49,491 bases of DNA, taken from positions 1 to 49,491 of IMG/VR virus record IMGVR_UViG_3300024298_000341; one strand, 5' to 3'. This stretch comes from a virus. How positions within the stretch are numbered: the first letter of the stretch is position 1; every line of letters starts with the position of its first letter. This document shows positions 1-49,491 of the stretch, piece by piece. The notes under the pieces are model-generated. The model saw only the letters and a program-made list of their open reading frames with translations, ran no database searches and was not told the DNA's origin. The position numbers and the translations under genes were made by a program.

Positions 1-1916
1 CTTGGACTTGGGCTTGGACTTGGGCTCGGGCTTGGAGCAGCTGTTGTGGTAGTTGTAGTAGTTGTGGTGGTTGTAGTAGTTGGCTCCTCGGTAGTGGTAG
101 TTGTAGTAGTTGTAGTGGTTGTCGTAGTAGTTGTGGTTGTAGTTGTGGTTGTAGTTACGGCTATAACATTTAAATAAACTTCTCTAGTTCCTTCTGTATT
201 TGCCGTAATTCCAGCACCATTATCTACATAGCACGCATAGTAAGTCTCATCGCTTTCAAGAATTGTATTAAATTGAAGCTGCGCTGTTGATTGACCACTT
301 ATATGAGCCCCACTGAACGTGACATAGGTAGATCCGTTCCATTTCTTCCAGAGATAATTAACCCCAGGTCTTCCAGAAGCAGTAATTATTAATTTTACTA
401 CGTCACCAACATCGACATCAAAAGACTGTTCGTTGTACGTCAGTGCAGTTTGGGCACCATCTTCATCGACGACAACCTCACTAATACTAACATAATTGAC
501 AGTAAGTGTTGAAAGTGAACTATTTACAGTTCCCAACGAGGTCTTTGTACTAGAAACAGCGCAAAAGAAATCGCTATCGTGTTCTGATAAAGCTACATTA
601 TGGGTATATGTGTTTGAGCTTGAGCTTTGAACCAAGACATCAGTGTAGGAGCTAGGTCTAGAAGTGTAGTCTCTTCTATAGAAATCATAATTAAGAGTTC
701 CTGCACCAGCCGCTGTTACGACATAAGATAGAGAAGCGCCCTCGTTTACCGTTGGATTAGCAACGCCATTGCCCAAGAAGCTGGAGATTGAGATGGCGGT
801 CAGGTTTACGGTTAGAGTGCAAGTAACAGATGTGTCTGGAGTTGTGCCAGAAGCAGAAGACGATACTACACAGTAATACTGCGAACCATTACTGTCTTCA
901 TCAACAGTATCTGCAAAAGATGGATTATTTGCCCCGATTGGAGAGCCGTCTTTGTACCATTGATAGCTGAGTGTTGCTGAACCTCCAGCAACAACTGTAA
1001 ATACCGCCAATACAGTTTCCTGACCACTGAGAACCGTAACTGTCTTGGTAGAAGGTAGTTCTGTAGTAATCTTTGGGTTAATATACAGAATCGCGGCATT
1101 TGAGTTTACGCTGGCGGCACTATTGCTAACTACGCAACGGTACTGGTAATCTGCTCTTGCTAATTGACAGTTAAATGTCAGCGTAGCCGATGTTATTCCG
1201 CTTATATTAGTCTCTTGTCCAGCGCTAAGATCTGACCAAGAACTCCCGCCGTTTGTTGACCTCTGCCATTTGTAAGTTAATCCTGTTGGCTTGCCTTCTG
1301 TAGCGGTTACTGAATAAGTCACCGCATCTGCGTCGTTGTAAACCGTAGACGTTGGATGAACGGTGATTGTCGGCGGATAATTTACAGTCAGGGTTGCGGA
1401 ATTACTCTCTATCGAACCAGAGTCGTCAGTGACTACACATCTGTAAGAGCCTTCATCAGTTGGGTAGTCTGCATTTAAAATTTGCAGCGTTGTGGATGTT
1501 GCGCCTGCTATTTCTCCAGACGAGTTTGATAGATTATCCCAATTACTGGTGCCAGTATTATACTTTTGCCACTGATAAAGCAGAGTTCCACTACCTGTAG
1601 CTGCCACTGTGAATGTCGCTGTATTAGTTTCTAATACAGTTTGGTTAGTTGGTTGGGTTGTTATCTCTAGCGTAGTCCTTTTGCGAAAAATATTTTTTAA
1701 ATCTGTGCCATTGACTTTAAATCCTGTATTAAAGGATATTCTATCGCCTTCACTTGTTGATGCGTGGAATATTGTATTTAAATCTGATGATCCAACCTTA
1801 AAATTAGTCGTCGATGCCGCTGTTCCAGCCGTTCCAAGATCCTGAAAAAGTCCGCTTAAATCGTATGATTGCCCACTAGCAGAGATATAGACTCTAAACT
1901 TTGTTTCAATGGGCAT
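1..1916 (-). CDS. Ig-repeat virion adhesin, 3' end outside the window
   Basis: The reading frame stays open from an ATG at 1916 to the left edge, so about 638 residues are visible and the C-terminus is missing. After about 78 N-terminal residues come five Ig-like domains, starting near residues 80, 178, 278, 374 and 473. Each carries the core pattern Y-x-W near the start and Y-x-C-x-V near the end (I-set style). The visible end is a Thr-only linker of 22 and 13 Thr split by Glu-Glu-Pro, then Ala-Ala and a Pro-Ser repeat. The start lies one base after the stop of the upstream S74 fibre gene, so translation is probably coupled; no Shine-Dalgarno is seen. Ig domains of this kind decorate phage tails and capsids and bind host surface glycans weakly. 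The adhesin role is inferred from domains and position. Confidence 0.8.
   Translation of the reverse strand, partial: MPIETKFRVYISASGQSYDLSGLFQDLGTAGTAASTTNFKVGSSDLNTIFHASTSEGDRISFNTGFKVNGTDLKNIFRKRTTLEITTQPTNQTVLETNTATFTVAATGSGTLLYQWQKYNTGTSNWDNLSNSSGEIAGATSTTLQILNADYPTDEGSYRCVVTDDSGSIESNSATLTVNYPPTITVHPTSTVYNDADAVTYSVTATEGKPTGLTYKWQRSTNGGSSWSDLSAGQETNISGITSATLTFNCQLARADYQYRCVVSNSAASVNSNAAILYINPKITTELPSTKTVTVLSGQETVLAVFTVVAGGSATLSYQWYKDGSPIGANNPSFADTVDEDSNGSQYYCVVSSSASGTTPDTSVTCTLTVNLTAISISSFLGNGVANPTVNEGASLSYVVTAAGAGTLNYDFYRRDYTSRPSSYTDVLVQSSSSNTYTHNVALSEHDSDFFCAVSSTKTSLGTVNSSLSTLTVNYVSISEVVVDEDGAQTALTYNEQSFDVDVGDVVKLIITASGRPGVNYLWKKWNGSTYVTFSGAHISGQSTAQLQFNTILESDETYYACYVDNGAGITANTEGTREVYLNVIAVTTTTTTTTTTTTTTTTTTTTTTEEPTTTTTTTTTTTTTAAPSPSPSPSPSP
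3..155 (-). repeat. Poly-threonine and Pro-Ser low-complexity tract
   Basis: On the minus strand ACN codons run without interruption for 22 Thr, then Glu-Glu-Pro, then 13 Thr, then Ala-Ala and alternating Pro-Ser up to the window edge. The Thr codons are mixed, so this is a selected protein tract and not a simple DNA microsatellite. It looks like a mucin-type extended linker. Confidence 0.85.
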
Positions 1917-1917
1917 G

Positions 1918-4737
1918 TCATTTTATTTTATTTTTTAATCTATCAACTTCAATAGAAAGCTCTTTTACTGCCTGAATTAAAACAGCTGTTAGTCTTGAGT
2001 AGTCCAATCCAGAAATGTCGCCATTTTGGTCTTTTCCAGTCACTTGTGGCAAAATCTTTTCTACCTCTTCTGCGATTAGGCCAATATCATCCTTGCCACC
2101 CTTTCCTTTTCTTTTGAAGGACACAGGGTTAAGCTTTTGTACAGTATTTAATCCATTTTTTAATTTTTTAATCTTTGTCTTAAAACGCTTTGATGAAGAA
2201 GTCGTAAACTGTACAGCGGTAACGTCTCCAGAGCTTCCTGTTAAAATTATATTTTGAGTACCTCCATTATATACTGCTATTTCCGTAGCTACGTGCAGTT
2301 TTCCAGTATTTGAAGCGCCATTGGCGGCATCTCTACCAACTCCAATATTAGAAGCCACCTCCAAGTTTCCAGCGCCAGGAGTAAATGTTCCACCGCCACC
2401 ATCATAAGAAGCCTCTCTGATTATCGCAACTGTACCATCGGTATCTATATCTAATCTTTTTACTCCGATATTAGCATTACTTACAGATCTATTTGTAAAA
2501 AATCTTATTGCGCTTATTGATCCGGTACCAGCCTGAAGTGTAACGAGTCCTTCGTTTCCAGTAGAAAGATTTCCATGCAATTCTAATTGCGCTCCATTAC
2601 TGGCTCCGTTTGAGGTGCCAGCGGTTATTGTAATAATTCCAGCATTTGTGTCTCTTCGGATACCAAAGTTAGATTGGAGAATCAAACCGAACCCAGAATC
2701 TCCTGTATTTCCAAGAGTGGTTCCAGAGGTTAAATTGCCATTAATTTTTAATGATGCCCCGTTCCAAGTTAAGTTGTTACCAGATGGATTACCAATAAAA
2801 AATTGATATTGACCACCGGCGCTTCCTAAATAAAATCCACTATTAGTAAAAACTCCGCCAGAGTAAGCTACTCCACTAGAGTTTATTGCGCCACCAGTAC
2901 CAATTGTTAAACCTCCAGATCCAACTGAAACAACGCTAGTCGATGTTCCAAAAAAGCCAGAAGTAGCTCTGATTACGCCAGTAATTGTTAAAGCTGAACC
3001 ATCCCAATATAAAGAGTTGGCAGATCCACCAAGACCATCTGTACCAGTATTTCCAATAAAAAATCTATATTGGTTAGATGCTCTTCCCAAATAAAAACCA
3101 GCCGTACTTGTTGGAGTAAAAGATCCTGCGCCAGATGCGCTCCAATCAATATTAGCTTTTATTCTTCCTACAGCATCAGCTGAACCTGTTCCTTTTATTT
3201 CTAATCCATTACTGTCGATAATTACTCCGTTGGTGGAAGAGGTTCCAAACCAGCCGCTAGAAGCTCTAAGCTCGCCTCTTATTTTTAGAGTTGCAGTCGC
3301 AGTGTTCCATTTTAAAAATGCATTAGTTTCGCTAAGATCGCCAATTCCTAAAATGCTAGATCCAGATACGCCTTCTAGGTAAAAACCATTGCCAGAGCTA
3401 GAGCTTGTTACTCCATCGCTTCTTATAATCGCACTACCAGCTAGAGTAATTGTCTGGGCGGAAAGAGTCGCGGTTCTAATTTTATCCGCCGTCATTTCAA
3501 GAATCTTTGCATTAGTCACTGCAAGATTTTGAATGTAAGCACTGCCAATGACGGCGTTAGCAAGAGCATTCCAAGCAAGATCGTGCGCGCCACTTGTATT
3601 TGTGGCGATCATAAACTGACCATCAGCTAAAGCTGGATTGGTATTGCTTGTTTGGTAAGTTGTTCCTCCGGTCCAGTAAACGTATGTATTGCTTGTGCTT
3701 CCAGCAGAAATTGTATACGATGCACCGCCATAAACAAGAGTATGAGAATTCCAAGCAATCGATCCTCCTGATGGCGAATTGTCTGTCCAGCTGTCCCCTG
3801 ATAGAACAATTACATTTGTATATAATTTTGTAGCTGTAACTGCAAAACTAGAAATATCAGTTGCGGCAACAGTACCAGGAGTGCTGGAAACGACCGTTGA
3901 TGTCGTCGTAGTTTCGTTGCCAGAGGTATCTACAGATGTCAGCCAGTAGTAATATGTTGTTCCTTGAGTGAGATTCTCATCAACAAACGAAGAAGCAGCT
4001 ATTGAAGCGTGTGGCGTTGTAGTTCCAATTGTTGGCGGCGTATTGGATGTGTTCCTATAAATTCTTACAAAAGCCCAGTCGTCGTCTGTAGAGTTAGTCC
4101 AATTTAAAAATATCGATTTTATCGCACTTGTGATAGTGACAGATGTCGGGGCTGCTGGGGGAACTGTGTCCCTTGCTGTTTGAATAAATCCAGCAGAATT
4201 TTCTGCTGTATACGAAGAGGCATTTCCCTGCTTATCTATCGCGCAAACCCTGATTTGATACCAAGTATTTGGCTTTAGTCCAGTCCACTCTTTTGTCACC
4301 TTACCATCTGTACCAACGCTACCAGCAGCCTGAGACTCCTCTAATGATGCTTCGTAAATCTGACCAGCAGTATACCCAGTTAAAACGCCACCGCTAAATT
4401 GTGGAGTTCCTGTTACTCTTCTTATATACCAGCCATATCGATCAAGATCAGTTTCAGTATTTGGACTTATTTTCGCTGTTATGAATATTTTTTCAGAGCC
4501 ATCAGAATCTATTTCTGACCTAGTTGTCAGGGCGAGTCCAGTTGGAGTGGCTGGAGCAATATTATCTTGCTGCACTACTCCGGGTATCGATGTTCCAAAC
4601 CCAGTACTTCCAGCAAGATTTTGGCGCGAGACTTTCTTTACTTTTTTGCTTGAATTTTGAAAAAAGATGAATTGATCCTGCGAATCTAATACGCCAACTT
4701 CCTCAAGGTCTTGAAATCTGTTGCTTCCTGTGGACAT
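1918..4737 (-). CDS. Tail fibre with fibronectin III domains and S74 intramolecular chaperone
   Basis: This 939-residue protein starts with a short basic region, then two fibronectin type III-like domains (about 65-185 and 190-290, the second ending in a typical Y-Y-x-V-x-x-V-D strand pattern). A long beta-rich Gly/Ser/Asn/Thr shaft follows, with repeated phrases such as F-Y-L-G and W-N-G. The last 93 residues match the Peptidase_S74 chaperone of endosialidases: S-S-K-R-F-K at 848-853 fits the S-D-x-R-x-K self-cleavage motif (Asp replaced by Ser), followed by I-G-L-I-A-E-E-V and a C-terminal coiled coil. In this family the domain trimerises the fibre and then cuts itself off at the Ser. Receptor binding is the likely role; no enzymatic domain was recognised in the shaft. 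A TGTAAA box lies 8 bases before the ATG. Confidence 0.9.
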   Translation of the reverse strand: MSTGSNRFQDLEEVGVLDSQDQFIFFQNSSKKVKKVSRQNLAGSTGFGTSIPGVVQQDNIAPATPTGLALTTRSEIDSDGSEKIFITAKISPNTETDLDRYGWYIRRVTGTPQFSGGVLTGYTAGQIYEASLEESQAAGSVGTDGKVTKEWTGLKPNTWYQIRVCAIDKQGNASSYTAENSAGFIQTARDTVPPAAPTSVTITSAIKSIFLNWTNSTDDDWAFVRIYRNTSNTPPTIGTTTPHASIAASSFVDENLTQGTTYYYWLTSVDTSGNETTTTSTVVSSTPGTVAATDISSFAVTATKLYTNVIVLSGDSWTDNSPSGGSIAWNSHTLVYGGASYTISAGSTSNTYVYWTGGTTYQTSNTNPALADGQFMIATNTSGAHDLAWNALANAVIGSAYIQNLAVTNAKILEMTADKIRTATLSAQTITLAGSAIIRSDGVTSSSSGNGFYLEGVSGSSILGIGDLSETNAFLKWNTATATLKIRGELRASSGWFGTSSTNGVIIDSNGLEIKGTGSADAVGRIKANIDWSASGAGSFTPTSTAGFYLGRASNQYRFFIGNTGTDGLGGSANSLYWDGSALTITGVIRATSGFFGTSTSVVSVGSGGLTIGTGGAINSSGVAYSGGVFTNSGFYLGSAGGQYQFFIGNPSGNNLTWNGASLKINGNLTSGTTLGNTGDSGFGLILQSNFGIRRDTNAGIITITAGTSNGASNGAQLELHGNLSTGNEGLVTLQAGTGSISAIRFFTNRSVSNANIGVKRLDIDTDGTVAIIREASYDGGGGTFTPGAGNLEVASNIGVGRDAANGASNTGKLHVATEIAVYNGGTQNIILTGSSGDVTAVQFTTSSSKRFKTKIKKLKNGLNTVQKLNPVSFKRKGKGGKDDIGLIAEEVEKILPQVTGKDQNGDISGLDYSRLTAVLIQAVKELSIEVDRLKNKIK

Positions 4738-4742
4738 ATAGA

Positions 4743-4751
4743 TAGTTTACA
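4743..4751 (-). promoter_or_regulatory. TGTAAA box upstream of the S74 fibre gene
   Basis: The minus strand reads TGTAAACTA, with the box ending 8 bases before the ATG at 4737. It is one member of the recurrent family described in the findings. A promoter role is inferred. Confidence 0.45.
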
Positions 4752-4758
4752 TTAAATG

Positions 4759-7700
4759 TTACTTGTTATAGATCCTAGAGGGAGTTTTATAATTTGAATT
4801 ATTTGTATATATCCCGATTTGCCCCCAGCCCCACAATCTATTTGATTTATCAATTGCATAACAGGCGCCATCAAATTCACTTGATATAACACCTATTTTA
4901 TAAAAAGAATTGTTTCCACAAATTTGTCTTGGCGACAAAACAGGAGCGTTTGTATTTAACCCTAAAAGACCGCATACGTTATATCCCCACGCCCACGCTT
5001 TTCCATTGGTGTCTAAAAACATATATCCACCATAGCTTCCTCCAAGAGCCACATCACAAAAATTATTATTTAAACTGCCAATTATTATTCTTTTAGGAGT
5101 CAAAATAGCTTCACTATTTGTAATGACACTTTGGTCATATCCCCATCCCCATAATTTATTATCTTTATCTATTGCTATAGATAAAGCATTCATAGCAAAT
5201 ATTTTACAAAATGTTTTATTTCCATAAACAGCAACTGGCGAGCTTCTACATACTGTAGAGCCATCTCCAACTGCTCCAAAGTAATTACCTCCCCAGCCCC
5301 AAGCTTTACCATTTTTGTCAATTGCGAGAACGTGATCATATCCAGCACATATTTGACAAAATGTTTTGTTTCCGCAAACTGCGACAGGAGTACGCCTACT
5401 AGTTATAGAATTATTTCCAAGCTGCCCCCTAGTATTTATGCCCCACGCCCAAGCTTTATTATATTTATCTATAGCGAGTGCAAATGCATCGCCGCTGAAT
5501 GTTGCATTGTTTCCTATAATTTTACAAAAAGTTTTACTGCCATATACCTGAACTGGAGTAGCCCGAGAAGTTATTGAATTATCTCCCAACTGCCCAAAGT
5601 CATTGGTCCCCCAAGCCCAAGCTTTACCAGCATTATCTATTATATAGTAACTTTCCAAAGAAAGACCAATTTCGCATACGGTTTTATTTCCATAAATATT
5701 AGTGAATCCAGAAAATTGAGCCAGACCATTTTTATCTAATGTAAGAGAAGTGTATGCATTAGCCGCTATTTTACAGAATGTTCTAGCGCTATTAACTAAA
5801 ATAGGAACACAATGGTAATGTTTATTACCGTTTCCTAAAGTTCCTGCTAAATTACTTCCCCAACTCCAAGCTGTATTGTTATTATCTATTCCAATAACAA
5901 AAGGACGGGGAATATCGTCCGCCGCAGTCCAACTCGCTGTAGTATATCCAATATAAATATTAGAAAATATTTTATTTCCACAAACTGCCACTGGCGTGCA
6001 TCTATTTATTATCGAATTATCTCCTAACTGTCCATATCCATTCGCTCCCCATCCCCAAGCTTTGCCATTTTTATCAATTGCAAAAGAGGTTCCAATTCCG
6101 TTAAATTCATCTCTTGCAAATATTTTACAAAATGTTTTATTTCCATAAACAGCTATTGGACTATTAGAATTGACAAAATCTGGAATGCTACTTCCGCTTC
6201 CAATATTATTAGCACCGTTATATCCCCAGCCCCAAGCCTTTCCATATTTATCTATCGCAAGCGTATAATTACCAGCTGAGGATATTTCGGAGAATGTTTT
6301 ATTACCGCCGACAGCAGTTGGATTTGGATAACTCCACGCCCAAGCTTTACCATTTTTGTCGATAAAATCCGAAGCATTAGATATTTTACAGAATGTCTTG
6401 TCTTGATAAACTGCTACTGGAGTTGAAGAGCATACTGCCGGAGAATTACTTAATTGCCCCCAAGCCCAAAGCTTACCGTTTTTATCTAAGCCTACTTTTC
6501 TATCAAAAGTCCCAGATATTTCACAAAATGTTTTATTGCCATATAAAGATGTTGGCAATGTGCGACTTGTTGTAGAGCCGTCTCCAATTTGACCATAATT
6601 GTTTGGCCCCCAACTCCAGACTTTACCTTTTTTGTCTATAGCGCTAAAGCCTCCTCCCGTAGATACTACTTTACAAAAAGTACGATTAGCGCCTATTATT
6701 TTTGTAGGAGTTGCCACTTGACCTTCTAAAGAATTAATTGTATTAACGCGGAAATTCTCTGACCAGTAAGTATTGACTCCCCAACCCCATAGTGTTCCAT
6801 TTTTATCGATAGCAAAAGACTGTCCAGCGTCTGATGCAGCCGCTTGAAAAAATAACCTCTCAACTGCAAAAGACTCATTAACTTTTGTTACATCAAGAAG
6901 CGGCGGTCCATAAGACCCAACCATACCAATATCTGCCCCTGCGCCGTTCTTAACCTCAACGCTCCAATTAGTTTCTACTAAAACCCTGTCTCCAATTCTT
7001 GCTCCAAGGTTATAAGACTCAAGCGTTAGGTTTTGTAACGACAACCCAAACTTTTTAACGTCTTCTAAATTAAAAAACTCAATCAACATTGATTTCTGAG
7101 TTCCACCTTCAGCGTGAAAAACCTTACTCAAATTTTCAGCTTGAAAATCATCAATCAGCGCCGACAAAGATAATGTGGCAACTGTTGGTCTTTGAATTTT
7201 TCTAATGTATGGATGATTATTGCCAAACCCATAAAGAGCCTTGCGTTCAAACTGAACAGAGAATTGCATACTCTGGAAGTTGTTGGCAATCGCGTCAAAG
7301 AAGCCAAAAGTAATTGGCGAAGTGCCGCCACCTGACTGAAAGTCTGGGGTAATCTTACATTTACTGTAAGGACATCCGCCATTAAATACTTCCTTTGCTT
7401 TTGGCAAATACCTTTCAGTTCTTGAGTTATTGACAAAGTTTAACGAGAAATTTTTATTTGCATCTTGAGCATTTTGGCCACTAACAAGGGTATTTACCGA
7501 TGGTAAGTACTTCGAAGTCGCATAATCTTGCACATTAGCATTTGCGCCCACAAAAGAACACGAAACAGTCGCCAGCTGATTAACTGCCACACTGATTTCA
7601 TAGTTAGTAATATAGGCGTTACCAATCGCGAGAATATTACTATTAACAATTCCTGTTTGTAAGTTCTGATCCATTCCATCATTCTGCGCGATACTGATAT

Positions 7701-8034
7701 AGAAATTACGGTCGCCAGTAGACGAAAGAATAGAATCGAATGGGTTACCAGTCGTACCTGTCGGTATATCCAGTCCAATATACTTATCATTCCAGCCATC
7801 ATTCAAATAGTATTGAATATTTAAATTAACATCCGGCGCAAGCTGAGTCTGCCTTGTAGCAAACGAATCGGAGCCGATTTGTTTCAGCGGAGTTCTTTCA
7901 ATATTGAAAGAGAAGTCGTAGCCCTGAATAAAATCAAGACGACTGATTCCGCTGCCCGTGTTCATCGCCTCCTCAAAAGCGCCAGAGGAACCAACAAACA
8001 TCATTTGCATTTCATATGAGATTGGTCTGCCCAT
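4759..8034 (-). CDS. Tail-tube-like protein fused to a 14-repeat RCC1 propeller
   Basis: This is a 1091-residue chimera. Residues 1 to about 375 resemble the tail-tube protein at 22852-24006: both have an R-N-F-[HY]-I segment followed by I-G-N-A-Y-I-T-N-Y and A-V-x-x-L-x-T-V-S (here 137-157). From about residue 390 to the end there are 14 RCC1-like repeats of about 50 residues with the core I-D-K-N-G-K-A-W-G-W-G and, in many, G-Q-L-G-D. Fourteen repeats fit two seven-bladed beta-propellers. Most repeats also carry K-T-F-C-K-I. The gene starts with a one-base TAATG overlap after the gpM-like gene, so it belongs to the tape-measure operon. The likely role is a distal tail or tube-decorating protein presenting a propeller to the host. 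The fold calls are firm; the function is inferred. Confidence 0.85.
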   Translation of the reverse strand: MGRPISYEMQMMFVGSSGAFEEAMNTGSGISRLDFIQGYDFSFNIERTPLKQIGSDSFATRQTQLAPDVNLNIQYYLNDGWNDKYIGLDIPTGTTGNPFDSILSSTGDRNFYISIAQNDGMDQNLQTGIVNSNILAIGNAYITNYEISVAVNQLATVSCSFVGANANVQDYATSKYLPSVNTLVSGQNAQDANKNFSLNFVNNSRTERYLPKAKEVFNGGCPYSKCKITPDFQSGGGTSPITFGFFDAIANNFQSMQFSVQFERKALYGFGNNHPYIRKIQRPTVATLSLSALIDDFQAENLSKVFHAEGGTQKSMLIEFFNLEDVKKFGLSLQNLTLESYNLGARIGDRVLVETNWSVEVKNGAGADIGMVGSYGPPLLDVTKVNESFAVERLFFQAAASDAGQSFAIDKNGTLWGWGVNTYWSENFRVNTINSLEGQVATPTKIIGANRTFCKVVSTGGGFSAIDKKGKVWSWGPNNYGQIGDGSTTSRTLPTSLYGNKTFCEISGTFDRKVGLDKNGKLWAWGQLSNSPAVCSSTPVAVYQDKTFCKISNASDFIDKNGKAWAWSYPNPTAVGGNKTFSEISSAGNYTLAIDKYGKAWGWGYNGANNIGSGSSIPDFVNSNSPIAVYGNKTFCKIFARDEFNGIGTSFAIDKNGKAWGWGANGYGQLGDNSIINRCTPVAVCGNKIFSNIYIGYTTASWTAADDIPRPFVIGIDNNNTAWSWGSNLAGTLGNGNKHYHCVPILVNSARTFCKIAANAYTSLTLDKNGLAQFSGFTNIYGNKTVCEIGLSLESYYIIDNAGKAWAWGTNDFGQLGDNSITSRATPVQVYGSKTFCKIIGNNATFSGDAFALAIDKYNKAWAWGINTRGQLGNNSITSRRTPVAVCGNKTFCQICAGYDHVLAIDKNGKAWGWGGNYFGAVGDGSTVCRSSPVAVYGNKTFCKIFAMNALSIAIDKDNKLWGWGYDQSVITNSEAILTPKRIIIGSLNNNFCDVALGGSYGGYMFLDTNGKAWAWGYNVCGLLGLNTNAPVLSPRQICGNNSFYKIGVISSEFDGACYAIDKSNRLWGWGQIGIYTNNSNYKTPSRIYNK
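4780..6870 (-). repeat. RCC1 repeat array, 14 units (copy 1)
   Basis: Fourteen degenerate units of roughly 150 bases encode the RCC1 repeats of the tail-tube/RCC1 fusion. The plus strand shows the recurring string CCATTTTTATC (complement of the Asp-Lys-Asn-Gly codons) with variants. Confidence 0.85.
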
Positions 8035-8996
8035 TAGTAAACCCTCCTTATGCCGACAGGATCTTCCACCAGCGTTACTGAAATATCATTTACATTTTTA
8101 TAAACAAAAGTGTGCTTCCACTCTGGTGCAAAAAAGTATTTGTTTTTATTATATATATTTGGTATTTTATACTGGAACTTTCTATAGCCCTGTCTTCCAG
8201 TTAGAAAGTGTAAAATCGATCTCGCCTCAAGATCAGTGATTCCCTTAAACTCCATCGTAAATTGTTTTAGAACATTTCCGTGCAGTCCAAAATCGCTTCT
8301 TTTTGTGAATGAATACGGCAACTCTGTCTTTAAAGTAGAAGTCTCTTTGCCCACCGTTGACGAGTAAGTTGGCTGAAAAAAGAACTCCTGCGTCCATTTT
8401 CCGTTGGTAATTTCTGAGCCATTGATGGAAGACTGGCTTGTGTGATCGCCAGTACAGTAATAAAAGCAATCATATAAGTTGCCGGTATTCTGCGGGAAAG
8501 ATGCATTGCCAGTATGTCTGACAACATCGTATTTTGAATACGCAGTAGATGTGGCCCAACTTCCCTTTATGCCAGAGCCCGTAACAAACATTCCATTCCA
8601 ATTTAAAAGAGACGAAACTTGATCCGTAGCCAATTCGACTTGTATTGTATAAAGATCATTGACTGTGAAATTAGTTTGAATTCCGCCGCAAAATAAATTA
8701 ACTGGCTTGTATATCGAAGCTGGATCGGTAAAAGTGAAATATCCTGTGCCGCGAAGATTCTCAAAGAAACTGGCAATTCTTGTAGCTTCAGCCTCTTTTC
8801 TGTTTTCAAATGGCATTTGCACCGTCATCTGCAAATGATTCATTCCTCTTGGCATTGAATATAAATAATTATCGACAGTAACATAAGAGCTTAAATCCGC
8901 CGAAAAATTGACAGAGGTTCCATAAGACGGTTTAAAATCAAACGTTGTTTGAACCGTTCCTGTGACATTATAATCTCTGTCGTATAGAAATGACAT
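8034..8996 (-). CDS. Minor tail protein, duplicated gpM-like domain with a CBM5/12-like insert
   Basis: The 320 residues contain two similar halves. Each has an N-terminal strand region, a helix (about 64-82 and 255-270) and a G-x-x-x-F segment followed by a Y-K-P or A-P-x-W turn and a long strand ending in acidic residues. This is the layout of lambda gpM-type minor tail proteins, which link tube and tip. Between the halves (about 146-203) is W-A-T-S-T-A-Y-S-K-Y-D-V-V-R, ending in K-W-T, the pattern of chitin-binding type 5/12 carbohydrate modules. The gene overlaps both neighbours by one base (TAATG), so translation is coupled. The gpM relation is a remote, by-eye assignment and the CBM call is tentative. 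A baseplate or tail-tip role fits the position directly after the tape measure and a tail-tube-like gene. Confidence 0.65.
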   Translation of the reverse strand: MSFLYDRDYNVTGTVQTTFDFKPSYGTSVNFSADLSSYVTVDNYLYSMPRGMNHLQMTVQMPFENRKEAEATRIASFFENLRGTGYFTFTDPASIYKPVNLFCGGIQTNFTVNDLYTIQVELATDQVSSLLNWNGMFVTGSGIKGSWATSTAYSKYDVVRHTGNASFPQNTGNLYDCFYYCTGDHTSQSSINGSEITNGKWTQEFFFQPTYSSTVGKETSTLKTELPYSFTKRSDFGLHGNVLKQFTMEFKGITDLEARSILHFLTGRQGYRKFQYKIPNIYNKNKYFFAPEWKHTFVYKNVNDISVTLVEDPVGIRRVY

Positions 8997-9766
8997 TAGA
9001 CAAATCCTTGATAAGTAAGCGTTAACGAAAGCTCGTCAGTTGCGGACGAATTGATCGTTTCACTTATTAACTCCATATTGTTCATTGAAAATGTCGCCAG
9101 AGACCCTATTGTTATATTAATATTCTGCTTGTTGGAATCAACAATATAATCTAAAACTCTTTTCGACTCATAATCATCAACGCCAAGCGTGAACTGGGCG
9201 GTTGCCCTAAATGGGCGCAATGTCACAACATCCATTGGAGTTGATCCAGTTGGATGATAAAAAGCCTGTCTTGGGCACTCAAGTGAGTATGTAAAAGCTT
9301 CGATTCTGTTTGTTCCAGTACCATCGCATCGAATAGCTATATCTCTAGGACGGACGACTGATAGTGCGCCTGTTTGGCTAGCCCCCGAACTTGCGACACC
9401 AGTTCCTACATTACCAAAGATTGTGAAATCGGCGCTTAGAGATGGAAAGTTTCCAACGGCGCAGGAAACAGAATAATTATTAAGATACGCGCGATTAAAT
9501 GTAAAATTCTTATTATTGTAAAATAAACCGCCGCTGACCTGTCCAGCCCCCGTAAAATTTAAAAAGAAGTCTGCTGGCGAAAGGTACTTCTGAACACTCA
9601 GGTTTGACTGCGGCGCGTTATTGGTAAAAGTAGTAAATTTATTAGCGCCGATAACATTGATGTGCTCAATCGGCAAAGAATAGCCGAAATTAACATCGTT
9701 GACGCCAAATATTTTGACGCCGCTGATATAAAGACTGTTTTCATAGCTTGATACTGATGATTTCAT
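8996..9766 (-). CDS. Tail-tube-like protein (third paralogue)
   Basis: The 256-residue protein shares with the other two tail-tube-like proteins of this window the segment F-N-R-A-Y-L-N-N-Y-S-V-S-C-A-V (90-104), then F-P-S-L-S-A-D-F, and later V-R-P-R-D-I-A-I. The major tube protein at 22852-24006 has L-R-P-G-D-I-T-V at the equivalent place. It starts by a one-base overlap with the tape-measure stop codon and ends in a one-base overlap with the gpM-like gene. It is likely a structural ring at the tail tip or a distal-tail protein built on the tube fold. The paralogy rests on short shared motifs and equal order, not on an alignment score. Confidence 0.65.
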   Translation of the reverse strand: MKSSVSSYENSLYISGVKIFGVNDVNFGYSLPIEHINVIGANKFTTFTNNAPQSNLSVQKYLSPADFFLNFTGAGQVSGGLFYNNKNFTFNRAYLNNYSVSCAVGNFPSLSADFTIFGNVGTGVASSGASQTGALSVVRPRDIAIRCDGTGTNRIEAFTYSLECPRQAFYHPTGSTPMDVVTLRPFRATAQFTLGVDDYESKRVLDYIVDSNKQNINITIGSLATFSMNNMELISETINSSATDELSLTLTYQGFV

Positions 9767-12700
9767 TATCTACTTCTTAATGATCCGCCTAGTCTCTTTT
9801 CCTCATTGATTGTTTGGATGACGACTTGTTTGATCTGCTCGCTCATCTTCTTGTAGTCAATGCCGCCCTGTTTGGTATCACCCTGAGTCTGGGTATCTGA
9901 TGTTCCGCCAGTTACATTGATATTGATGCTAACATTTGTAGCTCCTGCGGCTTTAGAGTCAGAACTTGTCGCCGCTTTCTCAGCGAAGCTTGGCTCTGCG
10001 GTGGAAACTTGACCGCCATCAGCAAATCTTGGAGCGCGGCCTTGATTGATCGAATCAAAGAATTGTTTACCGTATTTCTTGGTTGCTTGGCGATTCATTA
10101 CATACTCGCCACCCATAAGAAGTGCGGGAATATCGTCTGTTGGACCGCCAGCGTTGTAACGCTTGATCATTCCACCATAAGCCTTTGTTGGGCCAAAGCT
10201 ATAATTGAATGCTGGTGGAGATTGAAAACTAAAAGGCTTCGCATTTGTCAAAAATTGAGTTTTGCCAGAAACTTGGTCCATTAAACCTAATCCAGTAGCG
10301 GAACCCTTTCCAGCCGCTGCCGCACCACTAAATAGACTTCCTAATTTTCCAACCCCAGCATTTATTCCATAACTTAAAGCAGCGGAGGCTACTGTTCCAA
10401 CAAGCTGTTTCTGAAATGCTTTTCTTTCAGCAGTTCTGTAAGCTTCTCTTTCGGCCATTATATTCATAGCCTGCTCTTGAGCGCTGCGAATCTCCTGATT
10501 TATGGTGTCATCCTCTCTCATCAAAGCATAAGCAGAAAGTCTTGAGCTTTGATCTTCAAGGTTGGCAAAAGCGGTTGTTGCGCCGCCAGCTAATACATCT
10601 GTTGCGCCGCTTGTTGTTGTTTGTTTAGCAAAAGCGGTTAAATCCTTATAGCCTGAAATTTCAGTTTGGCCACGAATACCGGGTAGGAAAATGCCACCAG
10701 CTGCAAACTTAGGAGCTTCTCCTGAATTTAGCTTTTGTAGATTAGATGCGCCATACTTTTTAACAGAAGACTTGCGAATTACATATTCACCCTCACTCAA
10801 CATTGCTGGCACATCATCCTTATATCCGCTACCGCCAGTCACAAGACCACCAGTTGCGTAACCCTTTACATAGCCACCCTTTGCCGCGCCTGTTGGCAGA
10901 ATAGAAGCTACAATCTGTCTTGAAGCACTTTGTAAAAATGCGCTCTGAAGGCTCTTTAGGAAGTTAAGGGCAACATTTCTTAATGCGCCACCAAGATCAT
11001 CTGCCTGATTAAGAGCAGCCTGCATCGCTTCCGCCATTCCATCCGCAAACAGTTTTGGTGTCTGATTACCAATAATTTGCTGGAATGTTTCGGCCTGATC
11101 GAGAAGAACGCCTCGTTGAATTTGTAAATTTTGCTGAATGGAGTTGTCTCTCCCACTAAGAATATTAGTACTCTCTCTTAGATCAACTTCTGTTCTTCCA
11201 GCCATTCTTCTTTCAAAAACCGAAGCTCTTGCCTGCTGCTCAAAACTAGACTGTACTCCAGTTTGTGTTAAAGCTCGGCCTTGCACTATTGTTTTTGTTA
11301 TTTCCTGAATGTTTGCAGTTCCAGCGGAAGTAATTTGATTTTCAATCGCTTTTGTCAGATTGATTTCTGAAAGCGCTGCGGAGGCTTTTCTTCTAGCTTC
11401 AATTAACTGTTCAGCTTCAAGATTTAACTGCTCTTCTAATCGTATGGCTTGCTGAGTTACACTGATCTTTTTATTCTGCTCTCTTAAAAGCTCAGTCTTT
11501 CTTTGGATATCTCTGCTTTCACCTTTCCAATTTTGCTGTATAAGAGCAATTTGAACTTGTAATTCATCATCTTTATCAGACTCGGATTTTGTCAATTTTG
11601 ATTGAGCACTTCTTAATTTAGCTGCAACAGTTTCAGTTTGGATACTGCCTTTGTAGGCTTGATTATAGGCGTCGATCAAGTCTGTTTCTGCATTTAATAA
11701 ATTATTATCTGTATTAAGCTTTAGTTCTGCATTTTTAGCGTCAGTTTTTAACTGAAATACTCTTTTATCAGTTTCTTCACTAAGATTTGAAGCTGCAATT
11801 GCCGCTGCCTGATCGATTCCAGTTAATTCACGAATTGATTTTGCGTGACCGTTGGTAATTAGGACTCTTTGTAAATCAGCTTTTTTCTTTTCTGGAAGCA
11901 GGGCTATTTCTTCCGCATTAGCAATTTCCAAGTCTTGTATGGAAGTAATTAATTTTTCTCTTTGAATATTTAACTGTTCTTCAACTGCCGCAGCTTCATC
12001 AGATGTAATATCTTGAGTTTCGCTTCCGTCATTGCGGCTATTCAAGTACGCCAGTCTTGACCTATTCTGTTTGTATGCGCTTTGTAATTTTCTAAGTTCT
12101 GTATTAGCTTCTGAATTTGTTGCGGCGAAATCAATCTGCGTATTTGTTAATATTCTAGTCTGATCGGCATTCGCTTTAGTTTCATAAGCTGATCTTACTA
12201 AAGCTAAAAACTGCTCTTTTGAACCCAGTATTAAGTTATTTAATTCTGGAGGAACGCCAACAAGTCCTTCTGTAAATTTTGACCAAACTGAACCAAAAAC
12301 GTCATCAATTTTTACTGTACCATCTTTTAAAGCTTGCTCGTTAGTTTTAAGCGCATTGGCATATCCATCAATTAAGCCTTGTAATTTACTGGTATCTAAA
12401 TTGCCTAAAAAGTCTTGAACCTGTTGAGTTCCTCCAAGCACAGATTCTTTAGCCCCAGCGCCTAAATTTTTTCTTAAATCAAGCGCGATCTGCGCCACAG
12501 TTTTATTATATTCCGCTTCTGCTTTTTCTTTATCTAAGGCTGCTTTTTGGGATATTGTGTAAGATTCTGTTCTAAACTGTTTCTCTCTTTCTAGTGCAGC
12601 AGACAAGCCTTCAATTCTTAAAGACTCTTCATTATATTTTTCATTTATTTTTAACTGTGTTTGAAAAATAGACTCAAGCGCTTTTTGTCTAGACAAAAGT

Positions 12701-15700
12701 AGTTCATTATCCCTAGTCAAAAGCGCCTGTTGAACTTTATCTAAGACTTGACCTTCTTGTCTAATTGAAAGTCTTTGTTTCTCATTTTTAATTTGATCGT
12801 TTAAAAGATCAATGACATTTTCTTGCAATAAATTTTCATTTACTGCTGTGCGCTCAACACCAGGTTGAACCCCTCCCATAAAATCTTGACTAGCTAATCC
12901 TTGTTCAGTTGTCTTTGTGATCACCCCTGCAAAAATTTTATTAATTGCGTCCGTATCAACTCCAGTGATTTTGCCCTCTTGATCTCTTGTTATATTTCCA
13001 GTAGCAGACAGAACAGCGCTTATTTGTTTTATCAAGTCCTTAGAAATATCTGGAAATCCAACAGATTGTGTACTAGTTATTGCTTTTTCTACAAGATCTG
13101 AAACTTTTACAGCCTCTTGTTTTTGTTTACCTTCAGCACGACCTTCTGTTAATTTTGCTAAAATATTTTCTGGCGTGAGTTTTTGACCAGTTCTTTCGGC
13201 CTCTCTAGCCAGTTTTGTTAAAGCCTCGCTAGCTTTTTCGGCGGGAGTTTTTTGAGCTTCAAAAATTCTACTGATCAAAGGAGCGGCGGAAGCTAAAGCC
13301 GTCAACGAACCAAGAAATATTCTAAGAGGTATGTTTACGCTTCCCGCTAAAGATGCGAATGTTGCAAGTCCAGAAAGACCGGCGTTTACACCTTCTAAAG
13401 CATTTGCCGCGTTACTATTTTCTTCTGTGAACGCCTGAACTGCTGATGTAGCTCCAACTATTGCGGTCTGAAGAACAAGGAATTTGCCAATATCAATTTT
13501 TTTTGTTTCATCATTTGCTTCCTGTTTCTGATCTCCTTGTTTTTGAGTTTGAACCCCGTAATCAAAACCTTCACCACCTGTGTACCGTTCTGCACTTATT
13601 GGATTTGGAGACTTGCCTAAAATTTCTTTAATTTGTTTTGTACTAAGATCTGCAAAATTTGGTACAAACCCTCTACTTCCCATAGCCGCGCGCATTCCTC
13701 TTTCTCTAAAATCATTTGGAATCTTGCCATTTGGCTCGTCTCTGGTGTTGATAACGGCGAGACCATTTGGGTTTTTTGAGTTCTTTAATCTTTCATCCTG
13801 CGTCACGCGCACGCGCGCGGGCGGCACGCCAGCACCAACTTCTCTATTAACAGCTTCTTTTAATGGGTCATTATCAGCAAAGTTCGGAACATATCCCAGC
13901 GAAGCCTTTGTTCCTTTTACTCGCTGTGGGGCCAAAAGCTTTGCCGCATACTGATCAGGAGTAAACGTATTTATTTTCGGCATCAGCGATTTTACTGCTT
14001 GCAAGTTCGCTGGATCATTATCTACAAAATCAATATCGCCTGTAGCAATTTTCGGCGCACGCTCTTTAAAAAACAACGCTTTTTTCTGGGCAGCAGATGG
14101 ATCGATTTTAGGTTTTACTCTAGTATTTCTTTCACCCTCTGGCTTTTTCATCTCTTCTGCAAACTTGGGGTTATCGACCTTGTACTGCTCTTCAGAGAAC
14201 TCTCTGCCCAAAGCGAAAACACCATTAACATTAAAACCTAAACCCTTCAAAGAGGATTCAATACCAGGTTGATAATCATTCCATCTTGCCGTTGCAAGTT
14301 TGAAAGGCTTCTTCGATTGCAGAAGTTTTTGACCAAACGGAGTCAAAAGCTTCATTTGAGCATCGCGAGCTTGGCGCTCCTGCTCAGTCATTTGGTCTTC
14401 TGGAATATTTTTAATTAATGCTTTTTGAGCATTAAAATCAGTTGCCTTGCCAAGCTGTTGTCCAAAAATAGTATAATCGTAATCAACAAAAAGATCTGCA
14501 AAGTTTGGAATGTAGCCCGCTGCGGCATTCAAAGATCTTGGCCCAACCTTCTTAATCGAGCGAGTTTTGCCGCCAACCGCTCTTACTGCTGGCCAAGGAG
14601 TTGGATCAAAAGGCGTTGGATTATTAAATTTTGCAAGAGCTTCTGGAGTGTTGGACTCTGGTCCAACGCCACCAGTTGTTGCTTTTTGCAAGGCAATGAA
14701 GTCATCAGCTAAAGCTGGATTTGCCAGTACTGTTGAAGTGAAAGCCTCTCTCTTGCCCGGCAATCTTGAAATACCAATCTGTGCATTTGGTCCATAAACT
14801 CTTCTAGCTGAAGTTAGAATTCTCTTCTTTAATTCATCCCCTAAACCCTTTGGAGCAGATGGCTTGGCTTCAAGATTTACATTAGATGCAGCAAGAAATG
14901 CGTCAGCGGTATCAAGGTCATAGAACTGTCCAGATGGGGCCAAGATAGACTGCTGTTTCTTTTGTGCAAAATTTGGAATATAGCCTTCTGCTGCGGCAGT
15001 CTTGACAGTTTTGTATGGTTTATAAAGTTGAGCGGCAACAATTTGATCAGCTAGTTTTCTTCCTGTTGAACCGGGGCTTCCTGAAATCTTTGCATCTACA
15101 AATTGCTCGCCACCGCCAATACCAAATAATTCTTTAAGAAATGGATTAACTGGGAAATCTAACCTGTTATTTGAATCTTCTTTTTGTGCTTTTTCTATTC
15201 TTTGTCCAACTTGAGTATCTAAAGCTGCCCTAATAGAAGACTCAAATATACCGCCTCCTAAAGTAGAGATTGCCGAGACGGCGCCTTCTGATTCTGTAAA
15301 GGATGTGCGGATAAAATTTTCATCATAATTAGTTTTAACTGAACGGCCAGGCATCTTTTTCGCATACTCATCTGAATATTTTGTAGCCCATTTTTTCGCT
15401 ATCTCTATGCCAGCTTTTTCAACATCAGCTTCAATCAAGGTTTGTGTTCCGCTTTTCTTCAAAGCCTGTCCTTCAAACGCCTGCTCATTCAAGCCGTAAG
15501 TATTGTACCTTACATTAGTTATAAGACTATTTTCTGGAGGAAGGTATACGTCTTCTTTTGTTTGGAAGCCCCAAGGATTTTTCTTGAGATAATTAGTCAT
15601 TGTTTCCTGATTAGCTTGGTCAGGAACAATCATGCCTGCTATACCCTGAGCGCTAACAAGCGCTCTTGGTCCCGTATATGTTTTTCTATCAACCTTTCCG

Positions 15701-18700
15701 CCCTTTATTGTCGCTGGCTTTTTATCGGCAAAATTTGGAACATATCCCTTGGCGCCGCGAATCATCTCAAAGTTTTTAGCAGAGCCTTTTACTTTTGAAA
15801 TAAAATCAAACTGATTAAGCGGAGCAAACATCGATCCTGCAATTTGCTTCTTGCTTCTGAGATCGCCTTGTTTTGGACCCTCTGCGATTCTTCCAGTTCT
15901 TCTGGACAGAATGTCCATATTGCCAGTGTACAAATAAGAGATCTTTCCTCCAGATGCATTTACCGCATCAGAAATTTGCTGGAAGTTTTTAGAAACGCCG
16001 CCATCTTTTGTTCTTGCCGCGCCTGAAAGAATATCGATCTCACTGGCGTCTGTTAACTGGGCAATATTGGTTATAAATGAACCAAGAGACTCCCCGTAAG
16101 TTGACTTACCAGATCCCGCTGGTCCAACTATTAAATTCTTCTTGACGCGAGAAGCTAAAATAGCCTTTAGTAGGTTATTTTTATCTGCATCAACTCTGTC
16201 AGCGTCATAAACGTAGCGCGCAAAATTTGGAATGTAGCCCCCCGATGCATTTTGACCCGTTGGAGAAATGATATGCTTTCCAATGAATGACGAAATACTA
16301 CTTGTTGACGAACCTAATTTTATGTCTCCAAATTTAGATTTGAACCCAAATCTGCTTTTAAAAGCGCCAGATTGTTCTGCTGGCAAATCCCAAGTTTTGC
16401 TATTTCTTCCCTCTATCGTTCCAGTAATTTTTTTGAACAAAATATCCTCTAATATATTTCCAGACCTAAATGCTGCTGGCCCCTGAACTTGAAGTTCTGT
16501 TTTGACGGCAGCTTTAAGATTATTGTCAACACTACCTTTTGTTTCTGGCAAAATAGACTGGATAATATCCTCAATATCCTTATCTATTTTAGCTTTTGGA
16601 TTAGCTTGAATTTTGTTTTTAGTTTCACGAATTTTTTGAACTAAATCATCTCTTTGCAAGCTTTTATTAATTTGTACAAATTCAATTGATCCTTGGTCAG
16701 GAACAATTTTAGCATTTTCTGCGATTGGTCCTAGTTTTTCAGTTAATTTCTGCTGCGCTGAAGATTGTAATTTAGAAAATCTTCCTACCGGATCAATTGA
16801 TGCATCCAAAGTTAAATATGCAGACCTGCGTATTCCATCAAGATCTACATAGTCTATAGGCTCTTGATCTTTTTTAACTTTAGCCTTTGCTTGATCAAAA
16901 ACATTGAATTTTTTAGCCGCAAAATTTGGTACAAACCCATTAGCAGGCACAAATCCACCAGAAGCTGTAATCTTTTTAGCTCCGGGCGGTAGACCATACT
17001 CCTTCGCCATATCCTGATTAAAGATAGCCGTACCGCTACCACCAGCATAATTAGGCACAATATATTCGCTGGTATTTGCTACCATCGTGCCACGCTTACC
17101 GCCGCCAAACGAGAAGTTTGGAATCTCTACGACTTTAGAAGAAGGGCTGGCCCCACCAACTCCACGACGCACATCTTTCGCCTCTTCTGCTGGCAGATAA
17201 CCTCCCGCCGCTCTCTTTTTAATCGTTCCAGATGTAGCGCTAAGTCCAGCGGCTTGTAGTGCAGGGGCAACATTTGCCGCGATGCTTTGTACTTGCTGAA
17301 GCGCCGCTAACTGCCTATTGTAAACAGAAAGTAAATACTCTTCTTGCTTTCTGCGATCTCCGCTTAGAGACAGGATTGTCGCCATTACTTGCTGATCCTT
17401 GATCAGCGTATTAACAACAGCCTGTTCCAAAGCTTGGCGCTCCCTGACTTCCTTGTTGATTCCCAAGATAGTTTTTAGTGACTCAGTGCCGAATTGGGCA
17501 ATGTCTTTTGTCAGCTTAACGAATATCGCAAGAAGAAGAGGAATGCCGATCTTGAAAAATACTCCACTAAGTCCAGAAATTAAACCTTTAGCAATAGTGC
17601 CGCCAATTCCTTCGGAATCGATAACGTCATTAATCCCAGTAAGAATGTTGTCAAAAAAGTTTAAAAGCGACTTAAGGCTGTCAGTAACGCCAATTCTGCC
17701 AAGAGTATCAGCAAGCTGAGCGGCTGAATTTGTAACTCTTGTGATAACTGCATCTAGAGTTTGATTGAGTTCAATCTGACGCTGGTATGCCTCGCTTTGC
17801 GCGCCCGCAGAAACATCTCTCGCCTCTCTAAACTTGCTCGCTGTTGAGCCCAAGTCGTCAACAAGCGCTGTCAAAACGTTGATGTTGTACTTGCTAGCAA
17901 TCGCCTCAAGAACTTCGATTCTCTTGGTTTCGCTAAGGGTATTAATTTTCCCAGCCAATTCCTCAAGAAGACTTACAACCGGCCTCAGTCTACCTTCGGC
18001 ATCAAATGAATAGATACCAATGCTTTGCAATGCTTTGATAGTTTCATCTGATCTGATTCTGGTGAAAATTGTCTTGAATGCGTTACCAATTACCGCGCCA
18101 CCACGCGCAGTTCTTTCTTGTGCAATTGTGACGATGGCATTTAATTCGTCAAAGCTAACGCCAACTTCTTGAGCAATCGAGCCAGCACGGGACAAGCCTT
18201 TAGCCAAGTCTTCAGCAGAGACTGCGAATTTAGTATCTACGGCAACCAGCTTATTCAGAATCTCGCTAGTTGTAATTCCAGTTGCTCCGAAAGAGTTTGC
18301 CGCAGCCGTGAGTACATCCACGGCTTCAGCAGCGCTTAAAGTTGTGAAACGAGTAAGAGTAAGGGCGTCCTGAGTTCTTTTTAGCGTTTCTTCAAGACCC
18401 AAGCCCTGTCTAGAGAACTCTAGTGCCGCCTCGGAGGCTGTCTGGAAAGATTGCGAGGTAGTTTTGGCAATCTCAAAAAGCGCTCTGGAAAATGGTTCAA
18501 GTTCCTGAGTAGTTTTTCCGCTAATAATGGCAATATTAGCCAAGCTTTTTTCAACTTCAATTGTTGTTTTAACAAGCGTAGCAAAAGCATTTTGTACGCC
18601 ATTGATGATACCTACAGAAGCGCCGAATGCGATAACACGCGCATTTGATGCGGCAATTGACTTTTCGAACTCTGTTGCCAGACCGCTTACTCTACCAAGA

Positions 18701-18834
18701 GGCTGGGCTAGTCTTTTAAAGGAACCAGGATCAACAGACGCAGAAAGAGTCAGCGGTCCAGCTTTTTTGGCCGCCGCCTCGATAGAGGCTTCTAAACCCG
18801 ACTGGACTACAGGTACTGTGATTCCTTTTGCCAT
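9766..18834 (-). CDS. Tape measure protein with embedded enzyme-like domains
   Basis: The 3022 residues give the longest gene here. Residues 30-400 match the TP901 tape-measure core (L-T-A-A-A-N-S-F-G near 215, then S-R-A-G-S-I-A-Q-E-V-G and a G-N-A-F-K-T-I-F segment). A hydrophobic helix lies near 415-445. Residues 636-1732 carry seven G-[FY]-[IV]-P-N-F-A motifs with inserted segments: PD-(D/E)XK-like (about 795-840), P-loop (G-P-A-G-S-G-K-S-T near 910), second PD-(D/E)XK-like (about 1195-1250), an unknown one (1293-1440), HAD-like (D-Y-D-Y-T near 1452, T-A-R near 1515, V-D-N-D near 1606) and a short unknown one. A second hydrophobic stretch lies near 1800-1860, coiled coil at about 2045-2510, and two D-D-[VI]-P-A-x-L-x-x-G-E-Y-V repeats near 2670 and 2900. 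The family sets tail length and travels out with the DNA. The embedded domains are unusual and their role unknown. Confidence 0.92.
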   Translation of the reverse strand: MAKGITVPVVQSGLEASIEAAAKKAGPLTLSASVDPGSFKRLAQPLGRVSGLATEFEKSIAASNARVIAFGASVGIINGVQNAFATLVKTTIEVEKSLANIAIISGKTTQELEPFSRALFEIAKTTSQSFQTASEAALEFSRQGLGLEETLKRTQDALTLTRFTTLSAAEAVDVLTAAANSFGATGITTSEILNKLVAVDTKFAVSAEDLAKGLSRAGSIAQEVGVSFDELNAIVTIAQERTARGGAVIGNAFKTIFTRIRSDETIKALQSIGIYSFDAEGRLRPVVSLLEELAGKINTLSETKRIEVLEAIASKYNINVLTALVDDLGSTASKFREARDVSAGAQSEAYQRQIELNQTLDAVITRVTNSAAQLADTLGRIGVTDSLKSLLNFFDNILTGINDVIDSEGIGGTIAKGLISGLSGVFFKIGIPLLLAIFVKLTKDIAQFGTESLKTILGINKEVRERQALEQAVVNTLIKDQQVMATILSLSGDRRKQEEYLLSVYNRQLAALQQVQSIAANVAPALQAAGLSATSGTIKKRAAGGYLPAEEAKDVRRGVGGASPSSKVVEIPNFSFGGGKRGTMVANTSEYIVPNYAGGSGTAIFNQDMAKEYGLPPGAKKITASGGFVPANGFVPNFAAKKFNVFDQAKAKVKKDQEPIDYVDLDGIRRSAYLTLDASIDPVGRFSKLQSSAQQKLTEKLGPIAENAKIVPDQGSIEFVQINKSLQRDDLVQKIRETKNKIQANPKAKIDKDIEDIIQSILPETKGSVDNNLKAAVKTELQVQGPAAFRSGNILEDILFKKITGTIEGRNSKTWDLPAEQSGAFKSRFGFKSKFGDIKLGSSTSSISSFIGKHIISPTGQNASGGYIPNFARYVYDADRVDADKNNLLKAILASRVKKNLIVGPAGSGKSTYGESLGSFITNIAQLTDASEIDILSGAARTKDGGVSKNFQQISDAVNASGGKISYLYTGNMDILSRRTGRIAEGPKQGDLRSKKQIAGSMFAPLNQFDFISKVKGSAKNFEMIRGAKGYVPNFADKKPATIKGGKVDRKTYTGPRALVSAQGIAGMIVPDQANQETMTNYLKKNPWGFQTKEDVYLPPENSLITNVRYNTYGLNEQAFEGQALKKSGTQTLIEADVEKAGIEIAKKWATKYSDEYAKKMPGRSVKTNYDENFIRTSFTESEGAVSAISTLGGGIFESSIRAALDTQVGQRIEKAQKEDSNNRLDFPVNPFLKELFGIGGGEQFVDAKISGSPGSTGRKLADQIVAAQLYKPYKTVKTAAAEGYIPNFAQKKQQSILAPSGQFYDLDTADAFLAASNVNLEAKPSAPKGLGDELKKRILTSARRVYGPNAQIGISRLPGKREAFTSTVLANPALADDFIALQKATTGGVGPESNTPEALAKFNNPTPFDPTPWPAVRAVGGKTRSIKKVGPRSLNAAAGYIPNFADLFVDYDYTIFGQQLGKATDFNAQKALIKNIPEDQMTEQERQARDAQMKLLTPFGQKLLQSKKPFKLATARWNDYQPGIESSLKGLGFNVNGVFALGREFSEEQYKVDNPKFAEEMKKPEGERNTRVKPKIDPSAAQKKALFFKERAPKIATGDIDFVDNDPANLQAVKSLMPKINTFTPDQYAAKLLAPQRVKGTKASLGYVPNFADNDPLKEAVNREVGAGVPPARVRVTQDERLKNSKNPNGLAVINTRDEPNGKIPNDFRERGMRAAMGSRGFVPNFADLSTKQIKEILGKSPNPISAERYTGGEGFDYGVQTQKQGDQKQEANDETKKIDIGKFLVLQTAIVGATSAVQAFTEENSNAANALEGVNAGLSGLATFASLAGSVNIPLRIFLGSLTALASAAPLISRIFEAQKTPAEKASEALTKLAREAERTGQKLTPENILAKLTEGRAEGKQKQEAVKVSDLVEKAITSTQSVGFPDISKDLIKQISAVLSATGNITRDQEGKITGVDTDAINKIFAGVITKTTEQGLASQDFMGGVQPGVERTAVNENLLQENVIDLLNDQIKNEKQRLSIRQEGQVLDKVQQALLTRDNELLLSRQKALESIFQTQLKINEKYNEESLRIEGLSAALEREKQFRTESYTISQKAALDKEKAEAEYNKTVAQIALDLRKNLGAGAKESVLGGTQQVQDFLGNLDTSKLQGLIDGYANALKTNEQALKDGTVKIDDVFGSVWSKFTEGLVGVPPELNNLILGSKEQFLALVRSAYETKANADQTRILTNTQIDFAATNSEANTELRKLQSAYKQNRSRLAYLNSRNDGSETQDITSDEAAAVEEQLNIQREKLITSIQDLEIANAEEIALLPEKKKADLQRVLITNGHAKSIRELTGIDQAAAIAASNLSEETDKRVFQLKTDAKNAELKLNTDNNLLNAETDLIDAYNQAYKGSIQTETVAAKLRSAQSKLTKSESDKDDELQVQIALIQQNWKGESRDIQRKTELLREQNKKISVTQQAIRLEEQLNLEAEQLIEARRKASAALSEINLTKAIENQITSAGTANIQEITKTIVQGRALTQTGVQSSFEQQARASVFERRMAGRTEVDLRESTNILSGRDNSIQQNLQIQRGVLLDQAETFQQIIGNQTPKLFADGMAEAMQAALNQADDLGGALRNVALNFLKSLQSAFLQSASRQIVASILPTGAAKGGYVKGYATGGLVTGGSGYKDDVPAMLSEGEYVIRKSSVKKYGASNLQKLNSGEAPKFAAGGIFLPGIRGQTEISGYKDLTAFAKQTTTSGATDVLAGGATTAFANLEDQSSRLSAYALMREDDTINQEIRSAQEQAMNIMAEREAYRTAERKAFQKQLVGTVASAALSYGINAGVGKLGSLFSGAAAAGKGSATGLGLMDQVSGKTQFLTNAKPFSFQSPPAFNYSFGPTKAYGGMIKRYNAGGPTDDIPALLMGGEYVMNRQATKKYGKQFFDSINQGRAPRFADGGQVSTAEPSFAEKAATSSDSKAAGATNVSININVTGGTSDTQTQGDTKQGGIDYKKMSEQIKQVVIQTINEEKRLGGSLRSR
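13651..16945 (-). repeat. Seven dispersed GYIPNFA-type motifs inside the tape measure
   Basis: The plus-strand complement, close to GCAAAATTTGGAAT, recurs at about 13652, 13877, 14496, 14964, 15728, 16220 and 16920. It encodes G-[FY]-[IV]-P-N-F-A, often preceded by Gly or Ala runs and followed by Asp or Lys. Spacing is irregular (about 75 to 250 residues). Weaker relatives, I-P-N-F-S and V-P-N-Y-A, lie at about 17110 and 17045. Confidence 0.9.
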
Positions 18835-18839
18835 CCTTT

Positions 18840-18852
18840 AACCTTTGAGGTT
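18840..18852 (-). promoter_or_regulatory. Small hairpin just upstream of the tape-measure start
   Basis: The minus strand reads AACCTCAAAGGTT, a 5-bp stem with a 3-base loop, directly followed by AAAGG touching the ATG. It could hold part of the ribosome binding region. The stem is short, so this is weak. Confidence 0.2.
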
Positions 18853-18859
18853 ATTTACA
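18851..18859 (-). promoter_or_regulatory. TGTAAA box upstream of the tape measure
   Basis: The minus strand reads TGTAAATAA, 19 bases before the tape-measure ATG, in the 36-base gap after the gene at 18871-19860. A promoter role is inferred from its recurrence. Confidence 0.4.
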
Positions 18860-18870
18860 CAGAATTTATA

Positions 18871-19860
18871 TTATTTATCGTGCAATTTCATCAAGTCTTC
18901 CATTGAAAGAGATGTTTTATCCTTCATAACATCTTTCAAGGTCTTAGTGTCTTTTCCTATTTCTTCTTTTGTAGCTCCGAATACCATTTCTGCACCATCA
19001 ACATTGCCTTTTTTCTTCGATTTTGTTTTGTTTTCGAACTCTTTTTGAGCCTGATTCTTGTCTTTATATTGCAATAACGCTTCTGGATCTTTTTTTATCT
19101 CCTCTGGAATATGCTCTACAGTCTCAAATATATTTTTAAATATTTTGGCATAAATTATCAACCTAATTTGATTTTCGGAAAGTTTTGTCATCGGCTTTCC
19201 AAAAAGCTCCATCGGATGATCTAAAACAAGATAGTTTGGATGGAAAAAGTCAGAAATGGCAATATGTTGAATATTTAAATCAGAAATATCGTTAAAATAA
19301 CTATTGTAAACCAAAATACACTCCTCAAGTTCTTTGTTTGATATTTCGTCAAACTCTTGCTCGGAAAAAAACCGTTGATTTAATTCCTTGTCCTTATAAA
19401 AACAGCTATATATCAGATAGTCACTAGCTCTACTAGATGCATAATCCTCGGCAGTTTTTCCCAAGATTTGCTTTTTTTCTGCAAGTTTTTTGGCGACCTT
19501 TTCCTTTTCTTCCCTTATATTTTTTTCAATTTCATCAATCTGAAGCTTTTTAAATACTTTTTTTCTGGTTATATTAAGTGTTTCAATATATTTTTCTGAC
19601 ACTTTAATCTCTTCGTCCTCTTTCTGCGACCATAACTCGTCCTCTATTGCCTTTTTTAAGGCGTCGTCTTCTTTTGGAAGCCCCTTAGATATGGCGTGAG
19701 CTAGATAAGCTTTATATTTCTTATTAAAGAATTCACGCTCTTTAATAGTTATATGTTTAATAAAAACAGGGTTGCCCAAGAAAACCTTCTCAGAGCAACC
19801 CTCTACTATCTGGCAGAACGCCAAGAATAAATCAATTTCGTTAATACTTTCCTTCTTCAA
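18871..19860 (-). CDS. Putative second tail assembly chaperone (TTG start or frameshift product)
   Basis: The 329-residue frame has no ATG near its beginning. The first usable codon is TTG at 19860, and an in-frame TAG lies four codons further upstream (19870-19872). It overlaps the end of the upstream gene by 20 bases in the +1 (equivalently -2) frame. The protein is very rich in Lys and Glu, with a coiled-coil-like stretch at about 85-150 and a charged low-complexity C-terminus. I recognise no domain. A pair of overlapping genes directly upstream of the tape measure is the classic position of tail assembly chaperones (lambda G and T), where the second is made by programmed frameshift. That assignment is from context only. 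The alternative is ordinary TTG initiation, since a purine-rich AGAAAG lies just upstream. Confidence 0.6.
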   Translation of the reverse strand: MKKESINEIDLFLAFCQIVEGCSEKVFLGNPVFIKHITIKEREFFNKKYKAYLAHAISKGLPKEDDALKKAIEDELWSQKEDEEIKVSEKYIETLNITRKKVFKKLQIDEIEKNIREEKEKVAKKLAEKKQILGKTAEDYASSRASDYLIYSCFYKDKELNQRFFSEQEFDEISNKELEECILVYNSYFNDISDLNIQHIAISDFFHPNYLVLDHPMELFGKPMTKLSENQIRLIIYAKIFKNIFETVEHIPEEIKKDPEALLQYKDKNQAQKEFENKTKSKKKGNVDGAEMVFGATKEEIGKDTKTLKDVMKDKTSLSMEDLMKLHDK

Positions 19861-20572
19861 GATCTTTCTCTAGCTTTTTGAAATCTTCCTTGGTCGCATT
19901 CTTGCTGTAATACCAGAAAGAAACAAATGTGGCTAACTTTCTGAAAGTAGCTTGATAAAGAGGGTCTTCTGCCTCGTCAAGGTCTCTCATATTGTCAAGC
20001 TTTTGCTCGTAAGTCGAACCGTTAAAAAGCGGCTCGATCTTGCCATTTTGCTCCTGCTTGTAAGCAAGGTTAACACAGAACCAACGAATTAGATTGTTCT
20101 GTGCAATTACATCTGCGGTATTGTTGAAAAGATTAAGATATGTAGACTCAAGATCTACCATCTCCTTTCTTGTTGCGGCAAGCTTTTCCAGAATTGTATT
20201 CGCACGCTCTTTCTCTTCTGCCGAACCATTTTCAAGAGCAACGTACTCTCTCTGCATTTTTGCCATATCAATGTACATTGCTGTCAGACGCTTGTCATCA
20301 TCTTCGGAGAAGATGCCTCCGGTATCAGAGTACTTCTTAACTAACATTCCTTTTGTCAAAATGCCCTTCTTAATGCAGTTTGACATCTCCACGCTAAATT
20401 GAATCTCCGCGTCTTCAGTATCACGGCGCGATGGTTGTTTGAAGATTATCCGCACAGGAACGTCTTCCTTTACTTTACTGGTGACCGTGATAGTCTTGCC
20501 ATCTTCCTCACGGGTCTCGGTTTTTTCTACTTCCTTATTAATTTTGACTGTGAAGTCGAATAGTTCTTTCAT
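19841..20572 (-). CDS. Putative first tail assembly chaperone
   Basis: The 243-residue protein begins M-K-E-L-F-D-F-T-V-K and is helical and charged, with a likely coiled coil near 90-150 and W-F-C-V-N-L-A-Y and F-V-S-F-W-Y-Y segments in the C-terminal half. There is no signal peptide or membrane segment. Its start overlaps the stop of the 98-residue gene by four bases (ATGA), and its end overlaps the next frame by 20 bases. The identity is inferred from its place two genes upstream of the tape measure and the overlapping partner; I recognise no family motif. Confidence 0.6.
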   Translation of the reverse strand: MKELFDFTVKINKEVEKTETREEDGKTITVTSKVKEDVPVRIIFKQPSRRDTEDAEIQFSVEMSNCIKKGILTKGMLVKKYSDTGGIFSEDDDKRLTAMYIDMAKMQREYVALENGSAEEKERANTILEKLAATRKEMVDLESTYLNLFNNTADVIAQNNLIRWFCVNLAYKQEQNGKIEPLFNGSTYEQKLDNMRDLDEAEDPLYQATFRKLATFVSFWYYSKNATKEDFKKLEKDLEEGKY

Positions 20573-20865
20573 TGTTTAAATGTGTGATGAAATTCAATAT
20601 GGATCAAATCCATTTCGGTAGTCATTTTTCGAATGGATTCATTGCCCATATCGAGAACTTTTTTTCTTAACCAAGCCATTTGATTTTCATCAAGATAATT
20701 GGCTTGTTTGACTACAGGCTTGAAGGAATCGGGAGCCGAAGAATACAATATTGCAAATTGACGGTCGTGTTCGTGCTTAATATCTTCTAGGATTCCAAGC
20801 ATACGCTTGAAAAGATCAGAAGTATTAACCTTTACCCTGTCATTTAAATAGTCCTTGCCCGTCAT
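20569..20865 (-). CDS. Small helical protein of the tail operon, unknown
   Basis: The 98 residues are predicted mostly alpha-helical, with many charged residues, four His in the C-terminal third (I-H-I-E-F-H-H-T-F) and no membrane segment. It is the first gene of the leftward tail operon and is joined to the next gene by an ATGA overlap. Its ribosome site is good: AAGGTAAAAGGT precedes the ATG. The gene lies back to back with the plus-strand neck operon. I do not recognise the family; a tail-assembly role is only suggested by context. Confidence 0.65.
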   Translation of the reverse strand: MTGKDYLNDRVKVNTSDLFKRMLGILEDIKHEHDRQFAILYSSAPDSFKPVVKQANYLDENQMAWLRKKVLDMGNESIRKMTTEMDLIHIEFHHTFKQ

Positions 20866-20881
20866 ACCTTTTACCTTACTA

Positions 20882-20890
20882 TATATTACA
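20882..20890 (-). promoter_or_regulatory. TGTAAT box, leftward side of the divergent gap
   Basis: The minus strand reads TGTAATATA, 19 bases before the ATG at 20865. It is a one-base variant of the recurrent TGTAAA box and sits next to the plus-strand copy, as expected for divergent promoters. Confidence 0.3.
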
Positions 20891-20904
20891 TCTGATATAA
20901 AAAG

Positions 20905-20917
20905 TGTAAAGTAAAAT
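20905..20917 (+). promoter_or_regulatory. TGTAAA box, rightward side of the divergent gap
   Basis: The sequence TGTAAAGTAAAAT directly precedes the ATG at 20918. It differs by one base from the copy at 43470-43482, which lies at the same distance from its start codon. There is no separate Shine-Dalgarno, so the box may be a promoter giving a very short leader, or a translation element. Confidence 0.45.
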
Positions 20918-21367
20918 ATGGCATCTTACCTCTCAGACGCGCAGAAAAACTTTATCAATGAAGTGATTGATGATGTGTTTGATACCTTCTCTAGGCAGAT
21001 AACCGTATACTCTAACCCCAGAGAGACTGTGATCTCCACTTCAGCTAGTTATAATTATTTTTACGATAGAGACGTTCCAGCTGTAGAAAACAAGGAGTTC
21101 ACAACTGTTTCCAATACATTTCAGGCTAAGATTAAGTACTTAGATCAGGCCAAAGCCCCAGTACCCGGAGCCGATACTCAGCAAAAAATAGACTATCCTG
21201 CTGGCAGCGTTAAAATCAAAGTGCCAGCTTCTGCCTACACTGTTCTAAAAGAAGCTCGTCGTGTCGAATTTGATGGTCGTAGATATGCAATCTCTTCTGA
21301 TTCAAAGCCTTATGGAATGTTTGGGCCAAGATATTATTCATTCATCCTATCCCCAATTAACGAGTAA
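20918..21367 (+). CDS. Putative head-closure / neck protein
   Basis: The 149-residue protein has an N-terminal helix (L-S-D-A-Q-K-N-F-I-N-E-V-I-D-D-V), then a beta-rich body with a strand-loop ending in V-E-F-D-G-R-R-Y-A-I-S-S-D-S-K-P and a final Y-Y-S-F-I-L-S strand. Size, strand content and the x-V-x-F-D-G-x-x-Y pattern suit head-closure proteins such as SPP1 gp16, but I cannot prove this. It opens the plus-strand island of four genes that ends with the major tail tube, which supports a neck role. It is followed after two bases by the next gene. Confidence 0.6.
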   Translation: MASYLSDAQKNFINEVIDDVFDTFSRQITVYSNPRETVISTSASYNYFYDRDVPAVENKEFTTVSNTFQAKIKYLDQAKAPVPGADTQQKIDYPAGSVKIKVPASAYTVLKEARRVEFDGRRYAISSDSKPYGMFGPRYYSFILSPINE

Positions 21368-21369
21368 TT

Positions 21370-21978
21370 ATGGCGAAGATCCCAGCAAATGTTGCAAAAA
21401 AAATCAATAAAGATGTCGCGCCAATATTAAAAAATAGCGTAGAAAGGCGTGTTTTCTTAGCTTTCGAAAGGATAAAAAGAGAAACGATCAATGAATTTCT
21501 TAGACACCCTGTTACAAAAGAAATCGAAGCTGGTCCAACGGCTCAAAACATTAGCGGAACTCTCGATGGCTATGGTAATCTTTTTTCTTATATTGGTTTT
21601 TATAACGGAGACGATCCGATATCGCCAATAACAGAGGCGTTTCAGAAAAGCACCATTACCTTTTCTAGATTGATTGATGGCGGGGTAATTTGGAACGTAT
21701 TTATTCCAGCAAAAGAAGACATATGGGATGTCTCGCCAATGCCTTGGGCTCCGGGGCGCAGTTGGGCGAAAGGCATCGAAACAGGAATTTCCGGTATTGG
21801 CCAGTACTTTTACACCCTGCGAGAAGATCTTCCGACATCCAGATCTGACACCGCTATCCAAACAAGTAAAAATATTAGAAGAAAAACTAGATTTAAAAAT
21901 GTAAAATACATTAGCGCTATATTGGCTAACTTCGAAAAAAAGATAAACCTATTAGATGAAACCGCAATATCAACATAA
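21370..21978 (+). CDS. Putative neck / tail-completion protein
   Basis: The 202-residue protein starts two bases after the previous stop. The N-terminal 60 residues are basic and helical (A-K-K-I-N-K-D-V and V-E-R-R-V-F-L-A-F-E-R-I-K-R). The middle holds G-P-T-A-Q-N-I-S-G-T-L-D-G-Y-G-N-L-F-S-Y-I and an aromatic patch around W-D-V-S-P-M-P-W-A-P-G-R-S-W. The helix-then-small-barrel layout is like HK97 gp10-type tail completion proteins, but no diagnostic residue is known to me. Its 3' end overlaps the next gene by 23 bases, which implies tight translational coupling. The function is inferred from position between a head-closure candidate and tail-tube genes. Confidence 0.55.
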   Translation: MAKIPANVAKKINKDVAPILKNSVERRVFLAFERIKRETINEFLRHPVTKEIEAGPTAQNISGTLDGYGNLFSYIGFYNGDDPISPITEAFQKSTITFSRLIDGGVIWNVFIPAKEDIWDVSPMPWAPGRSWAKGIETGISGIGQYFYTLREDLPTSRSDTAIQTSKNIRRKTRFKNVKYISAILANFEKKINLLDETAIST

Positions 21979-22792
21979 CGTAACGACATCTTTTGCTCTA
22001 TGGCTTGATCACTATCTTTTAGAGAAGGGTGAGGCTTATAGCAATCAGACTGGCACTTTCACTTATTATGCAGACCCAAGAATATCAACCACTTACAAAG
22101 CTTTCGGTACTCCTTACAAACAGTTTGTATACGACTCCACAATTACTGGAGCAAGTATTCCTAGCGGCGTTCATGTTTCGGGAGTTTTTAAGGGTCGCAA
22201 CGATGGGGTTATTATAGACTATATCAATGGTAGAGCGCTAATTAGCGGCGTTTCTACAGGAGTTGCGGTCACAGGATCTTTTGCGGTTAAGGATTTCAAT
22301 ATCTATCTTACTAACGAAAACGAGGACGACCTGATTCTAGATAACAACCTCGACGCGAATAAAAAATTTCCTTGGACTGGCAAATATATACCGCCATATG
22401 ATCAAGTTGCTCCAGCTATCTTTATTGCAAATGACTCTACTTATAATTCTCCGTTTTCGTTTGGTGGAGAAGATGAAAGCCGCTCATTTGTGAAGTGCGT
22501 CGTTTTTACCGATAACCCCTATCAACTTGACGGCGTTCTGTCTATTTTTGCCGACGCTAAATCTAGTAGCTTTAAATACAAGGACTTTACTGGATACCCG
22601 CTCACAGAATATGGAGATGTCAAAAACGGAACATACTCTTATGATTCTTCTGTTATAAATCAGAATGACTTTTTTATTGATGAAGTAGTTTGCTCTAAGC
22701 TCAAAGACTCTCGCGCTAGAGGAGGCAACGCTAAGCCTTATATCGGCTTTATTGATTTTGAAGTCGTCAAGTACCGCCATCCAAGAGCTTAA
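21956..22792 (+). CDS. Putative tail terminator or neck structural protein
   Basis: The 278-residue protein begins inside the previous gene (23-base overlap). It opens with a helix (T-S-F-A-L-W-L-D-H-Y-L-L-E-K-G), then becomes beta-rich with V-H-V-S-G-V-F and a run of short strands with Gly/Ser turns. Near the end is a conserved-looking I-D-E-V-V-C-S-K-L-K-D and a final G-F-I-D-F-E-V-V-K-Y strand. There is no enzyme motif, signal peptide or coiled coil. Being directly upstream of the major tail tube, it could be the tail terminator or an adaptor ring; this is inference. A 59-base gap holding a TGTAAA box separates it from the tube gene. Confidence 0.5.
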   Translation: MKPQYQHNVTTSFALWLDHYLLEKGEAYSNQTGTFTYYADPRISTTYKAFGTPYKQFVYDSTITGASIPSGVHVSGVFKGRNDGVIIDYINGRALISGVSTGVAVTGSFAVKDFNIYLTNENEDDLILDNNLDANKKFPWTGKYIPPYDQVAPAIFIANDSTYNSPFSFGGEDESRSFVKCVVFTDNPYQLDGVLSIFADAKSSSFKYKDFTGYPLTEYGDVKNGTYSYDSSVINQNDFFIDEVVCSKLKDSRARGGNAKPYIGFIDFEVVKYRHPRA

Positions 22793-22816
22793 TTATTCCA
22801 TTTTTAGATAAAAAAA

Positions 22817-22829
22817 TGTAAAGTATTTC
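22817..22829 (+). promoter_or_regulatory. TGTAAA box upstream of the major tail tube gene
   Basis: The sequence TGTAAAGTATTTC lies 29 bases before the ATG at 22852, in the only real gap of the plus-strand island. No Shine-Dalgarno is visible before that ATG. A dedicated promoter would suit a highly expressed structural gene. Confidence 0.45.
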
Positions 22830-22851
22830 AAACCTTCTTAACTAACAACTT

Positions 22852-24006
22852 ATGGCACGCAACAGAGTAATTTATCAATCAGAAGCTCTTTATGTCGCAG
22901 ACGGTACAGCTGTTCCGACAGCCACCCACGCATCCAGCATCATTAGACAGCTTCACCGCGTTCAGTCAGCCAACTATGGCTTTACTATCAATCGCCAAGA
23001 CGTTAACCAATTTGGTAACCTTGCTCGTATTGACCAAATCTCAATCGAGGCTCCTACTGTAAACCTTGACTTCTCTTACTACCTTACTACTGGTAATAAC
23101 GAAACTGCCCTTGGATTTAACGTAGGAACAAGCTCTGCTGCTGGATCATTCATCAGTGGACTCGTCGATTCCAGCAACGCAACCAATAACATTGGTATCG
23201 TATCTGGCCGTAACTTCCATATCCTCACCGTAGCAGAGGGTAACGACGCCAACGGTTCCGCTACCGGAATTTATCAAAATTCTGGAGTTGCCAGAACAAT
23301 CGGTATCGGCAACGCTTATATCACAAACTACACTGTAGAAGCCGCAGTAGGTGGTCTTCCCACTGTTTCGGTAACCTGTGAAGGTCTTAACGTTAACGTT
23401 ATCAGCGGCTCTTCTGGCGTTGTCCCCGGTATCTTCGTTGAGGCTGGAACTGGATCTGCAAGCCTTTTCCAACTTCCTGCCCCAGTTACTGGCAGCGTAG
23501 GCGTTTCCGCGCTTCGCCCCGGCGACATCACAGTAATCCTGCCTGATGGCGTAGTCGCTGAACTGCCCACTGGTGTTGAAGGTTCTCCATTCAACAATAC
23601 TGCTGCTCACATCCAGAACCTCTCAATTGAGATTCCAATTGGTCGTACCACCCTTGAGCGTCTTGGTAGCCGCTTCGGCTTCACCAAGGTTATTGACTTC
23701 CCTGTAGAGGTAACTGTCAATATGAGCGCAATTGTTGCTGACCTCAAGTCCAGCGGTGCAATCGAGACCCTGCTTAACGCCGATACCACAAAGAACCTTG
23801 CCTTCGCGTTCAAGCTGCCCGGTGCTAATGATCGCGTTATCTATGAGATCAGAGGCGCCAAGCTGGTAAGCGAGAACTTCTCAAGCGCAATTGGCGACAA
23901 TAAGAGCGTTGACCTGAGCTTCACTACTCAGATCGGTAGCCCACAGGACACCACAAACGGCGTCTTCGTATGGGTACAGAACACTGCTTATACTCCCAGT
24001 ATCTAA
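22852..24006 (+). CDS. Major tail tube protein
   Basis: The 384-residue beta-rich protein has R-N-F-H-I-L (120-125), I-G-I-G-N-A-Y-I-T-N-Y (150-160), G-L-P-T-V-S-V-T-C-E-G (168-178) and L-R-P-G-D-I-T-V. The same ordered segments recur in the proteins at 4759-8034 and 8996-9766, pointing to one tube fold used three times. Codons here end in C much more often than in neighbouring genes, and the same is seen in the capsid gene, which fits very high expression. It has its own TGTAAA box and is followed within 30 bases by a strong terminator, so it can be transcribed alone. The major-tube call rests on codon use, isolation and paralogy. Confidence 0.7.
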   Translation: MARNRVIYQSEALYVADGTAVPTATHASSIIRQLHRVQSANYGFTINRQDVNQFGNLARIDQISIEAPTVNLDFSYYLTTGNNETALGFNVGTSSAAGSFISGLVDSSNATNNIGIVSGRNFHILTVAEGNDANGSATGIYQNSGVARTIGIGNAYITNYTVEAAVGGLPTVSVTCEGLNVNVISGSSGVVPGIFVEAGTGSASLFQLPAPVTGSVGVSALRPGDITVILPDGVVAELPTGVEGSPFNNTAAHIQNLSIEIPIGRTTLERLGSRFGFTKVIDFPVEVTVNMSAIVADLKSSGAIETLLNADTTKNLAFAFKLPGANDRVIYEIRGAKLVSENFSSAIGDNKSVDLSFTTQIGSPQDTTNGVFVWVQNTAYTPSI

Positions 24007-24029
24007 CCTGAACTGACCTAAAACAAAAA

Positions 24030-24055
24030 CCCCCGAAGAAATTCGGGGGTTTTTT
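24030..24055. terminator. Bidirectional intrinsic terminator between convergent genes
   Basis: A perfect 8-bp stem (CCCCCGAA with TTCGGGGG) closes a GAAA loop. On the plus strand it is followed by six T; on the minus strand the complement of AAAACAAAAA gives a T-rich tail. It separates the tail tube gene from the oppositely directed methyltransferase gene. Confidence 0.93.
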
Positions 24056-24056
24056 A

Positions 24057-24596
24057 TTAGTAGTAAAAGTCTTCTTTTACCACTTCTGGCTTTTTTCTTA
24101 AAGCCGCAATTCCTTGACCTTCTGTCAGCATCTCAACCAGATCGTAATACTTCAGAGCCATCTGATAATCAGAGCGATTGAAGTCATGGATGAATACCAG
24201 CACATCCTGATCAATAATATCCCAAAGATACTTGGCGCAATACTTACGCGCGCGACCATCAATCAGCGCCTTGGTGAACTTTAGCTTCTTGGTTGCAGGC
24301 AAATGAATGTAGTCCTTGAACTGTTCGTATCTGCAAGGCTTTGGATCTGGAGAGTGAGCGGCTTGATAGATCAGTTCGATATTCTGGATATCGTAAGCAT
24401 TAACGATCTTTTGGATATTTTTAATCCAGTCGATGTCGTGCTCGATGGAAATTACCTTCTTCACCAATCCAGAAAAATAAACAGTGCTATTGCCACTACC
24501 AAACTCAAGCAACGTGTCATTTTTATTTAGATACTTTTCAATAAACTTGTACTCATGTTCGTGCATGAGCGGGCGGAAGGAACTAAATTTATTCAT
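24057..24596 (-). CDS. SAM-dependent methyltransferase (class I fold)
   Basis: The 179-residue protein shows motif I as L-L-E-F-G-S-G-N-S-T (about 30-39), the acidic end of strand 2 as S-I-E-H-D (50-54) and a strand-4 segment V-L-V-F-I-H-D-F (131-138). This is a short Rossmann methyltransferase with no extra target domain, so the substrate is unknown; small-molecule or glycan O-methylation is as likely as protein. It is the last gene of a leftward cassette after a sulfotransferase and a double glycosyltransferase. Its ATG overlaps the stop of the glycosyltransferase gene (ATGA), showing co-expression. Its own stop touches the terminator. Confidence 0.8.
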   Translation of the reverse strand: MNKFSSFRPLMHEHEYKFIEKYLNKNDTLLEFGSGNSTVYFSGLVKKVISIEHDIDWIKNIQKIVNAYDIQNIELIYQAAHSPDPKPCRYEQFKDYIHLPATKKLKFTKALIDGRARKYCAKYLWDIIDQDVLVFIHDFNRSDYQMALKYYDLVEMLTEGQGIAALRKKPEVVKEDFYY

Positions 24597-26191
24597 CGCT
24601 TGTTATCGTAAATGTCCATAACTTCCTTAACTACGGTATCGGCATCTGGGAGATAATCCCAGAGAGTCTTACCCTTGGGGATAAGATCGATAGTATCGTG
24701 CTTGAACTCAGTGTGACGGATTTCTAGACCATCGAGCAACAGATCTTTACGGAGAGCCTTGGTTTTGTAAGACTGAGTACCGTTTCTATATGGAAGGATG
24801 TGATCTTCATGCTTACAGGTTGGGAATGTCACAATCCAATTATCAAAAGCACCAGCAATATGAAGCGGTGATGAATCATTCGTTACAAGGCATCTAGACA
24901 GTGAAATTAAGGCAAATAATTGCCCAAGAGTGGTCAGATCGCGGAGATCGTAGCCGTCCTGTGGAACTTTGATTGGTAGATAGCCCTGTTTCTCGTCAAT
25001 GCTCTTGCCAATCAGCACAACTGTAAGCTTTTCCGACAGTTTATCCACAATAGACTGCCACCACTCAACTGGCAAAGTCTTTGAGGGCCACCAGCGACCA
25101 GCGTGAACCACAACAGTAGGCTTTTCAGGCTTCTTGTCTTTAAATAAGTCGATAACATAACTGACATCCTCTGCATCTAGCTTGAGTTGAATCGTCTTGT
25201 CAGTGTGTGGGATAGTACGCTTGATCATTGACATCGAGGCAAAGTCTGTTGGGTGGAACAGAACGTGTGACATCTTGTGTTCTGACTGCTCATCGTCAGG
25301 GCAAGTATGCATTGTCAAGATAGCGTCATTAATTCCCTTCCATTGATCATAATTAACCACGGGGCAGCTAAGGTGCTCAAAGAGACGAGGGAAGTGCGAT
25401 ACAACAGTGATATTAGCGTCAGGATAAAGCTTCTGAGTATAGCGGATAGCAGGCTCTGAACATAGCTGGTCGCCCATTCCTGCTGTTACGCTAATAAGGA
25501 TGTTTCGCTTATACTTGTAGCCCTCCTCCTTGTCTTTTTCCCATTGAAGGATATCCTTGTAGATAACGCCCATTTGCATATCTTTTGGCGCACCAGCGTA
25601 GTGAACGATATACGAGTTTAGGCGCGAGATGCCGCAGAACTTATCCAAGATATCCATACGATTAAAGTCGTAGTGGAGGTCAAACATATCAACCTTATCA
25701 TTTAAAATTCGCAGATTGATGAATGGCTGATCAGTTTCTACGAAATCAATGCCTCGCGGAAGTCTGAAGATCTGCTTGTGGATTCGGGAGATAACCATTA
25801 CGCCCGAATTGTAGAACTTGCCGTTCCACTTCTTCAATGGCTCCTTGTAGTACTCCGAGGCTTGTTCCAGATACTCAAACCTTGGCGCATAACGGCCCTC
25901 ATTGAACATTCCCAGCTTAGTCTCTGGGACAACTTCAAACAAGTTGGGGCAATCATCTCTGATTAAAATATCAATATCAAGATAAATGATTCGCTTGTAC
26001 TGATTTAAGAGTTCGCCAATCAGGAACTTATTCCACTTTTGGGTAATGTAGTATTTGTTGAACTCTGTGACGTTTAGAAAATCGGCGCCGATTTTCTCCG
26101 CATACTTTTGGATAGAAGGTAGCGTGAGCTTTGCTACTTCGTTGTAATAATCGCCAATCGAGATGGTTAAAACTAAGTTATCCTTTTTCAT
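24593..26191 (-). CDS. Two-domain glycosyltransferase, GT8-like plus GT9-like
   Basis: With the start chosen at 26191 the protein has 532 residues. The frame also allows an ATG 39 bases upstream (26230), but the chosen start leaves a 14-base overlap with the sulfotransferase and avoids an implausible basic-hydrophobic leader. The N-terminal domain (1-230) is GT8/glycogenin-like: Y-L-D-I-D-I-L with the D-x-D metal site at 72-74 and F-Y-N-S-G-V-M-V-I at 126-134. The C-terminal domain (231-532) is GT9/heptosyltransferase-like: I-L-I-S-V-T-A-G-M-G-D-Q-L at 231-243, H-A-G-R-W-W-P-S-K near 363-371 and T-N-D-S-S-P-L-H-I-A-G-A at 437-448. Both active-site signatures look intact. The sugars and acceptor cannot be read from the sequence. 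The fusion may add two sugars in sequence. Confidence 0.88.
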   Translation of the reverse strand: MKKDNLVLTISIGDYYNEVAKLTLPSIQKYAEKIGADFLNVTEFNKYYITQKWNKFLIGELLNQYKRIIYLDIDILIRDDCPNLFEVVPETKLGMFNEGRYAPRFEYLEQASEYYKEPLKKWNGKFYNSGVMVISRIHKQIFRLPRGIDFVETDQPFINLRILNDKVDMFDLHYDFNRMDILDKFCGISRLNSYIVHYAGAPKDMQMGVIYKDILQWEKDKEEGYKYKRNILISVTAGMGDQLCSEPAIRYTQKLYPDANITVVSHFPRLFEHLSCPVVNYDQWKGINDAILTMHTCPDDEQSEHKMSHVLFHPTDFASMSMIKRTIPHTDKTIQLKLDAEDVSYVIDLFKDKKPEKPTVVVHAGRWWPSKTLPVEWWQSIVDKLSEKLTVVLIGKSIDEKQGYLPIKVPQDGYDLRDLTTLGQLFALISLSRCLVTNDSSPLHIAGAFDNWIVTFPTCKHEDHILPYRNGTQSYKTKALRKDLLLDGLEIRHTEFKHDTIDLIPKGKTLWDYLPDADTVVKEVMDIYDNKR

Positions 26192-26921
26192 TCGTCTCTT
26201 TAATATTATAAAGAGACAGCAAATCTTCAATCTTCGCGGCTAATTTTTCTGACATAACTTCCTTATGTCCGCCGATCTTTCCTTTGACGGGGCCGAAGTT
26301 TGGTAAAGACTTGTCGTGAACATCTGGGATCTTATCCGCAATCTTTTTTTCAATCCAGCTTTCAATTCTTTGTTTTTGATGCTGGTAATCTGTAAGCATA
26401 TCCTCATAATTAACTACAAGCATTTTATCTTTGTGCTTGAGCCAGCCGCTGGTATGCAAGAACCATCGATGAATATAATTTTCTGGTTCAATAATTATAT
26501 GTGGATCAGGTGCATAAGGCTGTAGAAACTTTCTGCCAATATCATCAGGCTTGGAAAACACCCATTCTTCAAACACTGGAAAATCTTTTTGTTCTGGCTT
26601 TGGGATAAATTTATAATAGCTATTTAATACATCCTTGATATCGCGCTTAACGTAAATAACCCTATACTTGCTAAATAAAAAATCTAAATAATCCTTCATA
26701 AACTCTACTTGGTGATGAGATTTATTAACCGAGTCCAAGAAACAGGCATTGCACATAATATCCTTATAAGTTATATGCTTATAGCCTTTTAAATTAAAAT
26801 CTATATTATTTGGCGTATAACCAACGGTCAAAAATTCACCTTTTTTTTCGTAGTTTATCGAATTGATAACAAGATGTGTGCCAGAGCGTTCGTGAGTTAT
26901 AACAAGAACTGGTTTAGTCAT
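26178..26921 (-). CDS. PAPS-dependent sulfotransferase
   Basis: The 247-residue protein has the three sulfotransferase signatures in order. The 5'-phosphosulfate loop is E-R-S-G-T-H-L at residues 11-17. The 3'-phosphate site is R-D-I-K-D-V-L-N-S-Y-Y at 93-103. A late G-P-V-K-G-K-I-G-G-H-K at 210-220 corresponds to the R-K-G-x-x-G-x-W-K region. Length and order match the Sulfotransfer_1 family; such enzymes move sulfate from PAPS to a hydroxyl or amine. There is no signal peptide, so it acts in the cytoplasm on a small molecule, nascent glycan or virion protein. It starts two bases after the RCC1 gene stop and overlaps the glycosyltransferase by 14 bases, so a shared pathway with that enzyme is likely. 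Confidence 0.87.
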   Translation of the reverse strand: MTKPVLVITHERSGTHLVINSINYEKKGEFLTVGYTPNNIDFNLKGYKHITYKDIMCNACFLDSVNKSHHQVEFMKDYLDFLFSKYRVIYVKRDIKDVLNSYYKFIPKPEQKDFPVFEEWVFSKPDDIGRKFLQPYAPDPHIIIEPENYIHRWFLHTSGWLKHKDKMLVVNYEDMLTDYQHQKQRIESWIEKKIADKIPDVHDKSLPNFGPVKGKIGGHKEVMSEKLAAKIEDLLSLYNIKETNEKG

Positions 26922-26923
26922 AA

Positions 26924-29128
26924 TTAAATACTACAAATTTGCACAGGAGTTTCTGATAAAGCTGAAGTGTTATCCCCGTTGCTTCCAAATGGATTATCTC
27001 CCCAAGCCCAGACTTTTCCATTTTTATCAATAGCTATTGAATTATTAGATCCAGAGTTTATTTTGCAGAATGTTTTAATTGCTCCAGCAACACTAACAGG
27101 AGTTCTTCGGCTAGTTCTGCTGTTGTCGCCTAATTGACCGCGATGATTGAAGCCCCATGCCCATGCTCTTCCATTTTTATCAATAGCAAGTGTATGATTA
27201 GGTCCAGCACTTATATGGCAAAAAGTTTTTACCGCACCGGCGACACTTACTGGCGATGTTCTAAAGGTTACAGTATTATCTCCAATTTTTCCATATCCAT
27301 TATCGCCCCATCCCCAAGCTCGGCCATTTTTATCAATAGCCATAGAATGAATTCTTGCAGCTTCTACTTTGCAAAATGTTTTTGCAAGACCGATAATCTT
27401 TGTTGGAGTTGCTATATTTACACCACCACCTGTTCCAGTTTGATTATTTGCATTTCTTCCCCAAGCCCAAACTTGACCATTCTTTTCAATTGCGAGGGTC
27501 CAATTTTCACCTGTAGATATTTTACAAAATGTTTTAACTAAACCTCCAATTTTAACCGGCGTAGCAGAATTTGAAAAAGTTCCATTGCCAAGCTGATTAG
27601 TGTTATTAAGTCCCCACATCCATACTTGACCATTTTTATCTATGGCTGAACCTTGACCTCTGCCCGCACCAATTTCACAAAATGTTTTAACTGCTCCAGC
27701 AACGCTTACTGGAGTGCAGCGATTGGAGCTAGTTCCGTCTCCAAGTTGCAAATATCCATTCCATCCCCATCCCCAAGCTCGGCCATTTTTATCAATAGCG
27801 AGTGTATGGACGCCTCCAGCAGAAGTTATTATTTTACAAAATGTTTTAACAGCTCCCGCTAAACTTACTGGAGTTTTTCTCATTATTACGGTAGTGCCAT
27901 CTCCAAGAGTTCCATATTGAGCATTTATACCCCATCCCCAAATCCTGCCATTTTTATCTATTGCCGCCACATGAGAATCAGAGTATATTTCACAAAAAGT
28001 TTTTATAGATCCTGCTATAGCTGCTGGAGTGCATTTAAACGGAAATGAGCCGATTCCTAATGGACCAATATCATTTTGCCCCCACCCCCAAGATCTACCA
28101 TTTTTATCAACAGCAATAGCATGAGCTATCCCTCCTGATATTTGACAAAATGTTTTAATAGTTCCCGCGACACTAACTGGAGTAAATCTATCTATTAGGC
28201 TTCCATCTCCAAGGACGCCTCCAGAGTTATTTCCCCATGCCCACGCTCTACCGTTCTTATCAAGTGCATAAGAAACATCATATCCATTATTTATATGACA
28301 AAAAGTTTTTACTGCACCCAGAATACTAACAGGAGTTCTTTGGCTCCCAGTTCCATTATTTCCCAACTGTCCATACCTGTTATAGCCCCATCCCCAAAGT
28401 CTTCCATTTTTATCTATTGCAATAGTGTGCGCATTTCCCATAGCAATTTTACAAAAAGTTTTGAGCACTCCAGCTATAGCAACTGGAGTATTTTGCTGGG
28501 AAACTGAATTACTGCCTAGCTGTCCTCGTCCATTATATCCCCAACCCCAAACCCGACCATTTTTATCTATAGCTAAAGATGAGCCCAAAACCGCAGTTGC
28601 GGCTAAAGAACAAAAAGTTTTAACTGCTCCAAGTACACTTATCGGCGTTCGTTTGCTGACTGTAGTATTATCTCCCAATTGTCCATATTGATTTATTCCC
28701 CATGCCCACGCTCTTCCGTACTGATCTATTGCAATTACATGGTTTTGCCCTACAGCAACTTTGCAAAATGTCTTACGTACTCCAGTAACACTGACGGGAG
28801 TTAACATTGCACCTGTAGTAGTTCCATTTCCTAATTGTCCATAATTTCCATAACCCCATCCCCAAACTAAACCATTTTTATCAATAGCAGAACAGAAGGT
28901 CGATCCATTGTCTATTTGACAAAATGTTTTAACACTTCCCGCAATACTTGTTGGTGTAGTGCGCTCTGTTGTCGTATTATTTCCTAATTTTCCATTAGTA
29001 TTGTCTCCCCATCCCCATGTTTTACCGTTTTTATCAATAGCGAAAGAAGAGGAGCTTCCAGCAGAAATAATAAAAGCATTTCTTCTAGGTTTATTTCTTC
29101 TTAATGGCGTCGAGAACGATAAGCTCAT
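26924..29128 (-). CDS. Stand-alone RCC1 double-propeller protein
   Basis: The 734-residue protein is almost entirely RCC1 repeats, 14 units of about 51 residues, after a basic N-terminus (about 17 residues). The core is A-I-D-K-N-G-R-A-W-G-W-G-x-N-x-x-G-Q-L-G-D, then R-T-P-V-S-V-A-G-A-V-K-T-F-C. Fourteen units fit two seven-bladed propellers. A Cys in K-T-F-C recurs in 13 of 14 blades. There is no secretion signal. The repeats are more uniform than in the tail-tube/RCC1 fusion. Because the relative is fused to a tail protein, this one is probably also a virion adhesin or a partner of the same structure. It leads the sulfotransferase, glycosyltransferase and methyltransferase cassette and may be one of its substrates. 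RCC1 proteins in eukaryotes act on small GTPases, which is not a useful guide here. Confidence 0.85.
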   Translation of the reverse strand: MSLSFSTPLRRNKPRRNAFIISAGSSSSFAIDKNGKTWGWGDNTNGKLGNNTTTERTTPTSIAGSVKTFCQIDNGSTFCSAIDKNGLVWGWGYGNYGQLGNGTTTGAMLTPVSVTGVRKTFCKVAVGQNHVIAIDQYGRAWAWGINQYGQLGDNTTVSKRTPISVLGAVKTFCSLAATAVLGSSLAIDKNGRVWGWGYNGRGQLGSNSVSQQNTPVAIAGVLKTFCKIAMGNAHTIAIDKNGRLWGWGYNRYGQLGNNGTGSQRTPVSILGAVKTFCHINNGYDVSYALDKNGRAWAWGNNSGGVLGDGSLIDRFTPVSVAGTIKTFCQISGGIAHAIAVDKNGRSWGWGQNDIGPLGIGSFPFKCTPAAIAGSIKTFCEIYSDSHVAAIDKNGRIWGWGINAQYGTLGDGTTVIMRKTPVSLAGAVKTFCKIITSAGGVHTLAIDKNGRAWGWGWNGYLQLGDGTSSNRCTPVSVAGAVKTFCEIGAGRGQGSAIDKNGQVWMWGLNNTNQLGNGTFSNSATPVKIGGLVKTFCKISTGENWTLAIEKNGQVWAWGRNANNQTGTGGGVNIATPTKIIGLAKTFCKVEAARIHSMAIDKNGRAWGWGDNGYGKIGDNTVTFRTSPVSVAGAVKTFCHISAGPNHTLAIDKNGRAWAWGFNHRGQLGDNSRTSRRTPVSVAGAIKTFCKINSGSNNSIAIDKNGKVWAWGDNPFGSNGDNTSALSETPVQICSI
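26940..29070 (-). repeat. RCC1 repeat array, 14 units (copy 2)
   Basis: Fourteen units of about 153 bases have strong similarity at DNA level. The plus strand repeats CCATTTTTATCAATAGC and CAAAATGTTTTAAC with small changes. Such arrays can shrink or grow by recombination. Confidence 0.88.
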
Positions 29129-29136
29129 ACTTCACT

Positions 29137-29646
29137 TTATAATGTCACAGCTAATGCAAATATATCACTAACTTGCTGCTCGTTTAAATTTAAAGTTGAA
29201 GCGATCATTCCGACGAGAGGGTGTTGTTTTTTTATTTCTAACGCATATTCCCATTCCGCACGGGCAATTTCTCTTTGAACTGGATCTGAAATTCCATCGA
29301 TTTGTGCTTCTATTGTAGAAAGAGATATTCCTGTTTGTATTAATGCTATTCTTAGCTGCCTCGGAGTGCAAGTATCTGGAGGCTTGGGTAACCTTTCGTT
29401 AATCTCATCTTGAGTTAAATTTCTAACATAAGTTTCTTCAACCCATTTAAAATTAAGTAAATCTGCAAAAGATCGCCCTTCAAGGACTTGAGTAGCAGGA
29501 TCAAAAAATGGATCTGGACGCTTTTCAATCTCAAGCTCTATAAGAAAGTCTGGCAATATCCCAGGTTGGCCATCAACTAAATATCGCCCCTCTCGGATCT
29601 CCCCTTCCCTTTTTTGGGTATTTAAATTGTAAAGGAAAGTTTGCAT
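29137..29646 (-). CDS. Tail-region protein with a conserved C-terminal helical domain
   Basis: The 169-residue protein has an N-terminal beta part with G-R-Y-L-V-D-G-Q-P-G and F-D-P-A-T-Q. The C-terminal helical part reads C-T-P-R-Q-L-R-I-A-L-I-Q-T-G-I, then A-R-A-E-W-E-Y-A-L-E-I and H-P-L-V-G-M-I-A. This helical pattern is familiar from small proteins in phage tail-fibre regions of unknown function. The gene sits between the fibre protein at 29662-30576 and the RCC1 gene, with gaps of 15 and 8 bases, so it is in the same unit. A role in fibre assembly or as a virion component is plausible but unproven. Confidence 0.65.
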   Translation of the reverse strand: MQTFLYNLNTQKREGEIREGRYLVDGQPGILPDFLIELEIEKRPDPFFDPATQVLEGRSFADLLNFKWVEETYVRNLTQDEINERLPKPPDTCTPRQLRIALIQTGISLSTIEAQIDGISDPVQREIARAEWEYALEIKKQHPLVGMIASTLNLNEQQVSDIFALAVTL

Positions 29647-29661
29647 ATTTTATATATTATA

Positions 29662-30576
29662 TTAAACGAGTTCTCTTTCTCCAAACAATGTCCAGACATC
29701 TCCAGAGACATTTTTTAATGCTACTACCGAGTACTGTTTCTGTGTTTTGAGAGTCTCGCTAGTGTTAATCACGACCCCTGTTCCTGTGGCAAAAGTAACC
29801 TGACCAGCGCCAGCTTGCTCCAGCATAATTTCGCAGTCAGTTGGCCAAGCGACGACTGATGTTGGCGGCACAGTAACGGTTACTGCTGTTGCGGCAGTGG
29901 TTCTGATATAATCGCCCGCATGCCCGCGCTCTAGCGTAAGACCAGTGCCAGTAAAACCAGAAACTAAAAAGAATTGTGGTCCCAGCGGCCCTACTGTTGA
30001 GCCGCTAACCCTTACGTACATTCCAGAAGTTGTCGTCCAAATGTCGCCATCAACTGGAGAGGTTGGTGCAATGCCGTGCGGAATATTAAATGTAGCCCTG
30101 CCCGTTGTACCTGAAGAAAGTGAGAATTTACCACTGGCTGAAATCGAATCGCCTGAAATTACTAATCCAGTTGTGTTAAATCTGCTGACGCCAGAAACAT
30201 TAAGAGAAATGCCGCTGATTGGCAGCGCCTTTACAGCAGCCCAGTCACCCGAAACGTGCAAGGTATTTGAGGCGTATTGTCCCATCACAACCCTATCATC
30301 ACTAAATACTTCCAAAATTGGCAGGCCCGCAATGTCGTTAACGCTCATAAGTGAGCCAGTCATTACATCGTCAACACCAAATAAGCGTCCGTTTATGCCC
30401 TCAACGAAAAACTTATCAACTGTTCCAGTAGAAAAACTTTGAACTCCAAGCGTGCCGCTATTAGAAAAGGCAAGTCTTACTGCGCCACTTAGAGAAGCGT
30501 CTAAAGACGAAGAACCTGTAGTTCCAGTATTGAACTCTAGGATGCCAGAATTAGGGTTGATTAAAATATTAGGCAT
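29662..30576 (-). CDS. Tail fibre / virion structural protein
   Basis: The 304 residues are beta-rich and poor in Lys and Cys, with repeated short strands and S-G or T-G turns (V-S-G-V-S, S-G-T-T-G, G-S-T-V-G). The C-terminal 100 residues hold G-D-Y-I-R-T-T-A-A-T-A-V-T-V-T-V-P and I-M-L-E-Q-A-G-A-G-Q-V-T-F, a phrase I associate with fibre and head-decoration proteins in other phages. I see no enzymatic motif. The first strand segment (N-S-G-I-L-E-F-N-T-G) suggests trimeric fibre architecture. A TGTAAA box lies 8 bases before its ATG, so it probably starts a transcription unit that continues into the RCC1 and glycosylation genes. Confidence 0.65.
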   Translation of the reverse strand: MPNILINPNSGILEFNTGTTGSSSLDASLSGAVRLAFSNSGTLGVQSFSTGTVDKFFVEGINGRLFGVDDVMTGSLMSVNDIAGLPILEVFSDDRVVMGQYASNTLHVSGDWAAVKALPISGISLNVSGVSRFNTTGLVISGDSISASGKFSLSSGTTGRATFNIPHGIAPTSPVDGDIWTTTSGMYVRVSGSTVGPLGPQFFLVSGFTGTGLTLERGHAGDYIRTTAATAVTVTVPPTSVVAWPTDCEIMLEQAGAGQVTFATGTGVVINTSETLKTQKQYSVVALKNVSGDVWTLFGERELV

Positions 30577-30581
30577 TTTTA

Positions 30582-30590
30582 TAATTTACA
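30582..30590 (-). promoter_or_regulatory. TGTAAA box upstream of the fibre gene at 29662-30576
   Basis: The minus strand reads TGTAAATTA, 8 bases before the ATG. Its sequence and distance match the copy at 4743-4751. Confidence 0.45.
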
Positions 30591-30596
30591 CTGGAA

Positions 30597-31292
30597 TTAG
30601 AGTCGAAAGCGACCTTTTGTGGCGTTGTAGTTTTGACGGATTTCGCTGCTAGATAATCCACGATTATACAGTTTCGCATAATATATATTACAAGCGCAAT
30701 TTCTGCTTGTTCTTAATAAATCATTTGCAAGCACTAATCTTGTAAAATTTATTGTCGGACTAAATGAAGCTGTTCCTTGTAAGACGCCGTCAAAATAAGA
30801 AGTTGCAGTAGAAGAAGTAACTGATAATCCCAAAACATGTATTTTCCCATCCGCCGGAAATTGAGAAGCTGAAGCTAATGCATCGCTTGCTGCTCCATTA
30901 ATAGCACTTCCATAATATCTTAAATGGCCGTTTGTATTTGGTACTCCGTTAAATCCTCCATACTCTAACAAAAGGTTATTTGTTCCATCGTCTAAAACTG
31001 CAAAATCAACCCAGCTTTGACCCCCGCTATTTTGCCTAAATGCCATTTCTATAGTCATATTAGAACTAGATAAACTTATTGCGCATGAGCCATAATCATT
31101 GCTTCCGTCAAATGCAATAATACCCCCATTTGCACTGCTAAATGTTGGTCCATTTATTAGAGTGACATTATTTCCATTCCTACTCAAATCAGTCCAAACT
31201 GTCCCAGAACCGGGGTAACTCTTTGTGTTCCCCGCATCCAAACATAAAACTAAACCATTTTCAACTATATCTGGACCCCCGGAGACACTCAT
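30597..31292 (-). CDS. LamG / concanavalin-like lectin, copy 1
   Basis: The 231-residue protein begins with a short lead, then G-L-V-L-C-L-D-A-G-N-T-K-S-Y-P-G-S-G-T, W-T-D-L-S-R-N-G-N, I-A-F-D-G-S-N-D-Y, a jelly-roll body and the terminal I-R-Q-N-Y-N-A-T-K-G-R-F. This is the Laminin_G_3 / concanavalin A-like layout common in phage tail lectins that bind carbohydrate. The ATG overlaps the stop of the second copy (ATGA). It is 54 residues from start to the F-D-G-S-N-D-Y strand, like its paralogues. Sugar specificity is unknown. Confidence 0.8.
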   Translation of the reverse strand: MSVSGGPDIVENGLVLCLDAGNTKSYPGSGTVWTDLSRNGNNVTLINGPTFSSANGGIIAFDGSNDYGSCAISLSSSNMTIEMAFRQNSGGQSWVDFAVLDDGTNNLLLEYGGFNGVPNTNGHLRYYGSAINGAASDALASASQFPADGKIHVLGLSVTSSTATSYFDGVLQGTASFSPTINFTRLVLANDLLRTSRNCACNIYYAKLYNRGLSSSEIRQNYNATKGRFRL

Positions 31293-31960
31293 AGCTTGAA
31301 CCTTCCTTTGGTGGCGTTGTAGTTTTGAATTATTTCAGCGCGGGACAATGCTCTGTTATATATTTGAGCAACTGCTATGTTTCCCGCAAAAAATCTGTTA
31401 CCAAAACCACTATCTCGCCCCATTTGTATATTGTTTAAAGTGGTTGATGCGTGACTCACATTGTTAACGGCGGAAGTTATTCCAGTTTGCTGACATAGAT
31501 ATGCGGTTGCTGAAGTTGCTCCCACAGAAACCGCACAAAGAGACCATTGCAAATTCGGCACGATCAAACCGCTGGCCCAATTATAAGTATTTGCGTTATC
31601 ATTCCAATGATAGCCAATCTGGTTGCTGCTAAAAAAGTTTAACCCAGTCACGTTTGTTCCTCTGGAAAGAAACACGCCATCATATTGTGCTTGATCTCCA
31701 TTTCTATATATCCAAATCAAAAAAGTGGCGGTGGATGTCACGATTGTACCACTAAATATAACATAGTCATCAACACCATCAAATATGATGCTTCCATTAT
31801 TGGCACTGCTATATGTTGGACCGTTTGTTAGCGTTCCATTTATACCATTTCTGCTAATATCTGTCCAAGCTGTTCCACTGCCCGAATAGCTTTTCGGGTT
31901 TCCAGCATCCAAACATAGCACAAGGCCATCTGTAACTATTTTTGGACCGTTGCTGTACAT
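31289..31960 (-). CDS. LamG / concanavalin-like lectin, copy 2
   Basis: I place the start at 31960, giving 223 residues and one base of separation from the 86-residue gene; an ATG 36 bases upstream would overlap that gene needlessly. The protein reads M-Y-S-N-G-P-K-I-V-T-D-G-L-V-L-C-L-D-A-G, then Y-S-G-S-G-T-A-W-T-D-I-S-R-N-G, I-I-F-D-G-V-D-D-Y, and ends A-L-S-R-A-E-I-I-Q-N-Y-N-A-T-K-G-R-F-K-L. The N- and C-terminal strands are nearly the same as copies 1 and 3, while the middle is quite different. That fits a shared frame with a diverged binding face. Confidence 0.8.
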   Translation of the reverse strand: MYSNGPKIVTDGLVLCLDAGNPKSYSGSGTAWTDISRNGINGTLTNGPTYSSANNGSIIFDGVDDYVIFSGTIVTSTATFLIWIYRNGDQAQYDGVFLSRGTNVTGLNFFSSNQIGYHWNDNANTYNWASGLIVPNLQWSLCAVSVGATSATAYLCQQTGITSAVNNVSHASTTLNNIQMGRDSGFGNRFFAGNIAVAQIYNRALSRAEIIQNYNATKGRFKL

Positions 31961-31961
31961 T

Positions 31962-32222
31962 TTAAATAGGCATTCCAGTCTGGGTCCAACCGACACCTGT
32001 CAGGATATCTAAAATTTCCTCGTAAGTATATGGACCTTCTGCCCCAGAGATTGTGGCGGCGAACGCTGGCGCTTCGCCGTCCCACTTCACAAATGTTTTA
32101 GCTTGATCGATTGATTTGCGCACAGTTTCGGCAGAAGTTTCAAGAACTTCATCAAAATTAACCTTCGTTAATTCGGAGACTGGAATGATTAAGTATTCGC
32201 GATGTTCGAATTGGTGACTCAT
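31962..32222 (-). CDS. Small protein between lectin genes, unknown
   Basis: The 86-residue protein has Y-L-I-I-P-V-S-E-L early, a helical middle rich in Ala/Glu/Lys (V-L-E-T-S-A-E-T-V-R-K-S), then W-D-G-E-A-P-A-F and a final T-Y-E-E-I-L-D-I-L-T-G-V-G-W-T. There is no membrane segment or metal motif. It sits between two lectin genes, 1 and 3 bases from its neighbours, so it belongs to the lectin operon. It may be a small virion or assembly partner of the lectins; I do not recognise it. Confidence 0.65.
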   Translation of the reverse strand: MSHQFEHREYLIIPVSELTKVNFDEVLETSAETVRKSIDQAKTFVKWDGEAPAFAATISGAEGPYTYEEILDILTGVGWTQTGMPI

Positions 32223-32225
32223 AGT

Positions 32226-32858
32226 TTAAAGTTTAAATCGGCCTTTGATGGCATTGTAGTTTTGAAGGATTTCTGATGGCGACAATGCTCTACCATACAC
32301 TTGAGCAACTGCTACGCTAAAAGCCCCATACTCTCCAGCCAAATTGTCACCTCCAACAAAAAATAAAGCGGAATTTTTTGTGGTGGAACTTGTGGTGCTT
32401 GCAATCAAAACTCCATTTCTGTAATAAGACAAACTTGTGCCATTTTTAACGACGCATACGTTTATCCAAGACCCGATGGGCATTGCTCCACCAAAAATTG
32501 TTGGAAAATATTCCATATTACTTGTAGTAAGTTTTGTAAAATCCCCTTGTCTACAACCCATTATGATGTCGGCGCTGCTATTTCTTGTTGGTTTTACCCA
32601 AGTGTTCCAAGTAAATGACGAAGCTGTAGTATATGCGGGTTGAGTATAATTAGTTGAAACATAATCATTAGTGCCATCAAACACAATACTTCCCCTATCT
32701 GCGCTATTAAACGTTGGTCCATTCAAAGTTCCATTGTTTCCATTTCGACTTAAATCATTCCAAGCTGTCCCGCTACCCGGATAGCTTTTTGAGTTCCCCG
32801 CATCCAAGCACAGCACTAACCCATCTGTAACTATCCTTGGCCCATAATTATTCGGCAT
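32226..32858 (-). CDS. LamG / concanavalin-like lectin, copy 3
   Basis: The 210-residue protein is the shortest of the three paralogues. It contains V-T-D-G-L-V-L-C-L-D-A-G-N-S-K-S-Y-P-G-S, W-N-D-L-S-R-N-G-N-N-G, I-V-F-D-G-T-N-D-Y-V and the end A-L-S-P-S-E-I-L-Q-N-Y-N-A-I-K-G-R-F-K-L. The central strands (W-N-T-W-V-K-P-T and I-N-V-C-V-V-K-N-G-T-S-L-S-Y-Y-R-N-G-V) are typical of concanavalin-like domains. It starts one base after the collagen-like fibre gene stop. Confidence 0.8.
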   Translation of the reverse strand: MPNNYGPRIVTDGLVLCLDAGNSKSYPGSGTAWNDLSRNGNNGTLNGPTFNSADRGSIVFDGTNDYVSTNYTQPAYTTASSFTWNTWVKPTRNSSADIIMGCRQGDFTKLTTSNMEYFPTIFGGAMPIGSWINVCVVKNGTSLSYYRNGVLIASTTSSTTKNSALFFVGGDNLAGEYGAFSVAVAQVYGRALSPSEILQNYNAIKGRFKL

Positions 32859-32859
32859 A

Positions 32860-35800
32860 TTAAAACTCCACTTTAAGTTTCTCTACATCAACACGCTCGG
32901 CGTAGACTATATAAAAATAATCCAGATCGGGCGAGTCTGACGATATATAAATAAAGTTGCCTTCAATTTTTTCAACATAAAGGTTTTGCTGATAGCCAAA
33001 CGGAGTGAGTTGAACAGTGATAGACTGAGGATCAACCAGCGCGACCCAGTAATCGGGCAGTGAGATCACGCCCCCGCGCCCGCGCCCGCGCACGTACACG
33101 CCGTTTTCTGGGCCTTCCAAGCAGGCGTACTGCAACTTCATTCCGCTCTTTGTGGGGTGGTCAATAAGGAACGCCTTGGTCTGCGCGGCCATATGGCCGT
33201 TGATTGTGGTATTAACGCCGATTGTTACAAGCGATCCAGTGTCAGTAATAGAAGAATTGCCAACGGCAGTTGAAGAAGTAAATTTAGCAATTGTATTGGT
33301 AGTGCCAGAAATAGTTCCAGCGCCACTTGTGCCACTTGTGCCTGCCGCACCGTTAGCACCACTTGTACCGCTAGTGCCAGTTGTGCCACTGGTACCCGCT
33401 GCACCCGCTGCGCCATTAGCGCCGCTTGTACCACTTGTTCCTGTAGTTCCGCTAGTTCCGTTAGCACCAGCTGCACCATTAGCTCCACTTGTGCCGCTAG
33501 TGCCAGTGGTGCCAGAAGTACCATTTATACCGCTAGTGCCATTAGCACCGTTCGCGCCGCTAGTACCACTCGTTCCATTAACACCGCTGGTTCCAGCAGC
33601 GCCATTAGCACCGCTTGTACCAGAAGTTCCATTGACGCCGCTCGTTCCGTTTACACCGCTTGTGCCATTTGCGCCACTGGTACCACTTGTTCCATTTACA
33701 CCGCTGGTACCGTTAACGCCACTAGTACCGCTAGCACCACTGCTTCCGCTTGTGCCATTTGTGCCGCTTGTTCCACTTACGCCACTTGTGCCATTTGCGC
33801 CACTGGTACCACTAGTGCCCTGTGTTCCGCCAAGTTCAGCGATAAAGTCTACTTTCCAGCCGATTGTAGCATCGATATAAGTAAATCCTAGAAGAGCAGA
33901 GAAATTACAAGTTAAGTCTTCTAACAAGCTTTCGATTCTCGATCCATTTCTAGCTACAGTTAAATTATTAGTTGGCCAAGTTTCTTTAAAATCATTAATT
34001 TCAACATAGTTACCAGCAGATGGAGTAGCTGGTAGGGTAATCGTAAAAGCGCCAGCAGAAGTGTCTGCAAGAATACGATCACCATTAACTGCGGTGTAAT
34101 TTGAGGTTTTTACCGTCCAGCCAACAAGTGGGCTAGTTCCGCTTGTACCGCTAGTACCTGTTGTCCCACTAGTGCCAGCAGCACCATTTGCACCGCTAGT
34201 ACCAGCTGTACCACTTGTCCCAGCTGCGCCATTAACGCCACTAGTTCCGTTAACTCCACTTGTACCATTAGCGCCATTTGCGCCGCTAGTACCTGTCGTG
34301 CCACTGGTGCCATTTGCACCGCTAGTGCCACTTGTACCCGTTGTACCGCTAGTGCCATTGACGCCGCTAGTGCCGTTAGCGCCATTTGCGCCGCTAGTGC
34401 CTGCTGTACCGCTAGTGCCAGTAGTACCACTGGTTCCGTTAATGCCGCTAGTACCAGTTGTGCCACTTGTTCCATTGACTCCGCTCGTACCATTAACACC
34501 ACTTGTGCCATTAATTCCACTAGTTCCGGTAGTACCACTAGTACCAGTAGTTCCGCTAGTCCCATTTGTACCGCTAGTGCCATTGATACCACTGGTACCA
34601 TTAATGCCACTGCTACCACTAGTTCCTTGAGTGCCACCGATTTCAGAAATAACATCGATTTTCCAACCAATTGTCGCATCAATATAAGTTAAGCCGATTG
34701 TAGCTGAAATATTACATACAAGATCTTCAAGCAAGCTATCGATTCTAGAACCATTTCTTGCAATTGTCAGATTATTTATCGGCCAAGTTTCTTCTGGATC
34801 ATTAAATTCTACATAATGACCAGCAGATGGAGAAGCTGGCAAAGTAATAGTAAATGCTCCAGCTGAAGTGTCAGCGAGAAGGCGATCACCGTTTACCGCT
34901 GTATAGCTAGATGTTTTTACCGACCATCCAACTAGTGGGCTGGTGCCACTAGTGCCACTTGTGCCTGTTGTACCGCTAGTGCCAACAGCGCCGTTTGCTC
35001 CGCTGGTACCAGCTGTGCCGCTTGTGCCATTAATCCCGCTTGTACCGTTTACACCACTAGTACCGTTGGCGCCATTTGCTCCGCTGGTGCCGCTAGTGCC
35101 GGTCGTACCGCTAGTACCATTGACACCGCTTGTGCCATTAGCACCGTTCGCGCCGCTGGTGCCTGCTGTACCGCTAGTGCCAGTTGTACCGCTGGTGCCG
35201 TTAGCGCCATTTGCACCACTAGTACCTGATGAGCCGCTAGTACCAGTTGTTCCGCTCGTACCATTAACACCGCTAGTACCATTGGAGCCATTCGTGCCTG
35301 AAGAACCAGAAGTGCCAGTTGTACCAGAAGTACCACTTGATCCAGACGAGCCAGCAGTACCGCTTGTACCAGATGAGCCAGAAGTTCCACCAACAGCCAC
35401 GTTCCAAGTTGATCCGTCGCTAATTACAGTAACTGCTTCGTACTGATCTAAAACGTAAGTATTGGCGCCATCAATTTGACCAAGAGAAGTGGCGTCGATT
35501 GTTAGAGTTCCAGTGCCTTTATTTTTTATCGTATACTGTCTGCCGCTATTAGCCGAGGCGGAAATCAGTGTGACAGTAATTGGCGAAGAGGAATTACCAA
35601 CGATAACGTCATCAAGAGTTGTGACAACATAACCTGTAGTTTTTACATCAACGTTGCGCTCGATAGATTCGGCGTAGAATGTCCTGAAAATGTCCAAGCT
35701 GCCAGAAATAAAATGCTGACCAGTGCCATTAAGCTCAAGAGTGTTTGTATTAAACCAAACACCAGAAGCCGAATGATAGGACAGCATATCGTTGTCCTGA

Positions 35801-38637
35801 ACACCAATCAGGCGAACGTTGTGCAACTCTTGCAATTCATAACCATTTTGAACTTTAACAAGGATCTCGCCCGCGCTCTGATGCGCGCGCACGACGTAGC
35901 CAAGAAAGACGCCGTGATCTGGCGCGATTGGAATTCCAGTTTGATAAGCGCCGGAAATTGTTGGCGACAGCCAGAGAGAAGCGCCCTCTGGAATACCAGT
36001 TGTGTTTATTCCCTTGAGAAGTCCGTTGATGATAACGTAGCCATCGGCACCAACAGCAACATCTTCAGCCATAAGGCCGAATGTTTTTGTGGAGCCCATT
36101 TCGCTACCAGCGTAAGATTTTTGAACAATGATTTTATTTCCTTGGGCGCCGGAAACATAAACAACAGTGCCCTTGGAAAGAGTACCAGTTGTTTGATTGG
36201 TGACTCGCTCAAACATTTGCTGACCAAGATCGAGATCAACATTACCACCAAGAAGGCCAAGGCTAACTGTGCCACGACCATCATTCCAGTTCATTTCGCC
36301 AACACCAACGGGGTCGGCGTAACCAGTATTGAATATTAATTCATTTGTTTTTACTGAACCAGAAACAGTGATTAAACTGCCAGATTCATAAGCAATGCTG
36401 TCGCCAATTGTTCCTGTTGTAGTAAATTTAGCTAGATAGGTTGGAGTACCGGAAACCGCAAGGCTGTTACCGCTTGTGCCGCTTGTGCCAGTTTGGCCAC
36501 TAGTTCCGCTAGAACCATTAGCGCCGTTGGCTCCGCTAGTGCCACTGGTTCCGCTCGCGCCAGAAGATCCAGTCGCGCCACTTGTTCCGCTAGAGCCACT
36601 GGTTCCACTAGCGCCTGCGACACCATCAGTACCGCTGCTACCACTTGTTCCGGCTGTACCGCTTGTACCGCTACTACCACTTGCGCCAGAAGAACCTGTA
36701 GCACCACTAGTACCACTGCTGCCGCTTGTGCCCGCTGCACCACTTGTGCCATTAGAGCCATTTACACCACTTGTGCCAGATGAACCATTGGCTCCATTAA
36801 CGCCACTAGTTCCATCTGCACCGCTGCTGCCGCTGCTCCCACTAGTTCCATTAGTCCCGCTAGTTCCAGTTATGCCACTTGATCCACTAGTACCGTTAAC
36901 GCCACTAGATCCACTTGTTCCGTTTATGCCAGATGTTCCACTAGAGCCACTAGTTCCATCTGTTCCGGCTGTGCCACTGCTACCGCTTGTTCCCGTAGTG
37001 CCGCTAGTTCCATTGATGCCGCTGCTGCCACTAGAACCGCTACTACCACTAGATCCACTAGTTCCATCAACGCCGCTAGTACCATCGGTACCGCTAGAGC
37101 CACTAGTTCCAGTTGTTCCACTTGAACCACTTGAGCCGCTAGTTCCGTTTATTCCGCTAGTGCCATCAGTGCCACTAGTGCCGTTAACTCCACTTGTACC
37201 GCTGCTGCCACTGCTGCCGCTGCTGCCACTTGTGCCATTTGATCCATTATCTCCTTTGTCACCAGTTCTGGCAAATGTAAGAATGCAATCATCACCATCA
37301 CTAAAAGGATTGGCGCTTGAACTATCTACAGGAGAAACAGTAATCTTAAAAAATCCAGAAGCCTCTTCTGTTGCGCTGATAGTAAACAGAATAAAAGTTC
37401 CAGTATCAAATAGCTTGCTTACTTTTACGTGACCTTTGATTGTCGATGTTGAATCATCAATCGTCCTGAGATAATTCTGAATATCGGAGTTATTCAGATC
37501 CACATCGTCAAGATTAATTCTTGTGGATGTGTCTTGAGTCGATTGGTTAAAGGCGAAATTACCCGCTCCTGGATCAATATCAGTTGTTACTGAACTAAAA
37601 TTATATTTAAAAGAAGCGCCGCCAAAGTTACCGTTTTGACCTGATGTGCCTGCGGTACCAGAAGAACCACTAGAGCCACTGCTGCCACTTGTGCCATCAG
37701 TGCCGCTGGTGCCATTTACACCGCTAGTACCGTTAACGCCGCTAGTACCTGCTGTACCGCTAGTGCCGGTGGTTCCACTAGATCCGCTAGAACCACTTGT
37801 ACCGCTAGAACCACTTGTTCCATCGGTGCCGCTGGTTCCATTTACGCCACTCGTAGCACTTGTTCCACTGGTACCATCTGTGCCGCTACTTCCACTGGAA
37901 CCTGAAGTTCCACTTGAACCGGAAGTTCCACTGGTTCCGCTAGATCCACTAGTGCCATTGATGCCACTTGTGCCATCTGTGCCACTCGTTCCGCTAGAGC
38001 CACTGCTGCCACTGGTTCCATTAATACCGCTGGTGCCCGCTGTGCCACTAGTTCCTGAAGAACCACTAGTACCACTAACTCCGCTGCTTCCACTTGAACC
38101 GCTGGTGCCCGTAGTGCCACTTGTTCCATTAATACCGCTACTTCCTGAAGTTCCACTTGTTCCAGCTGTACCACTTGTACCGCTAACGCCACTGCTACCA
38201 CTACTGCCACTTGTTCCATTCGTTCCTGAAGAACCGCTAGTTCCTGTAGTGCCACTGGTCCCATTTACGCCACTAGTACCACTACTGCCGCTTGTTCCAG
38301 TCGTGCCGCTTGTTCCATTGATTCCGCTTGAACCACTTGTCCCCGCTGTGCCGCTTGAACCGCTTGTGCCATTGATTCCGCTTGTGCCAGAAGAGCCACT
38401 TGTTCCGGCGGTGCCGCTTGTACCAGAAGAGCCGCTGCTACCACTTATGCCACTTGATCCACTGGTGCCGCTTGTACCGTTTGTCCCACTGGTTCCATTT
38501 ATACCACTAGTACCATTACCAATAATCTGATCAACCTCAACTATCTCAGTTGGAGGGCAAACGCCAGTTGAAGTCTCTACGATTTCGACTGGTCCGCATA
38601 TACCGGAAACGATGACCTCTACAACTGTATGAGACAT
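32860..38637 (-). CDS. Collagen-like long tail fibre with G-T-S / G-S-S repeats
   Basis: The 1925-residue protein has a short N-terminus (48) and five Gly-X-Y blocks: about 49-336, 464-722, 1080-1230, 1333-1503 and 1608-1770. X and Y are mostly Thr, Ser, Asn, Ala, Ile or Val, and proline is absent from the triplets. Between them are globular parts: 337-463; 723-1080, with F-G-L-M-A-E-D-V and a C-terminal strand rich in T-I; and two close copies of one module (about 1230-1333 and 1503-1608), both containing V-N-G-D-R and [10 protein letters not shown]. The end has F-L-I-D-H-P-T-K and [13 protein letters not shown], a C-terminal domain I associate with phage fibres. The protein is surely trimeric. 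It is followed by three lectin genes that could ride on it. Confidence 0.9.
33315..38520 (-). repeat. Gly-X-Y triplet repeat blocks of the collagen-like fibre
   Basis: Five blocks of nine-base units encode Gly-Thr-Ser, Gly-Ser-Ser, Gly-Ile/Val/Ala-Asn and related triplets, broken by globular inserts at about 33815-34130, 34640-34950, 35400-36470 and 37250-37630. The synonymous codons vary strongly between units, which would limit recombination between them. Confidence 0.9.
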
Positions 38638-38638
38638 G

Positions 38639-38980
38639 TTATGATAATGTTGAGATGTTAGTGTCTACGTTTACTGTTCCTTTTAATATTTTTTGAATTG
38701 TATTATCTGCGTATTTGACTAACACATCGTACTTTAAAGGACCAGGGTGAAGAGCGGCAGTTTGTGCCGCAGTCAGGGTTAGCTTAATTAAGCCTGAAGC
38801 CGGGGTGATTTTAGTGACCGTGAAAGTTTGAAGATTTGGAAAGTAATAATCTTGTTTGATTTCTGCATCAATTGTGGCATTAGTTACATCAATGGTTGTT
38901 CCAGTATCATTCTTCAAAGTTAGCACTAAACAGAAATCTACATTCCTTTCGATTGAAATATTGTAGGTGGAGGCTGGCAT
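38639..38980 (-). CDS. Small Ig-like baseplate/fibre-associated protein
   Basis: The 113-residue protein is one beta-sandwich: [17 protein letters not shown], then [24 protein letters not shown] and L-K-Y-D-V-L-V-K-Y. The pattern resembles the N-terminal domain of baseplate upper proteins (BppU-like) found before fibre genes in many phages. It ends one base before the collagen-like fibre gene begins. It is preceded by its own TGTAAA box and, further up, a terminator, so it opens the fibre operon. A role as adaptor between tail and fibre is inferred. Confidence 0.65.
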
Positions 38981-38991
38981 GGCGCTTAATA

Positions 38992-39000
38992 CAATTTACA
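38992..39000 (-). promoter_or_regulatory. TGTAAA box at the head of the fibre operon
   Basis: The minus strand reads TGTAAATTG, 14 bases before the ATG at 38980 and immediately downstream of the terminator at 39003-39030. A terminator followed at once by the box supports a promoter reading. Confidence 0.5.
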
Positions 39001-39002
39001 CA

Positions 39003-39030
39003 AAAAGCGCACCATAAAAGATGCGCTTTT
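39003..39030 (-). terminator. Intrinsic terminator after the connector genes
   Basis: A 9-bp stem (AAAAGCGCA with TGCGCTTTT) encloses a 10-base loop. On the minus strand the stem is followed by TTTTTGT. It lies between the stop at 39052 and the fibre operon. Confidence 0.8.
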
Positions 39031-39051
39031 GATTTTTAATTTTAATTAAAT

Positions 39052-39534
39052 TTAAGTTAAAGATCCAGTCGCTAAACTATTTAAAACTTCACCGACCATA
39101 TTCTTAGCTACAACTTGCACAGGCTTGCTCTGATAAGAATTGTAAGCGTGAACTAACCTATTTAATTCGGCGCCGTGATCTTTTGACAAAATTACAAACT
39201 GTTTGCTAACTTCGTTGCCATTCAAGAAAGTAACAGAAGAATCTTCATCACGAATTGAAACAACATTATTTGTCGGCGTTGCGCTTCCAATTGTTTTGAT
39301 TGCATTGCGCGACTTCTTTTTGTAATAATGCATCAAATAAAGGTGCTTGAGGATGTTCTGCTCCTCTAACCCTAAATCACTAGAAGCGCCGCTATAATCT
39401 GTGTATATGAGACTGTTAAGCTCGCCAAGGTTGGCTGACAGCCAGCCAGAAATCATACTGATATTTGTCTCACCAGTATCGCCGTCGAATTCGTAATAAA
39501 AAATTCCACTCGCTATCTCTTGGATGTTAGCCAT
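39052..39534 (-). CDS. Putative head-tail connector protein
   Basis: The 160-residue protein is helical. It begins M-A-N-I-Q-E-I-A-S-G-I-F-Y-Y-E-F-D, has W-L-S-A-N-L-G-E-L-N-S-L-I-Y, then L-E-E-Q-N-I-L-K-H-L-Y-L-M-H-Y-Y-K-K-K-S-R, then a mixed C-terminal half with V-S-I-R-D-E-D-S-S-V. The helical N-terminal part and the place between capsid and fibre genes suit an adaptor (gp6/gp15-like) that docks to the portal, but no diagnostic residue is known to me. It overlaps the upstream gene by eight bases and is followed by a terminator. Confidence 0.55.
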   Translation of the reverse strand: MANIQEIASGIFYYEFDGDTGETNISMISGWLSANLGELNSLIYTDYSGASSDLGLEEQNILKHLYLMHYYKKKSRNAIKTIGSATPTNNVVSIRDEDSSVTFLNGNEVSKQFVILSKDHGAELNRLVHAYNSYQSKPVQVVAKNMVGEVLNSLATGSLT

Positions 39535-39922
39535 TTAAAACCTTGTTTAATTGTTCTCTCTGATCATCAGAGAAAATTTGTTTAGCTTGCGGCTGGGGTA
39601 CAAAATATCCCCTGCTCGCAACATTTTGAGTGTCAAATTGACGAAGTAGTCGCTGCTTTAAATTTGGCCTGCTTCCAGCAGGATCAATTTTTAGCTTGCT
39701 AGCGAGAGCTTGAATTTGACGATCAGACATAACGTCTAGATTCTCTTCAAAAATCTTGCGGTTAGCTGTTCCAAAAATATTAATTTCTGTGATTCCGAGA
39801 GTCTTTTCTAGCTGTCTGATTTTATCCCTGTATTCGGGCGAGTTCTTATCTTGTATAGAATTAATTTCGTCAATAAGATTTGTCTTTTTAGGAGCCTTGC
39901 TTTGTCCAGTAGAGATTTCCAT
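39527..39922 (-). CDS. Small head-region protein, unknown
   Basis: The 131-residue charged, helical protein contains a segment M-S-D-R-Q-I-Q-A-L-A-S-K-L-K-I-D-P-A-G-S followed by L-K-Q-R-L-L-R-Q-F, which resembles a SAP-like helix-turn-helix (a DNA-binding motif), but weakly. There is no membrane segment. It is the first gene after the capsid terminator and has a TGTAAA box 29 bases upstream. It forms a two-gene unit with the connector candidate. A head-completion or DNA-end protein is possible; I make no firm call. Confidence 0.55.
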   Translation of the reverse strand: MEISTGQSKAPKKTNLIDEINSIQDKNSPEYRDKIRQLEKTLGITEINIFGTANRKIFEENLDVMSDRQIQALASKLKIDPAGSRPNLKQRLLRQFDTQNVASRGYFVPQPQAKQIFSDDQREQLNKVLNG

Positions 39923-39948
39923 ATAAGATAATACTCTATATTTTACAC

Positions 39949-39957
39949 TTTTCTATG
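39949..39957 (-). promoter_or_regulatory. TGTAAA box after the capsid terminator
   Basis: The minus strand reads TGTAAAATA, 29 bases before the ATG at 39922 and 12 bases downstream of the T-tract of the capsid terminator. Confidence 0.5.
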
Positions 39958-39968
39958 TTATAGAGAAT

Positions 39969-39995
39969 AAAAAAACCCGCCCCTTTCGAGGCGGG
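39969..39995 (-). terminator. Intrinsic terminator after the major capsid gene
   Basis: A GC-rich stem (CCCGCC with GGCGGG at 39976-39981 and 39990-39995) is followed on the minus strand by seven T. It lies 20 bases after the capsid stop codon. The plus strand also has a T-tract, so it may work in both directions. Confidence 0.92.
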
Positions 39996-40014
39996 TTTTT
40001 GCTAAACATTAACC

Positions 40015-41160
40015 TTAGACGATCTTGCCTACGAGGGCGCGGGTGTCGAGGATGATACGACCCTCTTCCATCGAACCGAAGTAGCCGATCTTGTTCTGAC
40101 GGATGCTGTACTGGTCGTCAGCAACGAGGGTGAACTCGGCGCTGGAGTCTGGATCAGTAGCAACAACACGGAGCAGGGACTCACGGGAGCGGTCGATACC
40201 AACGAGGATCTCTTCAGTTGCACCATCGAACTGGGCAGCGCCAGTGGAACCGTCAGCCTTAGCGAAGGTGTCGGAACCAGCAGCGGTGTCGAAGATGGTG
40301 TTGAACTTCTGACCTTTACCCATTTCACCGAACTCAAGGATGGATACGCCATAGAAGCTGGGGATACCAGCGCTGTTGTAAACAGCCATACGCATCTCAT
40401 CAGGAGCGGCGATACCGTTCTCGCTGCCGTTGCCAGCAGAAGCGACGGAGGGCGAGCCCTTGACATTGATGGGGTTGTAGGCCATAGCGCGGATCTGCTC
40501 GACGATCTCTGGGGAAACCAGAAGATCGCTCAGGCCACCACGGGCGCCACCAGCAGGAGTACCCTTAGCCCAAGAGGTGTTGATACGCTTGCCGAGGGTG
40601 AGCAGTTCGTTCAGGTCAGCCAGCAGGAAACGACCAGCGGCATTGGCACGTTGAACGTGATCTTTACCATTGGTGGTAGCGGTAGCGAGAACGGACATTA
40701 CGAGGTTAGCAGAGGTGCGCTCCTGTTTCAGGAGGATTTCCTGAGCCATACGGGTGAAGGTCTTGGCGACAACATCCATACGGTGCTTGGCGGCGTACTT
40801 GCGGTCGAACGAAAGTGCGCTGTCAAGGCTGTAGGTGGTGATCTTCATCTCCGATACGGTGGGAAGAACCTGATTGGTGGGGAGACCGCCAGCTACTGAC
40901 TGCGAGTATACAGTGATGTAGTCCTCGTCATTGATGTCGAAGTAGAGGTCGAGTGGGATGCTGGGATTATCGTCAGCGTTAAAAGGCAGAGTGGTGAACA
41001 GATTGCTCAGTGTGGGAGCATTGTTTACAACTTCCGCGAGAACGGGGCCGATAAATTCAGCAAGGGCGACTTGAGCGTCATAAGCAACGGTGCGATTACG
41101 GCTAGCCATTGCTTTGATAAGCTCAACTTGTTCTGGAGTGCGCTTTAAGGTGATTTTCAT
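40015..41160 (-). CDS. Major capsid protein
   Basis: The 381-residue protein lies downstream of protease-scaffold and decoration genes and just before a strong terminator. It starts with a basic helix (K-R-T-P-E-Q-V-E-L-I-K-A-M), has V-A-L-A-E-F-I-G-P-V-L-A-E-V, then S-A-L-S-F-D-R-K-Y-A-A-K-H-R and a C-terminal A-D-D-Q-Y-S-I-R-Q-N-K-I-G-Y-F-G-S with E-E-G-R-I-I-L-D-T. An HK97 fold is assumed. C-ending, optimal-looking codons are strongly enriched here and in the decoration gene, as expected for the most abundant virion proteins. A good Shine-Dalgarno, AAAGGAA, lies 9-10 bases before the ATG. The identity is from gene order, length and expression signals. Confidence 0.85.
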   Translation of the reverse strand: MKITLKRTPEQVELIKAMASRNRTVAYDAQVALAEFIGPVLAEVVNNAPTLSNLFTTLPFNADDNPSIPLDLYFDINDEDYITVYSQSVAGGLPTNQVLPTVSEMKITTYSLDSALSFDRKYAAKHRMDVVAKTFTRMAQEILLKQERTSANLVMSVLATATTNGKDHVQRANAAGRFLLADLNELLTLGKRINTSWAKGTPAGGARGGLSDLLVSPEIVEQIRAMAYNPINVKGSPSVASAGNGSENGIAAPDEMRMAVYNSAGIPSFYGVSILEFGEMGKGQKFNTIFDTAAGSDTFAKADGSTGAAQFDGATEEILVGIDRSRESLLRVVATDPDSSAEFTLVADDQYSIRQNKIGYFGSMEEGRIILDTRALVGKIV

Positions 41161-41179
41161 TTAGATAGTTCCTTTCTTA

Positions 41180-41809
41180 TTACATGCGCAGACCAACTAC
41201 GGCGAAGACGCCAGAGAACTGGTCATTGAGGTTTGCAGTTGAGGTGAGGGGTGAGCGTGAGCCGGTGCCGAGAACGATACCGAGTTTGCCACCGTCACTG
41301 TGCAGACAGCCGGTGATCTTGCCGCCATTAGCGGAAAGTTTGAAACCGGAACCAACGGTCAGGGTGCCGTCGATAGCGTTTGCGCCGAGGGTGAAGATGC
41401 CACGGGTAGCGACTGGAACGGCTTGGCCGGGCAGTACGCACATAAGCTCTTCAGCCTTCTGGCGGTAATAGAGAAGTTTCTCACCGTTCTCATCAAACTT
41501 TGCAGTCTGACGGAGGGTAAGACCAAGGCAGTTAGTCAGGTCGCCAGAGGCGGCAGGAGTAACCTTCAGATTAACCTTGGGATAGGAGTTAGCCCCCATA
41601 AAGGGGTAGTCAGTTTTGCCGAGGTAAGAGTCGGTAGCGTAAGAGACTGGGTCGAGGTCAAAGTTACCAGCGGAAACTTTAACGAAGACACCAGCATCAC
41701 CAGTACCAACACCAGTTACGTTCTCGTTGACAGCTGCGTCAACAAGGGCGTACATGTTTACCACATCATGTTCGTCATATTGACGGAACGGTAGAAGACG
41801 ATTTGCCAT
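41180..41809 (-). CDS. Putative head decoration protein
   Basis: The 209-residue beta-rich protein starts M-A-N-R-L-L-P-F-R-Q-Y-D-E-H-D-V-V-N-M-Y-A-L, an N-terminal pattern that I associate with capsid-surface proteins of environmental phages. It has many small residues, G-V-G-T-G-D-A-G-V-F-V and G-I-F-T-L-G-A-N-A-I. It lies directly upstream of the capsid gene with the same high-expression codon use and an AAAGGA ribosome site 9 bases before the ATG. A TGTAAA box lies 20 bases before the start. The decoration role is inferred from position and expression. Confidence 0.7.
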   Translation of the reverse strand: MANRLLPFRQYDEHDVVNMYALVDAAVNENVTGVGTGDAGVFVKVSAGNFDLDPVSYATDSYLGKTDYPFMGANSYPKVNLKVTPAASGDLTNCLGLTLRQTAKFDENGEKLLYYRQKAEELMCVLPGQAVPVATRGIFTLGANAIDGTLTVGSGFKLSANGGKITGCLHSDGGKLGIVLGTGSRSPLTSTANLNDQFSGVFAVVGLRM

Positions 41810-41826
41810 ATAGTTATCCTTTAATT

Positions 41827-41835
41827 TGCTTTACA
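41827..41835 (-). promoter_or_regulatory. TGTAAA box upstream of the decoration and capsid genes
   Basis: The minus strand reads TGTAAAGCA, 20 bases before the ATG at 41809. A promoter here would raise decoration and capsid transcripts over the upstream protease. Confidence 0.4.
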
Positions 41836-41846
41836 GTTAATTTTTA

Positions 41847-42554
41847 TTATTTGGAATAGCTTACGCTAATATTTTCGCGAGAGAAAGCTTTTGCAAACTT
41901 CTCACGGAGACTGGGTTCGCCAGAAATCTTGCTATCTGGCGCGGTGTTTGTCGCTTTAGCGCTTTCGAGGGCGGCATCGACATCGGGCTTCTTCTCTTCG
42001 ACTTTAACCTCTGCGGTTACAGTGGAAGCTTTGCTAACTTCCTTGAGACGAGCCTCGACTTGCTCGGAAATCTTCTTTTCGATCTCGGCCTGCTGGGCTT
42101 TGACGAACTCTTTGTTTTTGTGCTTCCAAATAGCATTGAACTTCTCTTTGTAAGAAGCGAAAGCCTCTTCGGAAGCGTCAAGAGCTTGGACTTCACCGAT
42201 AACCAGCTTGCGATCATCATCAGAAAGATCGAAAGCGGCATCAAGTTCAGCTACGCGAGCATTCTGACGAGCGAGAGCTTGCTCTTCGGCTTGAACTTTC
42301 TTAATTTGATTAAGCTCCTCTTGAGTCTTGGAAAGCTCTGACTTCATCTGCTCTACGGAAGCGACAGTCTCTTTATAAAGCTTCTCAGCTTGCTCTTTAG
42401 CGTTTTTCTCTGCGGACAGAGACTCGCGATACTCTGCATCCTTTTGCTTGATAGCTTCTACGAATTGGCTGGTCATTGAAGCGACGGCCTCTTCACCAAA
42501 CTTTTTCTCCAAAAGGGCAGACTTAAGTTCTGAAATAAGTTTTTCTAAGTCCAT
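41847..42554 (-). CDS. Possible internally initiated scaffold protein (nested in the protease gene)
   Basis: An in-frame ATG at 42554 (M-D-L-E-K-L-I) begins exactly the coiled-coil half of the protease-scaffold protein and would give 235 residues, the size of a typical scaffold. Thirteen bases upstream the minus strand reads TGTAAAAAATATAAA, a member of the TGTAAA family. No Shine-Dalgarno is seen. This is a nested start like lambda Nu3 inside C, supported by domain border and motif only. Confidence 0.35.
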   Translation of the reverse strand: MDLEKLISELKSALLEKKFGEEAVASMTSQFVEAIKQKDAEYRESLSAEKNAKEQAEKLYKETVASVEQMKSELSKTQEELNQIKKVQAEEQALARQNARVAELDAAFDLSDDDRKLVIGEVQALDASEEAFASYKEKFNAIWKHKNKEFVKAQQAEIEKKISEQVEARLKEVSKASTVTAEVKVEEKKPDVDAALESAKATNTAPDSKISGEPSLREKFAKAFSRENISVSYSK

Positions 42555-43469
42555 ATGGTTTATATTTTTTACATTTTTTATCACTGAAATGGAATTTGAT
42601 TTTTTATTCGTCAAGAAGGCGGCGACCTCTTCACGAAAATCCGCAGAAGATTCTTCTGTCTCGATATCTTGATTTTCTTCCTCTTTGTCGTCTTCTTTTT
42701 CGTCCTCCGAGTCTTTTAGAGAAATACTGGCATCGTTATCAAAAGCGACGACGCCATTAACTTGTGCCGCCGGATTAGTGGTAAAACCGCCGCCAAGAGG
42801 ATAAATCTCTCCAACAATCAAACGATAAATTGGAGTGCCATCTTTCATCTTGCCGCTGCCGCCCTTTGCTTTTAAAAACTGAGAAAGTTCTTGAACTTGC
42901 GCTGCATCAGTGACAATCTCTGCTTCTTTGAGTGACTGGCTTCCAATAGCTAAGTAATAGCTGCTAAAACCAATTTCCCAGCTTGCTGAAATTGCATTAT
43001 TGAACTTATCATTCTTATCAGAGTTGCGCAACATTAAGGAAGTGAACGACTTGTCTACAGTTCTGTAGATGACGCCTGCGACAGAAAGATAAACTGGATC
43101 AAGAGTGCGAGCGGCGTCATCGTCGCTCATAAACTCGTTTGTCTGAAAATTATTAAACGAATAATTGGTGATGTGCCCGACAACTCGCTTCTTGTTGTGC
43201 TCAATATTCAGATATTTATGCAGGAATCTTTTTGCAATCTTAGAAGCAGTGGCGCCAGAAATGCCATCGCCGTTATTGTTAATCATATTTGGAACAGCAA
43301 GATTGAATGAAACGCCCAGCAAATCTGGGTTGTTTTCTATATCAATATTTGGCGAAAGTTTTTTTAATTCGTCGAGCGAAGCTTTTGAAATAAGCGGAAA
43401 ATCTGTGTCCCCAAGTTTATGACAGGCGAATGAGATGCCGTCTAATCTTGTTTTGTATTTGAAAGACAT
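41847..43469 (-). CDS. Prohead maturation protease fused to scaffold
   Basis: The 540-residue protein has an N-terminal protease (1-240) of the U35/S78 type: N-I-E-H at 88-91 and G-H-I at 98-100 supply the His, and S-A-S-W-E-I-G-F at 161-168 the Ser in the usual I-S-x-G-F-like setting. After an acidic linker (about 245-275, many Asp and Glu) comes a scaffold-like C-terminal half: a long coiled coil (about 320-480) and a Lys/Ala-rich tail. In this system the protease degrades scaffold and trims the capsid before DNA entry. The fusion resembles lambda C with nested Nu3, so the scaffold may also be made alone from an internal start at 42554. A near-perfect TGTAAA box overlaps the portal 3' end. 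Confidence 0.85.
   Translation of the reverse strand: MSFKYKTRLDGISFACHKLGDTDFPLISKASLDELKKLSPNIDIENNPDLLGVSFNLAVPNMINNNGDGISGATASKIAKRFLHKYLNIEHNKKRVVGHITNYSFNNFQTNEFMSDDDAARTLDPVYLSVAGVIYRTVDKSFTSLMLRNSDKNDKFNNAISASWEIGFSSYYLAIGSQSLKEAEIVTDAAQVQELSQFLKAKGGSGKMKDGTPIYRLIVGEIYPLGGGFTTNPAAQVNGVVAFDNDASISLKDSEDEKEDDKEEENQDIETEESSADFREEVAAFLTNKKSNSISVIKNVKNINHMDLEKLISELKSALLEKKFGEEAVASMTSQFVEAIKQKDAEYRESLSAEKNAKEQAEKLYKETVASVEQMKSELSKTQEELNQIKKVQAEEQALARQNARVAELDAAFDLSDDDRKLVIGEVQALDASEEAFASYKEKFNAIWKHKNKEFVKAQQAEIEKKISEQVEARLKEVSKASTVTAEVKVEEKKPDVDAALESAKATNTAPDSKISGEPSLREKFAKAFSRENISVSYSK
42565..42573 (-). promoter_or_regulatory. TGTAAA box before the nested scaffold start
   Basis: The minus strand reads TGTAAAAAA, lying inside the protease-scaffold frame as Asn-Val-Lys-Asn codons, 13 bases before the internal ATG at 42554. 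AT-rich coding could produce it by chance. Confidence 0.25.
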
Positions 43470-43482
43470 ATATTACTTTACA
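43470..43482 (-). promoter_or_regulatory. TGTAAA box upstream of the protease gene
   Basis: The minus strand reads TGTAAAGTAATAT directly before the ATG at 43469, overlapping the last codons and stop of the portal gene. Box and spacing match the copy before 20918. Confidence 0.45.
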
Positions 43483-45392
43483 GCAGAATGATAAAAAATT
43501 GCCGCAGAATATTCTTCTAATAAAAATTCATCGGCAGTCTGCGAAACTTGTGGCAGCGGCTTCAGCTTCTCAATTTCATCAAGATTAGCCATACATTTTT
43601 GCAAAGTAGATACCCAATTCTCCCTGTCAGATGATACCACGACCTTCTTGCATAACTCTACAACATTCTGCTTCTGCTGCTTTGAAAGCTTCTTGACTTT
43701 AAACTTGTCAGCAACAAAGTCTTCGGAAGCTTTCATAAAAGCATCGACTTCATAAACAACAGCCTGAATATCTTTGCGCGAAGCTTGGTTAGGAGTGCCA
43801 AGAGGTCTACCAGAAGTGCTATTGGTTGGGGCTCCGGTTGGAGCAGAGGGAACAGCGGGTGGTACTACAGGAACACCGCCAACAATTGGGTTATAATAAC
43901 CCTTTTCTCTCTCAGAGATGTACTGCTCCTGCGCGGGCGCGAGCGCGCGCGCGTCTGGGAGTTTGCCAGTTTGAATAGCCTCGATACCTTGCTCTGGAGT
44001 AAGAATAGAAAGCTCCATCAAACGAGAGATCGTTCTCATGTACTGGGTCTCGTCCTTCAAATCAATCTCGGTGAATTTGGCTGTAGGATAAGCTCTGAAC
44101 CCAAGATCTTTCGAGATACGGATAATCTCTGGCTGGATAATGTCGTTAAGGAAAGAGTTTCTAGCCTCTTTCAAACGCTCCATAAAGAAACTAATCTTTG
44201 CGTTTTGCCCGTTATACTTTTCCTCTCCAAGCAATACATTCATCAAACCTTCTTTAATATCTTGATTTAAGATCTTATACTTTTCTTCGCCAACGACTTT
44301 CTTTAGGTCGGGAATTACGAAGTCTGCCTTGGTGGTGTAGTCAGAAACTAAAACGCGACCAACGCTTTCGTTCATAAAAAGGTTTTGCATTGCGGTCATA
44401 TTGGCGGGATTAACACCGCCCTTGTCCGGCTCTGCGCCCATTGTAATCAAAAGAATAACGTTCTCGACTGTGCGCGAGATAGCCTGATCAATGTGCTTGA
44501 GTTCAATCTTGGCGTTTACATCCTCTAAAACAGGATAAGCGAAAGGAATTGCGAATGGCTCGTAATCCTGCTTCTTGTAAAATGAATAGAGCAAATATTG
44601 GGGATCGAGCTTCATCTTTAGACCGTCTCTAAAGTATTGCTTACTCTTGATCTGCTCTTGAACCTCTGGAGGAAAACCTTTAAGAAGTTCTACATCGGCA
44701 TCATCTTTTGGATTCTTCAGTCTCTCAAGTTCATACTCGGAAAGCACCTTCTCGTAAACAGCCTCTGCAAACGAACTGGAAATCTTCGCAACGATTTCAT
44801 AAGGATTGATCAAGATATAGCGAAGGGGAACACGATTGTTAACGATACCGTTCTCACTAAGGCCAGAAAGAAGTTTAAAATCTTCAGCGTTAAACTTGCC
44901 GTCTATACGGTAATAGAAAATATTTCCGCTGCGATAATACTCGCGGAAGTACTGATCTTTCATCTTCCACAGCTTGATCTTCTTAAACCATTTGCTGAAA
45001 AATTCTCTGCTTCTTTCGGTGCCACCCTCTAAATAGATGTCTGTATTAGCAAACTCGGTCGCAATATCGATTGTGTTTCTGACAATTGCGACATTTGCGT
45101 AAGCTTTTTGACAAAGAAGAATAGCGTCTCTTACATCTACGCCGTCTTTAGAAAAATCAAAAGGAAGCAAGCCTTGGCTTAACAGCGCATATCTGCGAAT
45201 GTTAGAATCTGTACCATTCGCAGGCATTCTGCTCTTAGTGGAAGAGGAATTAGAAACTGTTCTGGAAGCCTGAGAGACCTCGTTAAAGTAAGAGCCGCCT
45301 ACTAACTTTGGCTCTACAGGAGGCTGGGCCAGAACCTCTGGCTTTTTGTTCCTATTCCAATATTCAGATTTTTTGATATAAGAGCGGGCCAT
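43473..45392 (-). CDS. Portal protein
   Basis: The 639-residue protein follows the terminase and precedes the protease, the standard order. After a disordered basic N-terminus (1-60) come A-L-L-S-Q-G-L-L-P-F-D and R-N-T-I-D-I-A-T-E-F-A-N-T-D near 105-118, Y-Y-R-S-G-N-I-F-Y-Y-R near 150, and L-L-I-T-M-G-A-E-P-D. The C-terminal part has M-E-L-S-I-L-T-P-E-Q-G-I-E-A-I, a Pro-rich linker (about 510-540) and a Lys-rich helical tail. The portal forms the dodecameric DNA channel and docks the terminase. No domain is missing. A short alternating GC tract lies in the linker-side coding at about 43926-43957. Confidence 0.85.
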   Translation of the reverse strand: MARSYIKKSEYWNRNKKPEVLAQPPVEPKLVGGSYFNEVSQASRTVSNSSSTKSRMPANGTDSNIRRYALLSQGLLPFDFSKDGVDVRDAILLCQKAYANVAIVRNTIDIATEFANTDIYLEGGTERSREFFSKWFKKIKLWKMKDQYFREYYRSGNIFYYRIDGKFNAEDFKLLSGLSENGIVNNRVPLRYILINPYEIVAKISSSFAEAVYEKVLSEYELERLKNPKDDADVELLKGFPPEVQEQIKSKQYFRDGLKMKLDPQYLLYSFYKKQDYEPFAIPFAYPVLEDVNAKIELKHIDQAISRTVENVILLITMGAEPDKGGVNPANMTAMQNLFMNESVGRVLVSDYTTKADFVIPDLKKVVGEEKYKILNQDIKEGLMNVLLGEEKYNGQNAKISFFMERLKEARNSFLNDIIQPEIIRISKDLGFRAYPTAKFTEIDLKDETQYMRTISRLMELSILTPEQGIEAIQTGKLPDARALAPAQEQYISEREKGYYNPIVGGVPVVPPAVPSAPTGAPTNSTSGRPLGTPNQASRKDIQAVVYEVDAFMKASEDFVADKFKVKKLSKQQKQNVVELCKKVVVSSDRENWVSTLQKCMANLDEIEKLKPLPQVSQTADEFLLEEYSAAIFYHSAVK

Positions 45393-45412
45393 TTTGGTAG
45401 TTCTTTATATTA

Positions 45413-45421
45413 AAAGTTACA
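45413..45421 (-). promoter_or_regulatory. TGTAAC box upstream of the portal
   Basis: The minus strand reads TGTAACTTT, 23 bases before the portal ATG, in the 64-base gap after the terminase. It is a variant of the TGTAAA box, hence low confidence. Confidence 0.3.
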
Positions 45422-45456
45422 CGCAAAAGTCCAAAAGTACTTTGTTTTGCTTTTAT

Positions 45457-47325
45457 TTATCGAGCGAAAAACGGCGTAAAAGTAGAAGATACTGATTGCA
45501 TCTGACATTCCATCATATCAAAGTAGACTTTTGTCATCCAGTTGCCCAAGACAAGACAGGAATAAGAGTCTTTTCTCGTTTTCTCTGCGCCACTTTGACG
45601 CTTTAGTTCTGGCGGCAAGTCAAAGCTTTGATGGCCGTTTGCAGTTGTTGTCGGAATAATTAACGAACATTGAGCTTTCACCAATTCGATCATGTCTGCT
45701 TGATGGTCTACAAAATCTACCATCTTTGCCTCGATGCTTTGAGTATCTTCTTGATCTCTTACAAACTTTAAGTTCTTGATAGGAATTGTTTTACCCTTTT
45801 GAGTAGTAAAATCATCATTGACCGCTTCAGCAGCGAATAAAATTTTTCTATGATCAAAGTTAGACTGTAATAGTTCGTTACCATATCTTATCCAAGTGCT
45901 AGTCGGAACTCGTAAATAACAAATACGCCTCTGTTCTAAGCTATACGCTGATCTTGCCTTCCTGAGTTCTGTTTGATAGCTCTCTGGGGAATCAAAATCT
46001 GCCTCAAACATCTTTACTTCGATTTTTGCGTTTTTGAATAACTCACTTTCATTTGCAGCATTAATGAATTGGACACCGCCATTGTAGTCGCCGCACATCG
46101 CTACGATATTAAAGCTGGTCATTAAATAATGGAGATATTCGATATGCTTTTTCAGATTTGCGCCAGAAACTGCGTAGTTATGAACAAGAACGCCCCTCTT
46201 ATTTGCTTTATCCAACTTTATGACATTCATCGCAAAATCGTCAGAAGACTCATTTTCTGCCCAAGAAGGGTCAAAACTAAGAATGTATTCAGCGGTTTTT
46301 TCTCCAGCCACCTCTATGCTTTGACCTTCGCCAGCTTTTATGGTGCATTCGTGCATCTTGCTGAGTTTAAAGTAACCAGAAGAATCATCCATAAATCTAG
46401 AGCCGAACTCTCTCATAAACTGTGATTCAGACATCGTAGATTTTGCCTGCGTCAAAAGACTCTCGTCATACAAACCCTGCGGAGCAACATCATAAGAAAA
46501 ATGCAAAATGGCTCTTGTCGATCCACCCTTACCGTCTTTTTCTGGGTAATTGATCAGTGACTCGTACTGCTTGTAAAGCTTGTACATATACTCAAACTGA
46601 TAAGAGGCTGACGAAAGCACAATAATTTTATTATTAGGCCAACGAAAGCGATCCTCCTCTTTCATATCGCCGCGTTTAATTAACTCAGTTTCCAAATCGT
46701 ATACCTGTTTTCTTTCAGTTGGATTTTGCACAACAGAAAGGAACGGAATAATAACTTCGTTGAAGATTCTTTCTGGCATCAACAAGAACTCGTCGATCAT
46801 CATTCTATGAAAGCGGAAGCCACGAAGCTTTTCGCCATCACCAAGCGGCAGACAAGTAATTTTACTACGCCCTATTTCCATCGTCCACTCGTCCGAGCTT
46901 TTAGAGACCTTTGTGATGCACTGTTTTAAAAATGCTGCATTTGGCTTTTCAGAGATCTCTTCAATCTTACGGAAAATCATTTTTGCCTGACGAAATGTTT
47001 TGCTGACAATGCCAATATGAACGCCCTGATTCAAGATGGCGTCCAAGGATGCAAAAACTGCACAAGTAAAACTCTTGGAAAGACCACGGCTCCAAACCAT
47101 CATCGAGTAGTCGGTCTCAAACATCGTCTTGATTGCGAGATGCTGGAACGGGAAAAGCTTAACACCGCATATCATTTCAGAAGAAAACGATATATTACTA
47201 CGCAAAAATTTATAGAGCAGGATTTTAGCGTCCCGCTCTTCCAGAAATCCCTTGTGTTTAAGGATCTCTTCGTTTACCTTGCTGAAGGTGCTTTTTCTTT
47301 TTTGGTTTCCTTCGATCCAAGCCAT
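45457..47325 (-). CDS. Terminase large subunit
   Basis: The 622-residue protein has the two domains of packaging ATPase-nucleases. The ATPase shows a Walker A-like S-R-G-L-S-K-S-F-T at 79-87 (the R-x-x-S-K-S variant common in terminases) and Walker B M-M-I-D-E-F at 175-180. The RNase H-like nuclease begins at E-Y-I-L-S-F-D-P-S-W (346-355, Asp352), continues with C-G-D-Y-N-G-G and ends with V-D-F-V-D-H-Q-A-D. The motor pumps DNA into the prohead and cuts concatemers. Its start lies inside the ERCC4 nuclease gene (52-base overlap), with an AAGGA ribosome site 6 bases before the ATG. Confidence 0.93.
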   Translation of the reverse strand: MAWIEGNQKRKSTFSKVNEEILKHKGFLEERDAKILLYKFLRSNISFSSEMICGVKLFPFQHLAIKTMFETDYSMMVWSRGLSKSFTCAVFASLDAILNQGVHIGIVSKTFRQAKMIFRKIEEISEKPNAAFLKQCITKVSKSSDEWTMEIGRSKITCLPLGDGEKLRGFRFHRMMIDEFLLMPERIFNEVIIPFLSVVQNPTERKQVYDLETELIKRGDMKEEDRFRWPNNKIIVLSSASYQFEYMYKLYKQYESLINYPEKDGKGGSTRAILHFSYDVAPQGLYDESLLTQAKSTMSESQFMREFGSRFMDDSSGYFKLSKMHECTIKAGEGQSIEVAGEKTAEYILSFDPSWAENESSDDFAMNVIKLDKANKRGVLVHNYAVSGANLKKHIEYLHYLMTSFNIVAMCGDYNGGVQFINAANESELFKNAKIEVKMFEADFDSPESYQTELRKARSAYSLEQRRICYLRVPTSTWIRYGNELLQSNFDHRKILFAAEAVNDDFTTQKGKTIPIKNLKFVRDQEDTQSIEAKMVDFVDHQADMIELVKAQCSLIIPTTTANGHQSFDLPPELKRQSGAEKTRKDSYSCLVLGNWMTKVYFDMMECQMQSVSSTFTPFFAR

Positions 47326-48236
47326 AAAGAATCCTTATCTAAAAAATATTGAACATCCACATCCCAAAGAGGACTGCCAATAGCCAAAAGCTTTGGAATA
47401 AGAACCTCGCTGTTCTTTCTATTGCCCGAGAATATAAATTGACAATACCCCGCAAATTCGTGTTGCAGCAATCTCATATTATGGTAAATAAATTTAAGAT
47501 TCGCCTTATGAGGAGTAAAGTCATTATTACTACTTATACGTTCTAAAGTAGATTCCACGACAATAAACAGATAACACTCCATCTCCTTCGCTCTCTGAAG
47601 CTCGCGCTTGAACCTGTCTAGGTTATCTCCCACTAAAGTTCCTTTAAAATCAGACTCTGACTTGCGGTCCACAAATGTTTTTGTATAATTGGCCCCGCTG
47701 GCAGTGTAATCGCCAAAATCTAGCTTAACTTGCTTCTCGTTTTTAAAACTCAACGGTTGTTGCTCTCTTGTATCCACAAAGATTTCAACTTCAGAAAAGT
47801 CTTCATAAAACTTTTTTGGCAAACTCCTTCTAAACATTGGCTCTGCCCCAATTTCGTCGCAGGCTTTAGAGTAACTGCCAAAATGCTTTTTATACAAATC
47901 AATTGTTGGCATCTCACTAGTTTCCAACTCCAAGTGAAACGGTGCGTATTTTAAATCTTTACTTTCGACCCTGTACGCAAGCATCTTTTTGATCTGCGCT
48001 TTGACATTTTCTGCTGACTCTATCTCGCACCACCTCAAAAGCTGCTCTCTATTTTCAAAGTCCTTCTCAAAATACGACTCTTTGTCTTTAAACGGAAGCA
48101 AGGTTCCAGTCAAAAGATTTTTGCGGGGATAGTAAGTAGTGTAGTATTCACCCAAAGAAGCCTTATGCTTCTTTAAGTGAGCGTGCAAGCTTCTCTCAGA
48201 AGGAAAAGAAACGTCGCATATTTTACACTGCATCAT
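47274..48236 (-). CDS. ERCC4/XPF-type nuclease with N-terminal C2H2 zinc finger
   Basis: The 320-residue protein begins with a classic zinc finger, C4-x2-C7-x12-H20-x3-H24. The nuclease domain shows the XPF order: I-F-V-D-T-R-E near 152-158, L-D-F-G-D-Y at 172-177 and V-D-R-K-S-E-S-D at 189-196, matching the [ED]-R-K-x-x-x-D signature. XPF-family enzymes cut branched or flap DNA near junctions. The gene is wedged between a putative small terminase (14-base overlap) and the large terminase (52-base overlap), so it is co-translated with packaging genes. It could debranch concatemers before packaging or cut DNA ends. A host-defence or recombination role is an alternative. Confidence 0.85.
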   Translation of the reverse strand: MMQCKICDVSFPSERSLHAHLKKHKASLGEYYTTYYPRKNLLTGTLLPFKDKESYFEKDFENREQLLRWCEIESAENVKAQIKKMLAYRVESKDLKYAPFHLELETSEMPTIDLYKKHFGSYSKACDEIGAEPMFRRSLPKKFYEDFSEVEIFVDTREQQPLSFKNEKQVKLDFGDYTASGANYTKTFVDRKSESDFKGTLVGDNLDRFKRELQRAKEMECYLFIVVESTLERISSNNDFTPHKANLKFIYHNMRLLQHEFAGYCQFIFSGNRKNSEVLIPKLLAIGSPLWDVDVQYFLDKDSLWLGSKETKKEKAPSAR

Positions 48237-49284
48237 CTAATGATATGCCAAGAATACGAGCTTTCCATTCCGACATACTCTCCAGTCTTTGCGCTTCATC
48301 CTTAACCAGAGACCTTTGCATCTCAGCGATCTTCACCATATTAGCTCGCTCTTCTTCGTCTTGAAACATTTGCACAATTGACAAAACAGACGCATTTTCC
48401 TTTTGTTTTGCATTAATTCTGCCTGCTCTATCACCTTGCAGCTTTTTAATTAAGCTTTCAACGCGACCTTCGCATTGGTGATACTCCCCGCTTTTGGCTT
48501 TGATAATCTCGGCCAAACGAATACTCATTTCATTTTGTTCCTGCGTCTCTTCAAACATTTTATTCAGCTTGTCCAAGTGACGCGAAGTAGTTTCGAGGTT
48601 AATGATTTCTTTGCAAACATTCATATACAAATTAACCTCGTCCGCAGTGAGATCAGGCTTGTCCCAAGTCATACGTATAAACTCCTCCTCAAAAATATTC
48701 CTATCCTCTTGGGATGTATAGCAATTGATGATCTTTTGGAAGCGGGAATTGGATAAGTTTATGGCGAGTTTATCTATGCAATACTTGTGGTGACGGCTGA
48801 TCTTTTCTTTATTCAGATTTTCGCCTGTTGCCGCATTGATTTTATTTATAACGCGCTCTACTGAGCGCGGAACTTGATATTTGACGCCTAGCGCCGTTTC
48901 ATTTTCTGGCATTGACCCATCCCCAATTGAGCGTAAATACTCCATCACTGTTCTGTGCTCAGTGCTCAACTGCACTACTTGCTTATCTGGGTAAACCAAC
49001 TCCGCTATCTGAAGACTCGCCACCCCCATTTTGGCCTGACCTTCTATAAAATCTTTTTGCTCATCAGTTAGCGGTAAACTTCCAACCTTCTGGTACTTAG
49101 AAGTCTTGTAATTAATTTTGTTTGCGGCTAAGAAAGCCCTGATTGCGATGCCCTGTTTACTTCTACCATCCAACTCTTCGTCGTTAAAAAACTTTCTTGT
49201 GATTAGATTTAAATCAGGAAATTCAGCCGCAAGCTTTTTAATCTTTTCTCCATCTTCTGGGGTAAATTTAATTTCTAGATTCAT
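48223..49284 (-). CDS. Putative small terminase / DNA-binding protein
   Basis: The 353-residue protein is helical throughout. An N-terminal part has I-T-R-K-F-F-N-D and A-I-R-A-F-L-A-A-N, then L-P-L-T-D-E-Q-K-D-F-I and M-G-V-A-S-L-Q-I-A-E-L-V-Y-P (about 87-100), which read like helix-turn-helix units. The middle (R-I-M-T-W-D-K-P-D-like stretch near 208) and a long Glu/Lys coiled coil (about 225-345) suggest oligomerisation. The gene lies two genes upstream of the large terminase and overlaps both neighbours (17 and 14 bases). That position and the HTH-plus-oligomerisation layout suit a small terminase, but it is large for one. No family was recognised with certainty. Confidence 0.6.
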   Translation of the reverse strand: MNLEIKFTPEDGEKIKKLAAEFPDLNLITRKFFNDEELDGRSKQGIAIRAFLAANKINYKTSKYQKVGSLPLTDEQKDFIEGQAKMGVASLQIAELVYPDKQVVQLSTEHRTVMEYLRSIGDGSMPENETALGVKYQVPRSVERVINKINAATGENLNKEKISRHHKYCIDKLAINLSNSRFQKIINCYTSQEDRNIFEEEFIRMTWDKPDLTADEVNLYMNVCKEIINLETTSRHLDKLNKMFEETQEQNEMSIRLAEIIKAKSGEYHQCEGRVESLIKKLQGDRAGRINAKQKENASVLSIVQMFQDEEERANMVKIAEMQRSLVKDEAQRLESMSEWKARILGISLDDAV

Positions 49285-49491
49285 AACCAGTGATGATGTC
49301 CTCGTTTTGTAGAATTTTTAAAGCGATCTGCTTAAAAAGCTTCTTTAAATTCTTGATTTGCTTGTATCCCGCCTTCTTGCCCTTTTCATTTGTCTTGTAC
49401 CCCATTTCTGCGGCAACCTTTTCTTCATCTGCTCCATCGATATAGAGTCTGGCATAAACCTTGTACTGTTTCGGTGCAAGATAAAGCCTCA
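49268..49491 (-). CDS. Sigma-70 region 4-like HTH protein, 5' part outside the window
   Basis: The last 73 codons of a leftward gene are visible, ending in TAA at 49268. The protein reads L-A-P-K-Q-Y-K-V-Y-A-R-L-Y-I-D-G-A-D-E-E, then K-V-A-A-E-M-G-Y-K-T and G-Y-K-Q-I-K-N-L-K-K-L-F. A helix followed by [DE]-E-x-V-A-x-x-M-G-Y and a basic recognition-like helix resembles region 4 of sigma factors and other phage HTH regulators. It overlaps the next gene by 17 bases. If it is a phage sigma-like factor it might recognise the TGTAAA boxes, but that is speculation; a DNA-binding packaging partner is equally possible. Confidence 0.55.
   Translation of the reverse strand, partial: RLYLAPKQYKVYARLYIDGADEEKVAAEMGYKTNEKGKKAGYKQIKNLKKLFKQIALKILQNEDIITGYESRN

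What the first reader, a model, noticed from the sequence alone, without database searches (positions are those of the whole stretch)
13650..16945. Tape measure carries a string of enzyme-like domains separated by GYIPNFA motifs
Seen directly: seven copies of G-[FY]-[IV]-P-N-F-A at about residues 636, 870, 1034, 1287, 1444, 1651 and 1726, with six unlike segments between them. Four show enzyme signatures (two PD-(D/E)XK-like, P-loop, HAD-like). The spacing is irregular, so the motif is not a tube-register repeat. Known: tape measures are ejected with the DNA and some are cut by proteases. Inference: this is a swappable cargo cassette, with the motif as cleavage or docking site, delivering enzymes to the cell at infection. 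I cannot tell whether this has been described.
Basis: partly seen in the sequence, partly recalled or inferred. Interest (0 to 1): 0.88.

Follow-up and report, generated by a model that had tools for sequence, protein, structure and literature searches.

The report
Swappable enzyme cassette in phage tape-measure
The ruler protein inside the tail of this uncultured virus of bacteria carries a string of exchangeable, often enzyme-like modules separated by one short repeated motif, so the tail may inject a changing toolkit of enzymes along with the viral DNA.

Summary
Observation confirmed: the 3022-aa tape measure protein (TMP; window 9766-18834, minus strand) has seven G[FY][IV]PNFA motifs at aa 633-1722. 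Of 224 ORFs found only by scanning viral contigs for the motif and kept for at least two motifs, 214 resemble this TMP. In all 273 ORFs gathered, motifs delimit 737 segments in 141 clusters. L009 and L010 have 93-99% identical flanks but different first modules; L009 and L025 have 31-77% identical flanks but share modules up to 98% identical. Many modules look enzymatic: an E..D..[D/E]xK module is in 72 of 86 complete-looking TMPs; relatives have HMM-supported SNase, GNAT and nucleotidyltransferase domains; P-loop and HAD motifs are in the window. Against: a confident model of the PD-(D/E)XK-like module (pLDDT 89.8) matched no known fold; at least 106 of 133 representatives matched no Pfam family; ART and kinase readings are by eye; delivery and cleavage are untested. 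Best reading: a polymorphic effector cassette inside a TMP, working like injected "polyvalent proteins" in a new vehicle. My searches found no description of it.

The parts
9766..18834 (-). Tail tape measure protein, 3022 aa
   Evidence: PF10145 97.7 bits; PHROG tape-measure families
17899..18468 (-). Conserved N-terminal PhageMin_Tail domain (aa 123-312)
17506..17586 (-). Hydrophobic, membrane-span-like segment before the cassette (aa 417-443)
   Evidence: Kyte-Doolittle scan
16918..16938 (-). Motif 1 GFVPNFA (aa 633-639)
16240..16917 (-). Module 1 (aa 640-865), PD-(D/E)XK-like by eye (NILEDI..WDLP..GDIKLG); its relative in L349 keeps these residues by eye
   Evidence: no Pfam hit above cut-off
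16219..16239 (-). Motif 2 GYIPNFA (aa 866-872)
15748..16218 (-). Module 2 (aa 873-1029), P-loop module; 17 members, 22
   Evidence: alignment A1; weak AAA hits below cut-off; P-loop kinase/GTPase rows up to Z 6.2
15727..15747 (-). Motif 3 GYVPNFA (aa 1030-1036)
14986..15726 (-). Module 3 (aa 1037-1283), E..D..DxK module of the most common cargo group
   Evidence: A2, A5
14965..14985 (-). Motif 4 GYIPNFA (aa 1284-1290)
14518..14964 (-). Module 4 (aa 1291-1439), unknown; relative in L015, 80% identical, at a different place in the order
   Evidence: no Pfam hit
14497..14517 (-). Motif 5 GYIPNFA (aa 1440-1446)
13897..14496 (-). Module 5 (aa 1447-1646), HAD-like motifs
   Evidence: A3: D, D, T, T, R, K, D invariant in 6 of 6 sequences, five of them close to each other; no Pfam hit, no PDB hit
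13876..13896 (-). Motif 6 GYVPNFA (aa 1647-1653)
13672..13875 (-). Conserved linker segment (aa 1654-1721); related segments are usually the last one before the C-terminal part
   Evidence: C1: 101 segments in 100 of 143 sequences
13651..13671 (-). Motif 7 GFVPNFA (aa 1722-1728)
13264..13320 (-). Hydrophobic segment after the cassette (aa 1839-1857)
8034..8996 (-). Minor tail protein (PF05939), two genes downstream, supporting the tail-module context

Best explanation
The middle of this TMP is a polymorphic cargo cassette. Conserved N- and C-terminal tape-measure parts stay while a string of separate, often enzyme-like modules is gained, lost, permuted and replaced by recombination. Each junction keeps a short linear motif, G[FY][IV]PNFA, usually preceded by small residues, and the last junction usually keeps a 48-78 aa linker. 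Shown by sequence: motif, modularity, swapping, purifying selection on the modules tested, conserved catalytic-type residues. Inferred: on infection the TMP leaves the tail with or ahead of the DNA, as shown or proposed for other siphophage TMPs, its hydrophobic segments insert in the host envelope, and the modules between them reach the cell and act early on host or competing DNA, proteins or nucleotide signals. The motif most likely works as a common protein-level signal, either a protease site that frees modules or a docking site that holds unlike modules in the tail; I cannot separate these two.
For: 737 segments, 141 clusters, 83 of them singletons, in 273 ORFs. Of 224 ORFs that came only from the motif scans (kept if they had at least two motifs), 214 resemble the window TMP's N-part, C-part or linker, 199 the N- or C-part. 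L009 against L010: N-part 98-99%, C-part 93-98%, first three modules 22-30% or hardly alignable; L009 against L025: N-part 77%, C-part 31-58%, four shared modules 98, 97, 83 and 98%. Of 54 TMP pairs with N-parts at least 90% identical, 30 have on each side a module without a full-length counterpart (some ORFs are cut). Order permutes: the 131-aa module is first in L018 and fifth in L009; the P-loop module stands before the PD-like one in most but after it in L045 and L050. On a tree of 104 N-parts, single PD-like types change nearly as often as shuffled labels: C2 25 (shuffles 23-32), C3 22 (19-31), C5 13 (13-17), C11 5 (4-5). In 61 PD-like sequences at 14% mean column identity, D and K are the only invariant columns, the residue before xK is D or E in 61, and the E is E in 56 and D in 5. 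The regex hits 189 of 737 segments against 9.2 in shuffles, and 72 of 86 complete-looking TMPs. HMM hits in relatives: SNase 35.2 bits, cut-off 21 (L183); GNAT best 7.2e-8, PolyA_pol 9.4e-15, HIGH-type nucleotidyltransferase region 3.4e-8 (that output shows no cut-offs and no member names). Segments with the GNAT, PolyA, HIGH and SNase patterns lie in ORFs with TMP similarity such as L391, L253, L283, L364, L240, L183 and L211. HEXXH in 6 segments against 0 in shuffles. dN/dS 0.044-0.352 in 91 pairs of eight module clusters. Precedents: TMP ejected as a channel (PMC11445458, passages); T5 TMP expelled, and cleaved between its hydrophobic stretch and its enzyme domain (PMC10038345, passages); TMP-related injection-system effector with a nuclease domain (PMC11126660, passages).
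Against: No experiment shows delivery, cleavage or activity. The best-modelled module (pLDDT 89.8) matched no PD-(D/E)XK or other fold (Foldseek PDB best E 0.095; VIA best Z 4.3; BFVD best E 0.04). No window module reaches a Pfam cut-off. At least 106 of 133 representatives had no Pfam match at E 0.01. ART-like and kinase-like readings had no supporting Pfam match. The Walker A, kinase and GHKL patterns are little commoner than in shuffles (50 against 27.9, 4 against 1.8, 3 against 1.4), and the regexes were written after looking at the sequences. Labels are not random on the tree: architectures 64 changes (shuffles 77-86), the combined PD slot 39 (42-54), P-loop 9 (16-20). PD-like types merge into one cluster of 174 in the larger set, so some type changes may be fast divergence rather than replacement. 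Four ORFs with TMP homology have no such cassette (L070, L083, L084, L087). No peptidase above a Pfam cut-off was seen in the 20 window proteins scanned; one sub-threshold S41 N-terminal match lies at 20918-21367. Two of the GNAT-like ORFs, L133 and L138, are fragments without detected TMP similarity.
Confidence: 0.66

Rival explanations
1. Passive spacer: the modules are inserted globular or disordered filler in the tape measure that tunes tail length and has no function in the cell.
For: It lies in a ruler protein; the cassette span varies from 270 to 1816 aa in 86 complete-looking TMPs. The C-side coiled region also varies.
Against: The two invariant columns at 14% mean identity are catalytic-type D and K; dN/dS 0.044-0.352 in the pairs measured; recognisable SNase, GNAT and nucleotidyltransferase domains; near-identical flanks tolerate very different cassette lengths.
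Confidence: 0.1
2. Selfish nuclease islands: the PD-(D/E)XK-like modules spread themselves by cutting cassette-less or different alleles, like free-standing homing endonucleases, and the other modules hitch-hike.
For: The PD-like module is the most common cargo (72 of 86 complete-looking TMPs) and its single types are placed on the N-part tree nearly as in shuffles.
Against: Other modules (P-loop, HAD-like, 131-aa) are exchanged too. The nuclease would be made as part of a structural protein. No sign of an intein or intron was seen, but I ran no dedicated test.
Confidence: 0.1
3. Cargo acts outside the cytoplasm, on the envelope (periplasm, membrane) during penetration, as known muralytic TMP domains do.
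For: Known TMP enzymes are wall hydrolases (T5 pb2, PMC10038345 passages; TM4, PMC1796659, start of abstract in a search listing).
Against: No lysozyme, transglycosylase or wall-peptidase family is among the 19 Pfam families matched by 133 representatives. The recognisable domains are of kinds that act on nucleic acids, nucleotides or proteins. The HEXXH segments could be exceptions.
Confidence: 0.1

Closest known systems
Polyvalent proteins of phages and conjugative elements (Iyer et al. 2017, PMC5512222; abstract and passages seen)
   Same: Many unlike catalytic domains in one polypeptide, predicted to be injected with the DNA; overlapping repertoire (GNAT, nucleotidyltransferase, and by weaker evidence ParB-like, kinase-like, ART-like, metallopeptidase-like).
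   Different: Here the vehicle is a tail tape measure protein, modules are delimited by one motif, and a PD-(D/E)XK-like slot dominates. 'Tape measure' occurs 0 times in that paper's main text. Zincin-type peptidases, the hub there, are rare here (strict HEXXH in 6 of 737 segments).
MuF polymorphic toxins of temperate phages (PMC5576092; abstract and outline seen)
   Same: Phage protein with exchangeable activity domains, proposed to be delivered by the phage.
   Different: MuF protein of the DNA-packaging module with a variable C-terminal toxic domain there (PMC12226406, start of abstract in listing); internal multi-module cassette in a tail protein here, without a MuF match in the Pfam and PHROG scans.
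TMP-related contractile injection system effectors Tme and Sle1 (PMC11126660 passages; PMC13277306 abstract and section 10)
   Same: TMP-like protein loaded in a tail machine carrying a variable activity domain, in one case an endonuclease.
   Different: C-terminal effector domain in bacterial injection systems there; internal multi-module cassette in a virus record with terminase and tail-fibre genes here.
TMPs with muralytic domains (T5 pb2, PMC10038345 passages; TM4, PMC1796659 start of abstract in listing; SPbeta-like YomI, annotated putative transglycosylase)
   Same: Enzyme domain built into a TMP; T5 TMP is cleaved next to its enzyme domain.
   Different: A wall-degrading domain there; many unlike modules here, with no wall-degrading family found among 133 representatives.

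Membership tests
Phage tail tape measure protein | Conserved TMP domain in a very large ORF | tested here: met
   PF10145 97.7 bits; phrog_4211 4.9e-48
Phage tail tape measure protein | Near minor tail protein genes | tested here: met
   PF05939 in window 8034-8996; one 256-aa gene lies between
Phage tail tape measure protein | Sets tail length and leaves the tail on infection | not testable with these tools
   needs virions
Polyvalent proteins | Several domains of disparate activity in one polypeptide | tested here: met
   L183 has SNase by HMM plus a PD-like segment by eye; the window has P-loop, HAD-like and PD-like signatures in one chain
Polyvalent proteins | Characteristic domain set (zincin, ART, kinase, GNAT, NTase, ParB) | tested here: inconclusive
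   GNAT and PolyA_pol by HMM, ParB_N weak at 0.0049; HEXXH by motif; ART and kinase by eye only
Polyvalent proteins | Injected with the DNA | not testable with these tools
   needs infection experiments
MuF polymorphic toxins | MuF domain | tested here: not met
   no MuF family in the Pfam or PHROG scans of the whole protein at E up to 1
TMP-related CIS effectors (Tme, Sle1) | Variable effector domain at the C-terminus of a TMP-like protein in a CIS cluster | tested here: not met
   cassette is internal (aa 633-1728 of 3022); record carries a terminase
PD-(D/E)XK nucleases | E ... D ... [D/E]xK residues conserved | tested here: met
   61 rows: D and K 61, [DE] 61, E 56 plus D 5
PD-(D/E)XK nucleases | PD-(D/E)XK core fold | tested here: inconclusive
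   no fold match for a confident model; coordinates could not be inspected
PD-(D/E)XK nucleases | Nuclease activity | not testable with these tools
   bench assay
P-loop NTPases | Walker A in a P-loop fold | tested here: inconclusive
   GK[ST] in 16 of 16, first G replaced by A in one; fold rows to Z 6.2 only; Pfam below cut-off
HAD phosphatases | Motifs I-IV | tested here: inconclusive
   motif residues invariant in 6 of 6; no Pfam or PDB match

The most novel reading that the evidence does not exclude
A large uncultured lineage of tailed phages uses its tape measure protein as a recombining magazine: a standard short linear motif joins any of a wide range of effector modules (126 sequence clusters whose members are all 90 aa or longer), most often a fast-changing PD-(D/E)XK-like nuclease, and the tail injects this set as the first weapon against the host or against rival phages, each module freed or held at the motif.
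Probability: 0.45. Interest if true: 0.92.

Novelty: new variant of a known kind. Interest (0 to 1): 0.84.

Why it matters
A survey of phage protein mosaicism (PMC10684548, passages) names tape measures as a class with mosaic signal in which no genuine recent case could be confirmed; here are clear cases, with near-identical flanks and swapped modules and the reverse. If the modules are delivered, the tail lumen becomes a general, re-loadable protein delivery route, the cassette becomes a catalogue of early-infection effectors (most with no known family), and the motif becomes a candidate handle for loading chosen proteins into tails. It also makes a practical question testable: what such a phage injects besides DNA.

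Tried and rejected
Tube-register repeat: rejected, spacing is irregular and module-dependent. DNA recombination site as the main reason for the motif: mostly rejected, codon identity of copies 56% against 50% expected in 209 ORFs. Assembly chimera: unlikely, the L010 TMP recurs letter for letter in five contigs (L010-L013, L029). Sequence search of modules against the PDB: A2 gave only unrelated rows such as lectins, A3 none, A1 mostly general P-loop rows. Fold searches of the PD-like model listed no PD-(D/E)XK row among those shown; this does not exclude the fold. Isolated phages with the cassette: no match to modules 2-3 in 50,697 phage records at E 0.01 and no near DNA match; the 40 rows shown of 93 records matching the TMP cover only its N-terminal region. 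Host: one TMP relative lies in a contig binned as a Flavobacteriales MAG (L207), too little to name a host. A nearby motif-cutting protease: none above a cut-off in 20 window proteins. ART and kinase assignments: left as by-eye leads after Pfam gave no support; the ART regex did exceed shuffles, 3 against 0.1. L008 is the same virus as the window (100% over 21.8 kb) and is not an independent relative.

Scan ORFs with fewer than two motifs were dropped (9 of 115). TMPs under 640 aa and ORFs contained in another were dropped. Many ORFs are cut by locus ends. Degenerate motif forms were allowed when cutting segments. A5 holds 61 of 64 non-redundant rows (of 74) of the two clusters. In one search the three largest clusters were sampled at random and only pairs with 70-98.5% identity and dS 0.05-2 were kept. 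One search's printed list was cut in the middle, so not every representative was read. The 133 representatives are the longest member of each cluster with at least 80 aa.
Full report
What is there. The ORF 9766..18834 on the minus strand encodes a 3022-aa tail tape measure protein. A minor tail protein gene (PF05939) lies two genes downstream, in a 49.5-kb virus record that also carries a terminase. Hydrophobic stretches flank the cassette at aa 417-443 and 1839-1857; of eight TMPs scanned, seven show such stretches on both sides, L018 only before it.

Relatives. A search with the first 600 aa found 142 relatives, of which 80 loci at 41-100% identity were kept. The nearest, L008, is the same virus (100% over 21.8 kb). 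61 distinct TMPs were long enough to cut at the motifs. Of the 224, which were kept for having at least two motifs, 214 resemble the window TMP's N-part, C-part or linker and 199 its N- or C-part. The motif is thus a mark of this TMP family: 626 strict copies in 268 of 273 ORFs, and none in one shuffle of all of them. Four ORFs with TMP homology (L070, L083, L084, L087) have fewer than two motifs.

Modularity. Cutting at the motifs gives 737 segments of 25-700 aa in 141 single-linkage clusters, 83 of them singletons. Swapping runs both ways. L009 and L010 are 98-99% identical in the N-part and 93-98% in the C-part, yet L009's first three modules align to L010 at 22-30%, the first over only 18 residues. 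L009 and L025 are 77% identical in the N-part and 34%, 31% and 58% in the C-part, yet share modules at 98, 97, 83 and 98%. Among 54 pairs with N-parts at least 90% identical, 30 have on each side a module with no full-length counterpart; 31 module pairs are at least 85% identical and at least 15 points more alike than their N-parts (some ORFs are cut). Order is not fixed: the 131-aa module is first in L018 and fifth in L009, and the P-loop module comes after the PD-like one in L045 and L050.

Tree. On a tree of 104 N-parts there are 40 architectures and at least 64 changes, against 77-86 (mean 82.8) for shuffled labels, so there is some inheritance. Single PD-like types change nearly as often as shuffled labels: C2 25 (mean 28.1, range 23-32), C3 22 (26.7, 19-31), C5 13 (16.1, 13-17), C11 5 (4.9, 4-5). 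The combined PD slot shows 39 changes, below all shuffles (42-54). The P-loop module (9 against 16-20), the 131-aa module (5 against 6-7) and the HAD-like module (4 against 5-6) are more faithful. In the larger set the PD-like types chain into one cluster of 174 segments, so part of the change within the slot may be fast divergence.

What the modules are. The most common cargo has a G..[FY]E ... D ... [DE]xK pattern. In 61 aligned members with 14% mean column identity, D and K are the only invariant columns, the residue before xK is always D or E, and the E is E in 56 and D in 5. The regex finds it in 189 of 737 segments against 9.2 in shuffled ones and in 72 of 86 complete-looking TMPs. A model of one member, from L056, is confident (pLDDT 89.8) but matches nothing: Foldseek PDB best E 0.095, VIA best Z 4.3, BFVD best E 0.04. 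I therefore call it PD-(D/E)XK-like, not a proven nuclease fold. The P-loop module keeps GK[ST] in 16 of 16 sequences; the two-module window model (pLDDT 66) gives P-loop rows up to Z 6.2, which the tool's note places within the usual noise. The HAD-like module keeps D, D, T, T, R, K, D in 6 of 6, five of them close relatives, without database support.

Domains in relatives. Pfam supports SNase in L183 (35.2 bits, cut-off 21) and GNAT in L138 (22.1 bits, cut-off 20.7); L138 is a fragment without detected TMP similarity, but GNAT-pattern segments also lie in L391, L253 and L283, which have it. A scan of 133 representatives at E up to 0.01 gave 19 families, among them GNAT (4 members, best 7.2e-8), PolyA_pol 9.4e-15, a HIGH-type nucleotidyltransferase region 3.4e-8, GHKL ATPase 3.8e-5 (below cut-off) and ParB_N 0.0049; by the member counts at least 106 of the 133 matched nothing. 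By sequence pattern the PolyA and HIGH segments are in L364 and L240, both with TMP N-part similarity. Strict HEXXH occurs in 6 segments against 0 in shuffles, SNase pattern 2 against 0, GNAT pattern 5 against 0, HAD 11 against 1.4, ART 3 against 0.1, ParB 2 against 0.1; Walker A (50 against 27.9), kinase (4 against 1.8) and GHKL (3 against 1.4) patterns hardly exceed shuffles, and a nucleotidyltransferase pattern gave 0. The patterns were written after looking at the sequences. ART-like and kinase-like readings had no Pfam support. Pairwise dN/dS lies between 0.044 and 0.352 in 91 pairs of eight module clusters, and 0.035-0.311 in 87 pairs of the linker, so these parts are under purifying selection.

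Mechanism. Shown: a motif-delimited, recombining string of selected, often enzyme-like modules inside a TMP. Known from papers: TMPs are proposed to leave the tail and form a channel (JBD30, PMC11445458, passages); T5 TMP is expelled and is cut between a hydrophobic stretch and its enzyme domain (PMC10038345, passages); TMP-related proteins act as effectors in bacterial injection systems, one by a C-terminal endonuclease (PMC11126660, passages; PMC13277306, abstract and section 10). Inferred: the cassette is carried in the tail, released with the TMP and acts early in the cell. The motif is conserved at the protein level (codon identity 56% against 50% expected) and lies in low-confidence linkers of the model, which fits a cleavage or docking signal; I cannot tell which.

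Known or new. The nearest idea is the polyvalent protein (PMC5512222, abstract and passages), whose main text does not contain 'tape measure'. MuF toxins (PMC5576092, abstract and outline) share the principle of exchangeable activity on a phage protein. A mosaicism survey reports that it could confirm no genuine recent case in tape measures (PMC10684548, passages). Ten paper searches of the open PMC library listed no paper whose title or shown start of abstract describes this cassette. In one search, which ranks papers with more of the terms first, the top row held only one term, so no held paper joins 'tape measure protein' with the strings GYIPNFA or GYVPNFA. Subscription journals and preprints are largely outside that library. 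I rate it a new variant of a known kind, in a new vehicle.

Noticed in passing
window 4759-8034 and 26924-29128 (-): Two RCC1-type repeat proteins in the tail region (PF25390 5.1e-111 for the first; phrog_4219 4.7e-86 for the second).
   Followed up: no
window 24593-26230 and 26178-26921 (-): Two glycosyltransferase domains (GT8 and GT9 families) in one ORF, next to a sulfotransferase (PF00685 3.1e-12) in a phage.
   Followed up: no
window 47274-48236 (-): Protein next to the terminase with weak C2H2 zinc finger, homing-endonuclease repeat and ERCC4 nuclease matches.
   Followed up: no
window 32860-38637 (-): 1925-aa ORF with many tail-fibre and collagen-like PHROG matches.
   Followed up: no
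window TMP aa 1729-2600: The coiled region after the cassette is also highly variable: 31-36% identity between L008 and L009/L010 although N-part and C-end are 84-95% identical.
   Followed up: partly
window TMP aa 1654-1721 and its relatives: Linker segment with an NP.GLAV.NTRDEP-like stretch by eye, usually the last segment before the C-terminal part; no Pfam match in the whole-protein scan, function unknown.
   Followed up: partly
L364 (TMP of 3548 aa), segment 3: Segment that by eye and by pattern is the PolyA_pol/CCA-adding-like match: an RNA nucleotidyltransferase-like domain inside a tape measure.
   Followed up: partly
L222, L300, L234, cassette segment 2: The same segment carries both the GHKL-type pattern and an HEXXH (TVFHEAAHQ) pattern.
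   Followed up: no
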